Positions 1-64,000 of a stretch of 64,000 bases of DNA are shown here, piece by piece (within the stretch, counting starts at the first letter, position 1; every line of letters starts with the position of its first letter). Both the position numbers and the translations under genes were made by a program. Below the pieces are notes generated by a model. It worked only from the letters and a program-made list of their open reading frames with translations, searched no databases and was not told where the DNA came from. Source of the DNA: Paludisphaera mucosa (GTDB lineage Bacteria; Planctomycetota; Planctomycetia; Isosphaerales; Isosphaeraceae); NCBI RefSeq assembly GCF_029589435.1, contig NZ_JARRAG010000002.1, positions 2,294,001-2,358,000 on the forward strand, given 5' to 3'.

Positions 1-2
1 TC

Positions 3-1256
3 GAAGCCTGGGACCGCCTGACGCGGCTCCGAACCCTGGCCTTCCAGGCCGAGCGCCTGCACCTGGATTATGTCGCGAACGCCCCCGCGCCCGTGCAAGA
101 GGTGATCGCCCGGGCCAGGGTGCTCGACGTCCAAGAGCCGCGCGACCCGTTCGCGGCGGGAGACTCGCTGGCGCTGAAGACCGAGCCCCCGGCCGGCGCC
201 CCGCTCAAGATCGGCGGCGACGGCAAGGCCGAGATCCGGCTGGGGCTGGCCCGGCCCGGCGACGACGACGACGTCGACCGGATCCCGCCGGGCCGGGCGT
301 TCGTCGGCCTCGCCGCCCCGCCGAACGGGCTCAGCGTGGGCGCCGCGCCGGCGGCCTCGCCCCCCGGCGCGCTCCGCGACGTGAGCCTCGCCGCCGCCGG
401 GAAGCTCGAGACCTTCGCGATCCGCCAGCTCGACCCGGCGAGCAACGCCGAGACCTACGAGCTGAGGGCGATGGCCTTCTACCGCGGCCGGGTCGACCCC
501 AGGGCGTCGGCCCCGATCGAGGTCGTCCCCCAGGCCTACGCCGAGCCGGTGACGCTGCAGGTCGCCTTCGACCCCGAGGCCCTCAAGGCGACCTACGGCG
601 AGAAGCTCGCGGCGCTCGTCGAGGACCAGTTCAAGGTCCACCCCGGCTCGGGCTACATGCACCGGGGCAAGTCGGCGACCTACCGCCTGAACTTCAAGAA
701 CGTCACGTTCCGCGACCTGACCCTCTATTACAAGCGGACGCTCGTCGCACCCGGAGGCGGAGAGCCCGAGATCCCGATCGACGAGGCCGAGAAGTCGCTC
801 CCCCTGCCCGCCGGCGCGGTCGGCAGCGTCGTCGGCGAGGTCACGTCGGCCCAGGTCCCCATGGACAAGCCCCGGGACCTGCGGGTGGCCTGGCGGATCG
901 GCGAGAAGAAGGACTCGGCGAGGACCCTGTCGGTCCATTTCCGCCAGATCGACGTCAAGAGCTATATGACCTTCCTGCCGTCGATCGGCTTCGATTCGAG
1001 CGAGGGCGTGTACCAGGAGTGCTTCATCGTCAAGTTCGTCCGCAGCCCGGACGACCCGGTGCGCGAGCCGATCCGCGGCGGCGAGGTGAGCGCGACGATC
1101 CAGGGCGTCAAGCGGTCCCTTGGCCCGAAGGCGGCGATCCTGCCCGGCCAGTCGTTCCGGATGACCCACTCGCGGACCCCGGGCGCGACCACCTTCACCT
1201 GGTCGGCCGAGATCGAAAACGACCAGATCAAGCCCGAGGAATTCCGCGGCCCCTGA
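3..1256 (+). CDS. Hypothetical protein, 5' end cut by the window edge
   Basis: The reading frame is open from base 3 to the TGA at 1254-1256, with no stop back to the left edge, so the gene starts outside the window and the GTG at 93 is internal. About 417 residues are visible. I do not recognise a family. The N-terminal part is Pro/Ala/Gly-rich. The C-terminal part has alternating hydrophobic residues typical of beta-sandwich domains (SYMTFLPSIGF near 961-993). No transmembrane segment is obvious. The kinase-FGE gene starts 32 bp downstream on the same strand, so the two probably share a transcript with the caspase-WD40 gene. It may be an accessory part of that signalling module, but this rests only on position. 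Confidence 0.75.
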   Translation, partial: EAWDRLTRLRTLAFQAERLHLDYVANAPAPVQEVIARARVLDVQEPRDPFAAGDSLALKTEPPAGAPLKIGGDGKAEIRLGLARPGDDDDVDRIPPGRAFVGLAAPPNGLSVGAAPAASPPGALRDVSLAAAGKLETFAIRQLDPASNAETYELRAMAFYRGRVDPRASAPIEVVPQAYAEPVTLQVAFDPEALKATYGEKLAALVEDQFKVHPGSGYMHRGKSATYRLNFKNVTFRDLTLYYKRTLVAPGGGEPEIPIDEAEKSLPLPAGAVGSVVGEVTSAQVPMDKPRDLRVAWRIGEKKDSARTLSVHFRQIDVKSYMTFLPSIGFDSSEGVYQECFIVKFVRSPDDPVREPIRGGEVSATIQGVKRSLGPKAAILPGQSFRMTHSRTPGATTFTWSAEIENDQIKPEEFRGP

Positions 1257-1288
1257 CCGGGCCGATCCGACCGCCGAGGGGGAGAGCG

Positions 1289-3735
<2,447 letters not shown>

Positions 3736-3739
<4 letters not shown>

Positions 3740-6700
3740 CGACGCCCAGGGATCGCCTCCCGGCGCGGCGGACGAAGATCCTCGCCCTCCTGATCGGATG
3801 GCTCGCTGTCGCCGCGGCGCGGGCCCAGGCGCCCGATCCGCCGCCTCGCAAGCCCCAGCTCTGGGCGATGCTCGTCGGCATCGAGCGCTACGAAGACTCG
3901 ACCGTCTTCCCGCGCTGCCGTGGCGCGGCGGCCGACGCCGCGGCGCTGGGACGATGGCTGATCGACGCGGCGGGATGGCCCGCCGACCACGTCCTGCTGC
4001 TCAGCGACCACGAGGCCGAGGACCTGGGCTTCGCCGAGCCGGCGCGTCGTCCCGAACGCCGGCCCGCCACCAGGGCCGAGCTGGACCGGGGCGTCCGCGA
4101 GTGGCTCGCCGGCAAGGCCCGGCCCGGCGACACGATCCTGATCTTCTTCGCCGGCCAGGCCGTGGGCCTGCCCGCGCGGGCGGGCGACCACGCGACCCGA
4201 TCCGACCGCGACCTGCTGCTGCCGATGGACGCGCGCGGCGTCGACGTCGAGGCCACCGGCTGGCGGCTGGGCGACGCGATCGAGGGCCTGGCGGCGACGG
4301 GCGACTACTCGATCGTCGGCCTGCTCGACACCTCGCCCGCCGGCCGGGTCCAGTCCCCGCGGCCGCTCGGCAACCCCGCGCGGTTCGAGCCCGGCGAGCG
4401 GATGCTGCGCGGCATCGTGCGCTGGCCCGGCGTGACGGCCTGGCTCGCGGCCGGCGACAAGCCGTCGGGCCAGGACCCTCGCGATGGCGGCGGCTTCCTG
4501 ACCAAGGGCCTCCTGGAATCGCTGGGGACCCGGACCGACCCCGCCGGCCTGGCCGCCTGCCTCGACCGGCTGCGGCGCAGGCCCGAGCTGGCGGCCCAGC
4601 GGTTCCGGGCCTCGGGCGGGTTCCGCCCCGACCTCAGCCTCTGGCCGTCGGACGTCCGCCCTCCCCGCCCCAAGGCGGAGCCGATCCTCCAGCGCGGCCA
4701 CGCCGACCGCGTGACGGCCGTCGCGTTCAGCGGCGACGGCGGCCGCCTCTTCACCGCCGGCCTCGACTCGACCGTCCGGATCTGGGACGTCGCCGACGCC
4801 CGTCTCGGCCGGGTGTTGCCGCACGCCCTCAACGGCGTCTGGAGCCTGGCCCAGAGCCCCGACGGCCGGATGCTCGCGGCCGGCGGCGGAAAGGGCGAGG
4901 TCTTCGCCTACGACCTGATCGACGAGGAGGTCGTCACCACCGGCCGCGCGGCCCTGCACCGCGGCCCCGTCGAACGTACGGCCTTCCTGCCCACCCCCGC
5001 CGACGCCGAGCGCGGCTCGCGTCGGCTGGTCTCGATCGACAACAAGGGCGGCTGCCTCGTCTGGGACCTCGCCCGCCGGCGGATGCGGCTGGCGGTCGCC
5101 GTCGCCGAGTCGAAGGCGCGGCTGCTGGCCGTCGCCGCCCGCCCGGGATCCGTCGCCTTCGCCCTCGTCGTCCCCGACCGCAACGGCGTCGAGCGGATCC
5201 AGGCGTTCGACGCCTCGGGAAAGCTGATCGCCTCGCTGCCGGCCGCATCGCCGCGGCCGACGGCCCTCGCCCTCGCCGACGACGGCGCCATCGCCTACCT
5301 CGGCCGGGAGGACGGCACGGTGAGCGAGATCGCGCTTCCGGGCGGCGCGACCCGTTCGCGGGCGAAGCTCGATGGCGCGGTGACCGCCATCCAGCCTTGT
5401 CCGTCGTGGCTGATCGCGACCGCGGGCCGCAAGGCGTGCGTCGTGCCCCAGGGCGAAGAGGCGGTGACGGAGCTTGTCCTCGACCGCACGATCGGTCGGA
5501 CTGCGGTCTCGGCCGACGGCCGTCTCGTGGCCGTCTGCGACGCCTTCCGTGGCGAACTTCGGGTCTGGGAATTGACGGCCGACGGGGCGATCGCGAGGCC
5601 GATCCCGCTCGACCTCAAGGAGGCGGGCGCGGCGCTCTCGCTCGCCTTCGCGGCGGGGGGCGAGACCCTGGCCTCCGGCGACGGCGCGGGGGGGATCCGG
5701 CTCTGGGAGATCCCCGCGGGGCGTACGAAGGTCGGCGTCGCGGCCGCTCGCGGGCGGGTCCGGCACGTCGCGGTCTCGGCCGACGAACGAGCCCTACTCC
5801 AGGTGGGCGACGGCGGCGAGGCCCTGCTCTGGGAGTTCGGCGAGGGCCGTGGCGCGCGGCGGATCCCCGGCGCCTCCGGCTTCCGGCCCACGGGCGAATT
5901 CCTGCCCAACGGCGACCTGGCGCTGATCGACGGCGAGGGGCTCGTCGTCGTCCACGACCGCGCCACGCTGGCGCGGAAGCCCATCGCCTTCGAGAAGCCT
6001 CGCACCGAGGACGGTGCGGCGGCGTCGAGCTGGGGCTTCCACCGCCTGGCCGTCGCGGCCGACCGCCGCATCGCCGCCGGCAGCCGCGACGGACCCCTCG
6101 CGTGCGTCTGGAAGTCCGAGGACGGTGCGCTCGTCGGCAAGCCGATCCGCGGCCACGACGACGCGATCAACGTCGTGGCCTTCGCGAACGCCGGCGCCGA
6201 GCTGCTCACGGGCTCCGACGACGGCCTGGTCAAGCTCTGGAGCCTCGCCGATCGCGAGCCGAAGCTGCTCCAAACGCTGGGGACGGACGACGCGGGGGGC
6301 CGGTCGCCCGTGACGTCGCTGGCCGCCTCGCCGAAAATCGTCCGCGAGGTCGTCGCGGGTCTCCAGGACGGCCGGGTGCAGCTCTGGCGTCCGGGGGCCG
6401 TCGAGCCCGTCGACGCGATCGCGCGTCTCTCGGGATCCGCCCGCACGGTCGCGTATTCTCCCGACGGCCGGCTGATCGCCGCGGCCGGCGACGACCGCCG
6501 GATCGCCCTGATCGAGGCGTCCCGCCCCGGCGTGCCGATCCCATTGGGGACCGGCCCCAGCCACTTCGAGATGATCAACGCCCTGTCGTTCTGGCCCGGC
6601 GGCAAGGTGCTCGCGAGCGCCGGCGACGACGCCGTGGTGCGGCTCTGGCGGCTGGCCGATCGCTCGCTGATCGGCACGCTGGCGGCGACCGCCGAAGGCC

Positions 6701-8133
6701 TCGACTGGGTCGTCTTCACGCCAGATGGGCTCTACGACGCCTCGCCCGTCGGGGAGCGCCGGGTGGCCTGGCGGCTCGACGCGAAGGACGGCGGCGATTT
6801 CGTCGCGCGTCTCGATCAGGTCCGTCGCCAGCGCCACGTCTTCGACCTGGTCGAGCGGCTCGCCCGGGCCGAGGACGTCGTCCCCCCCGAGGCGATCCCG
6901 GTCGGCAAGCCGCCGCGGATCGAGCTGGAGCCCGTCGCCGAGGTCGGCCCGAAAGATCGCCGCGTCGAGCTGGCGATCCGGCTCAGCGACCCCGACGTCG
7001 AGGACTTACGCCTCTACCACAACGGCGTGCCGATCCCCGGGGAGCTGAAGCGGGAGGGTCGCGAGGCCCGCGCCACGGTGACGCTCGTCGGCGGCGAGAA
7101 CTCGATCTACGCGCTGGCCGGCAAACCCGGGGGCGTCGACGCCCGCTCGAACCGCCTCGACCTCCGGTTCGAGGGCCGGACGCTCGGCCGCACCCACATT
7201 TTGGCGCTGGGGATCAGCAAGTACGACCGCCAGGCGCTCCGCTACGCCGACTCCGACGCGCGGGCGATCGCCGAGTTCCTCCACGCCAACCGCGACGAGC
7301 CCGGGGCCGACGCCGCCGAGCCGATCGTGCTGCTCAACGAGGACGTCTCCCAGCGCTCCCTGGGCGAGGCCTTCGAGACCCTCCGGCGCCGCGTCCGGGG
7401 CCGGCCGGAGGATCGCATCGTCGTCTTCCTGGCGGGCCATACCGACGTCCGTGAGGGCTTCTTCTGCCTGCTCCTCCCCAAAGCCCAGATGCCCGCCGGG
7501 CCCGAGGTCGTCGCGATGCGCGGCGCGGAGCCGAAGGCCGTGGCGCGCGGCGGGGCGAAGGGCCCCGACCCGATCCGCGACCGGACGCTCTTGCCGTACG
7601 GCCTGATCCACCAGAACCTGGCGGCGGCCGAGGCCCTGCAGCGGCTGGTCATCGTCGACGCCTGCCAGGCCGAGGCCCTGTTCGACGACCCGGTGGTCCG
7701 CCTGAAGCAACGGCGGGCGATCCGAAACGCGGCCGAGGAGGATGCGTACCCGGCGCGGACGTCGTACATCCTCGCGTCCCGCCGCGGCGAGCGCGCCGGC
7801 GAGGCCGAGCGGCTGAAGCACGGCCTGCTCACCTACACCCTCCTCCGCGGCATGGGCCGCAATGACCTGGGCCCGACGCCCGACCTGGCCATGTTCGAGC
7901 GGCGCCCGACCGCCGACGCCGACGGCGACGGCTGGGTGGAGACCGAGGAGCTGCGGCAGTACGCCGACCTCACCCTGCCGACCCTCTCCCAGGCCTTCCC
8001 CGAGCTGGTCCTCCGCGGCGCACCCGGCCCCGCGCGGGCCGCCGCCGACGCCGTCTCGCGCGACGCCGAGCAGACGACGTCGTTCCCGCTGATCAAGACG
8101 ACGCCCCCGCCGGCCGCCGCCACGGCGCCCTGA
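3736..8133 (+). CDS. Secreted WD40 protein flanked by two caspase-like (C14) domains
   Basis: 1,465 residues from the ATG at 3736, which overlaps the kinase stop. A Sec-type signal peptide covers about 1-31 (cleavage near ARA-QA). A caspase/metacaspase-like fold lies at about 42-210. Its catalytic positions are lost: the His position reads FFAGQ (Gln141) and the Cys position reads LLDTS (Thr199). WD40 repeats fill about 317-985, with TVRIWDV, LVKLWSL and VVRLWRL repeat ends. A second caspase-like domain starts near Thr1153 and keeps both catalytic residues: His1235 in FLAGHTD and Cys1310 in VDACQAE. The protein is therefore probably a cysteine peptidase with a pseudo-caspase partner domain and a propeller for target or partner binding. 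Substrate and trigger are unknown. Export from the cytoplasm is inferred from the signal peptide. Confidence 0.9.
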
Positions 8134-8140
8134 CGAACCG

Positions 8141-8154
8141 GGCGAGGCCTCGCC
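8141..8154. terminator. 14-nt GC palindrome between convergent genes
   Basis: GGCGAGGCCTCGCC is a perfect palindrome that fills most of the 22 bp between two convergent stops (8133 and 8156). It could fold as a short stem in either transcript. There is no T-tract, so a terminator role is a weak inference. Confidence 0.3.
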
Positions 8155-8155
8155 G

Positions 8156-11100
8156 TCAGCGGCGCACCAGGTCGTCGCCGGGGGTCGGCTGGGGCTCGAA
8201 GAGGCGGATCTTCTGCCAGCCCGAGAGGGTCTCGGGAGGATAGAAGCCCGCGAACTGCCGCCGCGCGGTCAGCTCGGAGACGAGCCGGAGCACGCCGGCC
8301 TGGAACTCGTAGAGCGTCATGGGGGCGTCGGCGTCGGAACGCGCGGCCGAGCCGCCGGCGACGGTCGCGACCGACAGCACGGCGCGGGCGAAGGCCCCGT
8401 GGTCTTCGAGCCGCTCGCTGGGGTCGTGCTTCGACGCCGCCGCGACGACGACGCCCCGCCGGCCCGACAGGTCGCGGGCCCATTCCTTGAACGCCGCCCG
8501 CGCCGTCGGCGACGCCCCCGCGTGCAGCGCGTCGACCAGGACGAGAACGAAGCAGCCCTGGGCCGCGACCTCTTCCAGGCGCTCGGCGATCGCGCCGGTC
8601 GACGCCCCTTTCGGCGTCGCGTCAGTCGCCCGGGAATCGGCCGCGAGCACGAGCGATCCGCCTTCGCCGGCCTTGAAGAGGTGCGATTCCAGGACGACGA
8701 CGACCGTGTCCCCCGCCTTCAGCCGGCCGGCCTTCACGCCCTCGGCGAGGCCGTCGAAGAGGCCGGCGATCGCGCCGGAGTCGGGGTTGATCAGCACCTG
8801 AGCGTCGATCGCGCCATCGGCGAAGTGGGAGCGGCCGTCGGGCTCCTTGAAGAACGCGGCCAGCTCCTCGGCGTCGCGGCGAGCGTTGCGGATGGTCCCG
8901 ACGTCCTCGCGGGGGAACTCTTCGACGCCGATCGACCGGATCACCAGCCGCGGATCGCGGCGCACCAGCGGCGCCGGCAATGGCGCGGCGAGTCGGATCG
9001 TGAAGTCCTGGATCGCCCGGACGCCCAGGTCGTCGACGGCCTCGACGGTCACGACGTTGCGGTCGGGGGCGAGCCGGACCGCCTCGACCGTCCGGAAGAG
9101 CGGTACGGCGGGCTCGGCCAGGCGTTCGGTGAGCCGTCGCGGGCCGTTGTGGACGACGATCGAGCGGATGCGGCGGTCGGCCGACGCCTCGGCCTCGATC
9201 TGGAGGTTGGCGTCCGCGCCGGCCGCCACGATCTCGGCGCCGGGCGCGGCGGGCCCGGGGGCGATCAGACGGATGACGGGCGGATTGCGGACGATCGGCG
9301 GCCCCTGCACCGTCGCCAGCGCGGCGACGGGGTCGCCGGTACGCAGCAGGGCGTCGATCACGGCCGGCCTGCGGAGCTGCGTTTCGAACCGCGACATCGG
9401 GTGGAAGTCGGACGGCAAGGAGCGGAAGTCGGCCGGGTTCGTCACGTCGACGTGGTTGACGTGCCAGCCCAGCAGCCGCCGGTCGCCGGCGATCGAGGTC
9501 TCGTAATAACCCTCGGGCATCCACACCACCCACTCGCGGTCGGCCGCCGGGAAGAGGCTCAGCGCCGGGACGTCGGCGCGAGGCGTGACCATCCCGACCG
9601 GGGCCGCGACGCCGGGCCGAACGACTTCCAGCACGGCCTGGTCGTCGAGGTCGGGCGGTAACCCGGCGACCGCCTCGTCGAGCTTCGCGACGTCGAGCGG
9701 CTCGCGGCGGCTGTTGCGCCGGAGCTTCGCGATCACGTCGCCCGGCTTCAGGCCCAGGCGGACCGCCGCCGAGCGGGGCCGGACGGCCGTGACGACCACG
9801 CGGCCCTGGGGGTCGCGGCCCAGGTCGGCCCCGAGCGGCGTGCGGACGTCGCAGCCGGCGAGGTTCCAGAGCGAGAGCGTCATGTCGGCCGAGGCCGCGA
9901 CCAGCCAGCGGCCGTCGGCCGACGGCGCCATCGCGTGCACCGCGCCGCCGTGGCCCAGGAAGAGCCGCGTCCGGCTGCGGTCGCGGAGGTTGTAGACGAG
10001 GATCCCGCCGTCCTCCGTGCCGATCGCCGCGCACGGGGCCACGTGACCGGCCTGGGCGCTGGGCGGGATGAACGTGAAACTCGACCAGCGGACGTCGAGC
10101 GGGTTCAACGCCACCGCGATCGGCTCGCCCTGCGCCGGGACGATCTCGACCCGATCGAACGCCCGGGGCCGGAATGTCCAGCCTTCGAGGGTCGCGACCG
10201 ACCTCTGGAGCGCGGCATCGACCGCGACGGGCTGGAACCGGCGCTCGGCGAGGTCGAAGCCCTCCCATGCGTGCTGGGCCGCTCCGGCCGCGCGCGAGCC
10301 GCGGAAGGCGACGGTCGGCTTCGCGTCGACGAATGCGACGTCCCACAGCATGGTTCCGGGCCCATCCGCCTGGAGGCCGGCGTCGGCCCGCGCGGGGTTG
10401 CGCAGGTCGCGGAGCACGACCTCCTGCCGGTCGCCGCCCCCCATCGCCAGGAATCGGCCGTCGGGGCTGAAGGCCAGCGCCATGACCAGGCCCTTGGCGG
10501 TGCGGACGGTCTCGATGCGCCGGCCGGCGGGCATCTCCCGCAGTTCGACGTCGCAATCCTTCGACGGGAACTCCTCGACCGTGGCCGCGTTCTTGAGGAC
10601 GCTCACGGCCAGCGTCTTGCCGTCGGGGCTGAAGGCCAACGCCTCGACGGGCCGCCTCGCGAGCCCCTTCTCGGGATTGAGGAGCAGGCGGCCGCCCAGG
10701 CCGGCCCCGTCGTAGCGTTCGAGGTTCCCGTCTTCGCGGCCGACGACGACGTGCCGGCCGTCGGGGCTCGCGGCCAGGGCGGTGATCGTCACGGCCTTGC
10801 CGGCGTCCTTCGCGAGCGCCTCGGCGGACGGGCTCGCGACTCGCAGCAACCGGCCGGTCTTCGCGTCCCAGAGCCGCACCGAGCCGTCGCCGGCGCCGCC
10901 GACGCTGACCAGCCGGTCGTTATCGAGGAAGGCCACCTTCTTGACGCTCCCCGCATGCCCTTCCAGCACCGCGACGCTGCGGGGATTTTCCCCGTCCAGG
11001 TCCCAGATCCGGACCGTCCGGTCGTTTTCGTCGCCGCACGAGGCCAGCCGCCCGCCGTCGGGCGAGAAGGCCAGGCCGAGCACGGCCCCGGCGTGGCCCC

Positions 11101-11641
11101 GGCGAGTCGCGGCGGGCTCGTCGCTCCGGCCGGGAGGAAGCTCGAAGGCCAGGTCGCCGGCCCTCCGACCCGCGGCCCCGGGGATCCGGTAGAACAAGAT
11201 CCCGCCCCGGGCCCCGATCGCGCCCATCCCGGCGACCGCCGCCAACCGCTGGTGGTTCGCATCGACGCGCGAGGATATCGCCAGCGCGTAGACCCGGCCG
11301 CCTCGACGTCGCATGGGCGGCCGGATCGACCCCTCCAGCTGGGGCCGGCCCTCGTCCAGCTCCCAGATATGGACGACCTTGTCCCGCCCGCCCGTGAGCA
11401 GCCGCTTGCCGTCCGGAGTGAACGCCAGGGCCTGGATGAGGTCGGTGTGGCCCAGGGCGTTCATCGTCAGGATGGGGTTCAGGAAGTCGTCGGGAGGCGT
11501 CTGGGCGAAGCCGCGCGAGCCGCCCGATCCCGCCAGGACGACTCCCAGGGCGACCGCGAACGCCCGTGCCGACGCGACGAGGTTCCTCGTTCGCCGCGGG
11601 GACGGATGGGACCGGGAACCGGAGCGGTCGGCGTGCATCAT
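8156..11641 (-). CDS. WD40-PDZ protein with a degenerate C-terminal caspase-like domain
   Basis: About 1,161 residues if started at the first ATG of the tandem pair at 11641/11638. The frame stays open to a TTG at 11809, but that stretch is Arg/Pro-rich and the signal peptide (Arg-rich then hydrophobic, ending near GFAQ at about residue 47) fits the ATG. WD40 repeats occupy about 60-600 (VVHIWEL, TVRIWDL, SVRLWDA). A PDZ-like segment lies near 610-690 (LGLKPGDVIAKL). The C-terminal 300 residues resemble a caspase fold: His987 is kept in LESHLF, but the nucleophile position in VDALHAG is Leu1039 rather than Cys, so it is predicted to be inactive. It converges on the caspase-WD40 gene ending at 8133. 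Similar architecture suggests the two proteins are related or work together. Confidence 0.85.
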   Translation of the reverse strand: MMHADRSGSRSHPSPRRTRNLVASARAFAVALGVVLAGSGGSRGFAQTPPDDFLNPILTMNALGHTDLIQALAFTPDGKRLLTGGRDKVVHIWELDEGRPQLEGSIRPPMRRRGGRVYALAISSRVDANHQRLAAVAGMGAIGARGGILFYRIPGAAGRRAGDLAFELPPGRSDEPAATRRGHAGAVLGLAFSPDGGRLASCGDENDRTVRIWDLDGENPRSVAVLEGHAGSVKKVAFLDNDRLVSVGGAGDGSVRLWDAKTGRLLRVASPSAEALAKDAGKAVTITALAASPDGRHVVVGREDGNLERYDGAGLGGRLLLNPEKGLARRPVEALAFSPDGKTLAVSVLKNAATVEEFPSKDCDVELREMPAGRRIETVRTAKGLVMALAFSPDGRFLAMGGGDRQEVVLRDLRNPARADAGLQADGPGTMLWDVAFVDAKPTVAFRGSRAAGAAQHAWEGFDLAERRFQPVAVDAALQRSVATLEGWTFRPRAFDRVEIVPAQGEPIAVALNPLDVRWSSFTFIPPSAQAGHVAPCAAIGTEDGGILVYNLRDRSRTRLFLGHGGAVHAMAPSADGRWLVAASADMTLSLWNLAGCDVRTPLGADLGRDPQGRVVVTAVRPRSAAVRLGLKPGDVIAKLRRNSRREPLDVAKLDEAVAGLPPDLDDQAVLEVVRPGVAAPVGMVTPRADVPALSLFPAADREWVVWMPEGYYETSIAGDRRLLGWHVNHVDVTNPADFRSLPSDFHPMSRFETQLRRPAVIDALLRTGDPVAALATVQGPPIVRNPPVIRLIAPGPAAPGAEIVAAGADANLQIEAEASADRRIRSIVVHNGPRRLTERLAEPAVPLFRTVEAVRLAPDRNVVTVEAVDDLGVRAIQDFTIRLAAPLPAPLVRRDPRLVIRSIGVEEFPREDVGTIRNARRDAEELAAFFKEPDGRSHFADGAIDAQVLINPDSGAIAGLFDGLAEGVKAGRLKAGDTVVVVLESHLFKAGEGGSLVLAADSRATDATPKGASTGAIAERLEEVAAQGCFVLVLVDALHAGASPTARAAFKEWARDLSGRRGVVVAAASKHDPSERLEDHGAFARAVLSVATVAGGSAARSDADAPMTLYEFQAGVLRLVSELTARRQFAGFYPPETLSGWQKIRLFEPQPTPGDDLVRR

Positions 11642-11980
11642 GACATCGTTCGGGTTCGGGCCTGGAGGCGAATGCGGTCGAGCCAACGGCCGGCCCGACC
11701 GTGTGTTACGTCGAGCGGCGCGGGCCCGTGACGCGGGCCGTCGCCCGGCGGGTCCCCGGCTCCATCCCATCATTCCAGAATCGCGGCGGAAAGCCTTGTA
11801 AAGATTCAAAATTCCCTGCGGTTCGGGCTATCGGAACGGCCGATACAACCGTTGCGATCCTCGCCGGGCGTCCAGTCCGGCGGCGTCGTGGGATCGCATC
11901 GGGTCGGCTCGACCCCGGACGACCCGGCGGTCCAGGAGGCGGCGAGACGAGACGGCTTCCGTATGGCGGGGAGTGAAGCG
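11642..11980. other. Divergent intergenic region, 339 bp
   Basis: This separates the - strand WD40-PDZ gene from the + strand Gly-rich gene and should hold promoters for both. The segment around 11795-11815 is AT-richer than its surroundings. A short inverted repeat lies at 11829-11845 (TATCGG, 5-nt loop, CCGATA) and could be an operator. I could not find a convincing -35/-10 pair with 16-18 bp spacing, and no ORF here looks real. Confidence 0.5.
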
Positions 11981-13651
11981 ATGAACCGAACGTATCGGAC
12001 CTGGCGGATCGCCGGGATGGTCCTGGCGCCCCTGGCGGCGACTTCCGCCGCCTTGGGGCAGGCGAGCCCGCAGAGCGGCCCCGCGCCCGGTTACGTCGCA
12101 CCCCTGGCCGGCGGCGGGCCCATCGCCATCCCCCTGGGCTATCCCCGCGGGTATGAGTCTCCGGCGGCGATCCGCCCGGCGGGCTCGCCGCAAGGCGGCC
12201 TGGCCACGCCCTATGGATCGGTCCCGGCCACGCCCCAGACGGCCTCTCCCCAGGGGGGGACGATCACGGCCTACGGAATGATCCCCGGCCAGTCTCCGAC
12301 CGGGCCGATCGTCGGCGGATACACCTCGACCTCCGGCGGGATGGGAAGCCTCAGCCCCGCGCCGGGCTCGGCGGGCGCCGCGGTCGCCCCGGGCGCGGAG
12401 GGCGGATCGGTCGTCCCTTACGGCGCCGACGGGACGGGGATGGGCGCGGCCGCCGGTCTCGGCTTGGCCGGCGCCGGCTCCGGGGTCGGGTCCGGTGCGG
12501 GTCTCGGCGCCGCGGCCGGGGCGGACGTCGGTGGTTTGGCCGGACCGGGAGCCCCGGCAGGCGGCGGCGCAGGCGGGACCGGCGCGGCGGGCGCCGCAGC
12601 GGGGGCCGGGGCGTTCGAGTCGGCCCTGGCGGGGTTCTCGGGGCCCGGCGGCGCGGGAGCTTCCGAGTCCAACTTCCCGCCCAACATGATCGGCGACCTC
12701 GCGCCGGTCAACCTGCGGATCGCGCAGCCGCAGCAGGGCCCGCCGTCGGTCGGGCCGCCGGGCCTCCCCGGCGCCCGCGCGGCGACGCTCTTCGCGCCGA
12801 GCATCCGGATCCTCAAGATGTCGGAGAACCAGTCGCCCCGGCCCCAGGACCGCTTCTTCTACACGTTCAACTACTACAGCCAGGTCGGCCAGGCCCAGAA
12901 CATCTACGACCGCTCGCCTGTTCGGAACATGGAAGTCTTCCGGCACGTCCTGGGCTTCGAGAAGACGTTCGACGAGGGCCGCGGCTCGTTCGGACTGCGG
13001 CTGCCGATAGAGACCCTCTCCGCCGACAGCAACGTCCGCGGGTTCCAGACGCCGACGAGCACGGCGACCGGCAACCTGAGCCTGTTCGCCAAGTACGTCC
13101 TCAAGGAGAACCGCCAGACCGGCAGCCTGGCCAGCGTCGGCCTCGCCGTCGCCCCGCCGACGGCCCCCGGCCGGTTCGCGGGCGCGCCCTACGTCGCGGG
13201 CCTGAACGACACCTCGTTCCAGCCGTTCGTGGGCTACATCCTGAACTTCGGCGACTTCTATATCCAGGGCTTCAGCGCCTTCGCGTTCACCTCGAACGTC
13301 CGCGACGTGACGCTGATGTTCAACGACATCGGCATCGGCTACTATCTCTATCGCTCGGCCGATCCTGAGGCCTTCTTCAGCGCTTTCGCGCCCAACTTCG
13401 AGGTGCACGTGAACTCGCCGTTCACGCACCGCGACTGGAAGAACCGGCTCGACCCCGCGGGCACCGCCGACATGGTCAACCTGACCTACGGCCTGAACTT
13501 CCAGTTCCGCCGCTCGGCCCTGCTCAGCACGGCCCTGGTGACGCCCGTGACCGGCCCCCGGCCCTTCGACGCCGAGCTGGCGGTCTACCTGAACATCTTC
13601 TACGGCCGCAGCCGAGCGGGCCTGATCCCGATCCAGCCCCCGGTCTTCTGA
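11981..13651 (+). CDS. Exported Gly/Ala-rich protein with beta-rich C-terminal domain
   Basis: 556 residues from the ATG at 11981, preceded by GGGGAG; an in-frame ATG at 11963 is the alternative. A signal peptide is clear (WRIAGMVLAPLAATSAALG, cleavage near residue 28). Residues about 35-230 are low-complexity Gly/Pro/Ala/Ser. From about 265 to the end the sequence alternates aromatic and small residues in amphipathic strands (DRFFYTFNYYSQVG, FGDFYIQGFSAFAF, IGYYLYRS), and it ends in a short hydrophobic strand. This is what an outer-membrane beta-barrel or transporter-like protein looks like, but I do not recognise a named family. It is convergent with the giant beta-helix gene, with a strong hairpin between them. 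Confidence 0.85.
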   Translation: MNRTYRTWRIAGMVLAPLAATSAALGQASPQSGPAPGYVAPLAGGGPIAIPLGYPRGYESPAAIRPAGSPQGGLATPYGSVPATPQTASPQGGTITAYGMIPGQSPTGPIVGGYTSTSGGMGSLSPAPGSAGAAVAPGAEGGSVVPYGADGTGMGAAAGLGLAGAGSGVGSGAGLGAAAGADVGGLAGPGAPAGGGAGGTGAAGAAAGAGAFESALAGFSGPGGAGASESNFPPNMIGDLAPVNLRIAQPQQGPPSVGPPGLPGARAATLFAPSIRILKMSENQSPRPQDRFFYTFNYYSQVGQAQNIYDRSPVRNMEVFRHVLGFEKTFDEGRGSFGLRLPIETLSADSNVRGFQTPTSTATGNLSLFAKYVLKENRQTGSLASVGLAVAPPTAPGRFAGAPYVAGLNDTSFQPFVGYILNFGDFYIQGFSAFAFTSNVRDVTLMFNDIGIGYYLYRSADPEAFFSAFAPNFEVHVNSPFTHRDWKNRLDPAGTADMVNLTYGLNFQFRRSALLSTALVTPVTGPRPFDAELAVYLNIFYGRSRAGLIPIQPPVF

Positions 13652-13682
13652 GCCGGGCGGACGGCCGATCGCAGAGGTGCAA

Positions 13683-13725
13683 CGACGAAGCCGGGGATCC
13701 GACGAGGTCGGGCCCGGCTTCGTCG
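13683..13725. terminator. 13-bp perfect stem-loop between convergent genes
   Basis: CGACGAAGCCGGG (13683-13695) pairs perfectly with CCCGGCTTCGTCG (13713-13725) across a 17-nt loop. It sits in the 90 bp between two convergent genes and probably ends transcription from both sides. No T-tract follows in either direction. Confidence 0.6.
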
Positions 13726-13741
13726 CGATCCCGAGGTTGAC

Positions 13742-16700
13742 TCAGCGACCGCCGCGGACTCGGGCGGCCTGGGCCATGACGGGCCGCTGCAAGGCGGCCG
13801 GCCGCGCCGGGACGGTCGTCGCCGACGCGGCCTGCGTCCGCCGCCCGACGCGTCGGGGGCCGCTGGGGACGCTCCGGCCGGTGTTCAGGCCCAGCAGGAT
13901 CGAATCCGTGGTGGTCTGCGGCGTGGTGACGTCGACGCCCGTCACGAAGTCGCCGATCGGGATCGGCGTGCCGGTGAAGTCGTTGGCGTTCGCCGCGGGG
14001 GACTCGGCCACGGGGTTGCCGTTGGGCGCGTCGTACCGGAACACGCCGTAGACGCCGTCGAAGACCAGCCGGTTGCTCTGCACCGAGTTGCCCACCGGCG
14101 ACGCGAAGACGTTGAGCGCGTTGTCGAGCCGGCTGATGTAGACGCCCGTCAGGATGTTGCCCGAGATCAGGTTGCCCAGCCCCGGCAGCCCGACCTGGTT
14201 GCCCGACGACCCGATCACGACGACCCCGTGCTGCTGGAAGCCGTAGGTGACGACGATTCCGTCCGGCAGCGTCACCTGGGGATGGTCGGCGATCGAGTGG
14301 ATGACCTGCGTGCCGTTGGTCACCGAGAAGTCGACCTGGCCGGCGGCGTTGGTGCCGATCTGGTTGGCGAGGATCGTGTTCCCGAGCGTGACGGCCGTCC
14401 CGGCGCCGCCGAGCTGGCTGCGGCCGCCGAAGATCTGCACGCCCGCCAGGCCGTTGGCCGAGATCAGGTTCCCCTGGATCGTGTTGTTGACGGCCGCCGT
14501 GATGAAGACGCCCAGCCCGAAGTTGGGCAGGGCCGTGAAGCCCGCGACGTCGGTGCCGATCGTGTTGCCGACCACGAGGTTCGCGCTCGAGGCCGGGGCG
14601 TTGGCGTCGAGCGAGGCGATGTTCACGCCGTTGCCGTTGCCCGAGATCAGGTTGCCGAACCCGGGGGCGCCCACGACGTTCCCCGAACCTTGCAGGATCA
14701 GCACGCCGTCCGCCTGCGAGGGGTTGTAGCGCGGGTCGGAGCCGGGCGCGAACCGCGGGGCCGGCCGGGTCGTTCCGGTGACGTCGGTGCCGACGAAGTT
14801 GCCCACCACCACGTTCTTCTGGGCGAGCGTGCCGCTGATCTCGACGCCGGCCGTCGCGTTCCCGGTGATGACGTTCCCCGACGGCGAGGACATGTCGATG
14901 CCGGCCTGCTTCGGCCGGAAGCCGCCGACCTGGATCGCCTGGGCGTTGTCGAGCATCACCCCGACCGCGCTCGAGCCGCTCCGCCCCCGCGAGTCGACGC
15001 CGATCAGGTTCGACTGGATGTGGTTGCCGACGGCCCCGGTCGAATTCACCCGGACGCCGATCAGTCCGGCGACGCGCCCCGCCGCGCTCTGGGTGATGAT
15101 GTTGCCGGTCCCCTCCAGCGGGCCCGACTCGTCGTCCTTCAGGCCGCCGATCCAGTTGCCCGAAGCCTGGGCGTCGACCAAAACGCCGGCCAGGTTGCTG
15201 TACAGGTCGAGACCGAGTCCGGCGTCGTTGAACGCCCGTCCCTGGGCGTCGACGCCGATGAAGTTGCCGCGAATCGTCGTCCCCTGCGTCCTGCCCGTCA
15301 GGTAGATCCCCGCCAGGCCGTTGCCCGAGATCACGTTGCTCGCCGCGCCCGCGGCCGGGACCAGCGTCCCCGGCAGCGTCGCCACGCCGCCCCCGGCCGC
15401 ATAGCCGACGACCGTGTCGACGGCGTTGTCGAGCAGCACGCCGAACAGGCCGTTGCCCACCCGCCGCGAGCCGCCGGCGTCGAGGCCGATCAGGTTGCCG
15501 GCGATCGTATTGGGCGCCGCGTTCCCCTCCCGCTCGCGGCCGGCCTGGAATTCCACGTCCACGCCGTTGCCGACGTTGCCCGAGATGACGTTCGCCGCGA
15601 CGCCGCCCACGACGTTGCCGTGGCCGTTGATCAGCACGACCCCGCCGCCCCGGTTCCCGAGCCCGGCCGAGCCCGCGCCGTTCGTCCCGATGTAGTTGCC
15701 GAAGATCCGGTTGCCGTCGGCGAAGGCCTGGCTCGACGGGCTGAAGACCTGGACCCCGTCGAACGCGTTGCCCGAGACGACGTTGCCGCTGACTTCCACG
15801 TCCGAGACGCCCGTCAAGGCGACGCCGTTGCCGTTGTTGCCGATCGCCGTCGTCCCGGTCCCGTCGAGGCCGATGATGTTGCCGATGATCCGCGTCGCCG
15901 GGGCGCCTCCCTGCGAGCTGACCAACGAGACCCCGCCCTGACCGTTGCCCGAGATGATGTTCCGGAGCACCGGAAAGTCGGAGCCGACGACGACGCCCGA
16001 GACCCCGCTGAGCACCACCCCCGGCCCCCGGTTGGGGACCGCGAAGGACGCCGTCGCATCGACCCCGATGAAGTTGTTGAAGACCCGGGTCCCGGCGGCC
16101 GAGACCGTGGTGCCGGAGATCTGGACGCCCGACTGCCCGTTGCCCGAGATCACGTTGCGGCCTTCTGAAGTCGACTGCGTCGAGGCGGTCACCTCGCTGA
16201 CGATCGTGTCCGGGCCCACCTGGTTGGGGCCGGAGTTGTCGATGATGACGCCGTTGCCCTGGTTGCCGATCGCCGTCCGGCCGTCGGACCCGACGCCGAT
16301 GTAATCGCCGGCGATGACGTTGCCGATCGAGGCGGCGCCGAAGATCCGGACCCCCTGCGCGTCGTTGCCCGAGATCACGTTGCGGCTCGCGGTTAGGCCC
16401 CCAATCATGTTGCCCGCGGCGTTGAGGATGAACACGCCGTCAGACGAGTTGGGGAGGGCGGCCGTCCCGCCGCGATTCGTGCCGATCAGGTTGCCGGCGA
16501 CCGAGTTGCCGTTGGCGCCGACGCCCGCCCCGGCGATGAGGACGCCGTAAAGGCGGTTCCCCGAGATCAGGTTGCCGCCGTTCTCGCCCACGACCGCCGT
16601 CGCGGTTCCGATACGGTTGCCGGCGGAGCCGTTGACGAGGATCCCCGAATTCTGGTTTGGCACGCTCCGCAGGCCGTCGGCCGACGCGCCGATGAAATTA

Positions 16701-19700
16701 CCCAGGATGAAGTTCCCGCCCGAAGCCGTCTCGGGCGATCCGTTGATCACCACGCCGCTGCCGCGATTGCCCGAGATGATGTTGCGGTCGGCCTCGGACG
16801 TCCCGCCCACGGTCACCCCGGTCGACCCGTTCAGGAAGACGCCGTTGGAGAAGTTGCCGAGTTCCTGGGCGCCGGCGAGCCCCGCGATCAGCCCGTAGGC
16901 TCCGATCCGGTTCCCGGTGATCGCGACGCCGCGGGAAGCCAGAACCTGCACGCCGTTGGCCCGGTTGGCTCCGATGTTGTTGCCCCGGATCTGGACCCGG
17001 ACCTGAGACGTGTCGGCGTCCTCAAGGCCGTCCAGGAAGACGCCGTCCGAGCCATTGTAGAGGTCGGCCCCGGCGGTGTTGGTGCCGATGTCGTCGCCGT
17101 CGATGAACAACCAGCCGGTGAAGCCCCCTTCGACCCCCGCGGCGTGGATGCCCGAGGCGCGATTACCGCCGACGAGGTTCGATTGCACGACCGTGACGAC
17201 GTTCCCCAGCAGGAAGACGCCGTCCGAGAGGTTGCCCGTGCTGCGGCCGTCCCGCGACGCGCTCGCGCCGGCGAGGTCGGCCCCGATGACGTTCCCCAGC
17301 ACGGCGATCTTCATGGCCCCGATCACGTCGAAGTCGTCGCCCGCGTCGGCGAACGTCGGCAAGCTCTTCGTCCAGGCGACCTCCAGGCCGCGCCCCAGGT
17401 TCCCGGAGAGGACGTTGGAGCGGGGATCGCCGATCGTGGGGGCCTTCCCGACCTGGACGCCGCCCGCGTTGGCGATCCGGACGCCGTCGAGCACGTTGCC
17501 GAAAGGCGTCCCAGCGGCGTCGGTCGCATCGCCGACGAGGTTCAGGCCGACGATGTTGTCGTCGATCAGGACCTTCGCGTACCGGAGCGTCGAGGCGTTC
17601 GAGCGGATGGGGTCGCTCACCGCGACGCCGCTCAGACCGTTCCCCGAGATGAGGTTGGAGGCGACCAGGATCACGGGCGTCGCCGCGGGGTCGGCAATCT
17701 GGAGCGCCGGCGACCACGTTCCGGTGGGGGCGATCTGGATGCCGTTCAGGCCGTTGGCCGTGGGCTCTCCCGACGCCGAGCGGGTGGTGAGGCCGTCGAA
17801 CGAGGTCCCGATGAAGTTCTCGGCGATCGTCAGGATCCGGGTCGCGCCCCCCAGGTCGCCCTGCACGGCGATCCCGTTCAGGAGGCTCCCCGAGATCTGG
17901 TTGCCGCGGATCCAGTCGCCGGACGTTGCGTCGGCGTCGACGTCGACGCCGTCGAGGTTGCCCAGGATCAGGTTGCCGAAGCCGGCCGCACGCGACCCGG
18001 CCGGCAGCGCCCCAAGGCCGCCGATCACGTTCTGGAAGCCTCCCGCGAGCACCACGCCGCTGCCGAGGTTGCCGGCGAAGAAGACCCCCGGGAACGGCGC
18101 CGTCGCGAGCGTCGCGGCGCGGCCGATGAGGTTGCCCTGCACGAAGTTGTTCGCCGAGCCCGCCCCCAGGAACACCCCGGCCGCGCGATTCGCCGAGATG
18201 ACGTTGGCGCCGTCCGGGACGTTCGCGAGCAAGGTCGAGGCAACCGACCCCGAGGGCGGGCCCACCACGTTGCCCAGCGCGCTCGCCAGCCGGACGCCGT
18301 AGGTGTTGGGGGCCGACGTGCCGTCGGGGTTGGTTCCGAGGAAGTTGTTCTGGAGCACGTTGCCCACCGCGGGGATCGTGTAGGAGGGCGAACCCTCCCG
18401 GCTGATCGTCACCAGATCGACGAGGACGCCCTCGTTCGTGCTGTTGCCGATCACGTTGGCCCACACGTCCCCGCGCAGGCCCACGAAATTGACCGCTCCG
18501 CCGCGAATCGCGACCCCGATCCCGTTGCCCAGGTCGCGGTCCAGGGCGTCGGCGCCGATGTAGTTGCCCGCGACCGTATTGAACTGAGACGTGGCGAGGG
18601 GGGCGGCAGGGGTCGAGTCCTCCGTCGGGGCCCCGTCGATCTCGATCCCCACGCCGTTGTTGCCGATGACGTTGGCCGAATCCAAAAGGACATTGCCGGC
18701 GTCGTCGGTCGATCGGCCGATGAAGTTCCAGCCGGCCCCGTCGATCAGGATGCCAATGAAGTTCCCCGGCTTGTAGTCGACGGACCGCGTCGGGACGACC
18801 CCGATGAAGTTGGCCGTGACCAGGTTCAGCGTCGCGTCAGGTCCCGAGATCTCGATTCCGGCCGCTTCGGAGTTGCCGATCCAGTTGGCGGCGATCTTGT
18901 TCCCGAAAGACTGAGAGACGAAGACGCCGTAGGTGTTTCCGAAATCCTCGAATCCGTCGGTGCCGAACCGGTTGCCGACGACCTGGTTCTCGTGGCTGGC
19001 CACCTCGGACGGCGGCTGGCCTTCGATGAAGCGGCCCTCGATCAGGACGCCGACCTCCAGGCTGCCGAAGTGGTTCCCCTCGCTCTCCAGGGCCCCCCCC
19101 ACGAGGTTCTGGAAGCCGCCGGCGATCCGCACGCCGACGCCGAACGCCCCCCCCTCCGTAGCCCCCACGAAATCGTTGCCCCGCACGGTGACGTGGTAGG
19201 TCTCGATCGTCACGGCGGCGTCGAAGAAGCCGTCGAAGCCGAGGCCCTGCACCACGCTCCCGCTGTACCCGTGCGCCTGCCCCCCCGAGTCGCCGCCGAA
19301 GATGAGGCCCTGGAAGGGGGCGAAGGGGGGTGGTTCCGCGGCCGCCTGCGGCCGCAGCCGGATCTCCGGCGCTTCAAACCCATCGGTCGACGGGGCCCCT
19401 CCCCAGGCGTCGATGACCATCGGCAGCAGCACGACGAGAGGACCGTCGATTACCGGGATCACCCAGAAGTCGCCCGATCTCTCGACCCGGCTGAGGTCGA
19501 ACGTGATTGTGCGGTTCGTCTCGTCGGGATGGGTGTTGAGGTACTCGATCGCGTTCCGCAGCGACCCCAGGCCGAAGTCGTTCGTGTTGACGACGACGGT
19601 CGGCGGGACGGCCCTTACGGGGTTGGAGAAGGCCGACGTGTCGCCGGCCGCCGACGTGATCGTGATCAGGATCGGGTCGGCGTCGTCGATCCCGGGCGCC

Positions 19701-22567
19701 GTGACGTCGATCGTCTGCGTGCCCGCGACGAGCGACACGCCCGTGACCGTCTGGATCAGGACGCCCGTCCCGTTGCGGAACTGGTAGATCTCCAGCGTCG
19801 ACAGGCCGCCGACGGGCTGCCCCGGGGCGACGGTCGCCTGGATCGACAGCGCGTCCGCGTCGCGCGCCGCGCTCAAGACGTCGAGCGGCAGAAGGCCGCT
19901 GTTGGCCCCCGGCGCGATGAAGATGCTGCTCGCGTCGTCGCCGCCGTTGGCGATGTAGACGTTGGACAGGATCGTATTCTGATCCCCCGCCTGCACCGAC
20001 ACGCCTTGCTGGCGGTTGTTGCGGATCGTGTTCCCCTTGCCGACGTCGCCGACGAAGTTGCCGCCGGCGCCGACGATCATCACGCCGACCGCGTTGCTGA
20101 GCGCGGGGTCGCTCGCATGGCCGATCGCGTTGTTGAAGATCTTGTCGCCGGTCGCGGACGGGCCGCTGATCTGCACGCCGGCGATCGAGGACCGGATGAT
20201 GAAGTTGGCGTCGGCGAGCGTCTCGCCGCCCAGTGTGTTGTCGGGCCCCTGGATCAGGACGCCGACCCCGTTCCCCACCCCGGCCTCGGTCCCGAAGAAA
20301 TTGGCGGCGACGACGCCTGTGGCGCCGGCCAGGACGACACCCACGCCGTTGGCGTCGAAGGTGTCGCCCTGCACGGCCGTGTCGCTGGACAGGATGCGGA
20401 CGCCCGCGCCTCCGAACCCTCGGATCGTCAGGTTCTCGATCAGGCTGTCGTCGGAGCCCGACCCGAAGACGAAGCCGTCGAAGATCGAGCCGTCCCCCTG
20501 GATCGCCAGCAGGTCCGCGGCAATCGCGGCGAAGGCGACCCGCGCGGTGATCGTCGGCAGCGGGAGGCTCGCGGGCACGTCGATGGTCGAGCCGACGGGG
20601 ATGGCGAACACGATGTTCCCGCCCCCCAGCGCGTTGGCGTTGAGGATCGCCTGGTGCAGCGAGCCCGACCCCGAGTCGAAGGTGTTCGTCACCGTCAAGA
20701 GGTCGGCGATGAGCACGACGCTCGAAAAGGCCGACGTCCCGGTCGCGGACGTCGCCGTGACCACCAGCGACTGGCCGTTGGAGAGCGAACCGGCGGGGAT
20801 CGTGAGCGCGTCCAGCGAGCCCGCGACGATCACGCCCTGGTCCAGGAAGGACCGGGACCCGGGCAGGCTCGGGTCGAAGAGGTAGACCTCGATCACGTCG
20901 CCCGCGACGAGGTCCTGGGAGAACCGGATGGTGAGGTCCGAGCCCAGGATCGACGCCGTGGAGACGGCCGGCGGCTGGATCGCGCCGTTGGCCGTGGGGG
21001 CGAGGTTGATGTCGCTGGAGGCCCCGGGCAGGGCGCCGTTCGTGCCGACGTACTGGTTGTGCTGTACGAGGTTCCGCACGCCCGAGAAGATGCTGACGCC
21101 GGCCTGGATGTTGAAGCCGATGAGGTTGGCCTCGCCCGGCGCGGTGCCGCCGATCCGGTCGTCGTTGGAATTGACGACCTGGACGCCGAAGAGGTTGCCG
21201 ACGGCCGAGTTGGCCTCCCCCACGCCGATCCGATTGCCGATCACGAGGTCGCCTGCCGGCTTGGGCCCCAGGATCTGCACGCCGGCCGTCTTGCTGTTGC
21301 CGATGGTGTTCGCGGCCTGGCTCGTCGTGCCGCCGATGGTGTTCCCTCCGGCCCCGTTGAGCTGGATGCCGAACTCGTTCGCCGAGATCGCGTCGTTCCC
21401 CCGGGAGCCGATGTCGTTGCCGAGGATCGTGTTCCCCGTGGCCGAGGGCCCGAAGATCTGCACCCCCACCAAAGTGCTGGCGTCGACGTGGTTCGCCGAG
21501 CCGAGCGTCGTGCCGCCGATCGTGTTGCCCGCCGCGTCGTTGATCACGACGCCGTAGGCGTTGGACGCGGCGACCCCCGACCCGGGGGTGAAGCCGATCG
21601 TGTTGCCGAGCACGGTGTTGCCCGTCGCGCCCAGGCCGGCGATCGAGACGGCGGCGTGCGAGCTGTTGCCGATGAAGTTGCCGTCGCCGGCGTCGCCGCC
21701 GACGACCACATTGGCGGATCGGAAGACCTGGACGCCGTCGACGTTGCCGAGCGCGGCGCCGGACGCGTCCATGCCGATGAAGTTCCCGGCGATCACGCTC
21801 GCCGCCGTCGAGTCGAGCACCTGCACGGCGGCGGTCGCGCTGTTGCCGATGACGTTGCCCGAGCCGGCGGCCGACCCGCCGATCGTGTTGCTCCCCGCCT
21901 GGTTGATCAGCACGCCGATCGGATTGCCGCGGGCGACGTTCGAGGCGTCGGCGCCGATGAGGTTCGCCCGCACGACGTTGCCGGCGGCCGTCGAACCCGA
22001 GATCAGCACCCCCGCGACGGTCGTGAAGCCGATCACGTTGGCCGAGCCCGCGGCCCCGATGATGTTGTTCGCCCCGCCCTCGATGAAGACGCCCTCGCCG
22101 AGGCCTTCGGAGTCCGCGCCCAGCGTGTTGCCCAGGATCTGGTCGCCGCTCGACCTCACGCGGACGCCCGCCCCTCCGAAATCCCGGATGGTCAGGAACT
22201 GGACCGTGCTGCCGTCCGACCCCGCGGCCAGGGTGAGGCCGTCGAACGAGCCGCCGCCGCCGTCGATCGCGACGTCCGTGCGGCTCGTGCTGTTGATCGT
22301 GACCTGCCGCTGGATCGGATCGAGCGCGGAGAGCAGGTCGATCGTCGTCACGGCGGGGTCGAACGCGATCGTGTGGGGGGCGCTCGCGTCGGCGTTGGCC
22401 TGCTGGATCACGTCCCGCAAGCTCCCCGGCCCGGCGTCATCGCCGTTCAGGACGAGGAAGGCCGTCAGCAGGATCCGATCCTCGCAGACCTCGATCGCGG
22501 GCCTCGCGAGGAGTCGTTGGGAGGCGCGATCGGGCCGCCGACGGGGACTGCGCTGGGACCAGGTCAT
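13742..22567 (-). CDS. Giant extracellular parallel beta-helix repeat protein
   Basis: 2,941 residues from the ATG at 22567, which has GGTGGAG upstream; the in-frame GTG at 22579 lies within or before that site and is less likely. The N-terminus carries a basic stretch and then EVCEDRILLTAF (about 26-37). This matches the LEPR-XLL-type motif (consensus LExRxLL) that marks many large planctomycete surface proteins. After GPGSLRDVIQQAN, nearly the whole protein is made of right-handed beta-helix coils of the NosD/pectate-lyase-like kind, with recurring NVISGN-GxGV, GNxIG and GNxxNGV units. The helix is interrupted near residues 890-1000 by segments that look like an immunoglobulin-like or linker domain. 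No C-terminal anchor or catalytic site is evident. The likely role is a surface or adhesin-type structure or carbohydrate binding; this is inference. Confidence 0.9.
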   Translation of the reverse strand: MTWSQRSPRRRPDRASQRLLARPAIEVCEDRILLTAFLVLNGDDAGPGSLRDVIQQANADASAPHTIAFDPAVTTIDLLSALDPIQRQVTINSTSRTDVAIDGGGGSFDGLTLAAGSDGSTVQFLTIRDFGGAGVRVRSSGDQILGNTLGADSEGLGEGVFIEGGANNIIGAAGSANVIGFTTVAGVLISGSTAAGNVVRANLIGADASNVARGNPIGVLINQAGSNTIGGSAAGSGNVIGNSATAAVQVLDSTAASVIAGNFIGMDASGAALGNVDGVQVFRSANVVVGGDAGDGNFIGNSSHAAVSIAGLGATGNTVLGNTIGFTPGSGVAASNAYGVVINDAAGNTIGGTTLGSANHVDASTLVGVQIFGPSATGNTILGNDIGSRGNDAISANEFGIQLNGAGGNTIGGTTSQAANTIGNSKTAGVQILGPKPAGDLVIGNRIGVGEANSAVGNLFGVQVVNSNDDRIGGTAPGEANLIGFNIQAGVSIFSGVRNLVQHNQYVGTNGALPGASSDINLAPTANGAIQPPAVSTASILGSDLTIRFSQDLVAGDVIEVYLFDPSLPGSRSFLDQGVIVAGSLDALTIPAGSLSNGQSLVVTATSATGTSAFSSVVLIADLLTVTNTFDSGSGSLHQAILNANALGGGNIVFAIPVGSTIDVPASLPLPTITARVAFAAIAADLLAIQGDGSIFDGFVFGSGSDDSLIENLTIRGFGGAGVRILSSDTAVQGDTFDANGVGVVLAGATGVVAANFFGTEAGVGNGVGVLIQGPDNTLGGETLADANFIIRSSIAGVQISGPSATGDKIFNNAIGHASDPALSNAVGVMIVGAGGNFVGDVGKGNTIRNNRQQGVSVQAGDQNTILSNVYIANGGDDASSIFIAPGANSGLLPLDVLSAARDADALSIQATVAPGQPVGGLSTLEIYQFRNGTGVLIQTVTGVSLVAGTQTIDVTAPGIDDADPILITITSAAGDTSAFSNPVRAVPPTVVVNTNDFGLGSLRNAIEYLNTHPDETNRTITFDLSRVERSGDFWVIPVIDGPLVVLLPMVIDAWGGAPSTDGFEAPEIRLRPQAAAEPPPFAPFQGLIFGGDSGGQAHGYSGSVVQGLGFDGFFDAAVTIETYHVTVRGNDFVGATEGGAFGVGVRIAGGFQNLVGGALESEGNHFGSLEVGVLIEGRFIEGQPPSEVASHENQVVGNRFGTDGFEDFGNTYGVFVSQSFGNKIAANWIGNSEAAGIEISGPDATLNLVTANFIGVVPTRSVDYKPGNFIGILIDGAGWNFIGRSTDDAGNVLLDSANVIGNNGVGIEIDGAPTEDSTPAAPLATSQFNTVAGNYIGADALDRDLGNGIGVAIRGGAVNFVGLRGDVWANVIGNSTNEGVLVDLVTISREGSPSYTIPAVGNVLQNNFLGTNPDGTSAPNTYGVRLASALGNVVGPPSGSVASTLLANVPDGANVISANRAAGVFLGAGSANNFVQGNLIGRAATLATAPFPGVFFAGNLGSGVVLAGGFQNVIGGLGALPAGSRAAGFGNLILGNLDGVDVDADATSGDWIRGNQISGSLLNGIAVQGDLGGATRILTIAENFIGTSFDGLTTRSASGEPTANGLNGIQIAPTGTWSPALQIADPAATPVILVASNLISGNGLSGVAVSDPIRSNASTLRYAKVLIDDNIVGLNLVGDATDAAGTPFGNVLDGVRIANAGGVQVGKAPTIGDPRSNVLSGNLGRGLEVAWTKSLPTFADAGDDFDVIGAMKIAVLGNVIGADLAGASASRDGRSTGNLSDGVFLLGNVVTVVQSNLVGGNRASGIHAAGVEGGFTGWLFIDGDDIGTNTAGADLYNGSDGVFLDGLEDADTSQVRVQIRGNNIGANRANGVQVLASRGVAITGNRIGAYGLIAGLAGAQELGNFSNGVFLNGSTGVTVGGTSEADRNIISGNRGSGVVINGSPETASGGNFILGNFIGASADGLRSVPNQNSGILVNGSAGNRIGTATAVVGENGGNLISGNRLYGVLIAGAGVGANGNSVAGNLIGTNRGGTAALPNSSDGVFILNAAGNMIGGLTASRNVISGNDAQGVRIFGAASIGNVIAGDYIGVGSDGRTAIGNQGNGVIIDNSGPNQVGPDTIVSEVTASTQSTSEGRNVISGNGQSGVQISGTTVSAAGTRVFNNFIGVDATASFAVPNRGPGVVLSGVSGVVVGSDFPVLRNIISGNGQGGVSLVSSQGGAPATRIIGNIIGLDGTGTTAIGNNGNGVALTGVSDVEVSGNVVSGNAFDGVQVFSPSSQAFADGNRIFGNYIGTNGAGSAGLGNRGGGVVLINGHGNVVGGVAANVISGNVGNGVDVEFQAGREREGNAAPNTIAGNLIGLDAGGSRRVGNGLFGVLLDNAVDTVVGYAAGGGVATLPGTLVPAAGAASNVISGNGLAGIYLTGRTQGTTIRGNFIGVDAQGRAFNDAGLGLDLYSNLAGVLVDAQASGNWIGGLKDDESGPLEGTGNIITQSAAGRVAGLIGVRVNSTGAVGNHIQSNLIGVDSRGRSGSSAVGVMLDNAQAIQVGGFRPKQAGIDMSSPSGNVITGNATAGVEISGTLAQKNVVVGNFVGTDVTGTTRPAPRFAPGSDPRYNPSQADGVLILQGSGNVVGAPGFGNLISGNGNGVNIASLDANAPASSANLVVGNTIGTDVAGFTALPNFGLGVFITAAVNNTIQGNLISANGLAGVQIFGGRSQLGGAGTAVTLGNTILANQIGTNAAGQVDFSVTNGTQVIHSIADHPQVTLPDGIVVTYGFQQHGVVVIGSSGNQVGLPGLGNLISGNILTGVYISRLDNALNVFASPVGNSVQSNRLVFDGVYGVFRYDAPNGNPVAESPAANANDFTGTPIPIGDFVTGVDVTTPQTTTDSILLGLNTGRSVPSGPRRVGRRTQAASATTVPARPAALQRPVMAQAARVRGGR
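13950..22300 (-). repeat. Degenerate coding repeats for beta-helix coils
   Basis: On the + strand the block TTGCCCGAGATSAYGTTGCC and close variants recur across the gene, for example near 14158, 14637, 15323, 15947, 16140 and 16775. Each encodes GN-(L/V/I)-ISGN on the - strand. Spacing is irregular, about 100-250 bp. The repeats are divergent enough to be protein-driven rather than a recent tandem expansion. Confidence 0.75.
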
Positions 22568-23510
22568 GGGAATCTCCACCTCGCGAGATGCTGTCGACGT
22601 TCGGGCGATCCTACGGCTGCCGACGGCGCTCGGGACGACGATCGAAGGCCGGGCGCGACGGACCTCGACGCCGCCGACCGGGCGTGTCGAGAGGGCGGTT
22701 CACATCGGTCGAGATGTTGAACCCGATCGTGGAGCAGTGATGCGTGATTGCATTTAAATGCCTGGTAACGGGGCCCGCAAACAAATTCCTGAAAATCGTC
22801 TTTGCGAGAGGGAAGGCCTCGGCAAGCAGGCTTAATCCGTGTTGATTTGGATCATAATGTTTTATTTAAAACGATGCGCGGCGGCCTGTCTGGATTCCGG
22901 GAAAGGATAGCCGACGTAATTCGCCGGAACAAGTTGAATGTCCCTATCTTCCCAGGTTTCCCATGTTCACTCCACGTTCGGATTCGAGAGTCGACCTTGA
23001 TGGCAACGTGGGTCGTTCCGCGACACATCGACTCCAAGTTCAAAAAAACCTGAAAGCGGCAATTAAGTCCATTATTGAGGTCGGGTTGATCTCGGGTGAA
23101 GTAAGCCGTTCGCTCGCCAAGTCGTGGTTGTCTGCGTGCTGGCATGTTCCGAAAAAAGCAGGCTGCGGCCGGGAAGCCTTGTCACAATCGATCCCGAATC
23201 CCGCATTCTCCTGCGACGGGTGGAGACGGCGAAGTGGGCCGTGGAAGAGAACGGTCGAAGAGCCGTCCGGATCGGGTTTTTCGTTTGCATTCGCGGTGCT
23301 TGCGGCCTCAGAATGAACCCCCCTGGCCGATCGCCGCGGATGCGTCGCCCGGATGCTGATATCGAGGATCGTGGGCGGGCGGGCCATGTCGCGGCGCCTC
23401 GCGTGCCCCGCCATATCGCGGCGGGCTCGCCTCGGGGACGACGGCCGACGGCCTCGGTCTCGTCCCGCGGCCCGGATCCGAACGGTCCCATACTAAAGAG
23501 GACTTACGTC
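22568..23510. other. Gene-free AT-richer leader between beta-helix gene and T6SS operon
   Basis: About 940 bp with clearly lower GC than either side, most marked at 22740-23160. It separates divergent genes and must hold the promoters of both the beta-helix gene and tssB. Short ORFs exist (for example 22802-23053) but have neither a ribosome site nor the codon pattern of the neighbours. A + strand TTGATT (22842) with TTTAAA (22865) at 17 bp is a possible promoter. I found no clear sigma-54 -24/-12 element. No repeat or mobile-element end was recognised. Confidence 0.6.
22750..22780 (-). promoter_or_regulatory. 12-bp palindrome overlapping a candidate -10 of the beta-helix gene
   Basis: GCATTTAAATGC (22750-22761) is a perfect palindrome. 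Read on the - strand, TTGCGG (22780-22775) is followed after 17 bp by TTAAAT, which lies inside the palindrome. A repressor bound there would block the promoter. The -35 match is poor, so this is tentative. Confidence 0.3.
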
Positions 23511-24062
23511 ATGCCGCGCGATGAGAGTCTGCAGCACAAGCTCGACCGGGTCCGCCCGCCCCGGGTGCAGATCACCTATGACGTCGAGATCGGCGGCGCC
23601 CAGGTCAAGAAGGAGCTCCCCTTCGTCCTGGGGGTTCTCGCCGACCTCGCGGGGCATCCCGACCCGGACGCGCCGCCGCTCCCCGAGCTGAAGGACGAGA
23701 AGCGCAAGTTCGTGGAGATCAACCGGGACAGCTTCGACCGGGTGATGAAGGGGATCAAGCCCCGGCTCGCACTCCGCGTCGACAATGCGATCCAGGGCGA
23801 CGGCACCAAGCTCGGGGTCGAGCTCAAGTTCGACTCGATCGAGGACTTCGAGCCGGTCCGGGTGGTCGAGCAGGTGGAGCCCCTCCGCAAGCTGTTGGAG
23901 GCCCGCCGCAAGCTCGCCGAGCTGAAGTCGAAGGTCGTCACCAACGACCGCCTCGAATCCCTGCTCCAGCGGATCATCCACGACGCCGACCAGCTCTCGC
24001 GGCTCAGCCGCGAGACCGGCGGCGACGCCCCGGCCGCCAGCCAAGAGGAGACCCGCTCATGA
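23511..24062 (+). CDS. tssB: T6SS sheath small subunit TssB (VipA)
   Basis: 183 residues from the ATG at 23511, with AAAGAGGA at 23495-23502 as the ribosome site. It matches TssB over its full usual length: QHKLDRVRPPRVQITYDVE at the start, ELPFVLGVLADL, the FVEINRDSFDRVM segment, and FDSIEDFEPVRVVEQVEPL. TssB and TssC co-assemble into the contractile cytoplasmic sheath that drives the Hcp tube outward. Its TGA overlaps the tssC ATG, the usual tssBC coupling that keeps the two subunits in balance. It is the first gene of the operon, behind the long AT-richer leader. Confidence 0.96.
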   Translation: MPRDESLQHKLDRVRPPRVQITYDVEIGGAQVKKELPFVLGVLADLAGHPDPDAPPLPELKDEKRKFVEINRDSFDRVMKGIKPRLALRVDNAIQGDGTKLGVELKFDSIEDFEPVRVVEQVEPLRKLLEARRKLAELKSKVVTNDRLESLLQRIIHDADQLSRLSRETGGDAPAASQEETRS

Positions 24063-25570
24063 GCGCCGCCGAAGAACGCAAGGCCGCCCCCGCCGCGGCC
24101 CCCGAGGCCGCCGCCGTCGAGCCCAAGGGGGACGCCAACCTGCTCGACGAGATCCTCAAGGCCAACCGGGTCGGCGAGGGCGAGCCCGAGCTGCGCAAGT
24201 ACCACTCGGACCTCGTCGGCGAGTTCGTCGAGAGCATCATGGCCGGCGAGATGAAGGTCTCCGCCGACACCGAGCGGATGATCAACGACCGCATCGCCGA
24301 GATCGACGCCCTGCTGAGCGACCAGCTCAACGTGATCATGCACGACCCCGAGTTCCAGAAGCTCGAGGGCTCGTGGCGGGGGCTCCACTACCTGGTGAAG
24401 GAGTCCGAGACCAGCCCGATGCTCCAGATCCGGGTGCTCAACACCTCCAAGAAGGAGCTGCTGCGCGACCTGGAGCGGGCCAAGGAGTTCGACCAGAGCG
24501 CCCTGTTCAAGAAGATCTACTCGTCCGAATACGACGTCTACGGCGGGACCCCCTACGGGGCCCTGATCGGCGACTTCGAGTTCGGCAAGCACCCGCAGGA
24601 CCTGGCCCTGCTGAAGCGGGTCTCGCAGGTCGCGGCGGCCTCGCACGCCCCCTTCCTGTCGGCGGCGGCGCCGCAGATGTTCGGCTGGGAGAGCTACGAG
24701 GAGCTGCCCCACACCCGCGACCTCGCCGAGATCTTCCGGTCCCGCGAGTACGACAAGTGGAAGTCGTTCCGCGAGAGCGAGGACTCCCGCTACGTCGGCC
24801 TCTGCCTCCCCCGCACGCTGATCCGGGCCCCCTACGGCCAGGCCAACGTGCCGGTCGAGGAGTTCAACTACGAGGAGGACGTCGACGGCCGCTCGCACGA
24901 GAAGTACCTGTGGGCCAACGCCGCCTACGCGATGGGCGCCCGAATGACCGACGCCTACGCCAAATACGGCTGGTGCGCCTGGATCCGGGGCGTGGAGAAC
25001 GGCGGCCTCGTCCAGGGCCTGCCCCTCCACAGCTTCACCACCGACGACGGCGAGATCGCCAACAAGTGCCCGACCGAGATCCAGATCGGCGACCGCCGCG
25101 AGAAGGAGCTGGCCGACCTGGGGTTCATCGCCCTGGCGCACTGCAAGAACACGGACTACGCCGCGTTCTTCTCGGCCCAGTCCTGCCAGAAGCCGTTCGA
25201 GTACGACACCGACGCCGCCACGGCCAACGCCCGGCTGTCGACGCAGCTGCCGTACATCCTGATGACGTCCCGGTTCGCCCACTACCTCAAGTCCATCGCC
25301 CGCGACAAGATCGGCTCGTTCATGAGCCGCAAGGACTGCGAGCTGTGGCTGAACACGTGGATCACCAACTACGTCTCGCCGGACGAGACGGCGTCCGAGA
25401 ACACCAAGCGCGAGAAGCCCCTCTTCGACGCCAAGATCAACGTCGAGGACGACCCCCGCCGGCCCGGCTGCTATCGCGCCATCGCCTTGCTCCGGCCGCA
25501 CTACCAGCTCGACGAGCTGACCGTCTCGATGCGGCTGGTCTCCGAGCTGCCGGCCGGGGCCTCGAAGTGA
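24059..25570 (+). CDS. tssC: T6SS sheath large subunit TssC (VipB)
   Basis: 503 residues starting in the ATGA overlap with tssB. Family landmarks run through the protein: INDRIAEIDALLSDQLNVI, the EFQKLEGSWRGLHYLVKES segment, YGGTPYGALIGDFEF, KWKSFRESEDSRYVGL, and the C-terminal RPGCYRAIALLRPHYQLDEL. The length is normal. A low-complexity Ala/Pro/Glu tract of about 25 residues precedes the conserved core. It forms the sheath with TssB and is recycled by the ClpV encoded at 40412-43135. Two GC hairpins follow before hcp, which may tune how much transcript continues. Confidence 0.97.
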   Translation: MSAAEERKAAPAAAPEAAAVEPKGDANLLDEILKANRVGEGEPELRKYHSDLVGEFVESIMAGEMKVSADTERMINDRIAEIDALLSDQLNVIMHDPEFQKLEGSWRGLHYLVKESETSPMLQIRVLNTSKKELLRDLERAKEFDQSALFKKIYSSEYDVYGGTPYGALIGDFEFGKHPQDLALLKRVSQVAAASHAPFLSAAAPQMFGWESYEELPHTRDLAEIFRSREYDKWKSFRESEDSRYVGLCLPRTLIRAPYGQANVPVEEFNYEEDVDGRSHEKYLWANAAYAMGARMTDAYAKYGWCAWIRGVENGGLVQGLPLHSFTTDDGEIANKCPTEIQIGDRREKELADLGFIALAHCKNTDYAAFFSAQSCQKPFEYDTDAATANARLSTQLPYILMTSRFAHYLKSIARDKIGSFMSRKDCELWLNTWITNYVSPDETASENTKREKPLFDAKINVEDDPRRPGCYRAIALLRPHYQLDELTVSMRLVSELPAGASK

Positions 25571-25576
25571 CCCGAT

Positions 25577-25608
25577 CGGGAGCGCTCCCGGCCCTGAGGG
25601 ATCAGGGC
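25577..25608 (+). terminator. Two hairpins between tssC and hcp
   Basis: A 14-nt palindrome CGGGAGCGCTCCCG (25577-25590) is followed by a 7-bp stem with a 4-nt loop (GCCCTGA at 25591-25597, TCAGGGC at 25602-25608). They sit just after the tssC stop. They could attenuate transcription, or protect the 5' end of a processed hcp message. No T-tract is present. Confidence 0.4.
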
Positions 25609-25692
25609 GACGTCTCCGACTTCGTTTCTTGATTTCCGGGTGCAGGGTGGACCTACGGCCCCCGAGGGGGCGACCAAACCGAGGAGAGAACG

Positions 25693-26181
25693 ATGGCAGT
25701 GGTCGACTATTTCTTGAAGATCGACGGCGTCGACGGCGAATCGACCGACTCCAAGCACAAGGCTTCGATCGACGTCGAGTCCTGGAGCTGGGGCGAGACC
25801 AACAGCGGCGACGCCGCGACCCGCGGCGGCATGGGGGCCGGCAAGGTCGCCATGCAGGACTTCCACTTCGTCATGAGGGTGAACAAGGCCACCCCCAAGC
25901 TGTTCGAGAAGTGCGCCACCGGCGAGCACATCAAGAAGGCCGTGCTCACGTGCCGCAAGGCGGGCAAGGACCAGCAGGAGTACCTGAAGGTCACGCTGGA
26001 AGACCTGATCGTCTCCAGCTACCAGACCGGCGGCTCGGGCCACGGCGAGGTCGTCCCCGTCGACCAGGTCAGCCTGAACTTCTCGAAGATCGAGTTCGAG
26101 TACAAGGAACAGAAGTCCGACGGCTCGCTGGGCGGCTCCGTCAAGGCCGGCTACGACCTCAAGGCCAACAAGAAGGTCTGA
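25693..26181 (+). CDS. hcp: T6SS tube protein Hcp (TssD)
   Basis: 162 residues from the ATG at 25693, with GAGGAGAG just upstream. It starts with the typical VDYFLKIDGVDGES and has the SWSWGETN, DFHFVMRVNKATPKL, EYLKVTLEDLIVSSY and SLNFSKIEFEY segments of the Hcp fold. Hexamers stack into the tube that is expelled with VgrG and PAAR at its tip. The gene has its own 122-bp spacer with hairpins before it and a stem-loop after it. This suits a product needed in excess over the other operon members, though no clear promoter was identified in the spacer. Confidence 0.97.
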   Translation: MAVVDYFLKIDGVDGESTDSKHKASIDVESWSWGETNSGDAATRGGMGAGKVAMQDFHFVMRVNKATPKLFEKCATGEHIKKAVLTCRKAGKDQQEYLKVTLEDLIVSSYQTGGSGHGEVVPVDQVSLNFSKIEFEYKEQKSDGSLGGSVKAGYDLKANKKV

Positions 26182-26212
26182 CCGCCGGCCGGCCAGACGG
26201 AACTCGACGCAG

Positions 26213-26246
26213 CGCGGCCGCCCCGAAGCCCGGGACGGCCGCGTTT
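26213..26246 (+). terminator. Stem-loop with short T run after hcp
   Basis: CGCGGCCG (26213-26220) pairs with CGGCCGCG (26236-26243), followed by TTT. It lies 31 bp after the hcp stop and 43 bp before tssE. It is probably a partial terminator or an mRNA-stabilising element, leaving hcp more abundant than the downstream genes. Confidence 0.45.
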
Positions 26247-26285
26247 CCGCGTTCGCGGCGATCGCCCGTCCCAGGAGTCCTCGCC

Positions 26286-26780
26286 ATGGCCAAGATCCCG
26301 GCCGCGCCGCGGTTCCCGCATTCGCTGTGGGACCGCCTCACCAATCCCGACCTGCTGGTCGGCGAGTCGTCCGACGCGACGGCGACGTCGCGGCTGGACC
26401 GGCTCCGGCGCGAGGTGCTCGCCCACGTCGAGTGGATCCTCAACGCGCGATGCTGCGTCGGCGCGGCGATCGAGGGGTCCGAGATCCTCCGCTCCTCGCT
26501 GGTCGGCTACGGGCTGCCCGACATCTCGGGCCTCCGCACCGGCGACCCCCGCGACCGCGGCCAGCTCGAACGGATGATCGAGGACGTCATCCGCCGGTTC
26601 GAGCCCCGGCTCAAGGACGTCCGCGTCGAGTTCAACGCCGCCGCCCGCGACGCGGCGAGCACGACCCTGAACTACCGGGTGTCGGCCGTGATCAAGGTCA
26701 AGCCGATCGCCCAGCCCATCCTGTTCGACACGGTCCTGGAGCTGGGCGGCCGGGCGTTCCAGGTCCGCGGCCCCGGTTGA
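26286..26780 (+). CDS. tssE: T6SS baseplate protein TssE (gp25-like)
   Basis: 164 residues from the ATG at 26286; the frame is open further upstream, but that stretch overlaps hcp and is not credible. It belongs to the gp25/TssE family: LWDRLTNPD near the start, the RREVLAHVEWILNAR helix, SLVGYGLPDISGL, and the late FEPRLKDVRVEF and NYRVSAVIKV strands. TssE is the wedge protein that starts sheath assembly on the baseplate with TssF, TssG and TssK. It sits in the usual place before tssF, with a 37-bp gap carrying GGAGGCGGAG for the next start. Confidence 0.92.
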   Translation: MAKIPAAPRFPHSLWDRLTNPDLLVGESSDATATSRLDRLRREVLAHVEWILNARCCVGAAIEGSEILRSSLVGYGLPDISGLRTGDPRDRGQLERMIEDVIRRFEPRLKDVRVEFNAAARDAASTTLNYRVSAVIKVKPIAQPILFDTVLELGGRAFQVRGPG

Positions 26781-26817
26781 GCGCCCCCGCGGCCCCCCGC
26801 GACGGACGGAGGCGGAG

Positions 26818-28749
26818 TTGAAGGTCACCGACGAGCTGCTCGACTACTACAGCCGCGAGCTGGTCTACCTCCGCGACATGGGAGACCACTTCGCCCGGGC
26901 CCAGCCGGCGGTCGCCGGCCTGCTGGCGCTCTCGGCCGGTCGCTGCGAGGATCCCCACGTCGAGCGCCTCATGCAGGCGTTCGCCCTGCTCACGGCGCGG
27001 ATCCGCAAGAAGCTCGACGACCGGTTCCCGGAGATCACCAACGCCCTGCTGGAGGTCGCCTACCCCCACGCCCTGCGGCCCCTGCCCTCGGCGACGGTCG
27101 TCCAGTTCGAGGGCGGAGGCGACGCGGCCGGGGCGGCCGAAGGCCGGACCGTCCCCCGCGGCACGGCGCTCACGGCCGCCGTCGAGATCGACGGGGTCCG
27201 CTGCCGGTTCCGGACCTCGCATCCCGTCGCGCTCTGGCCGGTGACGGTCGAGGCCGCCGTCCTCTCGCCCGACCGCGTGGTGCAGGCGGGGAAGCCGGCC
27301 GGGGCCGTCGGCCTGCTCAGGCTCACGCTGCGATGCCAGGCGTCGGGCGGCTGGGCCGAGGTCAAAGGGCTCGAATCCCTGCGCTTCTACCTGGACGGCG
27401 GCGAGCCGGTGGCCTCGGTCCTCTACGAATGCCTGTTCGATCGCCTTTGCGAGGTCTGGATCACGGGCTCGGCCGAGGGCCGGGGGCCGTTCCGCAGGGT
27501 GCTGCCGAGGTCGGCGGTGAAGCCCGTCGGCTTCGGGGCCGACGAATCGCTCTACCCCGATCCCGGCCGATCCTTCCCGGGATATCGGCTGCTCCAGGAG
27601 TTCTTCGCCTTCCCGCAGAAGTTCCAGTTCTTCGACCTCTTCCTGAACGAGGCGTACGAGGGAACGCACCCGCCGCTCGGGCGGGAGAAGCTGGGCCCGA
27701 CGATCGAGGTCCACTTCTGGCTCGACGCCGCGCCCCGGTCCGACCTGGCGGTGCGGCCGACGAACTTCCGGCTGGGCTGCACGCCCGCCGTCAACCTCTT
27801 CCGCTGGGTCCCCGAGCCGACCCCCCTGACCCAACTCCAGACCGAATACCGGATCCTGCCGAGCGTCGAACACCCGACCGGGTTCGAGGTCTTCTCGGTC
27901 GACCGAGTCGTCAGCTCGGGCTCGTTCCTCGAAGGCTCCTACGATTTCCAGCCGTTCTACGCCATGCGGCACGGGACCCGCGAGGCCGACCGCGAGGCCT
28001 TCTGGCTCGCCAGCCGCCAGCCTTCGCCGATCGACGGCGGGACCGAGCTGTTCCTCTCGTTCGTCGACTCCCGTTTCGACCCCCTCCTGCCGGCCGTCGA
28101 GAAGATCACCGCCCACCTGACCTGCACGAACCGCAACTTGCCGGCGAGGCTCCCGTTCGGCGGCGACCAGGGTTTCCTCGAAGCCGAGACCGAGACCGCG
28201 GCGGGTCGGGCGCGACTGCTCATGCAGCCGACCGAACCCCTGCGTCCCCCAGTCGGCCGATCGGTCCAGTGGAGGCTGATCTCGCAGCTGGCGCTCAATC
28301 ACCTCTCGCTGACGCCGTCGGAGCCGGGCGGCGAGTCGGCCGGCGGGGCCGAGGCGCTCCGCGAGCTGCTGGCGCTCGCCACCCTGCCGAGCGGCGACGA
28401 CCGGATCGACGACGCCAACGCCAAGATGATCCGGGGCGTGCTGGAGGTCTCGCACGAGCGGGTCGCGGCGCGGGTCGCCTATCCCGACCCGGGCGACGAT
28501 CCGGGGGGACCGGGGGCGCGACGGCGGCGGCTGATGGGCAAGCCCCTGTCGATGGGCCTGGAGATCCGGCTCGTCCTCGACGACGACGCGTTCCCGGGCG
28601 CGCGGGCGTTCCTGCTGGCGGCGGTCCTCGACCGGTTCCTCGGCGGCTACGTCGGGATCAACGGCTTCACGCGGCTCGTGGCGACCACCAAGCAACGGCG
28701 GGGGACCTGGCGATGGCCGGCTCGGAGCGGAGATCGGATGCTGATCTGA
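26818..28749 (+). CDS. tssF: T6SS baseplate protein TssF (VasA/ImpG)
   Basis: 643 residues from a TTG at 26818 that lies directly after GGAGGCGGAG; no ATG fits as well. The start, LLDYYSRELVYLRDMGDHFA, and the segments DPHVERLMQAFALLTARI, FPEITNALLEVAYPH, FELFLNEAY-type FFDLFLNEAYEG, and GCTPAVNLF are diagnostic for TssF. The length is slightly above the usual 590-620. It forms the baseplate wedge with TssG and TssE. The 3' end overlaps tssG by 37 bp, so the pair is translationally coupled. Confidence 0.95.
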   Translation: MKVTDELLDYYSRELVYLRDMGDHFARAQPAVAGLLALSAGRCEDPHVERLMQAFALLTARIRKKLDDRFPEITNALLEVAYPHALRPLPSATVVQFEGGGDAAGAAEGRTVPRGTALTAAVEIDGVRCRFRTSHPVALWPVTVEAAVLSPDRVVQAGKPAGAVGLLRLTLRCQASGGWAEVKGLESLRFYLDGGEPVASVLYECLFDRLCEVWITGSAEGRGPFRRVLPRSAVKPVGFGADESLYPDPGRSFPGYRLLQEFFAFPQKFQFFDLFLNEAYEGTHPPLGREKLGPTIEVHFWLDAAPRSDLAVRPTNFRLGCTPAVNLFRWVPEPTPLTQLQTEYRILPSVEHPTGFEVFSVDRVVSSGSFLEGSYDFQPFYAMRHGTREADREAFWLASRQPSPIDGGTELFLSFVDSRFDPLLPAVEKITAHLTCTNRNLPARLPFGGDQGFLEAETETAAGRARLLMQPTEPLRPPVGRSVQWRLISQLALNHLSLTPSEPGGESAGGAEALRELLALATLPSGDDRIDDANAKMIRGVLEVSHERVAARVAYPDPGDDPGGPGARRRRLMGKPLSMGLEIRLVLDDDAFPGARAFLLAAVLDRFLGGYVGINGFTRLVATTKQRRGTWRWPARSGDRMLI

Positions 28750-29801
28750 TCGACCGGCTCCGCGAGGAGCCGTATCGATTCGACTTCTTCCAGGCCGTCC
28801 GCCTCCTGACGCGGATCGCCGACGACCGCGCGCCGGTCGGGCGCGACGCCCCCTTCGGCGACGAGGCCGTGCGGTTCGCCCAGTACGTCTCGCTCACGTT
28901 CCCGGCCAGCGCGGTCGACCGGATCGAGGGCCTCGCGCGGCCGTCGACAGCCTCGGCCGACGCCGGGCCCGCGCCGCCCCCGACCTTGACCACGACGTTC
29001 TTCGGCCTGCTCGGGCCGAGCGGGGTCTTGCCCACGATCTACACCGAGGAGCTGATCGGCCCCCAGGCCCGCCGCCGCGGCCCGGCGGTCGAGTTCCTCA
29101 ACTTGTTCCACCACCGCCTCGTCTCGCTCTTCTTCCGGGCCTGGGAGAAGTACGACCTGCCCTCGCAATGGGAGAACGGCCGGGTGGCGGATGACGGCGA
29201 CCGGGCCGCCGCCGGCGCGGACGGCGACGCCTTCGCCTCGTCGCTGTTCCACCTGCTGGGGCTCGGCCCCGAATCGCTGCGCGGCCGGATGGCGGTCGGC
29301 GACGACTCGCTCCCGTTCTACACCGGCCTCTTCGCGCAGCAGCATCGATCCGCCGTGATGCTCGAACGACTGCTGGTCGATTATTTCGGCCGGCCGTTCC
29401 AGGTCCTCTCGTTCGTCGGCCGCTGGCTGCGGCTCAGGCCCGAGGAGCGGACCCGGCTGGGCCGCCGCGGGTCGTTCGCTCGGCTGGGGGTCGACGCCGT
29501 CGCGGGGGGGAAGGTCTGGGACGTGCAGAGCAAGTTCCGCGTCCGCGTCGGGCCGCTCTCGCTGGAGGAGTTCCACGAGTTCCTCCCCGACGGCCCGGCC
29601 TCGAAGCGGCTCACGGATCTCGTCCGGTTCTACGATCGCGGCGAGATGGACTTCGACGTCCAGCTCGTGCTGAAGAAGGAGGACGTACCCCCCTGCCGCG
29701 TGGGGAGCGGCGCCGACGCCGCGAGGCTCGGCCGGTCCGCCTGGCTGAAGGTCCGGCAATTCGACCGCGACGCCGCCGACGCGGTCCTGCGGCCGGGTTG
29801 A
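28713..29801 (+). CDS. tssG: T6SS baseplate protein TssG (VasB/ImpH)
   Basis: 362 residues from the ATG at 28713, inside the 3' end of tssF. It opens with the family pattern LIDRLREEPYRFDFFQAVRL. It then has AVRFAQYVSLTFPAS, TTFFGLLGPSGVLPTIYTE, FLNLFHHRLVSLFFRAWEKY, and the late VWDVQSKFRVRVGPLSLEEF. The length is normal. TssG pairs with TssF in the wedge that docks on the membrane complex through TssK. After it comes a 128-bp spacer before tssK, the longest gap among the baseplate genes. Confidence 0.95.
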   Translation: MAGSERRSDADLIDRLREEPYRFDFFQAVRLLTRIADDRAPVGRDAPFGDEAVRFAQYVSLTFPASAVDRIEGLARPSTASADAGPAPPPTLTTTFFGLLGPSGVLPTIYTEELIGPQARRRGPAVEFLNLFHHRLVSLFFRAWEKYDLPSQWENGRVADDGDRAAAGADGDAFASSLFHLLGLGPESLRGRMAVGDDSLPFYTGLFAQQHRSAVMLERLLVDYFGRPFQVLSFVGRWLRLRPEERTRLGRRGSFARLGVDAVAGGKVWDVQSKFRVRVGPLSLEEFHEFLPDGPASKRLTDLVRFYDRGEMDFDVQLVLKKEDVPPCRVGSGADAARLGRSAWLKVRQFDRDAADAVLRPG

Positions 29802-29929
29802 CGGCGGAGACGCGCGATCCGACGCTTGGCCCCTCGTGGCTGTCGTCGTCGCATGCTAAATTGAATCCACATTGGTGCGAACGGGCGTCGGTCGCCGGGT
29901 CGAGTCGCGGGTTGAGCGGGGGGCGAGGC

Positions 29930-31330
29930 ATGCCGAAACGGCCCGTGCACTGGTTCGAGGGGATGTTCCTCAAGCCCCACCATTTCCAGGCGGCCGAGCG
30001 CTGGACGCGCGAGCGGATCCGCGAGTCCGAGGACTGGCTGCAGCCCCACGACTGGGGCGTCCGCTCGATCGAGTTCGACGCCGACGCGATCGCCAACCGC
30101 ACCTTGCGGGTGACCTCGTGCCAGGCGCGGTTCAAGGACGGCACGACCGTCTCGATCCCCGACGAGGCCGCGCTCGACCCGGTCGAGCTGGGCCCGGCCC
30201 TGGCCCGGCGCGAGCGGCTGATGGTCTACCTGGCCGTCCCCGCCTGGCAGCCCGGCCGGCCCAACGCCCAGCGCGAGGCGATCGAGGACGCGCCCCGGTT
30301 CCTCGTCGGCTCGCTGGAGTGCCCCGACGAGAACACCGGCGGCGACGAGGAGGAGATCGAGTTCCGCAACCTCCAGGCCCGGCTGCTGCTGGAGGATCAG
30401 CTCGCCCCCGGTTTCGAGACCCTCCCCATCGCCCGCATCGAGCGGGCCGGGAGCGACCAGGCCCCGCCCCGCGTCGACCGCTCGTACGTCCCGCCGGTCC
30501 TCGGCCTCGACGCCTGGCGGCCGCTGCACGACGACGTCCAGGCCCTCTTCCGGCAGGTGGAGGCCTGGATCGACCAGGAGGCCTCGCAGGTCGTCGGCCG
30601 CAAGATCGCGTTCGACAGCCAGGTCCTCGGCGACGCCGAGCGGATCCTGCGGCTCTCGGCCCTGAACACGGCTTACGCCGCCTGGCAGGGCTTCCTCTTC
30701 ACGCGCGGGCTGCACCCGCTGGCGATGTACGGCGAACTCTGCCGGCTGCTCGGCCAGCTCGCGATCTTCGGCGAGAGCCGCCGGCCCGTCAAGGTGCCGA
30801 GCTACGACCACGACGACATCGGCCCGTGCTACGCGGTCGTCCTCGCCGAGATCCGCCGCCTGCTCGGGTCGCTGGGCCGCGTCCCGTTCGAGCGGCGGTA
30901 TTTCCAGCTGGAAGGGCCCCGCTTCCAGGTCGCGCTCGAGCCCGACTGGACCCTGGAGACGACGAAGCTCTACATCGGGGTCGAGACCGCCGAACTGACC
31001 GACGCCGAGTGCGACGCCCTGATGAAGTCGACCGACTGGAAGCTGGGGAGCGGCGAGCAGGTCGAGACCATCTTCAAGAGCGGCGGCGCCGGCCTGGGCA
31101 TGAAGCCGCTGAACCGGATACCCCCCGCGCTGCCGGGGGGCGTCGTCTACTTCGAGATCGTCCGCAACGCCGAGCCCTGGAAGGACGTCGTGCGGACCCG
31201 GATGCTCGGGCTGCGATTCAAGCTCGAACGCGGCAAGTTCCTCAGCGCGCAGATGCTGGCCCTCACCAACCCGACGACCCAACGCACGGTGAATCTCCAG
31301 TTCGCCGTGTTCGTGGTCAAGTCGCAATGA
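29930..31330 (+). CDS. tssK: T6SS baseplate-membrane connector TssK
   Basis: 466 residues from the ATG at 29930; a TTG at 29798 would add 44 non-conserved residues. The hallmark PVHWFEGMFLKPHHFQAAER is at the very start. LNTAYAAWQGFLF, HPLAMYGELCRLLGQLAIF and YFEIVRNAEPWKDV follow as in other TssK proteins. It links the wedge to the cytoplasmic face of TssL/TssM. The upstream spacer contains TGCTAAATT (29854-29862), an extended -10-like sequence that could be an internal promoter, but no -35 partner is seen. Confidence 0.96.
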   Translation: MPKRPVHWFEGMFLKPHHFQAAERWTRERIRESEDWLQPHDWGVRSIEFDADAIANRTLRVTSCQARFKDGTTVSIPDEAALDPVELGPALARRERLMVYLAVPAWQPGRPNAQREAIEDAPRFLVGSLECPDENTGGDEEEIEFRNLQARLLLEDQLAPGFETLPIARIERAGSDQAPPRVDRSYVPPVLGLDAWRPLHDDVQALFRQVEAWIDQEASQVVGRKIAFDSQVLGDAERILRLSALNTAYAAWQGFLFTRGLHPLAMYGELCRLLGQLAIFGESRRPVKVPSYDHDDIGPCYAVVLAEIRRLLGSLGRVPFERRYFQLEGPRFQVALEPDWTLETTKLYIGVETAELTDAECDALMKSTDWKLGSGEQVETIFKSGGAGLGMKPLNRIPPALPGGVVYFEIVRNAEPWKDVVRTRMLGLRFKLERGKFLSAQMLALTNPTTQRTVNLQFAVFVVKSQ

Positions 31331-31343
31331 TCGAAGGACGGCG

Positions 31344-31988
31344 ATGACGGACGGCTTCGCAGACCTGGTGATGCCCCTCTTCCGCAAGGTCCTCGACCTC
31401 CGACGGCGCCTGGAGCGCGGCGAGGCCCGCACGCTCGACGACGCGATGCGCCAGGTCCAGTCGTGGATCGACGAGGCGGGCCGACGCGCCGTCACCGATC
31501 CCACGCTGGGCCGCGTCTTCGACGAGGCGCGATACGGCCTCGTCGCCTGGATCGACGAGGTGCTGACCGATTCGGAGTGGGGCCATTCGGTGGGCTGGGG
31601 CTTCGAGCAGCACGTGCTGGAGTGGCTCACCTTCCGCAGCCACGACCGCGCGTGGCGGTTCTACGAGCACGCCGAGGACCTGGACGCCCGCGGGGCCTTC
31701 GACCCTCTCGAAGCCTATCTCGTGTGCGTCACGCTCGGGTTCCGGGGCGAGTTGGCCCAGGACCCCGATCGCATGACCGACTGGGTCGAACGCATCTATG
31801 CGCGCGTCGGCGAGGGGGGCTCCGTGGAGTCCCGGCCGTTCCCGGAAGAGGAACCCGGCGCCGGCCTGCAGCCGCTCCGGGGGCCGTCGCTGCTGGTGAA
31901 GGTCAGCGCGTTGGCCGCGTTCACGCTCCTGTTCACGCTGGCCGCGTACCTTTTCGCGATCCATCACGATTATTATTCGGCCGGTTGA
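31344..31988 (+). CDS. tssL: T6SS membrane-complex protein TssL (DotU/IcmH family)
   Basis: 214 residues from the ATG at 31344, 13 bp after tssK. It has the DotU cytoplasmic helical domain: ARYGLVAWIDEVLTDSEWG, WGFEQHVLEWLTF, FYEHAEDL and AYLVCVTLGFRGE. One C-terminal transmembrane helix lies at about 184-206 (VKVSALAAFTLLFTLAAYLF), followed by only a few residues outside. There is no OmpA-like peptidoglycan-binding extension. TssL anchors TssK and the baseplate to the inner membrane with TssM. The short TssM-like gene follows after 40 bp. Confidence 0.94.
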   Translation: MTDGFADLVMPLFRKVLDLRRRLERGEARTLDDAMRQVQSWIDEAGRRAVTDPTLGRVFDEARYGLVAWIDEVLTDSEWGHSVGWGFEQHVLEWLTFRSHDRAWRFYEHAEDLDARGAFDPLEAYLVCVTLGFRGELAQDPDRMTDWVERIYARVGEGGSVESRPFPEEEPGAGLQPLRGPSLLVKVSALAAFTLLFTLAAYLFAIHHDYYSAG

Positions 31989-32028
31989 TCCCAACCGCGC
32001 CGGGGTCCAGACCAGGCGGGATGCTCCG

Positions 32029-33489
32029 TTGCTCAAGTCGCTCCTCGAGACGCACGTGCTGATGGTGGCCCTGGGGATCCTCGCCGCGGTCGCCGCGGGC
32101 CTGGCCTTCCTCTGGGCCAAACATCCGTTCCGCTGGATCCTGGCGTTGCTGGCGATCGGCTGGGTCGGACTGGTCGCGACCTACGATTTCGACGGCCTCG
32201 ACCTGGATCCTCGGCTCCCGGCCGAGTTCGCCCGCTGGCTGCGGCCGTGGGCCCTGGTGCTGGGGCTGATCGTGCTGGGCCTGGCCCCCCACCTGGTCTC
32301 GACTCTCCTCGCCGGCCGCGGCCGGAAGGCGCCTGCGCAGGAGGGCGCGGCGGCCGGCGACCTGGAATCGGCCCTCGACGAGATCGACGCCCGCCTGAGC
32401 CAGGCGCGATACGACGCCGGCGGCCAGGAAGTCTTCCTGCTGCTGGCGCGCGAAGAGACTCTGGCCGCCGACATGGTGCGGGCCTCGGGGATGAACCTGT
32501 TCGCCGCCGCCCCCGCCGCGGCCGAGGCGCCGGTCCACGCCTACGCCTCGGCCGACGGCCTCTTCCTGAGCTGCTCCGGGGCCGCGTCCTGGGGCGGATC
32601 GGACGGCTCGGGGACGTCGCGTCTCGAACGCCTCTGCGGCTGGATCGCCGGGCTCAACCCGGAGAAGCCGCCGATCCGCGGCGTCGCCGTGCTAATCCCC
32701 CTGGATGAGGCGACTTCGCCCGAGGCCCTGAAGACCGTCGGCCCCCTGCGTAACGACCTGCAGGTGATCCAGGCCGGGCTGAAGGTCCGCTGCCCCGTGA
32801 TCGCCGTATTCTGCCTGCGGGACGGCCGCTCGGGGTTCGGCGAGTTCGCCGCCAGGATGCCCGCGGCGCTGCGCAACAACCGCTGCGGCTTCTCGACCCC
32901 GGCGTCGCGGCCCTTCGACCACGCCGTGGCCGAGAAGGGCTTCCGCTGGTTCGTCCGCTGGCTCCAGAGCTGGTCGCTGAGCCTGATGGCGGGGGACTAC
33001 CCGGCGAGGGAAGGCAACGCGAAGCTCGTCGAGCTGAACGCCGCCATGCGTCGTGACCTGCCGGCGCTCGGCACGTTCGTCGAGGCGGCGTTCTCGACCC
33101 ACGCGCGAGCCGAGCCCGTCCTGGTGCGCGGTTGCTACGTCGCCCTCTGCGGGGCCGAGCCCGCGGACCAGGCGTTCGTCGCGGGACTGCTGAAGGGTCC
33201 GAAGAGCAAGATGGCGGCCGACGCGAAGCTCGCGACCTGGGCCCGCGAGGCCGGGCGGGTCGACCGCTCATACCGGCGAGCCGCCCTGACGCTGGCCGCG
33301 GCGAGCGTCGCGCTGGCGACCCTCGTGTGGCTGCTGGCGATCGCCCCCCGGCTCCAGGCCGTCTCCCCAGGCGCGTCGAGCGGCCTGGGATGGCTCGCCT
33401 GGGCCGGCCTCGGGGTCTTGGCCGCGACCTGGATCGGCGTGCTGCTGTCTCCGAAACTCCGGCGGTCCAGGCCGCCGGCGACGCCCTGA
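32029..33489 (+). CDS. Truncated TssM/IcmF-like membrane protein without P-loop or periplasmic domain
   Basis: 486 residues from a TTG at 32029 with AGGCGGG upstream. Family TssM proteins are usually 1,100-1,300 residues. Three hydrophobic helices come first (about 9-30, 35-50, 74-94), then a cytoplasmic domain. At 135-154 VFLLLAREETLAADMVRASG occupies the place of the IcmF P-loop but lacks the GxxGxGKT residues. CPVIAVFCLRDGRSGFGEF (255-273) matches the IcmF TKxD-GFxEF region, with the TKxD replaced. RGCYVALCG (367-375) matches the IcmF RGxYF region. Helices follow at about 418-437 and 453-475, then the protein ends. The large periplasmic part that binds TssJ is missing. Position right after tssL supports the TssM assignment. 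The stop at 33489 is clean, with no sign of a frameshifted remainder. Confidence 0.8.
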   Translation: MLKSLLETHVLMVALGILAAVAAGLAFLWAKHPFRWILALLAIGWVGLVATYDFDGLDLDPRLPAEFARWLRPWALVLGLIVLGLAPHLVSTLLAGRGRKAPAQEGAAAGDLESALDEIDARLSQARYDAGGQEVFLLLAREETLAADMVRASGMNLFAAAPAAAEAPVHAYASADGLFLSCSGAASWGGSDGSGTSRLERLCGWIAGLNPEKPPIRGVAVLIPLDEATSPEALKTVGPLRNDLQVIQAGLKVRCPVIAVFCLRDGRSGFGEFAARMPAALRNNRCGFSTPASRPFDHAVAEKGFRWFVRWLQSWSLSLMAGDYPAREGNAKLVELNAAMRRDLPALGTFVEAAFSTHARAEPVLVRGCYVALCGAEPADQAFVAGLLKGPKSKMAADAKLATWAREAGRVDRSYRRAALTLAAASVALATLVWLLAIAPRLQAVSPGASSGLGWLAWAGLGVLAATWIGVLLSPKLRRSRPPATP

Positions 33490-33524
33490 CCAGGACCGAA
33501 GCCGTTTCGCCCGGGAGGCCCTCA

Positions 33525-35093
33525 ATGGCCGATTCCAGCACGTACGACGAGCTCCCGTATACCGACAACTGCTTCTATTACACCCACCCCGACCACATGG
33601 CGACGGTCGCGAGCCTGCACGGCCTGACGCCGACGCCTCCCGAGCGGTGTCGCGTACTGGAGCTGGGCTGCGCCATGGGGGGGAATCTCATCCCCATGGC
33701 CCTGAAGCTCCCCGACGCCCGGTTCGTCGGCATCGACCTCTCGACGCGTCAGGTCGCCGAGGGCCGCGCGACGATCGAGTCGCTGGGGCTCCGCAACGTC
33801 GAGCTCCACGCCATGAGCATCACCGACGTCGACGCCGGGCTGGGCCTCTTCGACTTCATCGTCTGCCACGGCGTGTATTCCTGGGTCCCCGCCCCGGTCC
33901 GCGACAAGATCCTGTCGATCTTCGCCGAGAACCTGGCCCCCCGCGGCCTGGCCTACGTCAGCTACAACACGTTCCCGGGCTGGCACGCGCGGGGGCTGGC
34001 CCGCGACCTGATGGCGTTCCACGTCCGCGACGGCGGGGCCATGCGGGACTCGGCGCGTTCGGCGCGGAGCTTCCTGAAGGACCTCGTCGACGTCCTCCCC
34101 GACCCGAACACGGCCTACGCCGCGATCTTGAAGGCCGAGGGCGATTTCCTGGAGGACGTCGACGACGCCTACCTCTTCCACGAGCACCTGGAAGAGACCA
34201 ACAACCCGTTCTATTTCCATCAGTTCATGGCCGCCGCCGGGGCCAGGGGCCTGGCGTTCGTGGCCGAGGCCAAGACCGACGGCCTGCTCGGCCACCTGCC
34301 GCCGAAGGCCCGCGAGCGGATCGCCGAATGGGGCGGCGACGCGATCGCCCGCGAGCAGTACGCCGACTTCGTGACCAACCGGACCTTCCGCCGGACGTAC
34401 CTCCGCCGGGCGGCCGACGAGGTCGCGGCGAAGACCTCTCCCGAGGTCGTCGCCGCGATGGGAGTCGGCACGATGGTCACGCCCGATGCGGGGGAGGTCG
34501 ACGTCTTCTCCAACGAGCCCGTCGCCTTCCACGTGCCGGGCGGCGGGCCGTCCCTCACGACGAATCATCCGCTGCTCAAGACCGCGCTCGTCGAGTTGGC
34601 CCTGGCCCGGCCGCGCATGATCCCCTTCGACGAGCTGGTCGACCGGGTCCAGGCCAGGCTGGCGCCGCGGCTCGCGGAGGCGTTCGACGACGCGAAGGCG
34701 CGGGCCTATCTCTGCGACGCCCTCTTCCGCGGCTTCTCCGTCGACCTGGTCGCCCTGAACGTCAGCCCGCCGCGGATCGCGGTCCCCGCCGGCGAGTCGC
34801 CGACCGCCAGCCCGCTCGCGCGTCTCCAGGCCGCGCAGGGGAAGCGGATCACGAACATCCCCGGACGTACCGTCGAGCCCCACGACCTCGACCGACTGCT
34901 GCTCCCTCTGCTTGACGGCGAGCGCGATCGGAGCAGCCTGGGCGAAGCCCTGAAGGCGGCCATCGAGTCCGGCGATTTCGCGGTCAGCTTCGAAGGCGTC
35001 CCCCTGGCCGGCGAGAAGACCGACGAGGCGATCCCGGAGCTGATCGAGGCCAGCCTGCGACGGCTGGCGGCGATGGGGCTGTTGACCTCCTGA
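33525..35093 (+). CDS. SAM-dependent methyltransferase with methyltransferase regulatory domain
   Basis: 522 residues from the ATG at 33525, 35 bp after the TssM-like gene, with GGGAGG upstream. The class I methyltransferase fold is at about 40-190: motif I VLELGCAMGGN (44-54), the acidic GIDLS (69-73), and FDFIVCHGVYSWV. The rest, from NTFPGWH onward, matches the PF10119-type methyltransferase regulatory domain, and a further C-terminal domain of about 120 residues follows. The substrate is unknown. As the last gene of the T6SS operon it could modify a T6SS component or be linked to an effector. This is inferred from position only; similar enzymes also occur away from T6SS genes. Its stop lies 4 bp from the stop of the convergent FHA-DUF4123 gene. 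Confidence 0.87.
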   Translation: MADSSTYDELPYTDNCFYYTHPDHMATVASLHGLTPTPPERCRVLELGCAMGGNLIPMALKLPDARFVGIDLSTRQVAEGRATIESLGLRNVELHAMSITDVDAGLGLFDFIVCHGVYSWVPAPVRDKILSIFAENLAPRGLAYVSYNTFPGWHARGLARDLMAFHVRDGGAMRDSARSARSFLKDLVDVLPDPNTAYAAILKAEGDFLEDVDDAYLFHEHLEETNNPFYFHQFMAAAGARGLAFVAEAKTDGLLGHLPPKARERIAEWGGDAIAREQYADFVTNRTFRRTYLRRAADEVAAKTSPEVVAAMGVGTMVTPDAGEVDVFSNEPVAFHVPGGGPSLTTNHPLLKTALVELALARPRMIPFDELVDRVQARLAPRLAEAFDDAKARAYLCDALFRGFSVDLVALNVSPPRIAVPAGESPTASPLARLQAAQGKRITNIPGRTVEPHDLDRLLLPLLDGERDRSSLGEALKAAIESGDFAVSFEGVPLAGEKTDEAIPELIEASLRRLAAMGLLTS

Positions 35094-35097
35094 CGAA

Positions 35098-35928
35098 TCA
35101 AGCGTCGCCGTCGAGCCGGGCGACCTTCCAGCCGCCGACGGCGGACGGCGTGTAGCGATCGAGACCGCCGTCATCTCGCTCGCACAAATAGGACAAAACG
35201 CCGCGGAAGAACGCGCCCGCATCGGCGGGGTCGCTCGCCGGCAGGTGCGTCCTCAACACGCGCGGGTCGAAGAAGCGGAAGAGCAACCGGCGTCCGTCAT
35301 CGTGCACGACCGTCGACAGTCGTTTCAGCGACTCCCTGACCTCGTCGAACGGCCGATCAGACGTCAGCAAGACGCCCCACGAGCGGCCCCATCCCTCGCC
35401 GACGAATCGTTCCAGGAAAGGCGAACCCTCGGGGATCTCGATCAGGTACGGGGCGAAAGCGGCGAGGTCAGAGGCGCGAGGCTCCTCGAACAGGGAACGC
35501 TTCTCCTCGGGCGCCTCCAGGATCAGCCGGTAGACTTCGCCGCCGCGCGCCGCGTCCAGGACCGCGAACAGGGGCTCGCCCCCGGCCCTCATCAGGGTGA
35601 GGATCTCGTCGCGGCGAGTGTCGGCGGTCCTGAGCCGAATCCGGAGCGTCGTGCCCCCCGCCTGGACCCGGGCGCCGTCGCCGACGGTTCCCGCGACGGT
35701 CTCGGAGCCGTCGACGAGGGTCCCGTGCGCGCTGTCCAGGTCGCGGATTCGCGCCTCGCGGCCGTCGAAGGCGAGGGCGAAATGGCGGCGCGACATCGTC
35801 GGGTCGCCGCCCACGACGACGGTGGCGGGCGCGGCGCGGCCGACGACGGCCTCGACGTCGGGGGCGATCGTGAACGAGCGCCCGGCGTCCGGGCCCGATT
35901 CGACCGAGAGGACGAGGATGAGCGGCAT
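35098..35928 (-). CDS. FHA domain fused to DUF4123 (T6SS adaptor/chaperone)
   Basis: 276 residues from the ATG at 35928, which has GAGGAA upstream and starts right at the FHA fold. A GTG at 35976, 1 bp from the PAAR stop, is the alternative and adds 16 residues. Residues 1-100 are an FHA phosphothreonine-binding domain (VVGRA, MSRRHFAL, DLDSAHGTLVDG). Residues about 112-235 match DUF4123, the family of chaperones that load effectors onto VgrG: PLFAVLDAARGGEVYRLIL, SWGVLLTSDRPFDEV, and RLLFRFFDPRVLRTHLP. It is last in a vgrG-PAAR-adaptor set. No effector gene follows, since the next gene is the convergent methyltransferase. Joining an FHA to the adaptor suggests loading controlled by threonine phosphorylation. 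Confidence 0.88.
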   Translation of the reverse strand: MPLILVLSVESGPDAGRSFTIAPDVEAVVGRAAPATVVVGGDPTMSRRHFALAFDGREARIRDLDSAHGTLVDGSETVAGTVGDGARVQAGGTTLRIRLRTADTRRDEILTLMRAGGEPLFAVLDAARGGEVYRLILEAPEEKRSLFEEPRASDLAAFAPYLIEIPEGSPFLERFVGEGWGRSWGVLLTSDRPFDEVRESLKRLSTVVHDDGRRLLFRFFDPRVLRTHLPASDPADAGAFFRGVLSYLCERDDGGLDRYTPSAVGGWKVARLDGDA

Positions 35929-35977
35929 GCGGCGGGGTTCCTCGACGCTCGGGACCGCGTTCCGGCCGGCTTCCACG

Positions 35978-36556
35978 TCAGACCTCGACGAAGGGGTCGC
36001 CGGCGTCGGACGCCGCAGAGATCGCCCCGGCCGCGCTCATGTACATGGCGTCGCCGATGATGACCGTCGGCATGCCCATCGCGATCGAGTTGGGCGGTCC
36101 CAGAGCTTCGATGATCGTGTCGCCGGCTCGACACGCGGGCAGGTTGTTGATCTGCACGGTCATGCTCCCCGTGACGACCATACCCGTGGAGTGGGGGACG
36201 GGCGAGGTGGGGGCGAGCGGGGTGGAGCACATGTGCTGGTCGGCGCCCATGCCCGCGGACGTCATCGCCGACGTCATGGCGGCCGTCGCCGCCTGCTCGG
36301 CCGCGACCTCGGCGGCCTTGGCGGCGGGCGCGCCGGGGGTCCCCATGGCGGCGGTGGAGGCCGCGATGGCGCTGACGACCGTCGCGTCGCTGGAGGCCTT
36401 CGCGGCCAGGATCCCCGGCACGGCGGCCAGCGGCATCCCCCGCCAGGCTGGCAGGTTGCCGATCAGCACGTTGGGGCTCCCCGGGCCCGGCGTGAGCACC
36501 GGCGGCAACGGGTGCGCGACCGGGTCGGTCATGCGTGCGGCGGGTCCCTGGGGCAT
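35978..36556 (-). CDS. PAAR-domain spike tip protein
   Basis: 192 residues from the ATG at 36556, preceded by a strong AAAGGAG. It opens with a PAAR-type PVAHPLPPVLTPGPGSPNVL and ends with the repeat-like TVQINNLPACRAGDTI and PTVIIGDAMYMS segments. PAAR proteins cap the VgrG trimer and sharpen the spike. The two PAAR-like parts are separated by an Ala/Met-rich stretch (about residues 45-100) that is unusual for a minimal PAAR of about 90 residues. No toxin domain follows the PAAR part. It lies 28 bp after vgrG. Confidence 0.88.
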   Translation of the reverse strand: MPQGPAARMTDPVAHPLPPVLTPGPGSPNVLIGNLPAWRGMPLAAVPGILAAKASSDATVVSAIAASTAAMGTPGAPAAKAAEVAAEQAATAAMTSAMTSAGMGADQHMCSTPLAPTSPVPHSTGMVVTGSMTVQINNLPACRAGDTIIEALGPPNSIAMGMPTVIIGDAMYMSAAGAISAASDAGDPFVEV

Positions 36557-36584
36557 GGGCGGCTCCTTTCGCCGTCGGTGGCGA

Positions 36585-38762
36585 TCACTGCGAGGACTTG
36601 TGGCCGGTCTGGGAGTCGTCGGCTTCCTTCGGCTTCTTCGGGGCGGGCTTCTTGAGCTCCTTGGGGTTGGCCGATTTGGCGGAATCGGCCGCGCCGCCGC
36701 AGTTGATCTTCACCATCATCCCCTGGATCGTCACGCCCGAAGCGTCGATTTTCACGAAGCCGCCGCCGGCCTTGATGGTCAGCTCAATACCGGCTTCGAT
36801 CACGACCTTCATCCCGGCCTTGAGGTGGATCTCCTGGGCCGCCTGCGTGATGTGGGACTTGCCGATCTTCTCCTGCCGGTCGCCGCCGACGATCAGCTGC
36901 TGGTCGCCGCCGACGTTCTCGGTCCGGGCGTCGCGGACCAGGATGTCCTGCTTCCCGCCGACGTAGAGCTCGGCGTCGCGGTCGACGTGCTCGACCCGGC
37001 GGCCCTTGACGTGGGCGTCGTGGTCGCGGCCGATCTCCTCGGTGAGATCGCCGCCGCCGCCGTACGGAGGGTTCTCGCCGCCGATGATGCTGTGGTGGCT
37101 GCCCTGGACGAGCTCGATGCGGTCTTTCCGGACCCGGGTCTCCATGTCGCGTTGGGCGTGGATGAAGATCTGCTCCTTCTCTTTCTCGTCATAGAACCGG
37201 AACTCGTTGTGGCCGCTCCCCCCCAGGCTCGAATTCGATTTCAGGCCGCTTATGAGCTTGCCCTTGCGGCCCTTGTCGTTCGAGTCCGCGAGCCTGTAAG
37301 ACGGCATCTGATCGGGGTTGTAGACCGAGCCGACGATGATCGGCTGGTCGACGTCGCCTTCGAGGTAGTCGACGACGACTTCCTGGCCGACCCGGGGCCA
37401 GAAATGGCCCCCCCATTGCTTGCCGGCCGTCGACTGGGCGACCCGGATCCAGCAGGAGCTGTTGGCGTCGCTCTTGCCCTCGCGATCCCAGTGGAACTGG
37501 ACCTTGACGCGGCCGTACTTGTCGACGAACACCTCCTCCCCTTTCGGCCCGACGACGACGGCGGTCTGGGTACCTGGAACGATCGGCCTGGGGGTCGTGC
37601 GACGGGGCCGGAACGGGAGGCCGGCGGGGATGCAGGTGAACGTGTTCTGGTAGACCGTCTCGCCGAACTCGCCCGATCGGTAGTCGCTGGTGGTCCGGGC
37701 CTCGTGGACGACGGAGGTCAGGATGTAGGGGCCGTCGGCGTTGAAGTGCTCCTTGAGAGTGAAGCCGTGGCCGGCGGTGAACTGGCGGAAATGGCCGGCT
37801 CCCGAGAGCTCGACGGCGGCGGCGGCCTCCGCCTGCATGCGGATCTCCGTCGTGCGCTTGTTGTCCTGGTAGATCTTCTGGACGTCGCTGGGCTGCTCGC
37901 CCCCGCCCTTCTCGACGCCGTCGTGACGCTGCGCGTAGCCTCCGGGCCAGTCGTAAAGCTCGAGCCGGTCCGGCTCGCCGAGCCTGAGCTTGTGGCCGAC
38001 CTTCCCCACCTGCACCGTCTCCTGGATCAGCTTCTCGGCCTCCAGGTGTTTGTGAGGCAACTCGAAGCAGTGGTCCCAGAGGACCACCTTCATCGACCGC
38101 AGCTCCTGGGCCTTTTCCAGCGAGGTGAGCCGGTCCTCCTCGACCCCCGTCCCCTCCACGGCCATGTATTCGACGGTCGAGCCGAAGGGGACCTGCACGT
38201 GCGAGGCGGGAGCGTTGGCGACGACCATCTTGTGGCCGGCTTCGTCGTGCGTGAAGTAGTAGTAGATCCCCTCCTCTTCCATCAGGCGCGAGGCGAAGGC
38301 GAAGTCGGTCTCCCGATACTGCACGCAGTAATCGCGGGGGTCGAAGACCCCCTGGATCTCGAATTTCACCGAGAGGCCCGCGAGCACCTTCTTGAGGATC
38401 TCGGGGATCGTCAGGTGCTGGAAGATCCGGCTCTGAGTGCGGCGGGTGAGGAACCAGGCCTCCGGGACGACCTCCATGCCGTAGCTGGTGAACGTCGCGT
38501 CCCGCCCGCCCTGCGAGAACCGGCTGCAGATCCCGTGGATGTGCCGCGTCTTGCCGCCGGGGGCCTTCATGCGGATCGCGACGTTCTTGCCCAGGAGCTG
38601 GTCGAACGCGACATTCTCGGCGTTCTCGGCGATCAGGTCGAGCTCGAAGTGGAAGAGCTGCGAGATCGCCTCGGAGCCGCGGAGGCCGACGAGGAACAGG
38701 CGATCCGGCCCGAGGGGCGTCGTGATCGAGAAGGCTCGCTGGGCTTGAGAATAGCCGGGCAT
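36585..38762 (-). CDS. vgrG: T6SS spike protein VgrG (TssI)
   Basis: 725 residues from the ATG at 38762 (GGAGGGC about 10 nt upstream); the frame is open to 38909, but that part is Arg-rich and not conserved. It has the gp27-like part (LFLVGLRGSEAISQLFHFEL, FASRLMEEEGIYYYF) and the gp5-like part (YGRVKVQFHWDREGK, SCWIRVAQSTAGKQWG, WPRVGQEVVVDYLEGD). The C-terminus has a short beta-helix (LTIKAGGGFVKIDASGVTI) and ends in a Lys-rich tail. There is no extra effector domain, so cargo must attach through the PAAR and DUF4123 proteins encoded next to it. Confidence 0.96.
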   Translation of the reverse strand: MPGYSQAQRAFSITTPLGPDRLFLVGLRGSEAISQLFHFELDLIAENAENVAFDQLLGKNVAIRMKAPGGKTRHIHGICSRFSQGGRDATFTSYGMEVVPEAWFLTRRTQSRIFQHLTIPEILKKVLAGLSVKFEIQGVFDPRDYCVQYRETDFAFASRLMEEEGIYYYFTHDEAGHKMVVANAPASHVQVPFGSTVEYMAVEGTGVEEDRLTSLEKAQELRSMKVVLWDHCFELPHKHLEAEKLIQETVQVGKVGHKLRLGEPDRLELYDWPGGYAQRHDGVEKGGGEQPSDVQKIYQDNKRTTEIRMQAEAAAAVELSGAGHFRQFTAGHGFTLKEHFNADGPYILTSVVHEARTTSDYRSGEFGETVYQNTFTCIPAGLPFRPRRTTPRPIVPGTQTAVVVGPKGEEVFVDKYGRVKVQFHWDREGKSDANSSCWIRVAQSTAGKQWGGHFWPRVGQEVVVDYLEGDVDQPIIVGSVYNPDQMPSYRLADSNDKGRKGKLISGLKSNSSLGGSGHNEFRFYDEKEKEQIFIHAQRDMETRVRKDRIELVQGSHHSIIGGENPPYGGGGDLTEEIGRDHDAHVKGRRVEHVDRDAELYVGGKQDILVRDARTENVGGDQQLIVGGDRQEKIGKSHITQAAQEIHLKAGMKVVIEAGIELTIKAGGGFVKIDASGVTIQGMMVKINCGGAADSAKSANPKELKKPAPKKPKEADDSQTGHKSSQ

Positions 38763-39009
38763 GATCCGAAGGCCCTCCGGAAAGCGCCGCGCCCGTGCGA
38801 GGTCCCGCGCCAGGCCCCGGGGATCCACGACTACGAACCGACCGAAACGATCTCGGCGACCAGGACGGCTCGAGGGCCGTCGCCCGAATGCGAAGGCCGG
38901 GACGAGCATTCTCGTCGATTCCGTAAGACATTACTATGATCGAGGAGGGTGTGACGGCGGACGGTCCGCCGTCGCGGCCGGCGCAAGAAGCGTGTCTCGG
39001 GGGCTGATC

Positions 39010-40386
39010 ATGGCGACGCCTGACGACGAACACCGCACGCTCGGGCCTCCCCCCGGCGCGCGGCGCAGGACGACCCGCGATCTGGACCTCGATCGCGAGC
39101 CGCGGCCCGGAGGCCCGCCGCCGACGCCCGCCGGCCCGCCCCCCGCCGCGAGCGCCCCGCCGCCGCGCGCTCCCGCCCTGCCGAGGCCGCCCGAACCGCC
39201 GCAGGAGAGTTACGAGACGATCCCGCCGGTGCCCGGCATCGGCCGGCGGAAGGTCGTCCCCGGGCCTCCCGTCGACCCGCCGCGACCGCTGCAACCCTGG
39301 GGGGCCGTCGACGAGCCCGCTCCCGCGCCGCCGCCGGCCGGCGAGGCCCTGCATCCGGGTTGGACCATGGGCGGCCCCGCGCCGGCGGTCGGCAACCCGT
39401 GGGCGGAACCCGAGATCCCGCCGCCGCCAGCCGTTCCTTCGTCTCCGCCCGCGGAACCCGAGATGAATTCGGCGGTCCCGACGCGAGTCGCCCCGCGGGA
39501 AGACGCGCACCCGCCGGACCTCGGGGCCTTCCCGGCCCCCCCGCCGCGCCCGCCCGCCGCCGCGCCCCGGATGCCGGCGCCGGCCCCGCCGCGGCCCTCT
39601 CCCTCGCCCGCGCCGTCTCGGCCGGTGGTCGAGGACCTGTCGAACCGGACGATGGCCATCGACCGAGTCTTCCCGGCGATGAAGAACCCGCTCCTCACGC
39701 TCCAGTTCTACAACACGAACCTGCGGCGGTGGTCGGATCTCGGGGCGGTGCGCGGCTCATTCCTGGACCTCGGCCGCGCGACGTTCCAGGACTGGAACCC
39801 CAACCCCGAGGACCTCGCCGAGAGCCACGTGCGGCTGATGATCGACGAGGGCCGGCTGTTCGTCGAGCCGCTGCCGAGCCTCAACGGCGTCTACCTCAAG
39901 ATGAAGCCCAACCGGCCCGCCGAGCTGGCGCCCGGCGCGCGGTTCCGGATCGGCCGGCACGTCATTGCTTTCCGCAAGGGCGACGCCGCCCCGTCCGACG
40001 TCGAACCTCTGCAATCCGCCGACGGCGAGGTCTTCCAGTCCCGCGTGCTCGTCCCTCTCGGCTTCCTCGACCTGATCGGCCCCGACGGCGAGGCGTACGT
40101 GAGCCACCCCCTCACCAAGACGGAGGACCCGGGCACGCGCATCGGCCGCGGCGGCGCGCGGTGCGACCTGGCGCTCACGGGCGACGACTGGGTCAGCGGC
40201 GAGCACGCCCGCGTCTACTTCACGGGCGAGGCGTGCTTCCTGGAGGACCTCAAGAGCACCAACGGCACGTTCATCCAGGTGGTCGGCATGCAGGAGATCG
40301 AGCGCGGGGTCGCGATCCGGCCGGACGCGGGCGACATCGTGGCGATCGGCGGCTACATGATCCGCGTCGTCGAGGAGCGGCCCTGA
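39010..40386 (+). CDS. Double FHA-domain protein with Pro-rich N-terminus (T6SS-associated)
   Basis: 458 residues from the ATG at 39010; the frame is open upstream, but that stretch lies in the divergent promoter region. Residues 1-205 are Pro/Ala-rich and disordered. A degenerate FHA-like domain lies at about 228-322. A complete FHA domain is at about 352-455, with the phosphothreonine-binding set GRGG (379-382), SGEH (397-400) and STNGT (416-420). It fits the Fha/TagH role in T6SS, where a threonine-phosphorylated partner triggers assembly. No kinase lies in the T6SS block; the kinase at 1289-3739 is the only one in the window. The TACTAT at 38932-38937 may be its -10. Confidence 0.85.
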   Translation: MATPDDEHRTLGPPPGARRRTTRDLDLDREPRPGGPPPTPAGPPPAASAPPPRAPALPRPPEPPQESYETIPPVPGIGRRKVVPGPPVDPPRPLQPWGAVDEPAPAPPPAGEALHPGWTMGGPAPAVGNPWAEPEIPPPPAVPSSPPAEPEMNSAVPTRVAPREDAHPPDLGAFPAPPPRPPAAAPRMPAPAPPRPSPSPAPSRPVVEDLSNRTMAIDRVFPAMKNPLLTLQFYNTNLRRWSDLGAVRGSFLDLGRATFQDWNPNPEDLAESHVRLMIDEGRLFVEPLPSLNGVYLKMKPNRPAELAPGARFRIGRHVIAFRKGDAAPSDVEPLQSADGEVFQSRVLVPLGFLDLIGPDGEAYVSHPLTKTEDPGTRIGRGGARCDLALTGDDWVSGEHARVYFTGEACFLEDLKSTNGTFIQVVGMQEIERGVAIRPDAGDIVAIGGYMIRVVEERP

Positions 40387-40411
40387 CCCGATCGCCCAAG
40401 CCCGGCCCGCC

Positions 40412-43135
40412 TCAGTCGATCGCGTAGGCGAAGCCGCCGTCGTCGCCGACCGAGATGTGGACCCGCGAGACCACCCGGGCCTGCGCCATGCGGGCGAGGA
40501 CCTCCTGCGAGATCTCGGGGAGCAGCGAACGCGTCAGGATGTGGTCGACGTTGCGGCCGCCCGTCTGCACCTCCTTGCAACGGCCGCCGATGCACTCGAC
40601 GACGGCCTCGTCGTAGGTGAACGCGGCGTCGTGGTTCTCGCGCATCCGCTGCGCCACGCGGCCGAGCTGCAGCCGGATGATCCGCCGCATGACCTCGTCG
40701 GAGATCGGGTAGTAAGGCACGACGATCAGCCGGCCCAGGAAGGCCTGCTTGAACACCTGCACCCCGCGCTCGCTGGTCGCGGCCAGCAGGTCGGGCCAGA
40801 CGGCCTCGCCCAGCTCCTCGGGCGTCGGCAGGGCCTCGGCGTCGCGGCAGAGTTCCAGGATCGTCTCGGTGCCGACGTTCGAGGTCAGCAGGATGATCGT
40901 ATTCTTGAAGTCGATCTCCCGGCCCTCGCCGTCCTCCAGCGTCCCCTTGTCGAAGACCTGGAAGAACAGCTCCAGCACGTCGGGATGGGCCTTCTCGACC
41001 TCGTCGAGCAGCACGACGCTGTAAGGCCGGCGGCGGACGGCCTCGGTCAGGACGCCCCCCTCGCCGTAGCCGACGTAGCCCGGCGGCGAGCCCTTCAGGC
41101 CCGAGACCGTGTGCGACTCCTGATACTCCGACATGTTGATCGTGATCAGGTTCCGTTCGCCGCCGTAGAGCGCCTCGGCCAGCGCGAGCGCGGTCTCGGT
41201 CTTGCCGACGCCGCTGGAGCCGACCAGCAGGAACACGCCGATCGGCCGGCGTGGGTCGGTGAGGTTGGCCCGCGCCGTGCGGATCCGCTGGCTGATGGCC
41301 TCGAGCGCGTGCGTCTGGCCGATCACGCGCTGCTCGAGCCGCTCGCGGAGGTTCAGCACGGTCTGGATCTCGTTCGCAAGCATCCGGCCGACGGGGATGC
41401 CGGTCCAGCCGGCGACGACCTCGCCGATCGTCTGCGCATCGACGAAGACCTGCATCAACGGCTCCTCGCCCTGGATCGCCGCCAGGGCCTCGGACCGGGA
41501 GTTCAGGTCGCCCTGCAAGGCGGCCAGGTCGTCGGACGTTTTGAACTTCCCGCCGTCCCCGTTCCCGGCGGCGTGCCTCGATTGCTCCTCGCGGTACAGC
41601 CCCTCGACCTTCCCCGCCAGATCGCGGATCTCGGCGACGCGGGCCTTCTCGTCCTCCCAGCGCTCTTCCAGCTCGGCGAGGCGGGCCTTCGCGGCTTCGA
41701 GGTCGTTCTGGCAGGCTTCGATGTCCGCGTCGTTGCGCGAGCCGGTGGCGCGTTCGCGGTCGAGGATCTGGATCTCCAACTCCAGGTGCTCGATCTCGCG
41801 GCGGCAGTCCTCGACGGCGGGTGGGATGGCGTTCTGGCCGATGGCCACGCGGGCGCAGGCGGTGTCGAGCAGGCTGACGGCCTTGTCGGGGAGCTGGCGG
41901 GCGGGGATGTAGCGGTGCGAGAGCTTGACCGCGGCCTCGACCGCCTCGTCCAGGATGCGGACGCCGTGGTGCTTCTCGAGGATGCCGGTCAGGCCTCGCA
42001 TCATGCGGACGGCGACGTCTTCCCTGGGCTCCTCGACCTTGACGACCTGGAACCGCCGGGCGAGCGCGGCGTCCTTCTCGAAGTACTTCTTGTATTCGGC
42101 CCAGGTCGTGGCGGCGATCGTCCGCAGCTCGCCGCGGGCGAGGGCCGGCTTGAGGAGGTTGGCGGCGTCGCCCTGGCCGGCCGAGCCGCCGGCGCCGATG
42201 AGCGTGTGGGCCTCGTCGATGAAGACGATGACGGGGACCGGCGAGGCCTTGACCTCGGCGATCACCTGCTTGAGGCGGTTCTCGAACTCCCCCTTCACGC
42301 TGGCGCCCGCCTGGAGCAGGCCGAGGTCGAGCGTGCGGAGCACCACGTTCTGGAGCGCGGGGGGGACGTCGCCCTGGGCGATCCGGCGGGCGAGGCCCTC
42401 GACGACCGCCGTCTTGCCGACGCCGGCCTCGCCGGTGAGGATCGGGTTGTTCTGGCGGCGGCGGATCAGGATGTCGACCATCTGGCGGACCTCGGCCTCG
42501 CGGCCGACGACCGGGTCGATCTCGCCGCGCTTGGCGCGGTCGGTCAGGTTGATCGTGTACTGGTCGAGCGCCGGCGTCTTGCTGACCGCCGCGGTCCCGG
42601 CCGACGCCGACGCCGATGGGTCGTTCTCGGCCCCGGGCGTCGCGGCCTGCGTCCCCTCGTCCTCGACCGAGCCGGCGACGATCTTCATCAGACTCGGCTG
42701 GAGCTGGTCGGTCTTGATCTTCGACAGCTCGCGCGAGGCGTTGCGCGCCAGGCGGCCGAGTTCTTCATGGTCCAGGAGGGCCAGCATCAGGACGCCCGAT
42801 CGGACCTCGGCCGCGTGATACTGCAGCGAGGCCACGACCCACGACGACTGGATCAGCCGGACGATCGAGAGCGAGATCTCCGGGTTGCGCTGGACGCCCC
42901 GGCGGAAGCCGTCGAGCGTCTTGGTCACCTCGCGGAGGACGACGGCCGGGTCGATCTCGAACTGGCGGAAGATCCGCGAACAATCGGTGTTCGGCTGCTC
43001 GACCAGCTTGACCAGCCAGTGCTCGATCTCGATGCTGGGGTTCGTGCGGGTGAGCGCCAGGCCGGCCGCGCCTTGCAGGGTGTTCAAGCAGGTCTTGTTC
43101 AGCACCTTGATGAGCGCTGCGGATTCCACGGCCAT
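40412..43135 (-). CDS. clpV: T6SS sheath-recycling AAA+ ATPase ClpV (TssH)
   Basis: 907 residues from the ATG at 43135, with GAGGAGGCG upstream. The N-domain starts with ALIKVLNKTCLNTLQGAA, the ClpV form rather than ClpB. The first AAA module has Walker A GEAGVGKT (235-242) and the FIDEAHTLIGAGG segment. A coiled-coil middle region follows at about 400-510. The second module has GSSGVGKT (639-646) and NMSEYQESHTVSGLKGSPPGYVG. ClpV hexamers extract and unfold TssC after contraction so that sheath subunits can be reused. It is transcribed away from the rest of the locus, convergent with the double-FHA gene, and has its own candidate promoter. Confidence 0.96.
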   Translation of the reverse strand: MAVESAALIKVLNKTCLNTLQGAAGLALTRTNPSIEIEHWLVKLVEQPNTDCSRIFRQFEIDPAVVLREVTKTLDGFRRGVQRNPEISLSIVRLIQSSWVVASLQYHAAEVRSGVLMLALLDHEELGRLARNASRELSKIKTDQLQPSLMKIVAGSVEDEGTQAATPGAENDPSASASAGTAAVSKTPALDQYTINLTDRAKRGEIDPVVGREAEVRQMVDILIRRRQNNPILTGEAGVGKTAVVEGLARRIAQGDVPPALQNVVLRTLDLGLLQAGASVKGEFENRLKQVIAEVKASPVPVIVFIDEAHTLIGAGGSAGQGDAANLLKPALARGELRTIAATTWAEYKKYFEKDAALARRFQVVKVEEPREDVAVRMMRGLTGILEKHHGVRILDEAVEAAVKLSHRYIPARQLPDKAVSLLDTACARVAIGQNAIPPAVEDCRREIEHLELEIQILDRERATGSRNDADIEACQNDLEAAKARLAELEERWEDEKARVAEIRDLAGKVEGLYREEQSRHAAGNGDGGKFKTSDDLAALQGDLNSRSEALAAIQGEEPLMQVFVDAQTIGEVVAGWTGIPVGRMLANEIQTVLNLRERLEQRVIGQTHALEAISQRIRTARANLTDPRRPIGVFLLVGSSGVGKTETALALAEALYGGERNLITINMSEYQESHTVSGLKGSPPGYVGYGEGGVLTEAVRRRPYSVVLLDEVEKAHPDVLELFFQVFDKGTLEDGEGREIDFKNTIILLTSNVGTETILELCRDAEALPTPEELGEAVWPDLLAATSERGVQVFKQAFLGRLIVVPYYPISDEVMRRIIRLQLGRVAQRMRENHDAAFTYDEAVVECIGGRCKEVQTGGRNVDHILTRSLLPEISQEVLARMAQARVVSRVHISVGDDGGFAYAID

Positions 43136-43199
43136 CTCGACGCCTCCTCGGGTCGTTTACCGGTCTTCTCGCGCGACCGATGGGGAAGGGCGACTGGAT

Positions 43200-43227
43200 C
43201 GTATAGCGGCCCGCTCATCGGTGCAAA
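43200..43227 (-). promoter_or_regulatory. Candidate promoter of clpV
   Basis: On the - strand TTTGCA (43227-43222) and TATACG (43205-43200) are 16 bp apart, each matching 4 of 6 consensus bases. It lies about 65 bp before the clpV start, in an otherwise GC-rich divergent spacer. Confidence 0.35.
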
Positions 43228-43326
43228 CAGCAAAGCTACGGCCCGATCCCGATTTGTGTCGCCCCGCCCGACCGCTCCCGACGAAGGGAGACGGACGCCC
43301 TCCCCAGGCCTTCCAGGACCACCCCC

Positions 43327-44283
43327 ATGAAGCCGACGACCCGGGCCTCGATCCTCCTCGCCACCCTCGCCGCCGCCCTCCTCCCCTCGGTGCGGGCACG
43401 CGGCGACGAGCCGAGCTACGACCGCAAGGGGGACGTCGTCTACGGCCGCAAATACGGCGTCGCGCTGACGATGGACGTGATCACCCCGAGGACGGGGGCG
43501 AAGGGCGTCGGCGTGCTCTTCATGGCGAGCGGCGGCTTCCATTCGTCGCACGACATGATCCAGCCGGTCTTCTTCAAGCCGTTCGTCGACCGGGGCTACA
43601 CGGTCTTCGCCGTCGTCCACGGAAGCCAGCCCCGCTTCCAGGTCGACGAGATCGTCGGCGACGTGAACCGGGCCGTCCGTTTCATCCGCCACCACGCGGC
43701 CGACTACCACGTCGACCCCGATCGGCTGGGCGTCTACGGCGCGTCGGCCGGCGGGCATCTCTCGCTCATGCTGGGCGTCGCGGGCAAGCCCGGCGATCCC
43801 GAGGCCAAGGACCCCGTCGACCGCGAGTCCAGCCGCGTGCAGGCCGTCGCCTGCTTCTTCCCGCCGACCGATTTCCTCCACTTCGGAGGGCCGGAGAAGG
43901 CCATGGTCAAGCCGACCGATCATCAGCCGCCGTTCCGCGCCGCGTTCGATTACCACGAGCTGGACAAGGCCACCATGCTCTGGGTGCCGATCGCCGACGA
44001 GGCGAAGCTGCGCGAGAAGGCCCGGTCGATCTCGCCGATCGACTTCGTCACCCCCGACGATCCGGCGACCCTCATCATCCACGGCGACGCCGACGCGCTC
44101 GTGCCCATCCAGCAGTCCGAGACCTTCGCCGCGAAGCTGAAGGAGGCCGGCGTCGAGGGCAAGCTCATCGTCCGGCCGGGCGCCCAGCACGGCTGGCCGG
44201 GCCTGGACAAGGACCTCTTGCTGTTCGCCGACTGGTTCGACGCCCACCTGAAGCCCGCGGCGACGCCGGCCCCGGCTCGATGA
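43327..44283 (+). CDS. Secreted alpha/beta hydrolase (esterase-like)
   Basis: 318 residues from the ATG at 43327. A signal peptide covers about 1-25 (ending SVRARG). It has an alpha/beta-hydrolase fold with the nucleophile in GASAGG (Ser140), an acid in HGDADALVP (Asp256), and His288 in GAQHGW, so the triad is complete. FMASGGFHSS is in the oxyanion region. It resembles the BD-FAE/dienelactone-hydrolase-like esterases that planctomycetes use on polysaccharide esters and similar substrates; the actual substrate is unknown. It is divergent from clpV and has no evident link to T6SS. Confidence 0.9.
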   Translation: MKPTTRASILLATLAAALLPSVRARGDEPSYDRKGDVVYGRKYGVALTMDVITPRTGAKGVGVLFMASGGFHSSHDMIQPVFFKPFVDRGYTVFAVVHGSQPRFQVDEIVGDVNRAVRFIRHHAADYHVDPDRLGVYGASAGGHLSLMLGVAGKPGDPEAKDPVDRESSRVQAVACFFPPTDFLHFGGPEKAMVKPTDHQPPFRAAFDYHELDKATMLWVPIADEAKLREKARSISPIDFVTPDDPATLIIHGDADALVPIQQSETFAAKLKEAGVEGKLIVRPGAQHGWPGLDKDLLLFADWFDAHLKPAATPAPAR

Positions 44284-44301
44284 GCATGAGGCGGGCCCGA
44301 T

Positions 44302-45489
44302 TCACGCCCGGATCGGCGAGCGCTCGGGGGCGGCGTGATGGCCGTGCGGCGTGGCGACGGCGGCGGCGGGGACGAGCGTGAACCGGCTGATCTCGGGCGT
44401 GCAGCCGTAGCGGATCGGGTGCTTGGACCCGATCCCCTGGCTGACGTACATCAGAGAGGGCGGGACCTCGAAGAAGCCCAGGTCGAACCGGCGGCTGTAG
44501 CGGCTGGGCATGAGGACTGGCCCGATCACGGGGAGCCGGACCTGGCCGCCGTGGTTGTGGCCGCAGAGGATGAAGTCCCAGCCCTGGCGTGCCGCCTTGT
44601 ACACCTGGTCGGGCGTGTGGCTCAGGAGGATCGAGAAATCGGACTCGGGGATCGCGTCGTCGGCGATCGCCGGCCCCCAGGGGGCGCACGTCCCGCCGAC
44701 CGCCAGGCGACGGCCGTTCACGTCGATCGTCGCGACGTGGCCGTCGAGGACCGTGAAGCCGGCGTCGGTCGCGGCCTCGGCGATCCGGTCGATGTCGTGA
44801 TGCTGGTCGTGGTTGCCCAGGATCGCGAACCGTCCCAGGCGGCCGGGCAGCCGTTCGAGGAACGGTGCGATCCAGTCGATGCACTCGGGGTCGTCGATCA
44901 GGTCCCCCGTGACCACGACGACGTCCGAAGTCATGTCGGCCGCGACGTCGCAGACGGCCTCGAAGTAGCGGCGATCGTAGGCCCGCGAGAAGTGCAGGTC
45001 GGTCAGGTGGAGGATCGACAGCCCGTCCATCTCGGAAGGCAGCCGCCGGAAGGGCACCGACCAGTCGTGGGTCTCCAGGTCGAGCGAGGTGTTGCCCGGG
45101 AGCCGGAGCATCCAGGCGTGCGAGCCGTCGCCGATGAAGCCCGCCCGCGGGGCGTCGACGATGGCGGCCCGCCGCTCCCGGGGCATCGATTCCGCCAGCC
45201 GACCGCGACGCAGCCGGGCGAGCGTCGCCACCGGCAGCCCCACGACCGCCACCGCCGAGCAGAAGACGGCGAAGACCACCAGGGGCGGCGGCCATTCGGA
45301 GACCGGAACCATCCAGTGCCGGCGCGTCGATTCGAAGGAGATCAGGCCGCAGACCGCCAGCGCGGCCAACGTCGCATGCTCCGTCCAGCGGACCTTCCAG
45401 GGGAAGCCGTGGACGACGTTGATCGCGAAGACGATGCTGGCCGCCTCGCCGATCGCGAACGTCGCGTAAAATAACAGGGTGCTGAACAA
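44302..45489 (-). CDS. Membrane-anchored metallophosphoesterase
   Basis: 395 residues from a TTG at 45489 with TGGAGA upstream; the next in-frame Met (about residue 59) would remove the first membrane helix. The N-terminus has about three hydrophobic helices (FSTLLFYATFAIG, LAALAVCGLISF, PLVVFAVFCSAVAVVG). The catalytic domain has all calcineurin-like metal motifs: LHLTDLHFSR, VVTGDLIDD, LGNHDQHHD, LLSHTPD and CGHNHGGQ. It resembles the YaeI/YkuE type, which hydrolyses UDP-diacylglucosamine or similar phosphoesters at the membrane. It leads a - strand group with two glycosyltransferases, which makes an envelope role plausible. Confidence 0.9.
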   Translation of the reverse strand: MFSTLLFYATFAIGEAASIVFAINVVHGFPWKVRWTEHATLAALAVCGLISFESTRRHWMVPVSEWPPPLVVFAVFCSAVAVVGLPVATLARLRRGRLAESMPRERRAAIVDAPRAGFIGDGSHAWMLRLPGNTSLDLETHDWSVPFRRLPSEMDGLSILHLTDLHFSRAYDRRYFEAVCDVAADMTSDVVVVTGDLIDDPECIDWIAPFLERLPGRLGRFAILGNHDQHHDIDRIAEAATDAGFTVLDGHVATIDVNGRRLAVGGTCAPWGPAIADDAIPESDFSILLSHTPDQVYKAARQGWDFILCGHNHGGQVRLPVIGPVLMPSRYSRRFDLGFFEVPPSLMYVSQGIGSKHPIRYGCTPEISRFTLVPAAAVATPHGHHAAPERSPIRA

Positions 45490-45519
45490 GTCGAGATCTC
45501 CACGAGGTTCATTTCAAGC

Positions 45520-46833
45520 TTAGTTCAAATTCGGGCGCTGCGTCGCTTCTCCAACCGGCCCTGGCCGACCGTCCAGGAGCGCATCCCGAGAGATTTCATT
45601 CAACCCCAATTCCCTCGTCGTCCGCCGACGATGCGGGGCGTTCGGCGGGCGACGACGACTCGATCCTGCAGGATCGAGTTCGCGAAAGCATGCAAGCAAG
45701 GACTGCGCCGATCGATCCCAATCGAAGGTCGCTGCGCGTCGGAGCGCCAGGGCGGCGAGCGCGTCGCGGCGGGCGGGGTCGCGGAGGATCGCGTCGAGGG
45801 CGCGGGCGATGTCGGCGACGTCGAGCGGGTCGAAGAAGATCCCCGCCTCGCCGACGACCTCGGGGAGCGAGCCCGCGCGACTGGCGATCACGGGCGCCCC
45901 GCAGGCCATGGCCTCGACCGCGGGCAGGCCGAAGCCCTCCAGCAACGACGGGAAGACCAGGGCGTACGTGCGGCTGTAGAAAACCGCGAGGTCCTCGTCG
46001 GGCACGAACCCCGGCAGGATCACTCGGCTTTCCAGGCCCCGCTCGGCGATCGTGCGGCGGATCTCCGGGACGTGGGTGTGGAAGACGTCGTGGAAGTCGC
46101 CGGTTAGGACGAGCCGCACGTCGGCCGGGGCCGCCTCGGCGAACGCCTCGACGAGCCTCGGCAGGTTCTTGTGAGGGCTCAGGCCGCCGACGTAGAGCAG
46201 GAACCGGGAGTCCGCCGGGACGCCGTATCGCTCCAACGCCTCGGCCGCTCTCGCCTCGTCCTCGATCGGCCGGAACACCGGGTCGGCCGCCTCGCCGACG
46301 ACCCGCAGCCGGTCCTCGGCGAGCCGCAGCCGCCTCATCAGGTAGCGTTTCGAGGTCTCGGAGACCGTGACGATGCGGTGGGCCGACCGGACGGCGACGA
46401 ACTCCTTCACCGTCCACGCGGCCCGGCCCGCGAAGGTGGGGAAGACCAGCTCGGGGTGCTCCAGGGTGAGCGTGTCGTGCATCGTGACCACGACGCGCGG
46501 GACGCCCCACACGGGGTAGAAGCTGTACGTGGCCGGGAAGTACATGAGGTCGAGCCTCGCCCCGGCGACGGCCCGGCCCATGGCCAGCATGTCGAGCAGC
46601 CCGCGGCGGCCCTTCGCCGTCGCCGCCGCGCTGGGGGCGTCGCGGACGCCCACGACGAGCGAGACGACCCCGTCGGGAAGCTCGACAGCCGCCGCGGAGG
46701 GGCCGTCGATGACGACGACGACCTCGTGCCCTTCCTCGATCGCCCTGGGGACGAAGGCCGCAAGCAACCGACGCGCGAAGCGGCCGAAGCCCCGGCGGTT
46801 GGCCAGGCAGGTGCCGTCGAAGCCGATACGCAT
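45520..46833 (-). CDS. Family 4 glycosyltransferase
   Basis: 437 residues from the ATG at 46833, with GGAG 9 nt upstream. It has a GT-B fold of the GT4 family: MRIGFDGTCLANRRGFGRF at the start, a middle VTMHDT and IVTVSETSKRYL, then LLYVGGLSPHKNLPRLVEAF and the EX7E signature EGFGLPAVE. It transfers a sugar from a nucleotide donor, probably to a lipid- or polysaccharide-linked acceptor at the inner membrane. The last 40 residues are Arg-rich and variable and may not be structured. It is 38 bp after the DUF362 gene on the same strand. Confidence 0.92.
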   Translation of the reverse strand: MRIGFDGTCLANRRGFGRFARRLLAAFVPRAIEEGHEVVVVIDGPSAAAVELPDGVVSLVVGVRDAPSAAATAKGRRGLLDMLAMGRAVAGARLDLMYFPATYSFYPVWGVPRVVVTMHDTLTLEHPELVFPTFAGRAAWTVKEFVAVRSAHRIVTVSETSKRYLMRRLRLAEDRLRVVGEAADPVFRPIEDEARAAEALERYGVPADSRFLLYVGGLSPHKNLPRLVEAFAEAAPADVRLVLTGDFHDVFHTHVPEIRRTIAERGLESRVILPGFVPDEDLAVFYSRTYALVFPSLLEGFGLPAVEAMACGAPVIASRAGSLPEVVGEAGIFFDPLDVADIARALDAILRDPARRDALAALALRRAATFDWDRSAQSLLACFRELDPAGSSRRRPPNAPHRRRTTRELGLNEISRDALLDGRPGPVGEATQRPNLN

Positions 46834-46870
46834 GCGAGGTCGCTCCGGATGGCGGGGGGCGGCGGGTCGA

Positions 46871-47998
46871 TCAGGCGCGGGACGATTTCCGCGCCCGGGC
46901 CCGCGAGCGTCGGGAGCGGAAGTGGGGGGCGGGGCCGACGTCGCCCTCGGCCGGATTCGCGGCCGAGACCAGCCGCAGGAGGCGATCCGAGGCGTGCCTT
47001 CGGCATTTACGGCGGACCTGCGACCAGGGCTCGCCGACGATCGTGATGGCGGCCAGGTCGGCCACGCCCAATCCGGCCGCCTGCGCCCGGCGAAGGTAGG
47101 CGACGTCGAGCGGGTCGAAGCCCATGATGGCCGCGGCCACGGCGTCGACGGCGACCGGGTCGGTCCCGGCGATCACCGTCCCGAGGCGCAGCCGGGTCCC
47201 CAGCCGGGGCCCCTGGCCGTGCATGCCGGAGAAGCCGTCGATCACGCTGATCCGCGGGGCTGCGAGCGTCGCCAGGGCCGCCAGCCGGTCGGTCGCGCGC
47301 TCGACGCGGTCCAGGCAGCGTCGCTCGGCGCCGGTCAGCCGCATGCCGCCGTCGATGGCGCGGACCCCCAGCCAGGCCCGGACCAGCCGGCCTCGCCAGG
47401 TCTCCAGGGCGCCGCAAAGGGGGACCAGTCGCGACGGGATCTGCTTCGAGAGCCGCGACCCGTCGAAGCCGCGGCGGTCGTCGCGATGGAGGATCGCCGC
47501 CAGGCCCGGCAAGGTCAGGCCGATGCGGAACGTCCGATGCGTCCTCGCCACTCCGAGCGAGACGCGGCAGGCCGAGTCCGCGGCCAGCGACGAGATCCGG
47601 AGCGATTCCGTCCGGCCGCCGACGGACGCCTCGCGGGCGGTCCAGGCGTCGGGCTCGGCATCGAGGTCGTGGTAGGCGACGGGTCGGCCCGAGGTCTCGG
47701 CGCGATAGCCGAGCTTCTCGTAGCAGGAAGACGCCGAGGGCCGGGGGTCGGCCGCGCCGGCGACGACGTCGATCGCGCCTGCGCCGGAGGCGAGCAGGGC
47801 GTCGACGGTCGCCGAGAGCGCGTCGTGGTCGGTGGAGGCCCACGGGCGGCCCAACTCGTCGAGCGTCGGGATGATCGTCGCGGAGCCGCACGACGACACG
47901 GCCGCCCGGACGTCGTCGGCGATCAGCGCGAGGGCCTGCGCGACGGCCCCGCGACGGCGGTCGCCCTGAACCACGGCTACCTTGATCGCGTCGTCCAT
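46871..47998 (-). CDS. DUF362 domain protein
   Basis: 375 residues from the ATG at 47998, which overlaps the 3' end of the GT2 gene by 22 bp; the frame extends further but there it runs inside GT2. It matches the DUF362 family: KVAVVQGDRRRGAVAQALALI at the start, STIIPTLDELGR-like SATIIPTLDELGR, ISVIDGFSGMHGQGP, and the GTDPVAVDAVAAAIMGFDP segment near the C-terminus. The biochemical function of this family is not established; many members carry ferredoxin-type cysteines, which are absent here. The tight overlap with GT2 and nearness to GT4 suggest a shared glycan-related job. The C-terminus is a basic Arg/Ser tail. Confidence 0.85.
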   Translation of the reverse strand: MDDAIKVAVVQGDRRRGAVAQALALIADDVRAAVSSCGSATIIPTLDELGRPWASTDHDALSATVDALLASGAGAIDVVAGAADPRPSASSCYEKLGYRAETSGRPVAYHDLDAEPDAWTAREASVGGRTESLRISSLAADSACRVSLGVARTHRTFRIGLTLPGLAAILHRDDRRGFDGSRLSKQIPSRLVPLCGALETWRGRLVRAWLGVRAIDGGMRLTGAERRCLDRVERATDRLAALATLAAPRISVIDGFSGMHGQGPRLGTRLRLGTVIAGTDPVAVDAVAAAIMGFDPLDVAYLRRAQAAGLGVADLAAITIVGEPWSQVRRKCRRHASDRLLRLVSAANPAEGDVGPAPHFRSRRSRARARKSSRA

Positions 47999-49125
47999 CG
48001 CTGGAGCCTCCTTGCCAGCCGGACCCAGGCCGGCGGGGGGATGGGGCGTCCGCCGCGATCGACGCGGCCCTCGGCGACCGGACGCCTGCGCCGGTCGAGG
48101 ACGTACCATCGGGTCAGGGCGATCACGACCGAGACGCCGCAGCACACGAAATACAGCAGGTGCAGCGGGAACGAGCCCACGGCGAAGCCGACCCCGCGAC
48201 GTCGCGCCAGGAACCGATAGAGCGGGGTGTTCAGAGCCACGACGCCGCCGGCGCAGGCCACAGCAACCGCGCCGGCCCAGGCCGTCATCGGCAGCGCGGC
48301 CGTCGCCAGCAGGAGCCCGCCGGTGGCTGCGACAGAAAGTTTCTGCGCCGCCTGCACGTTGAGGTCGGTCTCGACCGTCCCGCTCCGCTTGATGAGGAGC
48401 ATCCACGGCACCCCGCGGCGGAAGACGTCGGTGCGGACGACCTCGAACAGCGTCCAGCGCTTCATGTGGGTCGCCTGGACGTCGCGGGCCAGGACGATCT
48501 TGCGGCCGGCGCGGGTCAGGCGGTAGCCCAGCTCGATGTCCTCGATCGACGGCCGGGCGTAGAGCCGGGGGTCGAAGCCGCCGAATTCGCGGAAGGCGGC
48601 GCGACGGATCATCCCGCAGCCGGTCCAGAACGTGTGGGCCGGGCGGGCGTCGTCGACGAAGTCGCCTTGCTGGTGGACGTAATGGTGGAGCAGGTTGCGG
48701 AACCGGCTGACGATCCCCGGCGCGAGCGGCCGGTCGTCGTACGACCCGAACAGGGCGGTCAGGCCGGGGTCGTCCAGGAACCGCGTCATCCCCCGCTCGA
48801 TCGTGTCCGGGTGGACGGCGACGTCGGCGTCGAGGAAGAAGATCAGCTCGCCGGTCGCTTTTTCCGCGCCGAGGTTGCGGGCGGCGGCGGGGCCGAGGGG
48901 GCGGTCGTGGCGCAGCACGGACGCCCCGTGGCGCACGGCCACGGGCCCGGAATCATCGGTCGAGCCGTCGTCGACGACGAGCAGCTCGAATCGGGCCCAG
49001 GAAGATTCACGAAGCCGGCGGAGGCAGCGCTCGAAGTCGCGGCCCCCGTTGTGGACGGGAACGACGACGGAAAGCGACGGCCTCCCCGGCTCCGTGCTCG
49101 CCGGACCGGCGGGGACATCGTCCAT
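47977..49125 (-). CDS. Family 2 glycosyltransferase, membrane-bound
   Basis: 382 residues from the ATG at 49125, with GAGGGTGA upstream. The GT-A fold has LSVVVPVHNGG, LLVVDDGSTDDS, the metal-binding FFLDADV, and a late SIEDIELGYRL segment that supplies the base. Two to three transmembrane helices follow in the last 130 residues (ATGGLLLATAALPMTAWAG, FPLHLLYFVCCGVSVVIAL). It would add sugars at the inner membrane to a lipid carrier or exopolysaccharide. It is first in a likely operon GT2-DUF362-GT4-phosphoesterase, all on the - strand. Confidence 0.92.
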   Translation of the reverse strand: MDDVPAGPASTEPGRPSLSVVVPVHNGGRDFERCLRRLRESSWARFELLVVDDGSTDDSGPVAVRHGASVLRHDRPLGPAAARNLGAEKATGELIFFLDADVAVHPDTIERGMTRFLDDPGLTALFGSYDDRPLAPGIVSRFRNLLHHYVHQQGDFVDDARPAHTFWTGCGMIRRAAFREFGGFDPRLYARPSIEDIELGYRLTRAGRKIVLARDVQATHMKRWTLFEVVRTDVFRRGVPWMLLIKRSGTVETDLNVQAAQKLSVAATGGLLLATAALPMTAWAGAVAVACAGGVVALNTPLYRFLARRRGVGFAVGSFPLHLLYFVCCGVSVVIALTRWYVLDRRRRPVAEGRVDRGGRPIPPPAWVRLARRLQRWTTRSR

Positions 49126-49324
49126 GATTCACCCTCGCCCGTCAAAAAGGGACACGTGCCGGAATGCGTTCACCATCCTTGGGATCGCCCGAACACGCGC
49201 CTCGACCGCAGCCGCCGAACGGGGCGAATTGAATCGCCGGATGTCCTCTCGTGGTGTCTCGTCCCCCGTCGTCGCCCTGCGGACGCGACGTGCGGCGGGA
49301 ATGTAGCGGGAACCCCGAAACCTG

Positions 49325-50332
49325 TCAATCGAGGCTGTCCCATCCGCCCTTCGAGGCGGGCTTCTTCGAGTGCGGGCGACGGAACGCGACCCACCCTGAG
49401 AGCACCGCGGCGACGATGAACGCCAGGCCGATCCACGCACCGGCGGCGGCGAACCACTCGCCGGTTTCGATCGGATACCGGGCGCGCAAGGGAGACGAAG
49501 CCACTGTCGTCGCCGCCTCGCCGACGAGGTATGCGTCCTTCGAGGGCGGCGCGCGGAACGTCGCCACGGGGTGCTCGCGCTGCAAGGCGACCTCCTCGAC
49601 GACCGTCGTATGATCGATGCGCGACGACGGCCGCTCCGGGTCGCTCCAGTCGTGGACGACCAACGTCGAGTTGCGGGGAAAGTGACGACCGTCGATCTCG
49701 TCGAGCGATCCCGCGCTCCAGGTCGACCTCGGCCTGTGCTGCGCGTAGTCGACCCATTGCGAGTGGGATTCGACGCGCAGCGGGACGCCGGTCTCGCGGT
49801 CGAGCCAGTAGACGAAGAAGGGGGGCGTCGAGCCCGGTTCCACTTCGGGAGTGAGCAAGAACCCGTCGCAACTCCGATCCAGGATGCGGTCGGCTCCGAC
49901 GAACTGCGCCGCCGGGAGGACCTTGTCGAGCGGCGTCGTCCCGAGATAGAAGGCGGCGATCGGTTCCGGCCGGGTGGAGACCCCGTCGCTCGCCACGCGG
50001 AACCCGCTGTCGGCCCCGACGCGGACCGATTCGCGGCTCGTTCGGCCCGGCTCCTCGATCCGGAAGACCGACTCGACGTGGGTGCCGTGGACGAACTCGA
50101 TCGACACGTACAGCGCCCGCGGCTGGTCGACGGGCCGAGTCCGGCTTTCGAGCCTGAAGCGTCCTGGGGCCTGGATCAGGTGGAAGTGCTCGACGACCGG
50201 CGGCCCGGGCGTCGGCGAGGAGTCGTCGGTGCGTGGCGGGGATTCGCGGCGGACGCGCAGCTCGATCGGATTCCACGAGGCCATCTCGCGGGCGAGCTTC
50301 TGGGCGGCGGCCTGGTTGGGGCTGTCTTGCAT
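49325..50332 (-). CDS. Hypothetical membrane-anchored protein
   Basis: 335 residues from the ATG at 50332, 1 bp after the DUF1559 gene stop, so the two are surely co-translated. The bulk looks like a beta-rich domain with many W, F and Y residues at strand positions (FHLIQAPGRFRLES, FFVYWLDRETGVPLRVES, ATFRAPPSKDAY). This is reminiscent of LolA-like folds that bind lipids, but I cannot confirm that. One transmembrane helix lies near the C-terminus (about 289-312) with a short basic tail after it. No signal peptide is seen at the N-terminus. A role with the prepilin-like partner is inferred from position. Confidence 0.8.
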   Translation of the reverse strand: MQDSPNQAAAQKLAREMASWNPIELRVRRESPPRTDDSSPTPGPPVVEHFHLIQAPGRFRLESRTRPVDQPRALYVSIEFVHGTHVESVFRIEEPGRTSRESVRVGADSGFRVASDGVSTRPEPIAAFYLGTTPLDKVLPAAQFVGADRILDRSCDGFLLTPEVEPGSTPPFFVYWLDRETGVPLRVESHSQWVDYAQHRPRSTWSAGSLDEIDGRHFPRNSTLVVHDWSDPERPSSRIDHTTVVEEVALQREHPVATFRAPPSKDAYLVGEAATTVASSPLRARYPIETGEWFAAAGAWIGLAFIVAAVLSGWVAFRRPHSKKPASKGGWDSLD

Positions 50333-50333
50333 G

Positions 50334-51362
50334 TCAGTAAACGTCCGGGTCGCCCGTCTCGCCGCCGGCGCGGGTGAGCAGCATCCGCCAGGCTCTCGGG
50401 TCGATGTTCGACCGGACCGCGCGAACCGACCCGTCGGCCCAGCCGACGTTGACGACGCCCGGGTGGAGGCTTCGAGGCGCGAACGCGCCGACGCCGTCCA
50501 GGGCGTCCGACCCGCAGTCGGGGATTGGGCTGTTGGGCGTCAGCGCCCCGCGGAACGTCGAGTAAAGGGAGCCCGGGAACAGCCAGCATCGCCCGGAATC
50601 GGTCCGTCCCATCGCGGCGGCCGACTGCGGGAGCCGGGAGCAGATCCGGACCCAGTCGTCGGCGTCGAGCCCTGGATCCGCCGCGCCGGCCGGGACCCAG
50701 TCGCGCGAGGCGTCGAACGGCTCCTGGCCGCCGCCGCACAGCTTTTCCGCGAACGCCACCGTGTTCGACAGGCCGTCGGTGAACTCCGAGGCCGCGACGG
50801 ACCGCGACTCGTCGAACGCCCCCCTCGTCCCCGGCGGCGGCCCTTGCGGCCTGGTCAGAACGCCCCTGGCGTCACCAAGATCTCCCAACCCGACGTTCGC
50901 CCGGTAATTCAGCCCGGCGTAGGGATCGGGGAAGTGGTACGGGTCGGTGGGACACACGAGGATCCCGATCCGCGTCGAGGCGACCGTCGTATTCTGGGCG
51001 GGCACGCCGCACGACGGGCCCATCGGCACGTCGAAGTTGAGCGCGTTGTAAATCGCGGCCTCGTCCAGATCCCGCAGGAGCTGACAGGGGATCGACGAGA
51101 CGTTGGCGTCGCCGGCCGTCGTGGGCTCGACCGGACGATCAATCCTGGCCGGGGGATAGACGCCCTTCGTCGTCCGGAATTGGTCGGCCGCCAGGACGAT
51201 GTTCTTCAGGTTGTTCTGGCACTGGGCCCGCCGCGCCGACTCGCCGCAAGAGGTGACCGTGGGAAGTAGCAGGCCAGAGAGGACGCCGATCACCCCGACC
51301 AGCGTCACCGCGTCGACGAGGCGGAACATCGGCCGATGAATGTCCTCGACGTGACGGCCCAT
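50334..51362 (-). CDS. DUF1559 prepilin-like protein
   Basis: 342 residues from the ATG at 51362, with GGAGGCGAGG upstream. An N-terminal hydrophobic helix is followed by ARRAQCQNNLKNIVLA, which is characteristic of planctomycete DUF1559 proteins. The H-X9-DG motif is near the end (HPGVVNVGWADG). These proteins resemble type IV pseudopilins, but their function is unknown and planctomycete genomes carry many copies. The usual GFTLIELLVVIAIIG processing site is degenerate here (FRLVDAVTLVGVIGVLSG): the +5 Glu is Asp and the Gly before Phe is Met. Prepilin peptidase cleavage is therefore uncertain. Confidence 0.9.
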   Translation of the reverse strand: MGRHVEDIHRPMFRLVDAVTLVGVIGVLSGLLLPTVTSCGESARRAQCQNNLKNIVLAADQFRTTKGVYPPARIDRPVEPTTAGDANVSSIPCQLLRDLDEAAIYNALNFDVPMGPSCGVPAQNTTVASTRIGILVCPTDPYHFPDPYAGLNYRANVGLGDLGDARGVLTRPQGPPPGTRGAFDESRSVAASEFTDGLSNTVAFAEKLCGGGQEPFDASRDWVPAGAADPGLDADDWVRICSRLPQSAAAMGRTDSGRCWLFPGSLYSTFRGALTPNSPIPDCGSDALDGVGAFAPRSLHPGVVNVGWADGSVRAVRSNIDPRAWRMLLTRAGGETGDPDVY

Positions 51363-51558
51363 GTCCTAACCTCGCCTCCGACCCGGCGGCACGACGTGAT
51401 CTCCGACGTCTGACAAACATACGACCCCCAGAGAGGGCGTGTCGAGGAAAATCGCCAGCCGGCCGACGGTGGCATCGCTTCGCAAGCCGGGTTACGATCC
51501 GGCCCTGACCGCCGACGTGAGCGGTCCGTAGAGAAGACACCGAGGCCGAGATGCGACG

Positions 51559-52680
51559 ATGAAGCAACCACGTCCCCGTCCGGAACTCCTGATGTTCCTC
51601 TTCCTGGCCCCGCTCGCGGCCCCCGCCGCGGCCGAGGAGGCCGTCGCCTGGTGCGACGTCCGCACGCTGACGATCGAGGGGCAGGCGTGGAAGGAGACCC
51701 ACCTCAAGGCCCCTTTCGACAGGCTGCCGGCGAAGGCCGAGGGCGTGGTCCGGCCGCCGGTCTGGAACCTCTCGCGGGATTCGGCGGGGATCGCCGTCCG
51801 GTTCGTCACCGACGCGACCGAGATCCACGCGCGCTGGACGTTGACCAAGGGGGGCCTGGCGATGCCCCACATGCCCGCCACGGGCGTCAGCGGGCTCGAC
51901 CTCTACGCGCGCGACGCCGCGGGGCGATGGCGCTGGGTCGCCGTCGGCCAGCCTTCGGAGAAGGCGAACACCAAGATGCTCGTGAAGGGGCTCGACTCCG
52001 CGACGCGCGAGTATCTGCTCTACCTGCCCCTCTACAACGGCGTGTCGGCGGTCGAGGTAGGGGTCCCGAACGGCGTCGAGATTCGCCCCGCCGATCCGCG
52101 CAAGCCGGAATCGGCGCGGCCGATCGTATTCTACGGGACGTCGATCACGCACGGCGGCTGCGCGTCGCGGCCGGGGATGGTGCACACGGCGATCCTCGGA
52201 CGCTGGCTCGACCGGCCGGTGATCAACCTGGGTTTCAGCGGCAACGGCACGATGGACTCGTCGATCGCGGACCTGCTCGTCGAGATCGACGCCGCCGTCT
52301 ATGTGATCGACTGCCTGCCGAACATGACCGCCGACATGATCGCCGAGCGCACCGGGCCTCTCGTGAAGACGCTCCGGAAAACGCGGCCCGAGGTCCCCAT
52401 CCTCCTCGTCGAGGATCGCTCCTACACCGACTCGACCTTCCTGAAGGCCCATCGGGAGCGGAACGAGACCAGTCGCGCCGCATTGAAGAAGGCGTTCCGA
52501 ACGCTCGTCGACGAGGGCATTCCCAACCTTCACTACCTGGAAGGCCCCGCCCAGCTCGGCGACGACGGCGAAGGGACGGTCGACGGATCGCACCCGACGG
52601 ACCTGGGCTTCCAGAAGATGGCCGACGTGTTCACGCCCGCCGTCGAATCGGCGCTGAAGGCCTCCCCCGTGGGCCGCTGA
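51559..52680 (+). CDS. Secreted SGNH/GDSL hydrolase with N-terminal SGNH_N-type domain
   Basis: 373 residues from the ATG at 51559. A signal peptide covers about 1-25 (LLMFLFLAPLAAPAAAE). A beta-rich N-terminal domain (about 30-180) is typical of planctomycete SGNH hydrolases. The catalytic domain has block I FYGTSITHGG (Ser195), GFSGNG (226-231), and block V DGSHPTDLG (Asp342, His345), so the catalytic set is complete. Such enzymes deacylate esters, often acetyl groups on polysaccharides. It is convergent with the sigma factor gene, with only 10 bp between the stops. Confidence 0.92.
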   Translation: MKQPRPRPELLMFLFLAPLAAPAAAEEAVAWCDVRTLTIEGQAWKETHLKAPFDRLPAKAEGVVRPPVWNLSRDSAGIAVRFVTDATEIHARWTLTKGGLAMPHMPATGVSGLDLYARDAAGRWRWVAVGQPSEKANTKMLVKGLDSATREYLLYLPLYNGVSAVEVGVPNGVEIRPADPRKPESARPIVFYGTSITHGGCASRPGMVHTAILGRWLDRPVINLGFSGNGTMDSSIADLLVEIDAAVYVIDCLPNMTADMIAERTGPLVKTLRKTRPEVPILLVEDRSYTDSTFLKAHRERNETSRAALKKAFRTLVDEGIPNLHYLEGPAQLGDDGEGTVDGSHPTDLGFQKMADVFTPAVESALKASPVGR

Positions 52681-52690
52681 CCGCGCGGGG

Positions 52691-53449
52691 TCAGTTCATC
52701 GGCTGGTCGAACTTCGCCCGGCCCAGGGTCGGCTTGCAGAACTCCAGCAGCTTGAGGTCGCCGAGTTCTTCCTCGACCTCGTCGCGGCTGGGGTTCTGGA
52801 GCGAGACCCGGACCTCGTCGACCAGAAACTCGGTGAACTTGTCGCGGGCGCGGTGGAGGATCTGCCGGAGGTTGCCGGCCGACATCGGCTTGCCGATCCG
52901 CTGCGACAGCTCCTGCGCCAGCTCGGGCGAGCGCAGGGCTGGCCGGGCGAGGCGAAGCTTCATGACCTGCCAGAAGGGCTGGCCGGTGTTGCTCTCGTGC
53001 GCCCGAAGCGCGTCCCAGGCGCGGGCCATGAGGTCCTGGCGCCAGCTCCGCAGGAATTGCTCGTCGAAGTCGGCCAGGCCGTCGTCGCTGACGATCGCGG
53101 CCTCCATCGCCGTGTCGAGCTGGGAGACGACCTTCTTCTTGCGGAAGTGGTCGACCATCAGGTTGTGCACGGCGCGTTTCAAATAGTCGCGGAACCGGCC
53201 CCGGCTGGGATCGAACTGGCGGAACTTCCCTTCCAGGAACTTGACCGAGAACTCCTGGTTGAGGTCGCGGGCCACGTCGGGGTCGCCGACGACTTTCAGG
53301 AGATATCGGTGGACGGCACCGGAATAGCGAAGCATCAAGAGCTGTTTGGCCTTGTCAGCCTGCTCCGGGGTGCCATTCTGCGCCTGATAAAGCAGGGTCG
53401 TTTGGGTCAAAAGGTCGGAGAGCTTGGCTTTGGGATCGCCGGCTTCCAC
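52691..53449 (-). CDS. ECF-type RNA polymerase sigma factor
   Basis: 252 residues from a GTG at 53449 chosen because AAGGAGA lies 5-6 nt upstream; the longer GTG at 53497 has no ribosome site. Region 2 is at about 50-115 (HRYLLKVVGDPDVARDLNQE, FRDYLKRAVHNLMVDHFRKK). A region-4-like helix-turn-helix follows at about 185-225 (LAQELSQRIGKPMSAGNLRQIL). The linker between them is longer than in standard ECF factors, as in planctomycete-type ECF groups. No anti-sigma gene is adjacent. What it controls cannot be read from the window. Confidence 0.85.
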   Translation of the reverse strand: MEAGDPKAKLSDLLTQTTLLYQAQNGTPEQADKAKQLLMLRYSGAVHRYLLKVVGDPDVARDLNQEFSVKFLEGKFRQFDPSRGRFRDYLKRAVHNLMVDHFRKKKVVSQLDTAMEAAIVSDDGLADFDEQFLRSWRQDLMARAWDALRAHESNTGQPFWQVMKLRLARPALRSPELAQELSQRIGKPMSAGNLRQILHRARDKFTEFLVDEVRVSLQNPSRDEVEEELGDLKLLEFCKPTLGRAKFDQPMN

Positions 53450-53663
53450 GGTCGTTCTCCTTGCCGCAAGTCGCTTGTCGGGAGAGAGATGGAGCACGCC
53501 GGTCGGTCGCTTCGGCGCGACTTCGGATCACAGGGCGGGCGTTCGATCGCGAAAATTCGGAACAAGATTGGAACGCATGGCCCCGAGCGGCGTATTGGCT
53601 AGTGAGGGGAGGGCGTCCAGACGACTCGTCCCTCTTCTCTATCATACAGACGGAGGCCGAACC

Positions 53664-53957
53664 ATGAACAACCTGAGTCAGACCGCCCAACGCCGGAGTC
53701 GGGCCCTCGGTGATCATGGGGTCGCTTCGTCCCGCCCTCATCATCTTTTCCGCCGGCTGGCCGCCGCGGGGTCGTGGTTGCGGGAGGCGCGCCGATCGCT
53801 CGGCCGCCGGCTCGACGACGGCCTGCGGTCGGGCCTCGACGCGGCGGCGTCCTTCCTCGACCCCCCCGCCTCGAAGCGACGGCCGACCCTCGCGCCGATC
53901 GCGATCGACGCCTCGTCCGCGAAGATTCGGCGTTCGCGGGCGATCCACCGGAGATGA
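53664..53957 (+). CDS. Small basic protein, hypothetical
   Basis: 97 residues from the ATG at 53664, with GGAGG 7-8 nt upstream and a TATCAT -10-like sequence at 53640-53645. The product is rich in Arg, Ala and Ser with amphipathic helices (HLFRRLAAAGSWLREARRSL) and no cysteine or membrane segment. I do not recognise it. It lies between two sigma factor genes, so an accessory regulator is possible, but nothing in the sequence shows that. It may not be a real gene. Confidence 0.45.
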   Translation: MNNLSQTAQRRSRALGDHGVASSRPHHLFRRLAAAGSWLREARRSLGRRLDDGLRSGLDAAASFLDPPASKRRPTLAPIAIDASSAKIRRSRAIHRR

Positions 53958-54170
53958 GCCGCCCGCCCACGGCGACCCAATCCATCAAAATATCGGCATT
54001 CTAACGCCATCGGGTGCGTGCCGGGAGTCGGCTCGTCCGTCCCCCCTCGCCCGCGATCCGCACGCCACGGGGCCGATCGGCCCGCCGGGGCCGCGTCGGA
54101 TCAGGGGGGCGGCGCGCACCGACCGGCACGACGCGACCCACGACCGGATCGGGAAAGGACCTTGCACGCC

Positions 54171-55130
54171 ATGATCTCCGCCGAACGCTTCCACAACGAC
54201 GACCTCTCCGGCCTGGTGCTCCTCGAGCGTGCGGACGTCCGCGTCCTGACGCCCGAGGAGGAGCGGCGGATCTTGATGGAACTCGACGCCCATCGCCGCG
54301 TGCTGGCCGCGGGGGCCGAGGACCGTCGCCTCCCCGACGCCGCGCCCGACTTCGACGTCCAGGACTTCGTCCGGACTCTGCTGGCCGCCGGCCCGGCGAC
54401 GAGCGACGAGGAGGCGGTGCTGCTGGCGACCGCCAAGTGCTACAACGCGACCCGGACGCGGCTGGCGATGGCCAACCTGCGGCTGGTCGCCCACGTCGCC
54501 CGCCGCTACCGCGACCGCGGCCTGTCGGCCTCCGACCTGCTCCAGGAGGGCTTCTGCGGCCTTCTCACGGCCATCGACCGCTACGACGTCTCCAACACGA
54601 CGCGACTGGCCTCGTATGCGGTCTGGTGGATCCGCCAGTCCCTCCAGCGCGCCGTCGCCGCCGGGGTCTACCCGGTCCGGCTGAACCCGCGACACCTGCA
54701 GAAGCTCGCCGAGAGTTCGCACGAGGCCGAGGACCCGAATCGCAAGCCGGCCCGCCCTCGGTCCTCCTCGTCGGAGGCGACCCTGAAGCAGATCCATACG
54801 GCCACCCGGCCCGCCCTCTCGCTCGACGCCCCCATCGGCGACGCCGGCGGGTCGAGCCTCATGGACACGCTGTCCTATCCGTCTTCCGACGAGGCCGACG
54901 ACCCCGATCAGGGCGAGCAGCTCGCGAGCCTGATCGACCAGCTCAAGCCTCGCGAACGGATGGTCCTCCAGCTCCGGTTCGGCCTGAACGGCCAGGAGAG
55001 TCGCTCGCTCAGCCAGGTCAGCCAGGTCCTCGACGTCTCCAAGGAGCGGATCCGCCAGATCCAGGACGCGGCCCTCGCCAAGCTCCGGGCCCTCGCCCGC
55101 CGCGACAGGAGCTGCTGCGAGGTCGGCTGA
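54171..55130 (+). CDS. Sigma-70 family RNA polymerase sigma factor (group 2/3-like)
   Basis: 319 residues from the ATG at 54171, preceded by GAAAGGA about 10 nt upstream. Region 1.2-like helices open the protein (LTPEEERRILMELDAHR). Region 2 is well kept (NLRLVAHVARRYRDRGLSAS, DLLQEGFCGLLTAIDRYD, LASYAVWWIRQSLQRAV). Region 3 is short, with a disordered Ser/Arg stretch near 190-215. Region 4 ends it (LKPRERMVLQLRFGL, VLDVSKERIRQIQDAALAKL). It resembles the alternative RpoD-like factors that planctomycetes carry in several copies. A GC stem-loop follows its stop. Confidence 0.9.
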   Translation: MISAERFHNDDLSGLVLLERADVRVLTPEEERRILMELDAHRRVLAAGAEDRRLPDAAPDFDVQDFVRTLLAAGPATSDEEAVLLATAKCYNATRTRLAMANLRLVAHVARRYRDRGLSASDLLQEGFCGLLTAIDRYDVSNTTRLASYAVWWIRQSLQRAVAAGVYPVRLNPRHLQKLAESSHEAEDPNRKPARPRSSSSEATLKQIHTATRPALSLDAPIGDAGGSSLMDTLSYPSSDEADDPDQGEQLASLIDQLKPRERMVLQLRFGLNGQESRSLSQVSQVLDVSKERIRQIQDAALAKLRALARRDRSCCEVG

Positions 55131-55157
55131 ACGCTCGCCGGAATCCCGCCGCCCCGA

Positions 55158-55185
55158 CCCCGCCCCGGTTCGCCGCCGGGCGGGG
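55158..55185 (+). terminator. Stem-loop after the sigma factor gene
   Basis: CCCCGCCC (55158-55165) pairs with GGGCGGGG (55178-55185) across 12 nt, 28 bp after the stop. There is no adjacent T-tract. It separates the sigma gene from the dxr promoter. Confidence 0.5.
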
Positions 55186-55203
55186 CCGGCGCCGGCGGCA
55201 GCC

Positions 55204-55232
55204 TTGTCGCCGATCGGGGGAGTTTTTATAGT
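55204..55232 (+). promoter_or_regulatory. Sigma-70 type promoter of dxr-rseP
   Basis: TTGTCG (55204-55209) and TATAGT (55227-55232) have an ideal 17-bp spacing and match 4/6 and 5/6 of the consensus. This stands out in GC-rich DNA. Transcription would start near 55239, giving a leader of about 110 nt. Confidence 0.6.
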
Positions 55233-55351
55233 GCTAGGGGCGAGACGAGCCGGGCGTGTGGGTTCGCCCAAGCACCGGGGGCGGTGCGATTTGAGTCGCG
55301 CGACGGGCGTCCCTTCCGGACGGCCGAGTCGAGCGGGACATGGGAGAGGAG

Positions 55352-56521
55352 ATGGAGCGAGGGGAATCCACCACGCGCGTCGTGGTCCTGGGCTCGACGG
55401 GCTCGATCGGGCGCAGCGCACTCGACGTGATCGGGGCGGGCGGTCCCGCGCGACTCCAGGCGCACGGCCTGAGCGCCCACACCAACTGGCGGCGGCTGGC
55501 GGACCAGGCGTTGTCGGCCTCGCCCCGATTCGTCGCCATGACCGGCGAAGGCCCCGTGGCCGAGGCGCGGCAGGCCCTGCGGGGATCGGGCGTCGAGGTC
55601 CTCTCCGGCCGCGACGGCGTGCTGCGGATGGTCCAGGACGAGTCGACCGACCGCGTGCTCGCCGCCATCGTCGGGGCCGCCGGGCTGGAAGGGGCGTGGG
55701 CCGCTCTCGAGGCCGGCAAGACGGTGGCCCTGGCGAACAAGGAGACGCTCGTCGTCGCCGGCCCGCTCGTCATGGACCTGGCCCGCCGCCGCAACGCCCG
55801 GCTCCTCCCCGTCGACAGCGAGCACTCGGCCATCTTCCAGGCCCTCCAGGCCGGCGAGCGCCGCGAGGTCAAGCGGGTGATCCTGACCTCCTCGGGCGGC
55901 CCCTTCCGCGGCTTCACGCGGGCCCGGCTCCGCGAGGTCACGCCCGAGATGGCCCTGAAGCACCCGACCTGGAGCATGGGGCCCAAGATCTCGATCGACT
56001 CGGCCACGCTGATGAACAAGGCTCTTGAGATCATCGAGGCCCGCTGGCTTTTCGACCTGGAGCCCGACCAGATCGAGGTCGTGATCCACCCCGAGAGCAC
56101 CATCCACTCGATGGTCGAGTTCGTCGACGGCAGCGTTCTCGCCCAGCTCTCGCCCCCCGACATGCGGCTTCCGATCCAGTACGCCCTCACCTATCCCGAC
56201 CGCCACCCCTGCCCCGGCCCGCGGCTGGACCTGACCCGGCCCTCGGCCCTGAACTTCGAGCCCCCCGACCGCGAGACCTTCCCGGCGCTCGACCTGGCCT
56301 ACGAGGTCATGAAGCGCGGGGGCACCGCCGGGGCGGCCCTGAACGCGGCCAACGAGGTCGCCGTGGGTCGCTTCCTGGACGGCGAGATCGGCTTCCTGGA
56401 CATCCCCCGCGCCTGCCGCATGGCGCTCGACTATCACGAATTCGATCCCCGACCGACGCTCGACCGGCTCTGGAAGGTCGACGCCAAGGCCCGCCTGGAG
56501 GTGCAACGTTGGACACCGTGA
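55352..56521 (+). CDS. dxr: 1-deoxy-D-xylulose 5-phosphate reductoisomerase
   Basis: 389 residues from the ATG at 55352, with GGGAG 5 nt upstream; an ATG at 55340 is the alternative and adds four residues. It catalyses the NADPH-dependent step from DXP to MEP in isoprenoid synthesis. It carries the NADPH loop LGSTGSIG (13-20), ALANKETLVVAG, the metal and substrate site PVDSEHSAIFQ, SSGGPFR, KISIDSATLMNKALEIIEA, and HPESTIHSMVEF. The length is normal and all key residues are visible. It overlaps the rseP-like gene by 13 bp, a pairing common in bacteria. Confidence 0.97.
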   Translation: MERGESTTRVVVLGSTGSIGRSALDVIGAGGPARLQAHGLSAHTNWRRLADQALSASPRFVAMTGEGPVAEARQALRGSGVEVLSGRDGVLRMVQDESTDRVLAAIVGAAGLEGAWAALEAGKTVALANKETLVVAGPLVMDLARRRNARLLPVDSEHSAIFQALQAGERREVKRVILTSSGGPFRGFTRARLREVTPEMALKHPTWSMGPKISIDSATLMNKALEIIEARWLFDLEPDQIEVVIHPESTIHSMVEFVDGSVLAQLSPPDMRLPIQYALTYPDRHPCPGPRLDLTRPSALNFEPPDRETFPALDLAYEVMKRGGTAGAALNAANEVAVGRFLDGEIGFLDIPRACRMALDYHEFDPRPTLDRLWKVDAKARLEVQRWTP

Positions 56522-58548
56522 TCTGGCTCTGGAACATCGCGAAGGTCGCGCTCGGGCTGGGGTTCGTGATCTTCATCCATGAACTCGGCCACTTCCTCCT
56601 GGCGAAGTGGAACGGCGTCAAGGTCGAGAAATTCTCCATCGGCTTCGGCAAGACGATCTTCGGCTTCACCCGGGGCGAGACCGAGTACGTCCTGGCGGCC
56701 ATCCCGCTGGGCGGCTTCGTCAAGATGCTCGGCGAGGGGGGCGAGGCCGGCGAGGGGATCCCCGACGCCGCGGCCGCCGGCGACCCTCGGGCGTTCAACA
56801 ACAAGCCCGTCGGCGCACGGATGGCGATCATCTCGGCCGGCGTGATCATGAACCTGCTGCTCGGCATGGCCTGCTTCGCCTACGTCTTCGGCCGCGAACG
56901 CGAGGAGATCGAGGCCAAGGTCGGTCGCGTGGTGGCTGGCTCGCCGGCCTTCGAAGCAGGCCTCCGCGCCGGCGACGAGATCGAGGGGATCGACGGCCTC
57001 AAGGACGTCAGCTACAACGACCTCCAGCGGGCCGTCAGCCTGAGCACGCGGGGCCAGGTCATCCATTTCCAGGTCAAGCGCGAAGGGACCGACGCCCTCC
57101 TCGACCTGCCGGTCGAGCCCCGCCGCGACGCCAGTCGGGACCGGCCCACGATCGGCGTGATCTCGGGGGCCTCGCTCGAAGTCCTCGACTACCAGGCCCC
57201 CGCCGGAACCCCCGAGCCGGCGACGATCCCCTGGCCTCCCGAGTCGAGCGACCCCGACGTGCTCGCGATCGTCGCCGCCGGGCCCGCGGGCGAGGCCCCC
57301 GCCCCGGCGACCTCGAACGAGTGGTTCCAGCGAGTCTCGGCGAAGCACCGCGACAAGCCCCTGGACGTCGTCTTCCAGCGCAGGACGTTCGGCGGCAAGC
57401 CCGTCGAGGTCGCGTCGGGCGACCTTAAGGCCACGCTGCCGCCCAATCGCTTCGTCGATTTCGGCCTGCGCTTCGCCTTCGAGCCGATCCGGGCGATCCA
57501 GAAGGGATCGCCGGCCCAGGCCGCCGGCTTCAAGGTGGGCGACCGGATCGTCAAGGTCGACGGCCGCGACGACGTCGACCCGCTGCGGCTGCCGCTCGAC
57601 TGCTTCGACCACGCCGGCTCGCCCATGACCTTCGAGGTGCAGCGGGCCGTCGACGGCAAGCCGGCCCCCGAGACCGTCGCCTTGACCGTCACCCCCGACG
57701 ACGCGACGCCGAGCGAGGGCCTCCTGAAGCTCGAACCGGCCGAGGACCTCCTCATCCCCGGCCTGGGCGTCACCTTCCCGCTCCGGCCGGTGATCCAGTC
57801 CGTGGTGGCCGACTCCCCCGCCGCCAAGGCGGGGCTCAAGGCGGGCGACGTGATCGACGCGGTCACGATCCCCGCGACCCGGGGCCGGCCCCGCCGCGGG
57901 GCGGAGTCGGGCAAGGAGGTCTGGCTCGTGCCCCGCCCGCAGACCCTCAAATTCGACGACAAGTCGACCTCGTGGCCGTTCGTGTTCGCCAGCGTCCAGA
58001 CGCTGCCCGTCCAGGCCCTCGGCTTCACGATCCACGGCCGCCAGGACCCCGTCTCGGTGCGGCCCGAGGTCGTCCACGACTGGTACAGCCCCGATCGCGG
58101 CCTCGACTTCATGCCGGCCTATCGCACCATGCCGCCGCTGGCGTTCGTCGCCGCCCTCAAGCAGGGGGTCACCGAGACGATCGACAAGGTCTCGATGATG
58201 TACGCGACGATCCGCAGCCTCGGCACCGGCCAGGTCAGCTTCAACCAGACGGCCGGGCCCATCGGCATCGGCCGGATCGCTTACGCGGCGGCCAAGTCGG
58301 GCCTGAGCGAGTTCCTGAACTTCCTGGGCTTCATCAGCATCAACCTGGCGGTCCTCAACTTCCTGCCGATCCCGCCCCTCGACGGCGGCCAGATGCTCTT
58401 CCTGATCGCCGAGAAGGTCCGCGGCCGCCCCCTGCCCGAGTCGGCCCTGATCGCCGGGACCTACCTGGGGCTGCTGCTCGTCCTCTTCCTGATGGTCTTC
58501 GCGACCTATCAGGACGTCTACCGGCTGCTCAAGGAGTTCTTCCTGTGA
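56509..58548 (+). CDS. rseP: RseP-like site-2 zinc metalloprotease with several PDZ domains
   Basis: 679 residues from a TTG at 56509 within the dxr 3' end; a GTG at 56518 is the alternative. It has an N-terminal membrane helix with the zinc motif HELGH (24-28), then AIPLGGFVKMLGE. Three PDZ-like segments follow (AGSPAFEAGLRAGDEI, KGSPAQAAGFKVGDRI, ADSPAAKAGLKAGDVI), which is more than the two of E. coli RseP and explains the extra length (usual about 450). The C-terminal part has QTAGPIGIGRIAY and the third zinc ligand in FLPIPPLDGGQ. It cuts membrane-bound substrates such as anti-sigma factors inside the bilayer; its target here is unknown. Confidence 0.94.
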   Translation: MDTVIWLWNIAKVALGLGFVIFIHELGHFLLAKWNGVKVEKFSIGFGKTIFGFTRGETEYVLAAIPLGGFVKMLGEGGEAGEGIPDAAAAGDPRAFNNKPVGARMAIISAGVIMNLLLGMACFAYVFGREREEIEAKVGRVVAGSPAFEAGLRAGDEIEGIDGLKDVSYNDLQRAVSLSTRGQVIHFQVKREGTDALLDLPVEPRRDASRDRPTIGVISGASLEVLDYQAPAGTPEPATIPWPPESSDPDVLAIVAAGPAGEAPAPATSNEWFQRVSAKHRDKPLDVVFQRRTFGGKPVEVASGDLKATLPPNRFVDFGLRFAFEPIRAIQKGSPAQAAGFKVGDRIVKVDGRDDVDPLRLPLDCFDHAGSPMTFEVQRAVDGKPAPETVALTVTPDDATPSEGLLKLEPAEDLLIPGLGVTFPLRPVIQSVVADSPAAKAGLKAGDVIDAVTIPATRGRPRRGAESGKEVWLVPRPQTLKFDDKSTSWPFVFASVQTLPVQALGFTIHGRQDPVSVRPEVVHDWYSPDRGLDFMPAYRTMPPLAFVAALKQGVTETIDKVSMMYATIRSLGTGQVSFNQTAGPIGIGRIAYAAAKSGLSEFLNFLGFISINLAVLNFLPIPPLDGGQMLFLIAEKVRGRPLPESALIAGTYLGLLLVLFLMVFATYQDVYRLLKEFFL

Positions 58549-58573
58549 TCGCCCCCCGGGGCGGAGGCGCGGG

Positions 58574-59275
58574 ATGAGCCGGCTCGCCGGGCGCATCGCC
58601 GTCGTCGACGGGCTCCCGACGCTGACCGCCTGCGGCCTGCCCGTCGCCGAGGTCCTCCGCCTTCTGGAAGCGGGAGAGGAGCCGGCCGCGGTGGTCGGCT
58701 GCCATCCGCTCGATTTGGTGGCGGCCGTCTTCCACGCCCGCCTCGGCGACGACGGCTCGCTCGGGCCGAAGCTCGTGCAGTCCGAGCCCGACCGGCCCGG
58801 CCTGATCGCTGCGGTCACGGAGCCGGCGCTCTCCGGCGTCCTGCCTCGCGCGCCTCGCCCGGCCCGCCTGGCCCTTGCGGCCGGCCTGCTCCAGGTCCTG
58901 GACGCCTGGGAGGCCAGCCACGAGGCGGCCCAGGAGTCCGACGACCTGGGCGAGCGGGCCTTCTCCGCCTACTGGCACGGCGTCGCCCACCGCCGCGAGC
59001 CCGACGCCGGCAACGCCGCCTACTGGTTCCGCCGCGTCGGGCGGCATTCGCTCTTCCCCGCGCTCGCCGAGGCCGCCCGACCATTGCTCGACGCCTCCGG
59101 CGACCCGACGGCGAAGGCTCGGCTGCTCGGGGCCGACGGATGGGATCCCTCGGCGATGATCGACCTCTGCACGCGGGCCAGGCCCGGGACCGATCAGGAG
59201 ACGCTGGCGCGACGCCTGCAACGGCTGGAGATGGCGTTGCTGCTCGGGGCGACCGCCGACGCCGTCGTCGCCTGA
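58574..59275 (+). CDS. Conserved hypothetical protein
   Basis: 233 residues from the ATG at 58574, preceded by GGAGGCGCGGG and 25 bp after rseP, so it is probably in that operon. It is cytoplasmic and mostly helical, with no signal peptide or membrane segment. The segment ERAFSAYWHGVAHRREPDAG and the following NAAYWFRRVGRH look conserved and may be the core of the protein. I do not recognise a named family. Confidence 0.82.
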   Translation: MSRLAGRIAVVDGLPTLTACGLPVAEVLRLLEAGEEPAAVVGCHPLDLVAAVFHARLGDDGSLGPKLVQSEPDRPGLIAAVTEPALSGVLPRAPRPARLALAAGLLQVLDAWEASHEAAQESDDLGERAFSAYWHGVAHRREPDAGNAAYWFRRVGRHSLFPALAEAARPLLDASGDPTAKARLLGADGWDPSAMIDLCTRARPGTDQETLARRLQRLEMALLLGATADAVVA

Positions 59276-59286
59276 CCTTGGGGCGA

Positions 59287-59315
59287 TTGACGCGGCCCCG
59301 GGTGGGGTTTAAGAT
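59287..59315 (+). promoter_or_regulatory. Sigma-70 type promoter of acs
   Basis: TTGACG (59287-59292, 5/6 match) and TAAGAT (59310-59315, 4/6) are exactly 17 bp apart. The site starts 12 bp after the previous stop and ends about 50 bp before the acs start, so acs is a separate unit. Confidence 0.55.
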
Positions 59316-59366
59316 CCCAACTCCCCCCATCCCCGAGGTCGACAGCGATCCTGGAGCGTGTCAGCC

Positions 59367-61346
<1,980 letters not shown>

Positions 61347-61373
61347 TCGACCGGCGAGCGGCCGGGCTCTCGC

Positions 61374-61397
61374 CCTCACGCCGAATCGGCCGTGAGG
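61374..61397. terminator. Hairpin between acs and the convergent regulator gene
   Basis: CCTCACG (61374-61380) pairs with CGTGAGG (61391-61397), and CCG/CGG inside extends the stem past one bulged C. It lies between two convergent stops (61346 and 61417). No T-tract is present. Confidence 0.45.
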
Positions 61398-61416
61398 AGG
61401 GACCCCGGGCCGTTCG

Positions 61417-62784
61417 TCAGGACCCGTATTCCTTGAGCTTGCGATACAGGGTCCGCTCGCCGATCCCCAGGAGCTTGGCCGCCTCCTCGCGGTTGCCGGC
61501 CGTGAGCTTGAGGGTCTCGGTGATGTAGTGCTTTTCGATATCCTCGAGCGACTTGCCGACGAACGAGTCGACCCCCTCGTGGGCGTCGACGACCGTTCCC
61601 GTCGCGCCCGATTGCAGGTCCTCGGTCAGGTCGTCGACGTCGACGACGCCGTCGAAGTCGATGACGACCATGCTCTCGACGACGTTCTTCAGCTCGCGGA
61701 CGTTCCCCGGCCACGAATACTGGCGGAGCAGCTTCCGCGCGGCGAGCGTGATCGAGGAGATCTTCTTGCCGTGCGTGACGGTGTATTCTTTGAGGAAGTG
61801 GTCGATCAGCAGGTCGATATCCTCGCGACGCTCGCGCAGGGGGGGCAGCTTCACGCTGACAACCTTCAGCCGGTGGTAGAGGTCCTGCCGGAAGGCGCCC
61901 GACGCGATGGCCTCGGCCAGGTCGCGGTTGGTCGCCGAGACGAGCCGGACGTTGACCCGGATGGGCTCGTTCGTGCCCACGCGGACGATCTCGCCGTTCT
62001 CCAGGGTCCTCAGCAGCTTGACCTGGGTGCCGAGCGGGATGTCGCCGACCTCGTCGAGGAAGAGCGTGCCGCCGTTGGCGTGCTCGAACCACCCCTTGCG
62101 CTCGCGGTCGGCCCCGGTGAACGAGCCCTTCACGTGGCCGAACAGCTCGCTCTCGAGGATGTTGTCGCTGAGCGCCGCGCAGTTGAGGGCGACGAACGGC
62201 TTGTAGCGGCGGGGGCTGTTGTTGTGCAGCGCCTTGGCCACCAGCTCCTTGCCCGTGCCGCTCTCGCCGGTGATGAGGACCGAGGCCGAGGTGGGCGCGA
62301 TCTGGCGGAGGCGGGCGACGACCGTGTGCATGGCCGCCGAGCTGCCGACGACCCCCTCGAAGCCGAACTTCTCGTTGAGCTGGCGCTGCAGCTCGATGTT
62401 GGAGCGGGCGAGCCGCTGCGACTGCGACGCCTTGTCGACGACCGTGCGCAGCTCGCCGATGTCGAGGGGCTTGGTCAGGTAGGTCGTGGCGCCGGCCTGC
62501 ATGGCCGTGACGGCGGTCTTGATCGTGCCGTGGCCGGTGAGGATGACGACCTCGGCGTCGGGCAGCTCGCGCTTGGCCTTGGCGAGGATCTCCAGGCCGC
62601 CGACGCCGTCCATGATCAGGTCGCTGATAATGATGTCGAAGCTCTGCTCCTCGATCAGCCGCAGCCCCTCGCGGCCGCTGGTGGCCACGACGCACTCGTA
62701 GCCGACGCGCGCCAGGCTCTCGGCCACGGCCTCGGCGTGGGGCTCGTCGTCGTCGACCACCAGGACGCGGATCTGCTGGTCCAT
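61417..62784 (-). CDS. NtrC-family sigma-54 response regulator
   Basis: 455 residues from the ATG at 62784. The frame continues upstream across the histidine kinase gene and is not credible there. A receiver domain covers about 1-120, with phospho-acceptor Asp55 in [10 protein letters not shown] and Lys105. The AAA+ domain covers about 145-370: Walker A GESGTGKE (173-180), Walker B LFLDEVGD (241-248), and the sigma-54 contact loop reading GSFTGA (220-225) rather than the usual GAFTGA. A Fis-type helix-turn-helix ends the protein ([20 protein letters not shown]). It activates sigma-54 promoters when phosphorylated by the kinase gene 32 bp upstream. Its target genes are not evident. Confidence 0.95.
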
Positions 62785-62816
62785 CGTTCCTACTCGACTC
62801 TCCGAGGGGGGCGGGG

Positions 62817-63671
62817 CTAGGAGGCCGCGGGCTGGGAACGATCGGCCCGCCGCGACGTGGGCGTGGGCGCCGGCAGGCGGATCGAGAATCGGGAGCCCTT
62901 CTCGGGCACGCTCTGGACCTCGATCGAGCCGCCGTGGGCCTCGACGATGTTCCGCGTGGTGGGGAGGCCGAGGCCGGTCCCCCCCTTGCGCGTGGAGTAG
63001 AAGGGGTCGAAGATCCTGGACCGGACGTCCTCGGCCATGCCGCAGCCGGTGTCGATCACGTCGAGCACCACGAAAGGCCCGTCGCGACGGGTGGTCAGGA
63101 TCAGCTCGCCCCCCTCGGGCATGGCGTGCTCGGCGTTGAGCATCAGGTTGAGCACGGCCTGCTTGAACGCGTCGGCGTCGATCGCCACCCCGGGCAGGTC
63201 GGGGGCGAAGTGGGTCCGGACGACCACGCCCCGGGTCGACGCCTGGGGCTCGTAGAAGTCGCACATCTCCTCGACGACCGCGTTGAAGTCGGTCGGGGCC
63301 GGCTTCAGGTCCTGGAGCCGGGCGAACCGCAGGAAATTCTCCAGGATGTCCTGCAGCCGCTTGGTCTCGTGCTTGAGACGGCCGATGCGGGCCCCCGCGC
63401 GGCGCTCCCGCGGAGTCTCGGCGTCCTGGAAGTCCTCGGCGAGCAGGTCGAGGTTGAGCGAGAGCGTCGACAGCGGGTTGCGGATCTCGTGGGCCAGGCC
63501 GCCGGCCAGTTGCGCGATCTGGGCGTTCTGCTCGCGGAGGCGGCGGGCGAGGTCGAGGTCGGCCGGTGTCGGGTCGAGGTCGGGAGGAAGGTCCGCGGCG
63601 GGGAGGGGCCGAGCGGCCGCCTCGGCGGCGTGCGACGGGCCGAGGGCTGTTCCGGCGAGTGGTTGGGCCAT
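62817..63671 (-). CDS. Soluble sensor histidine kinase
   Basis: 284 residues from the ATG at 63671. The dimerisation/phospho-acceptor helix has His61 in [12 protein letters not shown]. The ATPase part has the N box [11 protein letters not shown]1 DTGCGM, F box [11 protein letters not shown] and G2 GTGLGL. There is no transmembrane helix and no PAS or other sensor domain. The first 45 residues are Ala/Pro-rich, with a short coiled coil leading into the His helix. It therefore senses a cytoplasmic signal or depends on a partner. It pairs with the regulator encoded just downstream, resembling NtrB/AtoS-like kinases without their input part. Confidence 0.93.
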
Positions 63672-63726
63672 GGTCTCGATGCGTCGGTTCCGGGGCGAAG
63701 GGACGATCCAGGGCCGCGCGGGGAGC

Positions 63727-63770
63727 TTCCTGGAGACGCCCCGGCGGCGAGGCCCGGGCGTCTCCAGGAA
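63727..63770 (-). terminator. 15-bp perfect inverted repeat
   Basis: TTCCTGGAGACGCCC (63727-63741) and its exact complement (63756-63770) flank a 14-nt loop, 21 bp after the stop of the - strand gene at 63791. It is probably that gene's terminator, upstream of the histidine kinase. No T-tract follows. Confidence 0.6.
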
Positions 63771-63790
63771 TTCGTAGCGTTGCAGCGGGC

Positions 63791-64000
63791 TCAGCGCGGG
63801 CCGCGAGGACCGCGGTCGCCGCCACCGCCGCCGTAGCCGCGACCACCGCCGCCGCCAGGGCCGCCGCCTTCAGGACGACGCGGCGGCGGGCCGCCGGGGC
63901 CGCCGCCGTTGCCGGGGGGGCGATCCGAGGCGCCCGCGGGTCGGGGCCGGTTCGCGAACTCGTCGGGAAGCCCGCGCTCGGCGAGGGCCGCCTTGCGCGA
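63791..64000 (-). CDS. 3' end of a protein with a Gly/Arg-rich tail, cut by the window edge
   Basis: 69 codons run in frame from the right edge to the TGA at 63793-63791. The visible part begins with a charged helix ([19 protein letters not shown]). It ends in a Gly/Pro/Arg-rich tail with [11 protein letters not shown] and RGPRGPR repeats, the RGG type seen at the C-termini of RNA-binding proteins and some helicases. The family cannot be told from this fragment. The repetitive GGC/CGC codons here suit a disordered nucleic-acid-binding tail. Confidence 0.7.

What the first reader, a model, noticed from the sequence alone, without database searches (positions are those of the whole stretch)
32029..33489. 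Miniature TssM with a dead P-loop and no periplasmic domain
The protein is 486 residues against the usual 1,100-1,300. It keeps the membrane helices and IcmF-like cytoplasmic landmarks (VRASG after the P-loop site, a CLRD-GFGEF region, RGCYV). It has no GxxGxGKT and stops just after the last helices. If functional, this T6SS would span the envelope without the TssM column and TssJ, which suggests a different outer-membrane exit suited to the planctomycete envelope.
Basis: partly seen in the sequence, partly recalled or inferred. Interest (0 to 1): 0.8.

Follow-up and report, generated by a model that had tools for sequence, protein, structure and literature searches.

The report
Short TssM with separate giant partners
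A large group of planctomycete bacteria carries a molecular harpoon (type VI secretion system) whose main envelope-spanning protein has lost its outer half, and the same genomes carry giant one-helix membrane proteins that may do that half's job instead.

Summary
ORF 32029-33489 (486 aa) is a homologue of the N-terminal half of TssM/IcmF. It ends a T6SS operon, lacks a P-loop and stops just after its last helix; the genome has no match to TssM's periplasmic domains or TssJ. The short form is the rule in the class: in 198 class genomes, 97 of 98 PF14331 places have open frames of at most 962 aa, and 0 of 82 complete copies have Walker A. Other Planctomycetota classes mostly keep long TssM, and 28 of 42 such genomes have TssJ, so the phylum's envelope does not explain it. 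I found a candidate substitute: giant bitopic proteins (about 1,300-1,780 aa; one N-terminal helix, pseudo-caspase, helical region, beta-sandwiches or vWA). By a cut chosen afterwards they occur in 73 of 81 sheath-positive and 0 of 117 sheath-negative class genomes, lie within 350 bp of tssM in 19 loci, and are absent from 20 long-TssM loci. This genome's copy follows tssA, starts 2.7 kb before the window and ends at 1256. I propose that these proteins supply the periplasmic column. Distribution and linkage are shown; the column role is inferred.

The parts
32029..33489 (+). short tssM: homologue of the N-terminal (membrane and cytoplasmic) half of TssM/IcmF
   Evidence: PF14331 56.8 bits; hhalign to a long TssM, probability 98; class-wide alignment A1
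32428..32502 (+). degenerate P-loop region (EVFLLLAREETLAADMVRASGMNLF), opposite GPPGSGKT of the long TssM
   Evidence: alignment; no G....GK[ST]
33286..33450 (+). two C-terminal helices (residues 420-438 and 456-474); the protein ends 12 residues later
   Evidence: hydropathy; AlphaFold2 helices 406-445 and 454-473
31344..31988 (+). tssL (DotU), short form without OmpA domain
   Evidence: PF09850 92.4 bits
29798..31330 (+). tssK
   Evidence: PF05936 259.9 bits, TIGR03353 265 bits
28746..29801 (+). tssG
   Evidence: PF06996 339.6 bits, TIGR03347
26818..28749 (+). tssF
   Evidence: PF05947 620.6 bits
26283..26780 (+). tssE (start chosen by me)
   Evidence: TIGR03357 91.8 bits
25693..26181 (+). 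hcp (tssD)
   Evidence: PF05638 142.9 bits
24059..25570 (+). tssC sheath
   Evidence: PF05943 459 bits, TIGR03355 706 bits
23124..24062 (+). tssB sheath
   Evidence: PF05591 181.5 bits
40412..43135 (-). tssH (ClpV)
   Evidence: TIGR03345 1265.6 bits
36585..38909 (-). tssI (VgrG)
   Evidence: TIGR03361 531 bits
35978..36556 (-). PAAR-like protein
   Evidence: NF033420 20.7 bits, below its cut-off of 124; cluster with PAAR-like neighbours
1..1256 (+). C-terminal part of this genome's giant bitopic protein (whole gene about -2706 to 1256, 1320 aa)
   Evidence: profile A4 match G000:C2:2291441-2292172, E 1.1e-37; gene read on L159:7295-11254
1019..3739 (+). Ser/Thr kinase with one helix and a formylglycine-enzyme-like domain, next to the giant gene (true start probably after 1256)
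   Evidence: PF00069 135.7 bits, PF03781 120.2 bits; same neighbour in 7 of 11 Isosphaeraceae giant loci
38761..40386 (+). FHA-domain protein, possible T6SS regulator
   Evidence: PF00498 71.9 bits; relatives in other loci

Best explanation
The protein is a real T6SS inner-membrane subunit: the membrane and cytoplasmic half of TssM, with a GTPase-like domain that has lost its P-loop. [quoted passage not shown] The periplasmic column that TssM normally supplies is provided by separate proteins: giant bitopic proteins with a positively charged cytoplasmic tail, one helix, and about 1,250-1,650 residues outside (pseudo-caspase domain, long helical region, C-terminal beta-sandwiches; a second kind carries a vWA domain). 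They stand where the TssM periplasmic domain would stand and guide the tube towards the outer membrane, perhaps with a lipoprotein in place of TssJ in some Isosphaeraceae. Shown: the short form, the loss, the class-wide spread, the co-occurrence and linkage of the giants. Inferred: platform, column and outer-membrane roles.
For: Short TssM: PF14331 hit and co-linear alignment with long TssM. In 198 class genomes, PF14331 in 86, sheath in 81, both in 77; 97 of 98 PF14331 places have open frames of 291-962 aa, the other is G375 with 1382. In 82 complete copies over 400 aa, 0 have G....GK[ST] and all end within 53 residues of the last helix, median 6 (G375 not in that set). PF06744 in 1 of 198, PF06761 over cut-off in 1 of 198, TssJ in 0 of 198. 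Contrast: TssJ in 28 of 42 other-class genomes searched. Giants: among 80 fetched stretches, 29 hold the giant cluster; within 350 bp of tssM at 19 distinct places and on both sides, same strand, at 9. Profile A4 with E below 4.2e-27 and frame of at least 1250 aa: 73 of 81 sheath-positive, 0 of 117 sheath-negative genomes; without the 19 genomes that made the profile 54 of 62 versus 0 of 117; 43 of 46 sheath-positive genera. 82 of 122 such genes lie within 40 kb of a tssM or sheath gene. 0 A4 hits at E up to 10 in 20 long-TssM loci. Own copy sits in tssA-lipoprotein-giant-kinase order. Charge rule gives N-in for 32 of 35. AlphaFold2 layout: caspase-like 1-240, helices 283-877, strands 895-1184.
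Against: No experiment shows that the giants touch TssM or form a column. No sequence relation to the TssM periplasmic domain was found (hhalign probability 0.4). Eight sheath-positive genomes fail the cut, though one of them (G365) has a giant 57 bp from tssM (L149). Giants are also far from T6SS genes in some genomes: 40 of 122 are on other contigs or over 400 kb away. The own copy is one of the three that the charge rule does not support. The sheath tree does not put the short-TssM loci in one clade (5 changes, at least 3 forced), so the history is not simple. The own copy stands beside a Ser/Thr kinase, which suits a signalling role.
Confidence: 0.55

Rival explanations
1. The giants are sensors or regulators of the T6SS (for example an envelope-damage or phosphorylation pathway like PpkA/TagQR, recalled), and the machine fires from an inner-membrane platform of TssL and short TssM with no dedicated column, as is recalled for the Amoebophilus system.
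For: The own giant lies between a lipoprotein gene and a kinase fused to an FGE-like domain; 7 of 11 Isosphaeraceae giant loci have this kinase neighbour. Caspase-like and vWA domains are common in signalling proteins (recalled).
Against: In giant genes next to tssM a kinase hit appears in only 2 loci, L094 and L119. The giant's constant neighbours are tssM or tssA. The caspase dyad is missing in 27 of 27. Two different giants flank tssM at 9 places, more than a single sensor would need.
Confidence: 0.25
2. Another, unlinked and unrecognised protein or a non-homologous lipoprotein forms the outer part, and the giants are surface, adhesin or effector proteins that merely travel with the T6SS.
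For: Francisella IglE shows that a TssJ equivalent can lack sequence similarity (PMC5924787, passages). Some giants are unlinked. C-terminal Ig-like folds resemble extracellular proteins such as RbmA.
Against: No other recurrent envelope gene shows up around tssM: the neighbour clusters in at least 8 of 80 stretches are T6SS parts, the giants and cluster 14, which I did not identify. Giants have one helix and no export-only signal by hydropathy, and 73 of 81 sheath-positive genomes carry them.
Confidence: 0.14
3. tssM is decaying and the T6SS is dead or on its way out.
For: Loss of P-loop and of half the protein relative to the textbook form.
Against: Class-wide retention with sheath in 77 genomes, dN 0.17 against dS 0.60 to the nearest relative, complete remaining gene set, and no remnant downstream.
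Confidence: 0.03
4. A full-length TssM is made after all, from another gene or by slippage as in Citrobacter (PMC4256274, abstract and passages).
For: A short TssM1 of Citrobacter rodentium is rescued by transcriptional slippage.
Against: No PF06761 or PF06744 stretch exists anywhere in six frames of this genome; the sequence after the stop is the next gene, a methyltransferase.
Confidence: 0.02

Closest known systems
Canonical T6SS membrane complex TssJ-TssL-TssM (T6SSi)
   Same: TssL and the N-terminal half of TssM are homologous; gene order tssK-L-M; the rest of the core is present
   Different: No P-loop, no periplasmic TssM domain, no TssJ match; giant bitopic proteins instead
Bacteroidota T6SSiii membrane complex TssNQOPR (PMC10781749, passages)
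   Same: A T6SS with the usual tail and baseplate but a non-canonical membrane complex; several separate periplasmic proteins; vWA domain in TssR and in one kind of giant
   Different: T6SSiii has no TssL or TssM at all (paper); here TssL and half of TssM remain. Homology of giants to TssR/TssP was not tested
Acinetobacter non-canonical membrane complex (PMC10564176, abstract and passages)
   Same: No TssJ; a co-opted enzyme-like protein without its catalytic residues (TsmK there, pseudo-caspase here)
   Different: Acinetobacter TssM keeps its periplasmic domain and uses it to reach the outer membrane
Francisella T6SSii PdpB/DotU/IglE (PMC5924787, passages)
   Same: Divergent TssM-like protein and non-homologous TssJ equivalent
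   Different: PdpB matches the C-terminal part of IcmF (PMC2660368, passage), the reverse of what is kept here
Citrobacter rodentium TssM1(1-807) (PMC4256274, abstract and passages)
   Same: A shortened TssM is made
   Different: There it lacks only the C-terminal beta-domain and full-length protein is also needed

Membership tests
TssM / IcmF | IcmF-related N-terminal cytoplasmic domain (PF14331) | tested here: met
   56.8 bits, cut-off 25; hhalign probability 98 to a long TssM
TssM / IcmF | Periplasmic domain (PF06761, PF06744) | tested here: not met
   No match in the protein or genome
TssM / IcmF | Equivalog score (TIGR03348) | tested here: not met
   22.5 bits against 388.15
TssM / IcmF | Walker A in the cytoplasmic domain (not universal, recalled) | tested here: not met
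   No G....GK[ST] here or in 82 complete class copies
TssM / IcmF | Three helices with 2+1 arrangement | tested here: inconclusive
   Hydropathy gives 3+2 here and mostly 2+1 in other families of the class
TssM / IcmF | Gene next to tssL in a T6SS operon | tested here: met
   tssL ends at 31988, tssM starts at 32029
Type VI secretion system | Sheath, tube, baseplate, spike and ClpV genes | tested here: met
   TssB, C, D, E, F, G, H, I, K, L by Pfam or NCBIfam; TssA upstream of the window
T6SSi membrane complex TssJLM | TssJ lipoprotein (PF12790) | tested here: not met
   0 of 198 class genomes; a non-homologous lipoprotein is not excluded
T6SSiii membrane complex | TssN, TssO, TssP, TssQ, TssR | not tested
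   No profile search for these was run; presence of TssL and short TssM already differs
Caspase / peptidase C14 (for the giants) | Caspase-like fold | tested here: met
   Model residues 4-237 align to caspase-3 4jj8 with Z 12.8, rmsd 3.6, 188 residues; low model confidence in loops
Caspase / peptidase C14 (for the giants) | Catalytic His and Cys | tested here: not met
   0 of 27 aligned giants have both at the aligned columns; column choice is mine
P-loop GTPase (fold of the short TssM) | GTPase-like fold | tested here: met
   Model residues about 131-401 align to small GTPases, best Z 12.1, rmsd 3.2, 167 residues; Foldseek best E 6.1e-4, YsxC

The most novel reading that the evidence does not exclude
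Planctomycetia have a further kind of T6SS membrane complex in which TssM is split by function: a P-loop-less half TssM with TssL holds the baseplate, and unrelated giant bitopic proteins with a pseudo-caspase, a long helical region and beta-sandwich or vWA tips form the periplasmic column and meet the outer membrane, possibly at the crateriform contact sites known from planctomycetes.
Probability: 0.45. Interest if true: 0.88.

Novelty: new variant of a known kind. Interest (0 to 1): 0.77.

Why it matters
TssM is regarded as the pillar of the T6SS. A whole class of bacteria that keeps the tail, baseplate and TssL but only the inner half of TssM shows that the pillar can be dispensed with or replaced. 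It separates the two jobs of TssM, baseplate docking and envelope crossing, in nature. If the giants are the replacement, the T6SS has adopted an outer envelope part at least once more, besides TssJLM and the Bacteroidota complex, from pseudo-enzyme and adhesin-like modules. It also warns that T6SS detection rules that ask for TssJ, TssM and a high quorum (11 components for T6SSi in PMC4793230, passages) can miss these systems.

Tried and rejected
Ideas rejected. (1) Full-length tssM elsewhere or slippage: no PF06761 or PF06744 in the genome. (2) Decay: constraint and class-wide retention. (3) A TssJ gene: 0 of 198, and the method does find TssJ in 28 of 42 other-class genomes (42 of the 58 other-class PF14331 genomes were given, plus G375, which had none). 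(4) Giants as homologues of the TssM periplasmic domain: hhalign probability 0.4. In some searches no TssM structure was among the rows shown; these searches are dominated by single domains, so this says little.

The one long TssM in the class (G375) lies on a 9.9-kb contig with a DotU-OmpA protein, in a genome without a sheath match, so I suspect foreign DNA or a relic; not proved. G324 has a weak PF06761 match below its cut-off.

Led nowhere: PDB sequence search with A1 gave only chance-level rows, best E 0.038. The sheath tree mixes short and long loci and has long branches; I draw no history from it. The lipoprotein upstream of the own giant was found in 6 of 11 Isosphaeraceae giant loci and in none of the other fetched stretches, so it is not a general TssJ replacement. 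Ten PF14331 rows in 8 other-class genomes have frames of 380-880 aa (G097, G197, G230, G268, G271, G279, G282, G288); I did not examine whether these are contig ends or short forms. Whole genomes of other classes were not searched with the giant profile, only 20 stretches of 16-20 kb.

Literature: ten searches of the held open-licence library; in the listings I saw no paper on planctomycete TssM or on these giants. Papers were seen as passages or abstracts, none as a whole.

Full report
What is there. ORF 32029-33489 ends the operon tssB-C-hcp-E-F-G-K-L. ClpV, VgrG, a PAAR-like protein and FHA proteins follow within 10 kb, and tssA lies about 4-6 kb before the window start. The protein matches PF14331 at 56.8 bits over residues 202-377 and aligns end to end with the N-terminal 447 residues of a long TssM. 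AlphaFold2 with 28 relatives gives mean pLDDT 79, pTM 0.73. Its core resembles small GTPases (best Z 12.1, rmsd 3.2, 167 residues; Foldseek best E 6.1e-4). The P-loop is replaced by LLAREETLA. The protein ends 12 residues after its last helix, and the next coding stretch, a methyltransferase, begins at once.

Which organism. The nearest named relative is Paludisphaera soli (75% identity, L083), then MAGs and Singulisphaera.

Spread of the short form. In 198 genomes of the class, PF14331 is found in 86, the sheath profile in 81, both in 77. Of 98 PF14331 places, 97 lie in open frames of 291-962 aa; the other is G375 with 1382 aa. I fetched most but not all of these places. From 108 stretches (window, L033-L079, L091-L150; the G375 stretches left out) I obtained 84 non-redundant copies, 83 of them complete and 82 of these over 400 aa. 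Median length of the 82 is 531.5 aa, none has G....GK[ST], and all end within 53 residues of the last predicted helix, median 6. Isosphaeraceae often have 3+2 helices; other families mostly 2+1 with the end at the third helix. PF06744 is present in 1 of 198 (G375), PF06761 over its cut-off in 1 of 198 (G375) and below it in G324, TssJ in 0 of 198. The G375 protein sits on a 9.9-kb contig with a DotU-OmpA protein in a genome without a sheath match.

Contrast with the rest of the phylum. In a phylum sample of 294 genomes, 67 have PF14331: this genome, 8 others of the class (frames 542-611 aa) and 58 of other classes, whose frames mostly exceed 1,000 aa; 10 rows in 8 other-class genomes are shorter and were not examined. 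Of 30 long loci fetched, 29 show Walker A; the miss (L013) is cut by a contig end. Of 42 other-class genomes tested for TssJ, 28 have it. In 20 fetched long-TssM loci, 19 TssMs have Walker A and 674-1,099 residues follow the third helix by simple hydropathy. So the loss marks the class, not the phylum.

A candidate for the missing half. I clustered the genes of 80 stretches around short tssM genes (some overlap). Clusters: tssM in 79, tssL in 58, tssK in 54, and in 29 a family of very large proteins. These have a K/R-rich N-terminus, one helix, then some 1,250-1,650 residues. They lie within 350 bp of tssM at 19 distinct places and on both sides, same strand, at 9: L079, L104, L106, L119, L122, L125, L130, L146, L147. 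Pfam finds vWA in 12 of 27 members, and the vWA metal-site motif shows in 12 of 27. The N-terminal domain is caspase-like, but none of 27 has both catalytic residues at the aligned columns. The charge rule gives a cytoplasmic N-terminus in 32 of 35; the own copy, L136 and L160 are the three that do not fit.

Co-occurrence. A profile of the helix and pseudo-caspase part (A4, 27 rows from 19 genomes) was run on the 198 class genomes. At E up to 1e-6 it matches 147 genomes, since related pseudo-caspases are common. In the listed matches (complete to about E 4e-27), requiring an open frame of at least 1250 aa, 122 genes in 73 genomes remain; all 73 have the sheath, against 81 sheath-positive and 117 sheath-negative genomes (the 117 include 9 with PF14331 but no sheath match). 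Leaving out the profile's own 19 genomes gives 54 of 62 against 0 of 117; by genus 43 of 46, and 27 of 30 genera without a profile member. The cut was set after seeing the table. Without the length filter, six further sheath-negative genomes pass with 649-882-aa frames, as do two of the nine PF14331-only ones, G378 and G422. G365 fails the cut but has a giant 57 bp from tssM. 82 of the 122 genes lie within 40 kb of a tssM or sheath gene, 54 within 10 kb; 40 are on other contigs or over 400 kb away. None of the 20 long-TssM loci has an A4 hit at E up to 10.

The copy of this genome. One match, C2:2291441-2292172, E 1.1e-37. The gene runs from about -2706 to 1256 in window coordinates, 1320 aa, about 30 kb from tssM. 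The order is tssA, a 354-aa lipoprotein, giant, kinase with FGE-like domain. The extracytoplasmic part was folded without its last 60 residues (12 sequences, mean pLDDT 75.9, pTM 0.59): alpha/beta 1-240, helices 283-877, strands 895-1184. The first part aligns to caspase-3 (Z 12.8), the last to fibronectin- and Ig-like folds such as RbmA (Z 11.0). A long helical part followed by a beta part is also how the TssM periplasmic domain is laid out (recalled), but no sequence relation was found.

Mechanism. TssK and TssG contact the cytoplasmic parts of TssM and TssL (PMC5924787, passages), and these parts are kept here. The part lost is the one that contacts TssJ and spans the periplasm (PMC4256274, abstract and passages). 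The most economical reading is that docking stays with TssL and half TssM, while crossing has passed to the giants. Bacteroidota and Acinetobacter show that T6SS membrane complexes do get rebuilt from other proteins (PMC10781749 and PMC10564176, passages). Planctomycete crateriform structures that join outer and inner membranes (PMC5394234, passages) are a possible exit site; this is speculation. [quoted passage not shown]

What is known. A T6SS in Rhodopirellula baltica was noted in 2009 (PMC2660368, passage), and T6SS in Planctomycetes is mentioned in PMC5394234 and PMC6461901 (passages). In ten library searches I saw no description of the short TssM or of the giants.

Limits. Hydropathy, not a trained predictor, gave the helices. 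Genomes are related, so the Fisher values (1.4e-45 and 1.3e-37) overstate independence; the genus counts are the better guide. The sheath tree of 37 sequences does not place the short-TssM loci in one clade, so repeated loss or exchange is possible.

Noticed in passing
window 35098-35976 (-): FHA domain fused to DUF4123, a domain usually found in effector adaptors of VgrG (recalled); it stands by a PAAR-like gene and VgrG.
   Followed up: no
L070:5816-6160, L071, L072, L073: A small protein next to tssC with an eCIS_core domain (PF13699, 41 bits in L070), normally linked to extracellular injection systems, inside T6SS loci.
   Followed up: partly
G137, G194, G205, G296, G346 and others: Two sheath genes about 1.6-1.9 kb apart in several genomes of the class, the second weaker against the profile.
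   Followed up: no
L159:6074-7135 (window about -3927 to -2866): Lipoprotein with a lipobox and a conserved GIRYWRPKPYLLV start, directly before the giant gene in 6 of 11 Isosphaeraceae giant loci; possible outer-membrane partner.
   Followed up: partly
window 1019-3739 (+): Ser/Thr kinase with one helix and an FGE-like domain; it recalls a PpkA-TagR fusion (recalled) and may regulate the T6SS.
   Followed up: partly
window 13742-22579 (-): 2945-aa protein with a right-handed beta-helix region near its C-terminus, a possible surface protein.
   Followed up: no
L046, L052/L078, L129: Some short TssMs have much larger frames, 672-956 aa; in L078 the extra length is a Pro/Ala/Ser-rich linker in the cytoplasmic domain, in L129 it lies before the first helix.
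   Followed up: no
tree: Sheath sequences of short-TssM and long-TssM loci are intermixed, which suggests exchange or repeated change.
   Followed up: no
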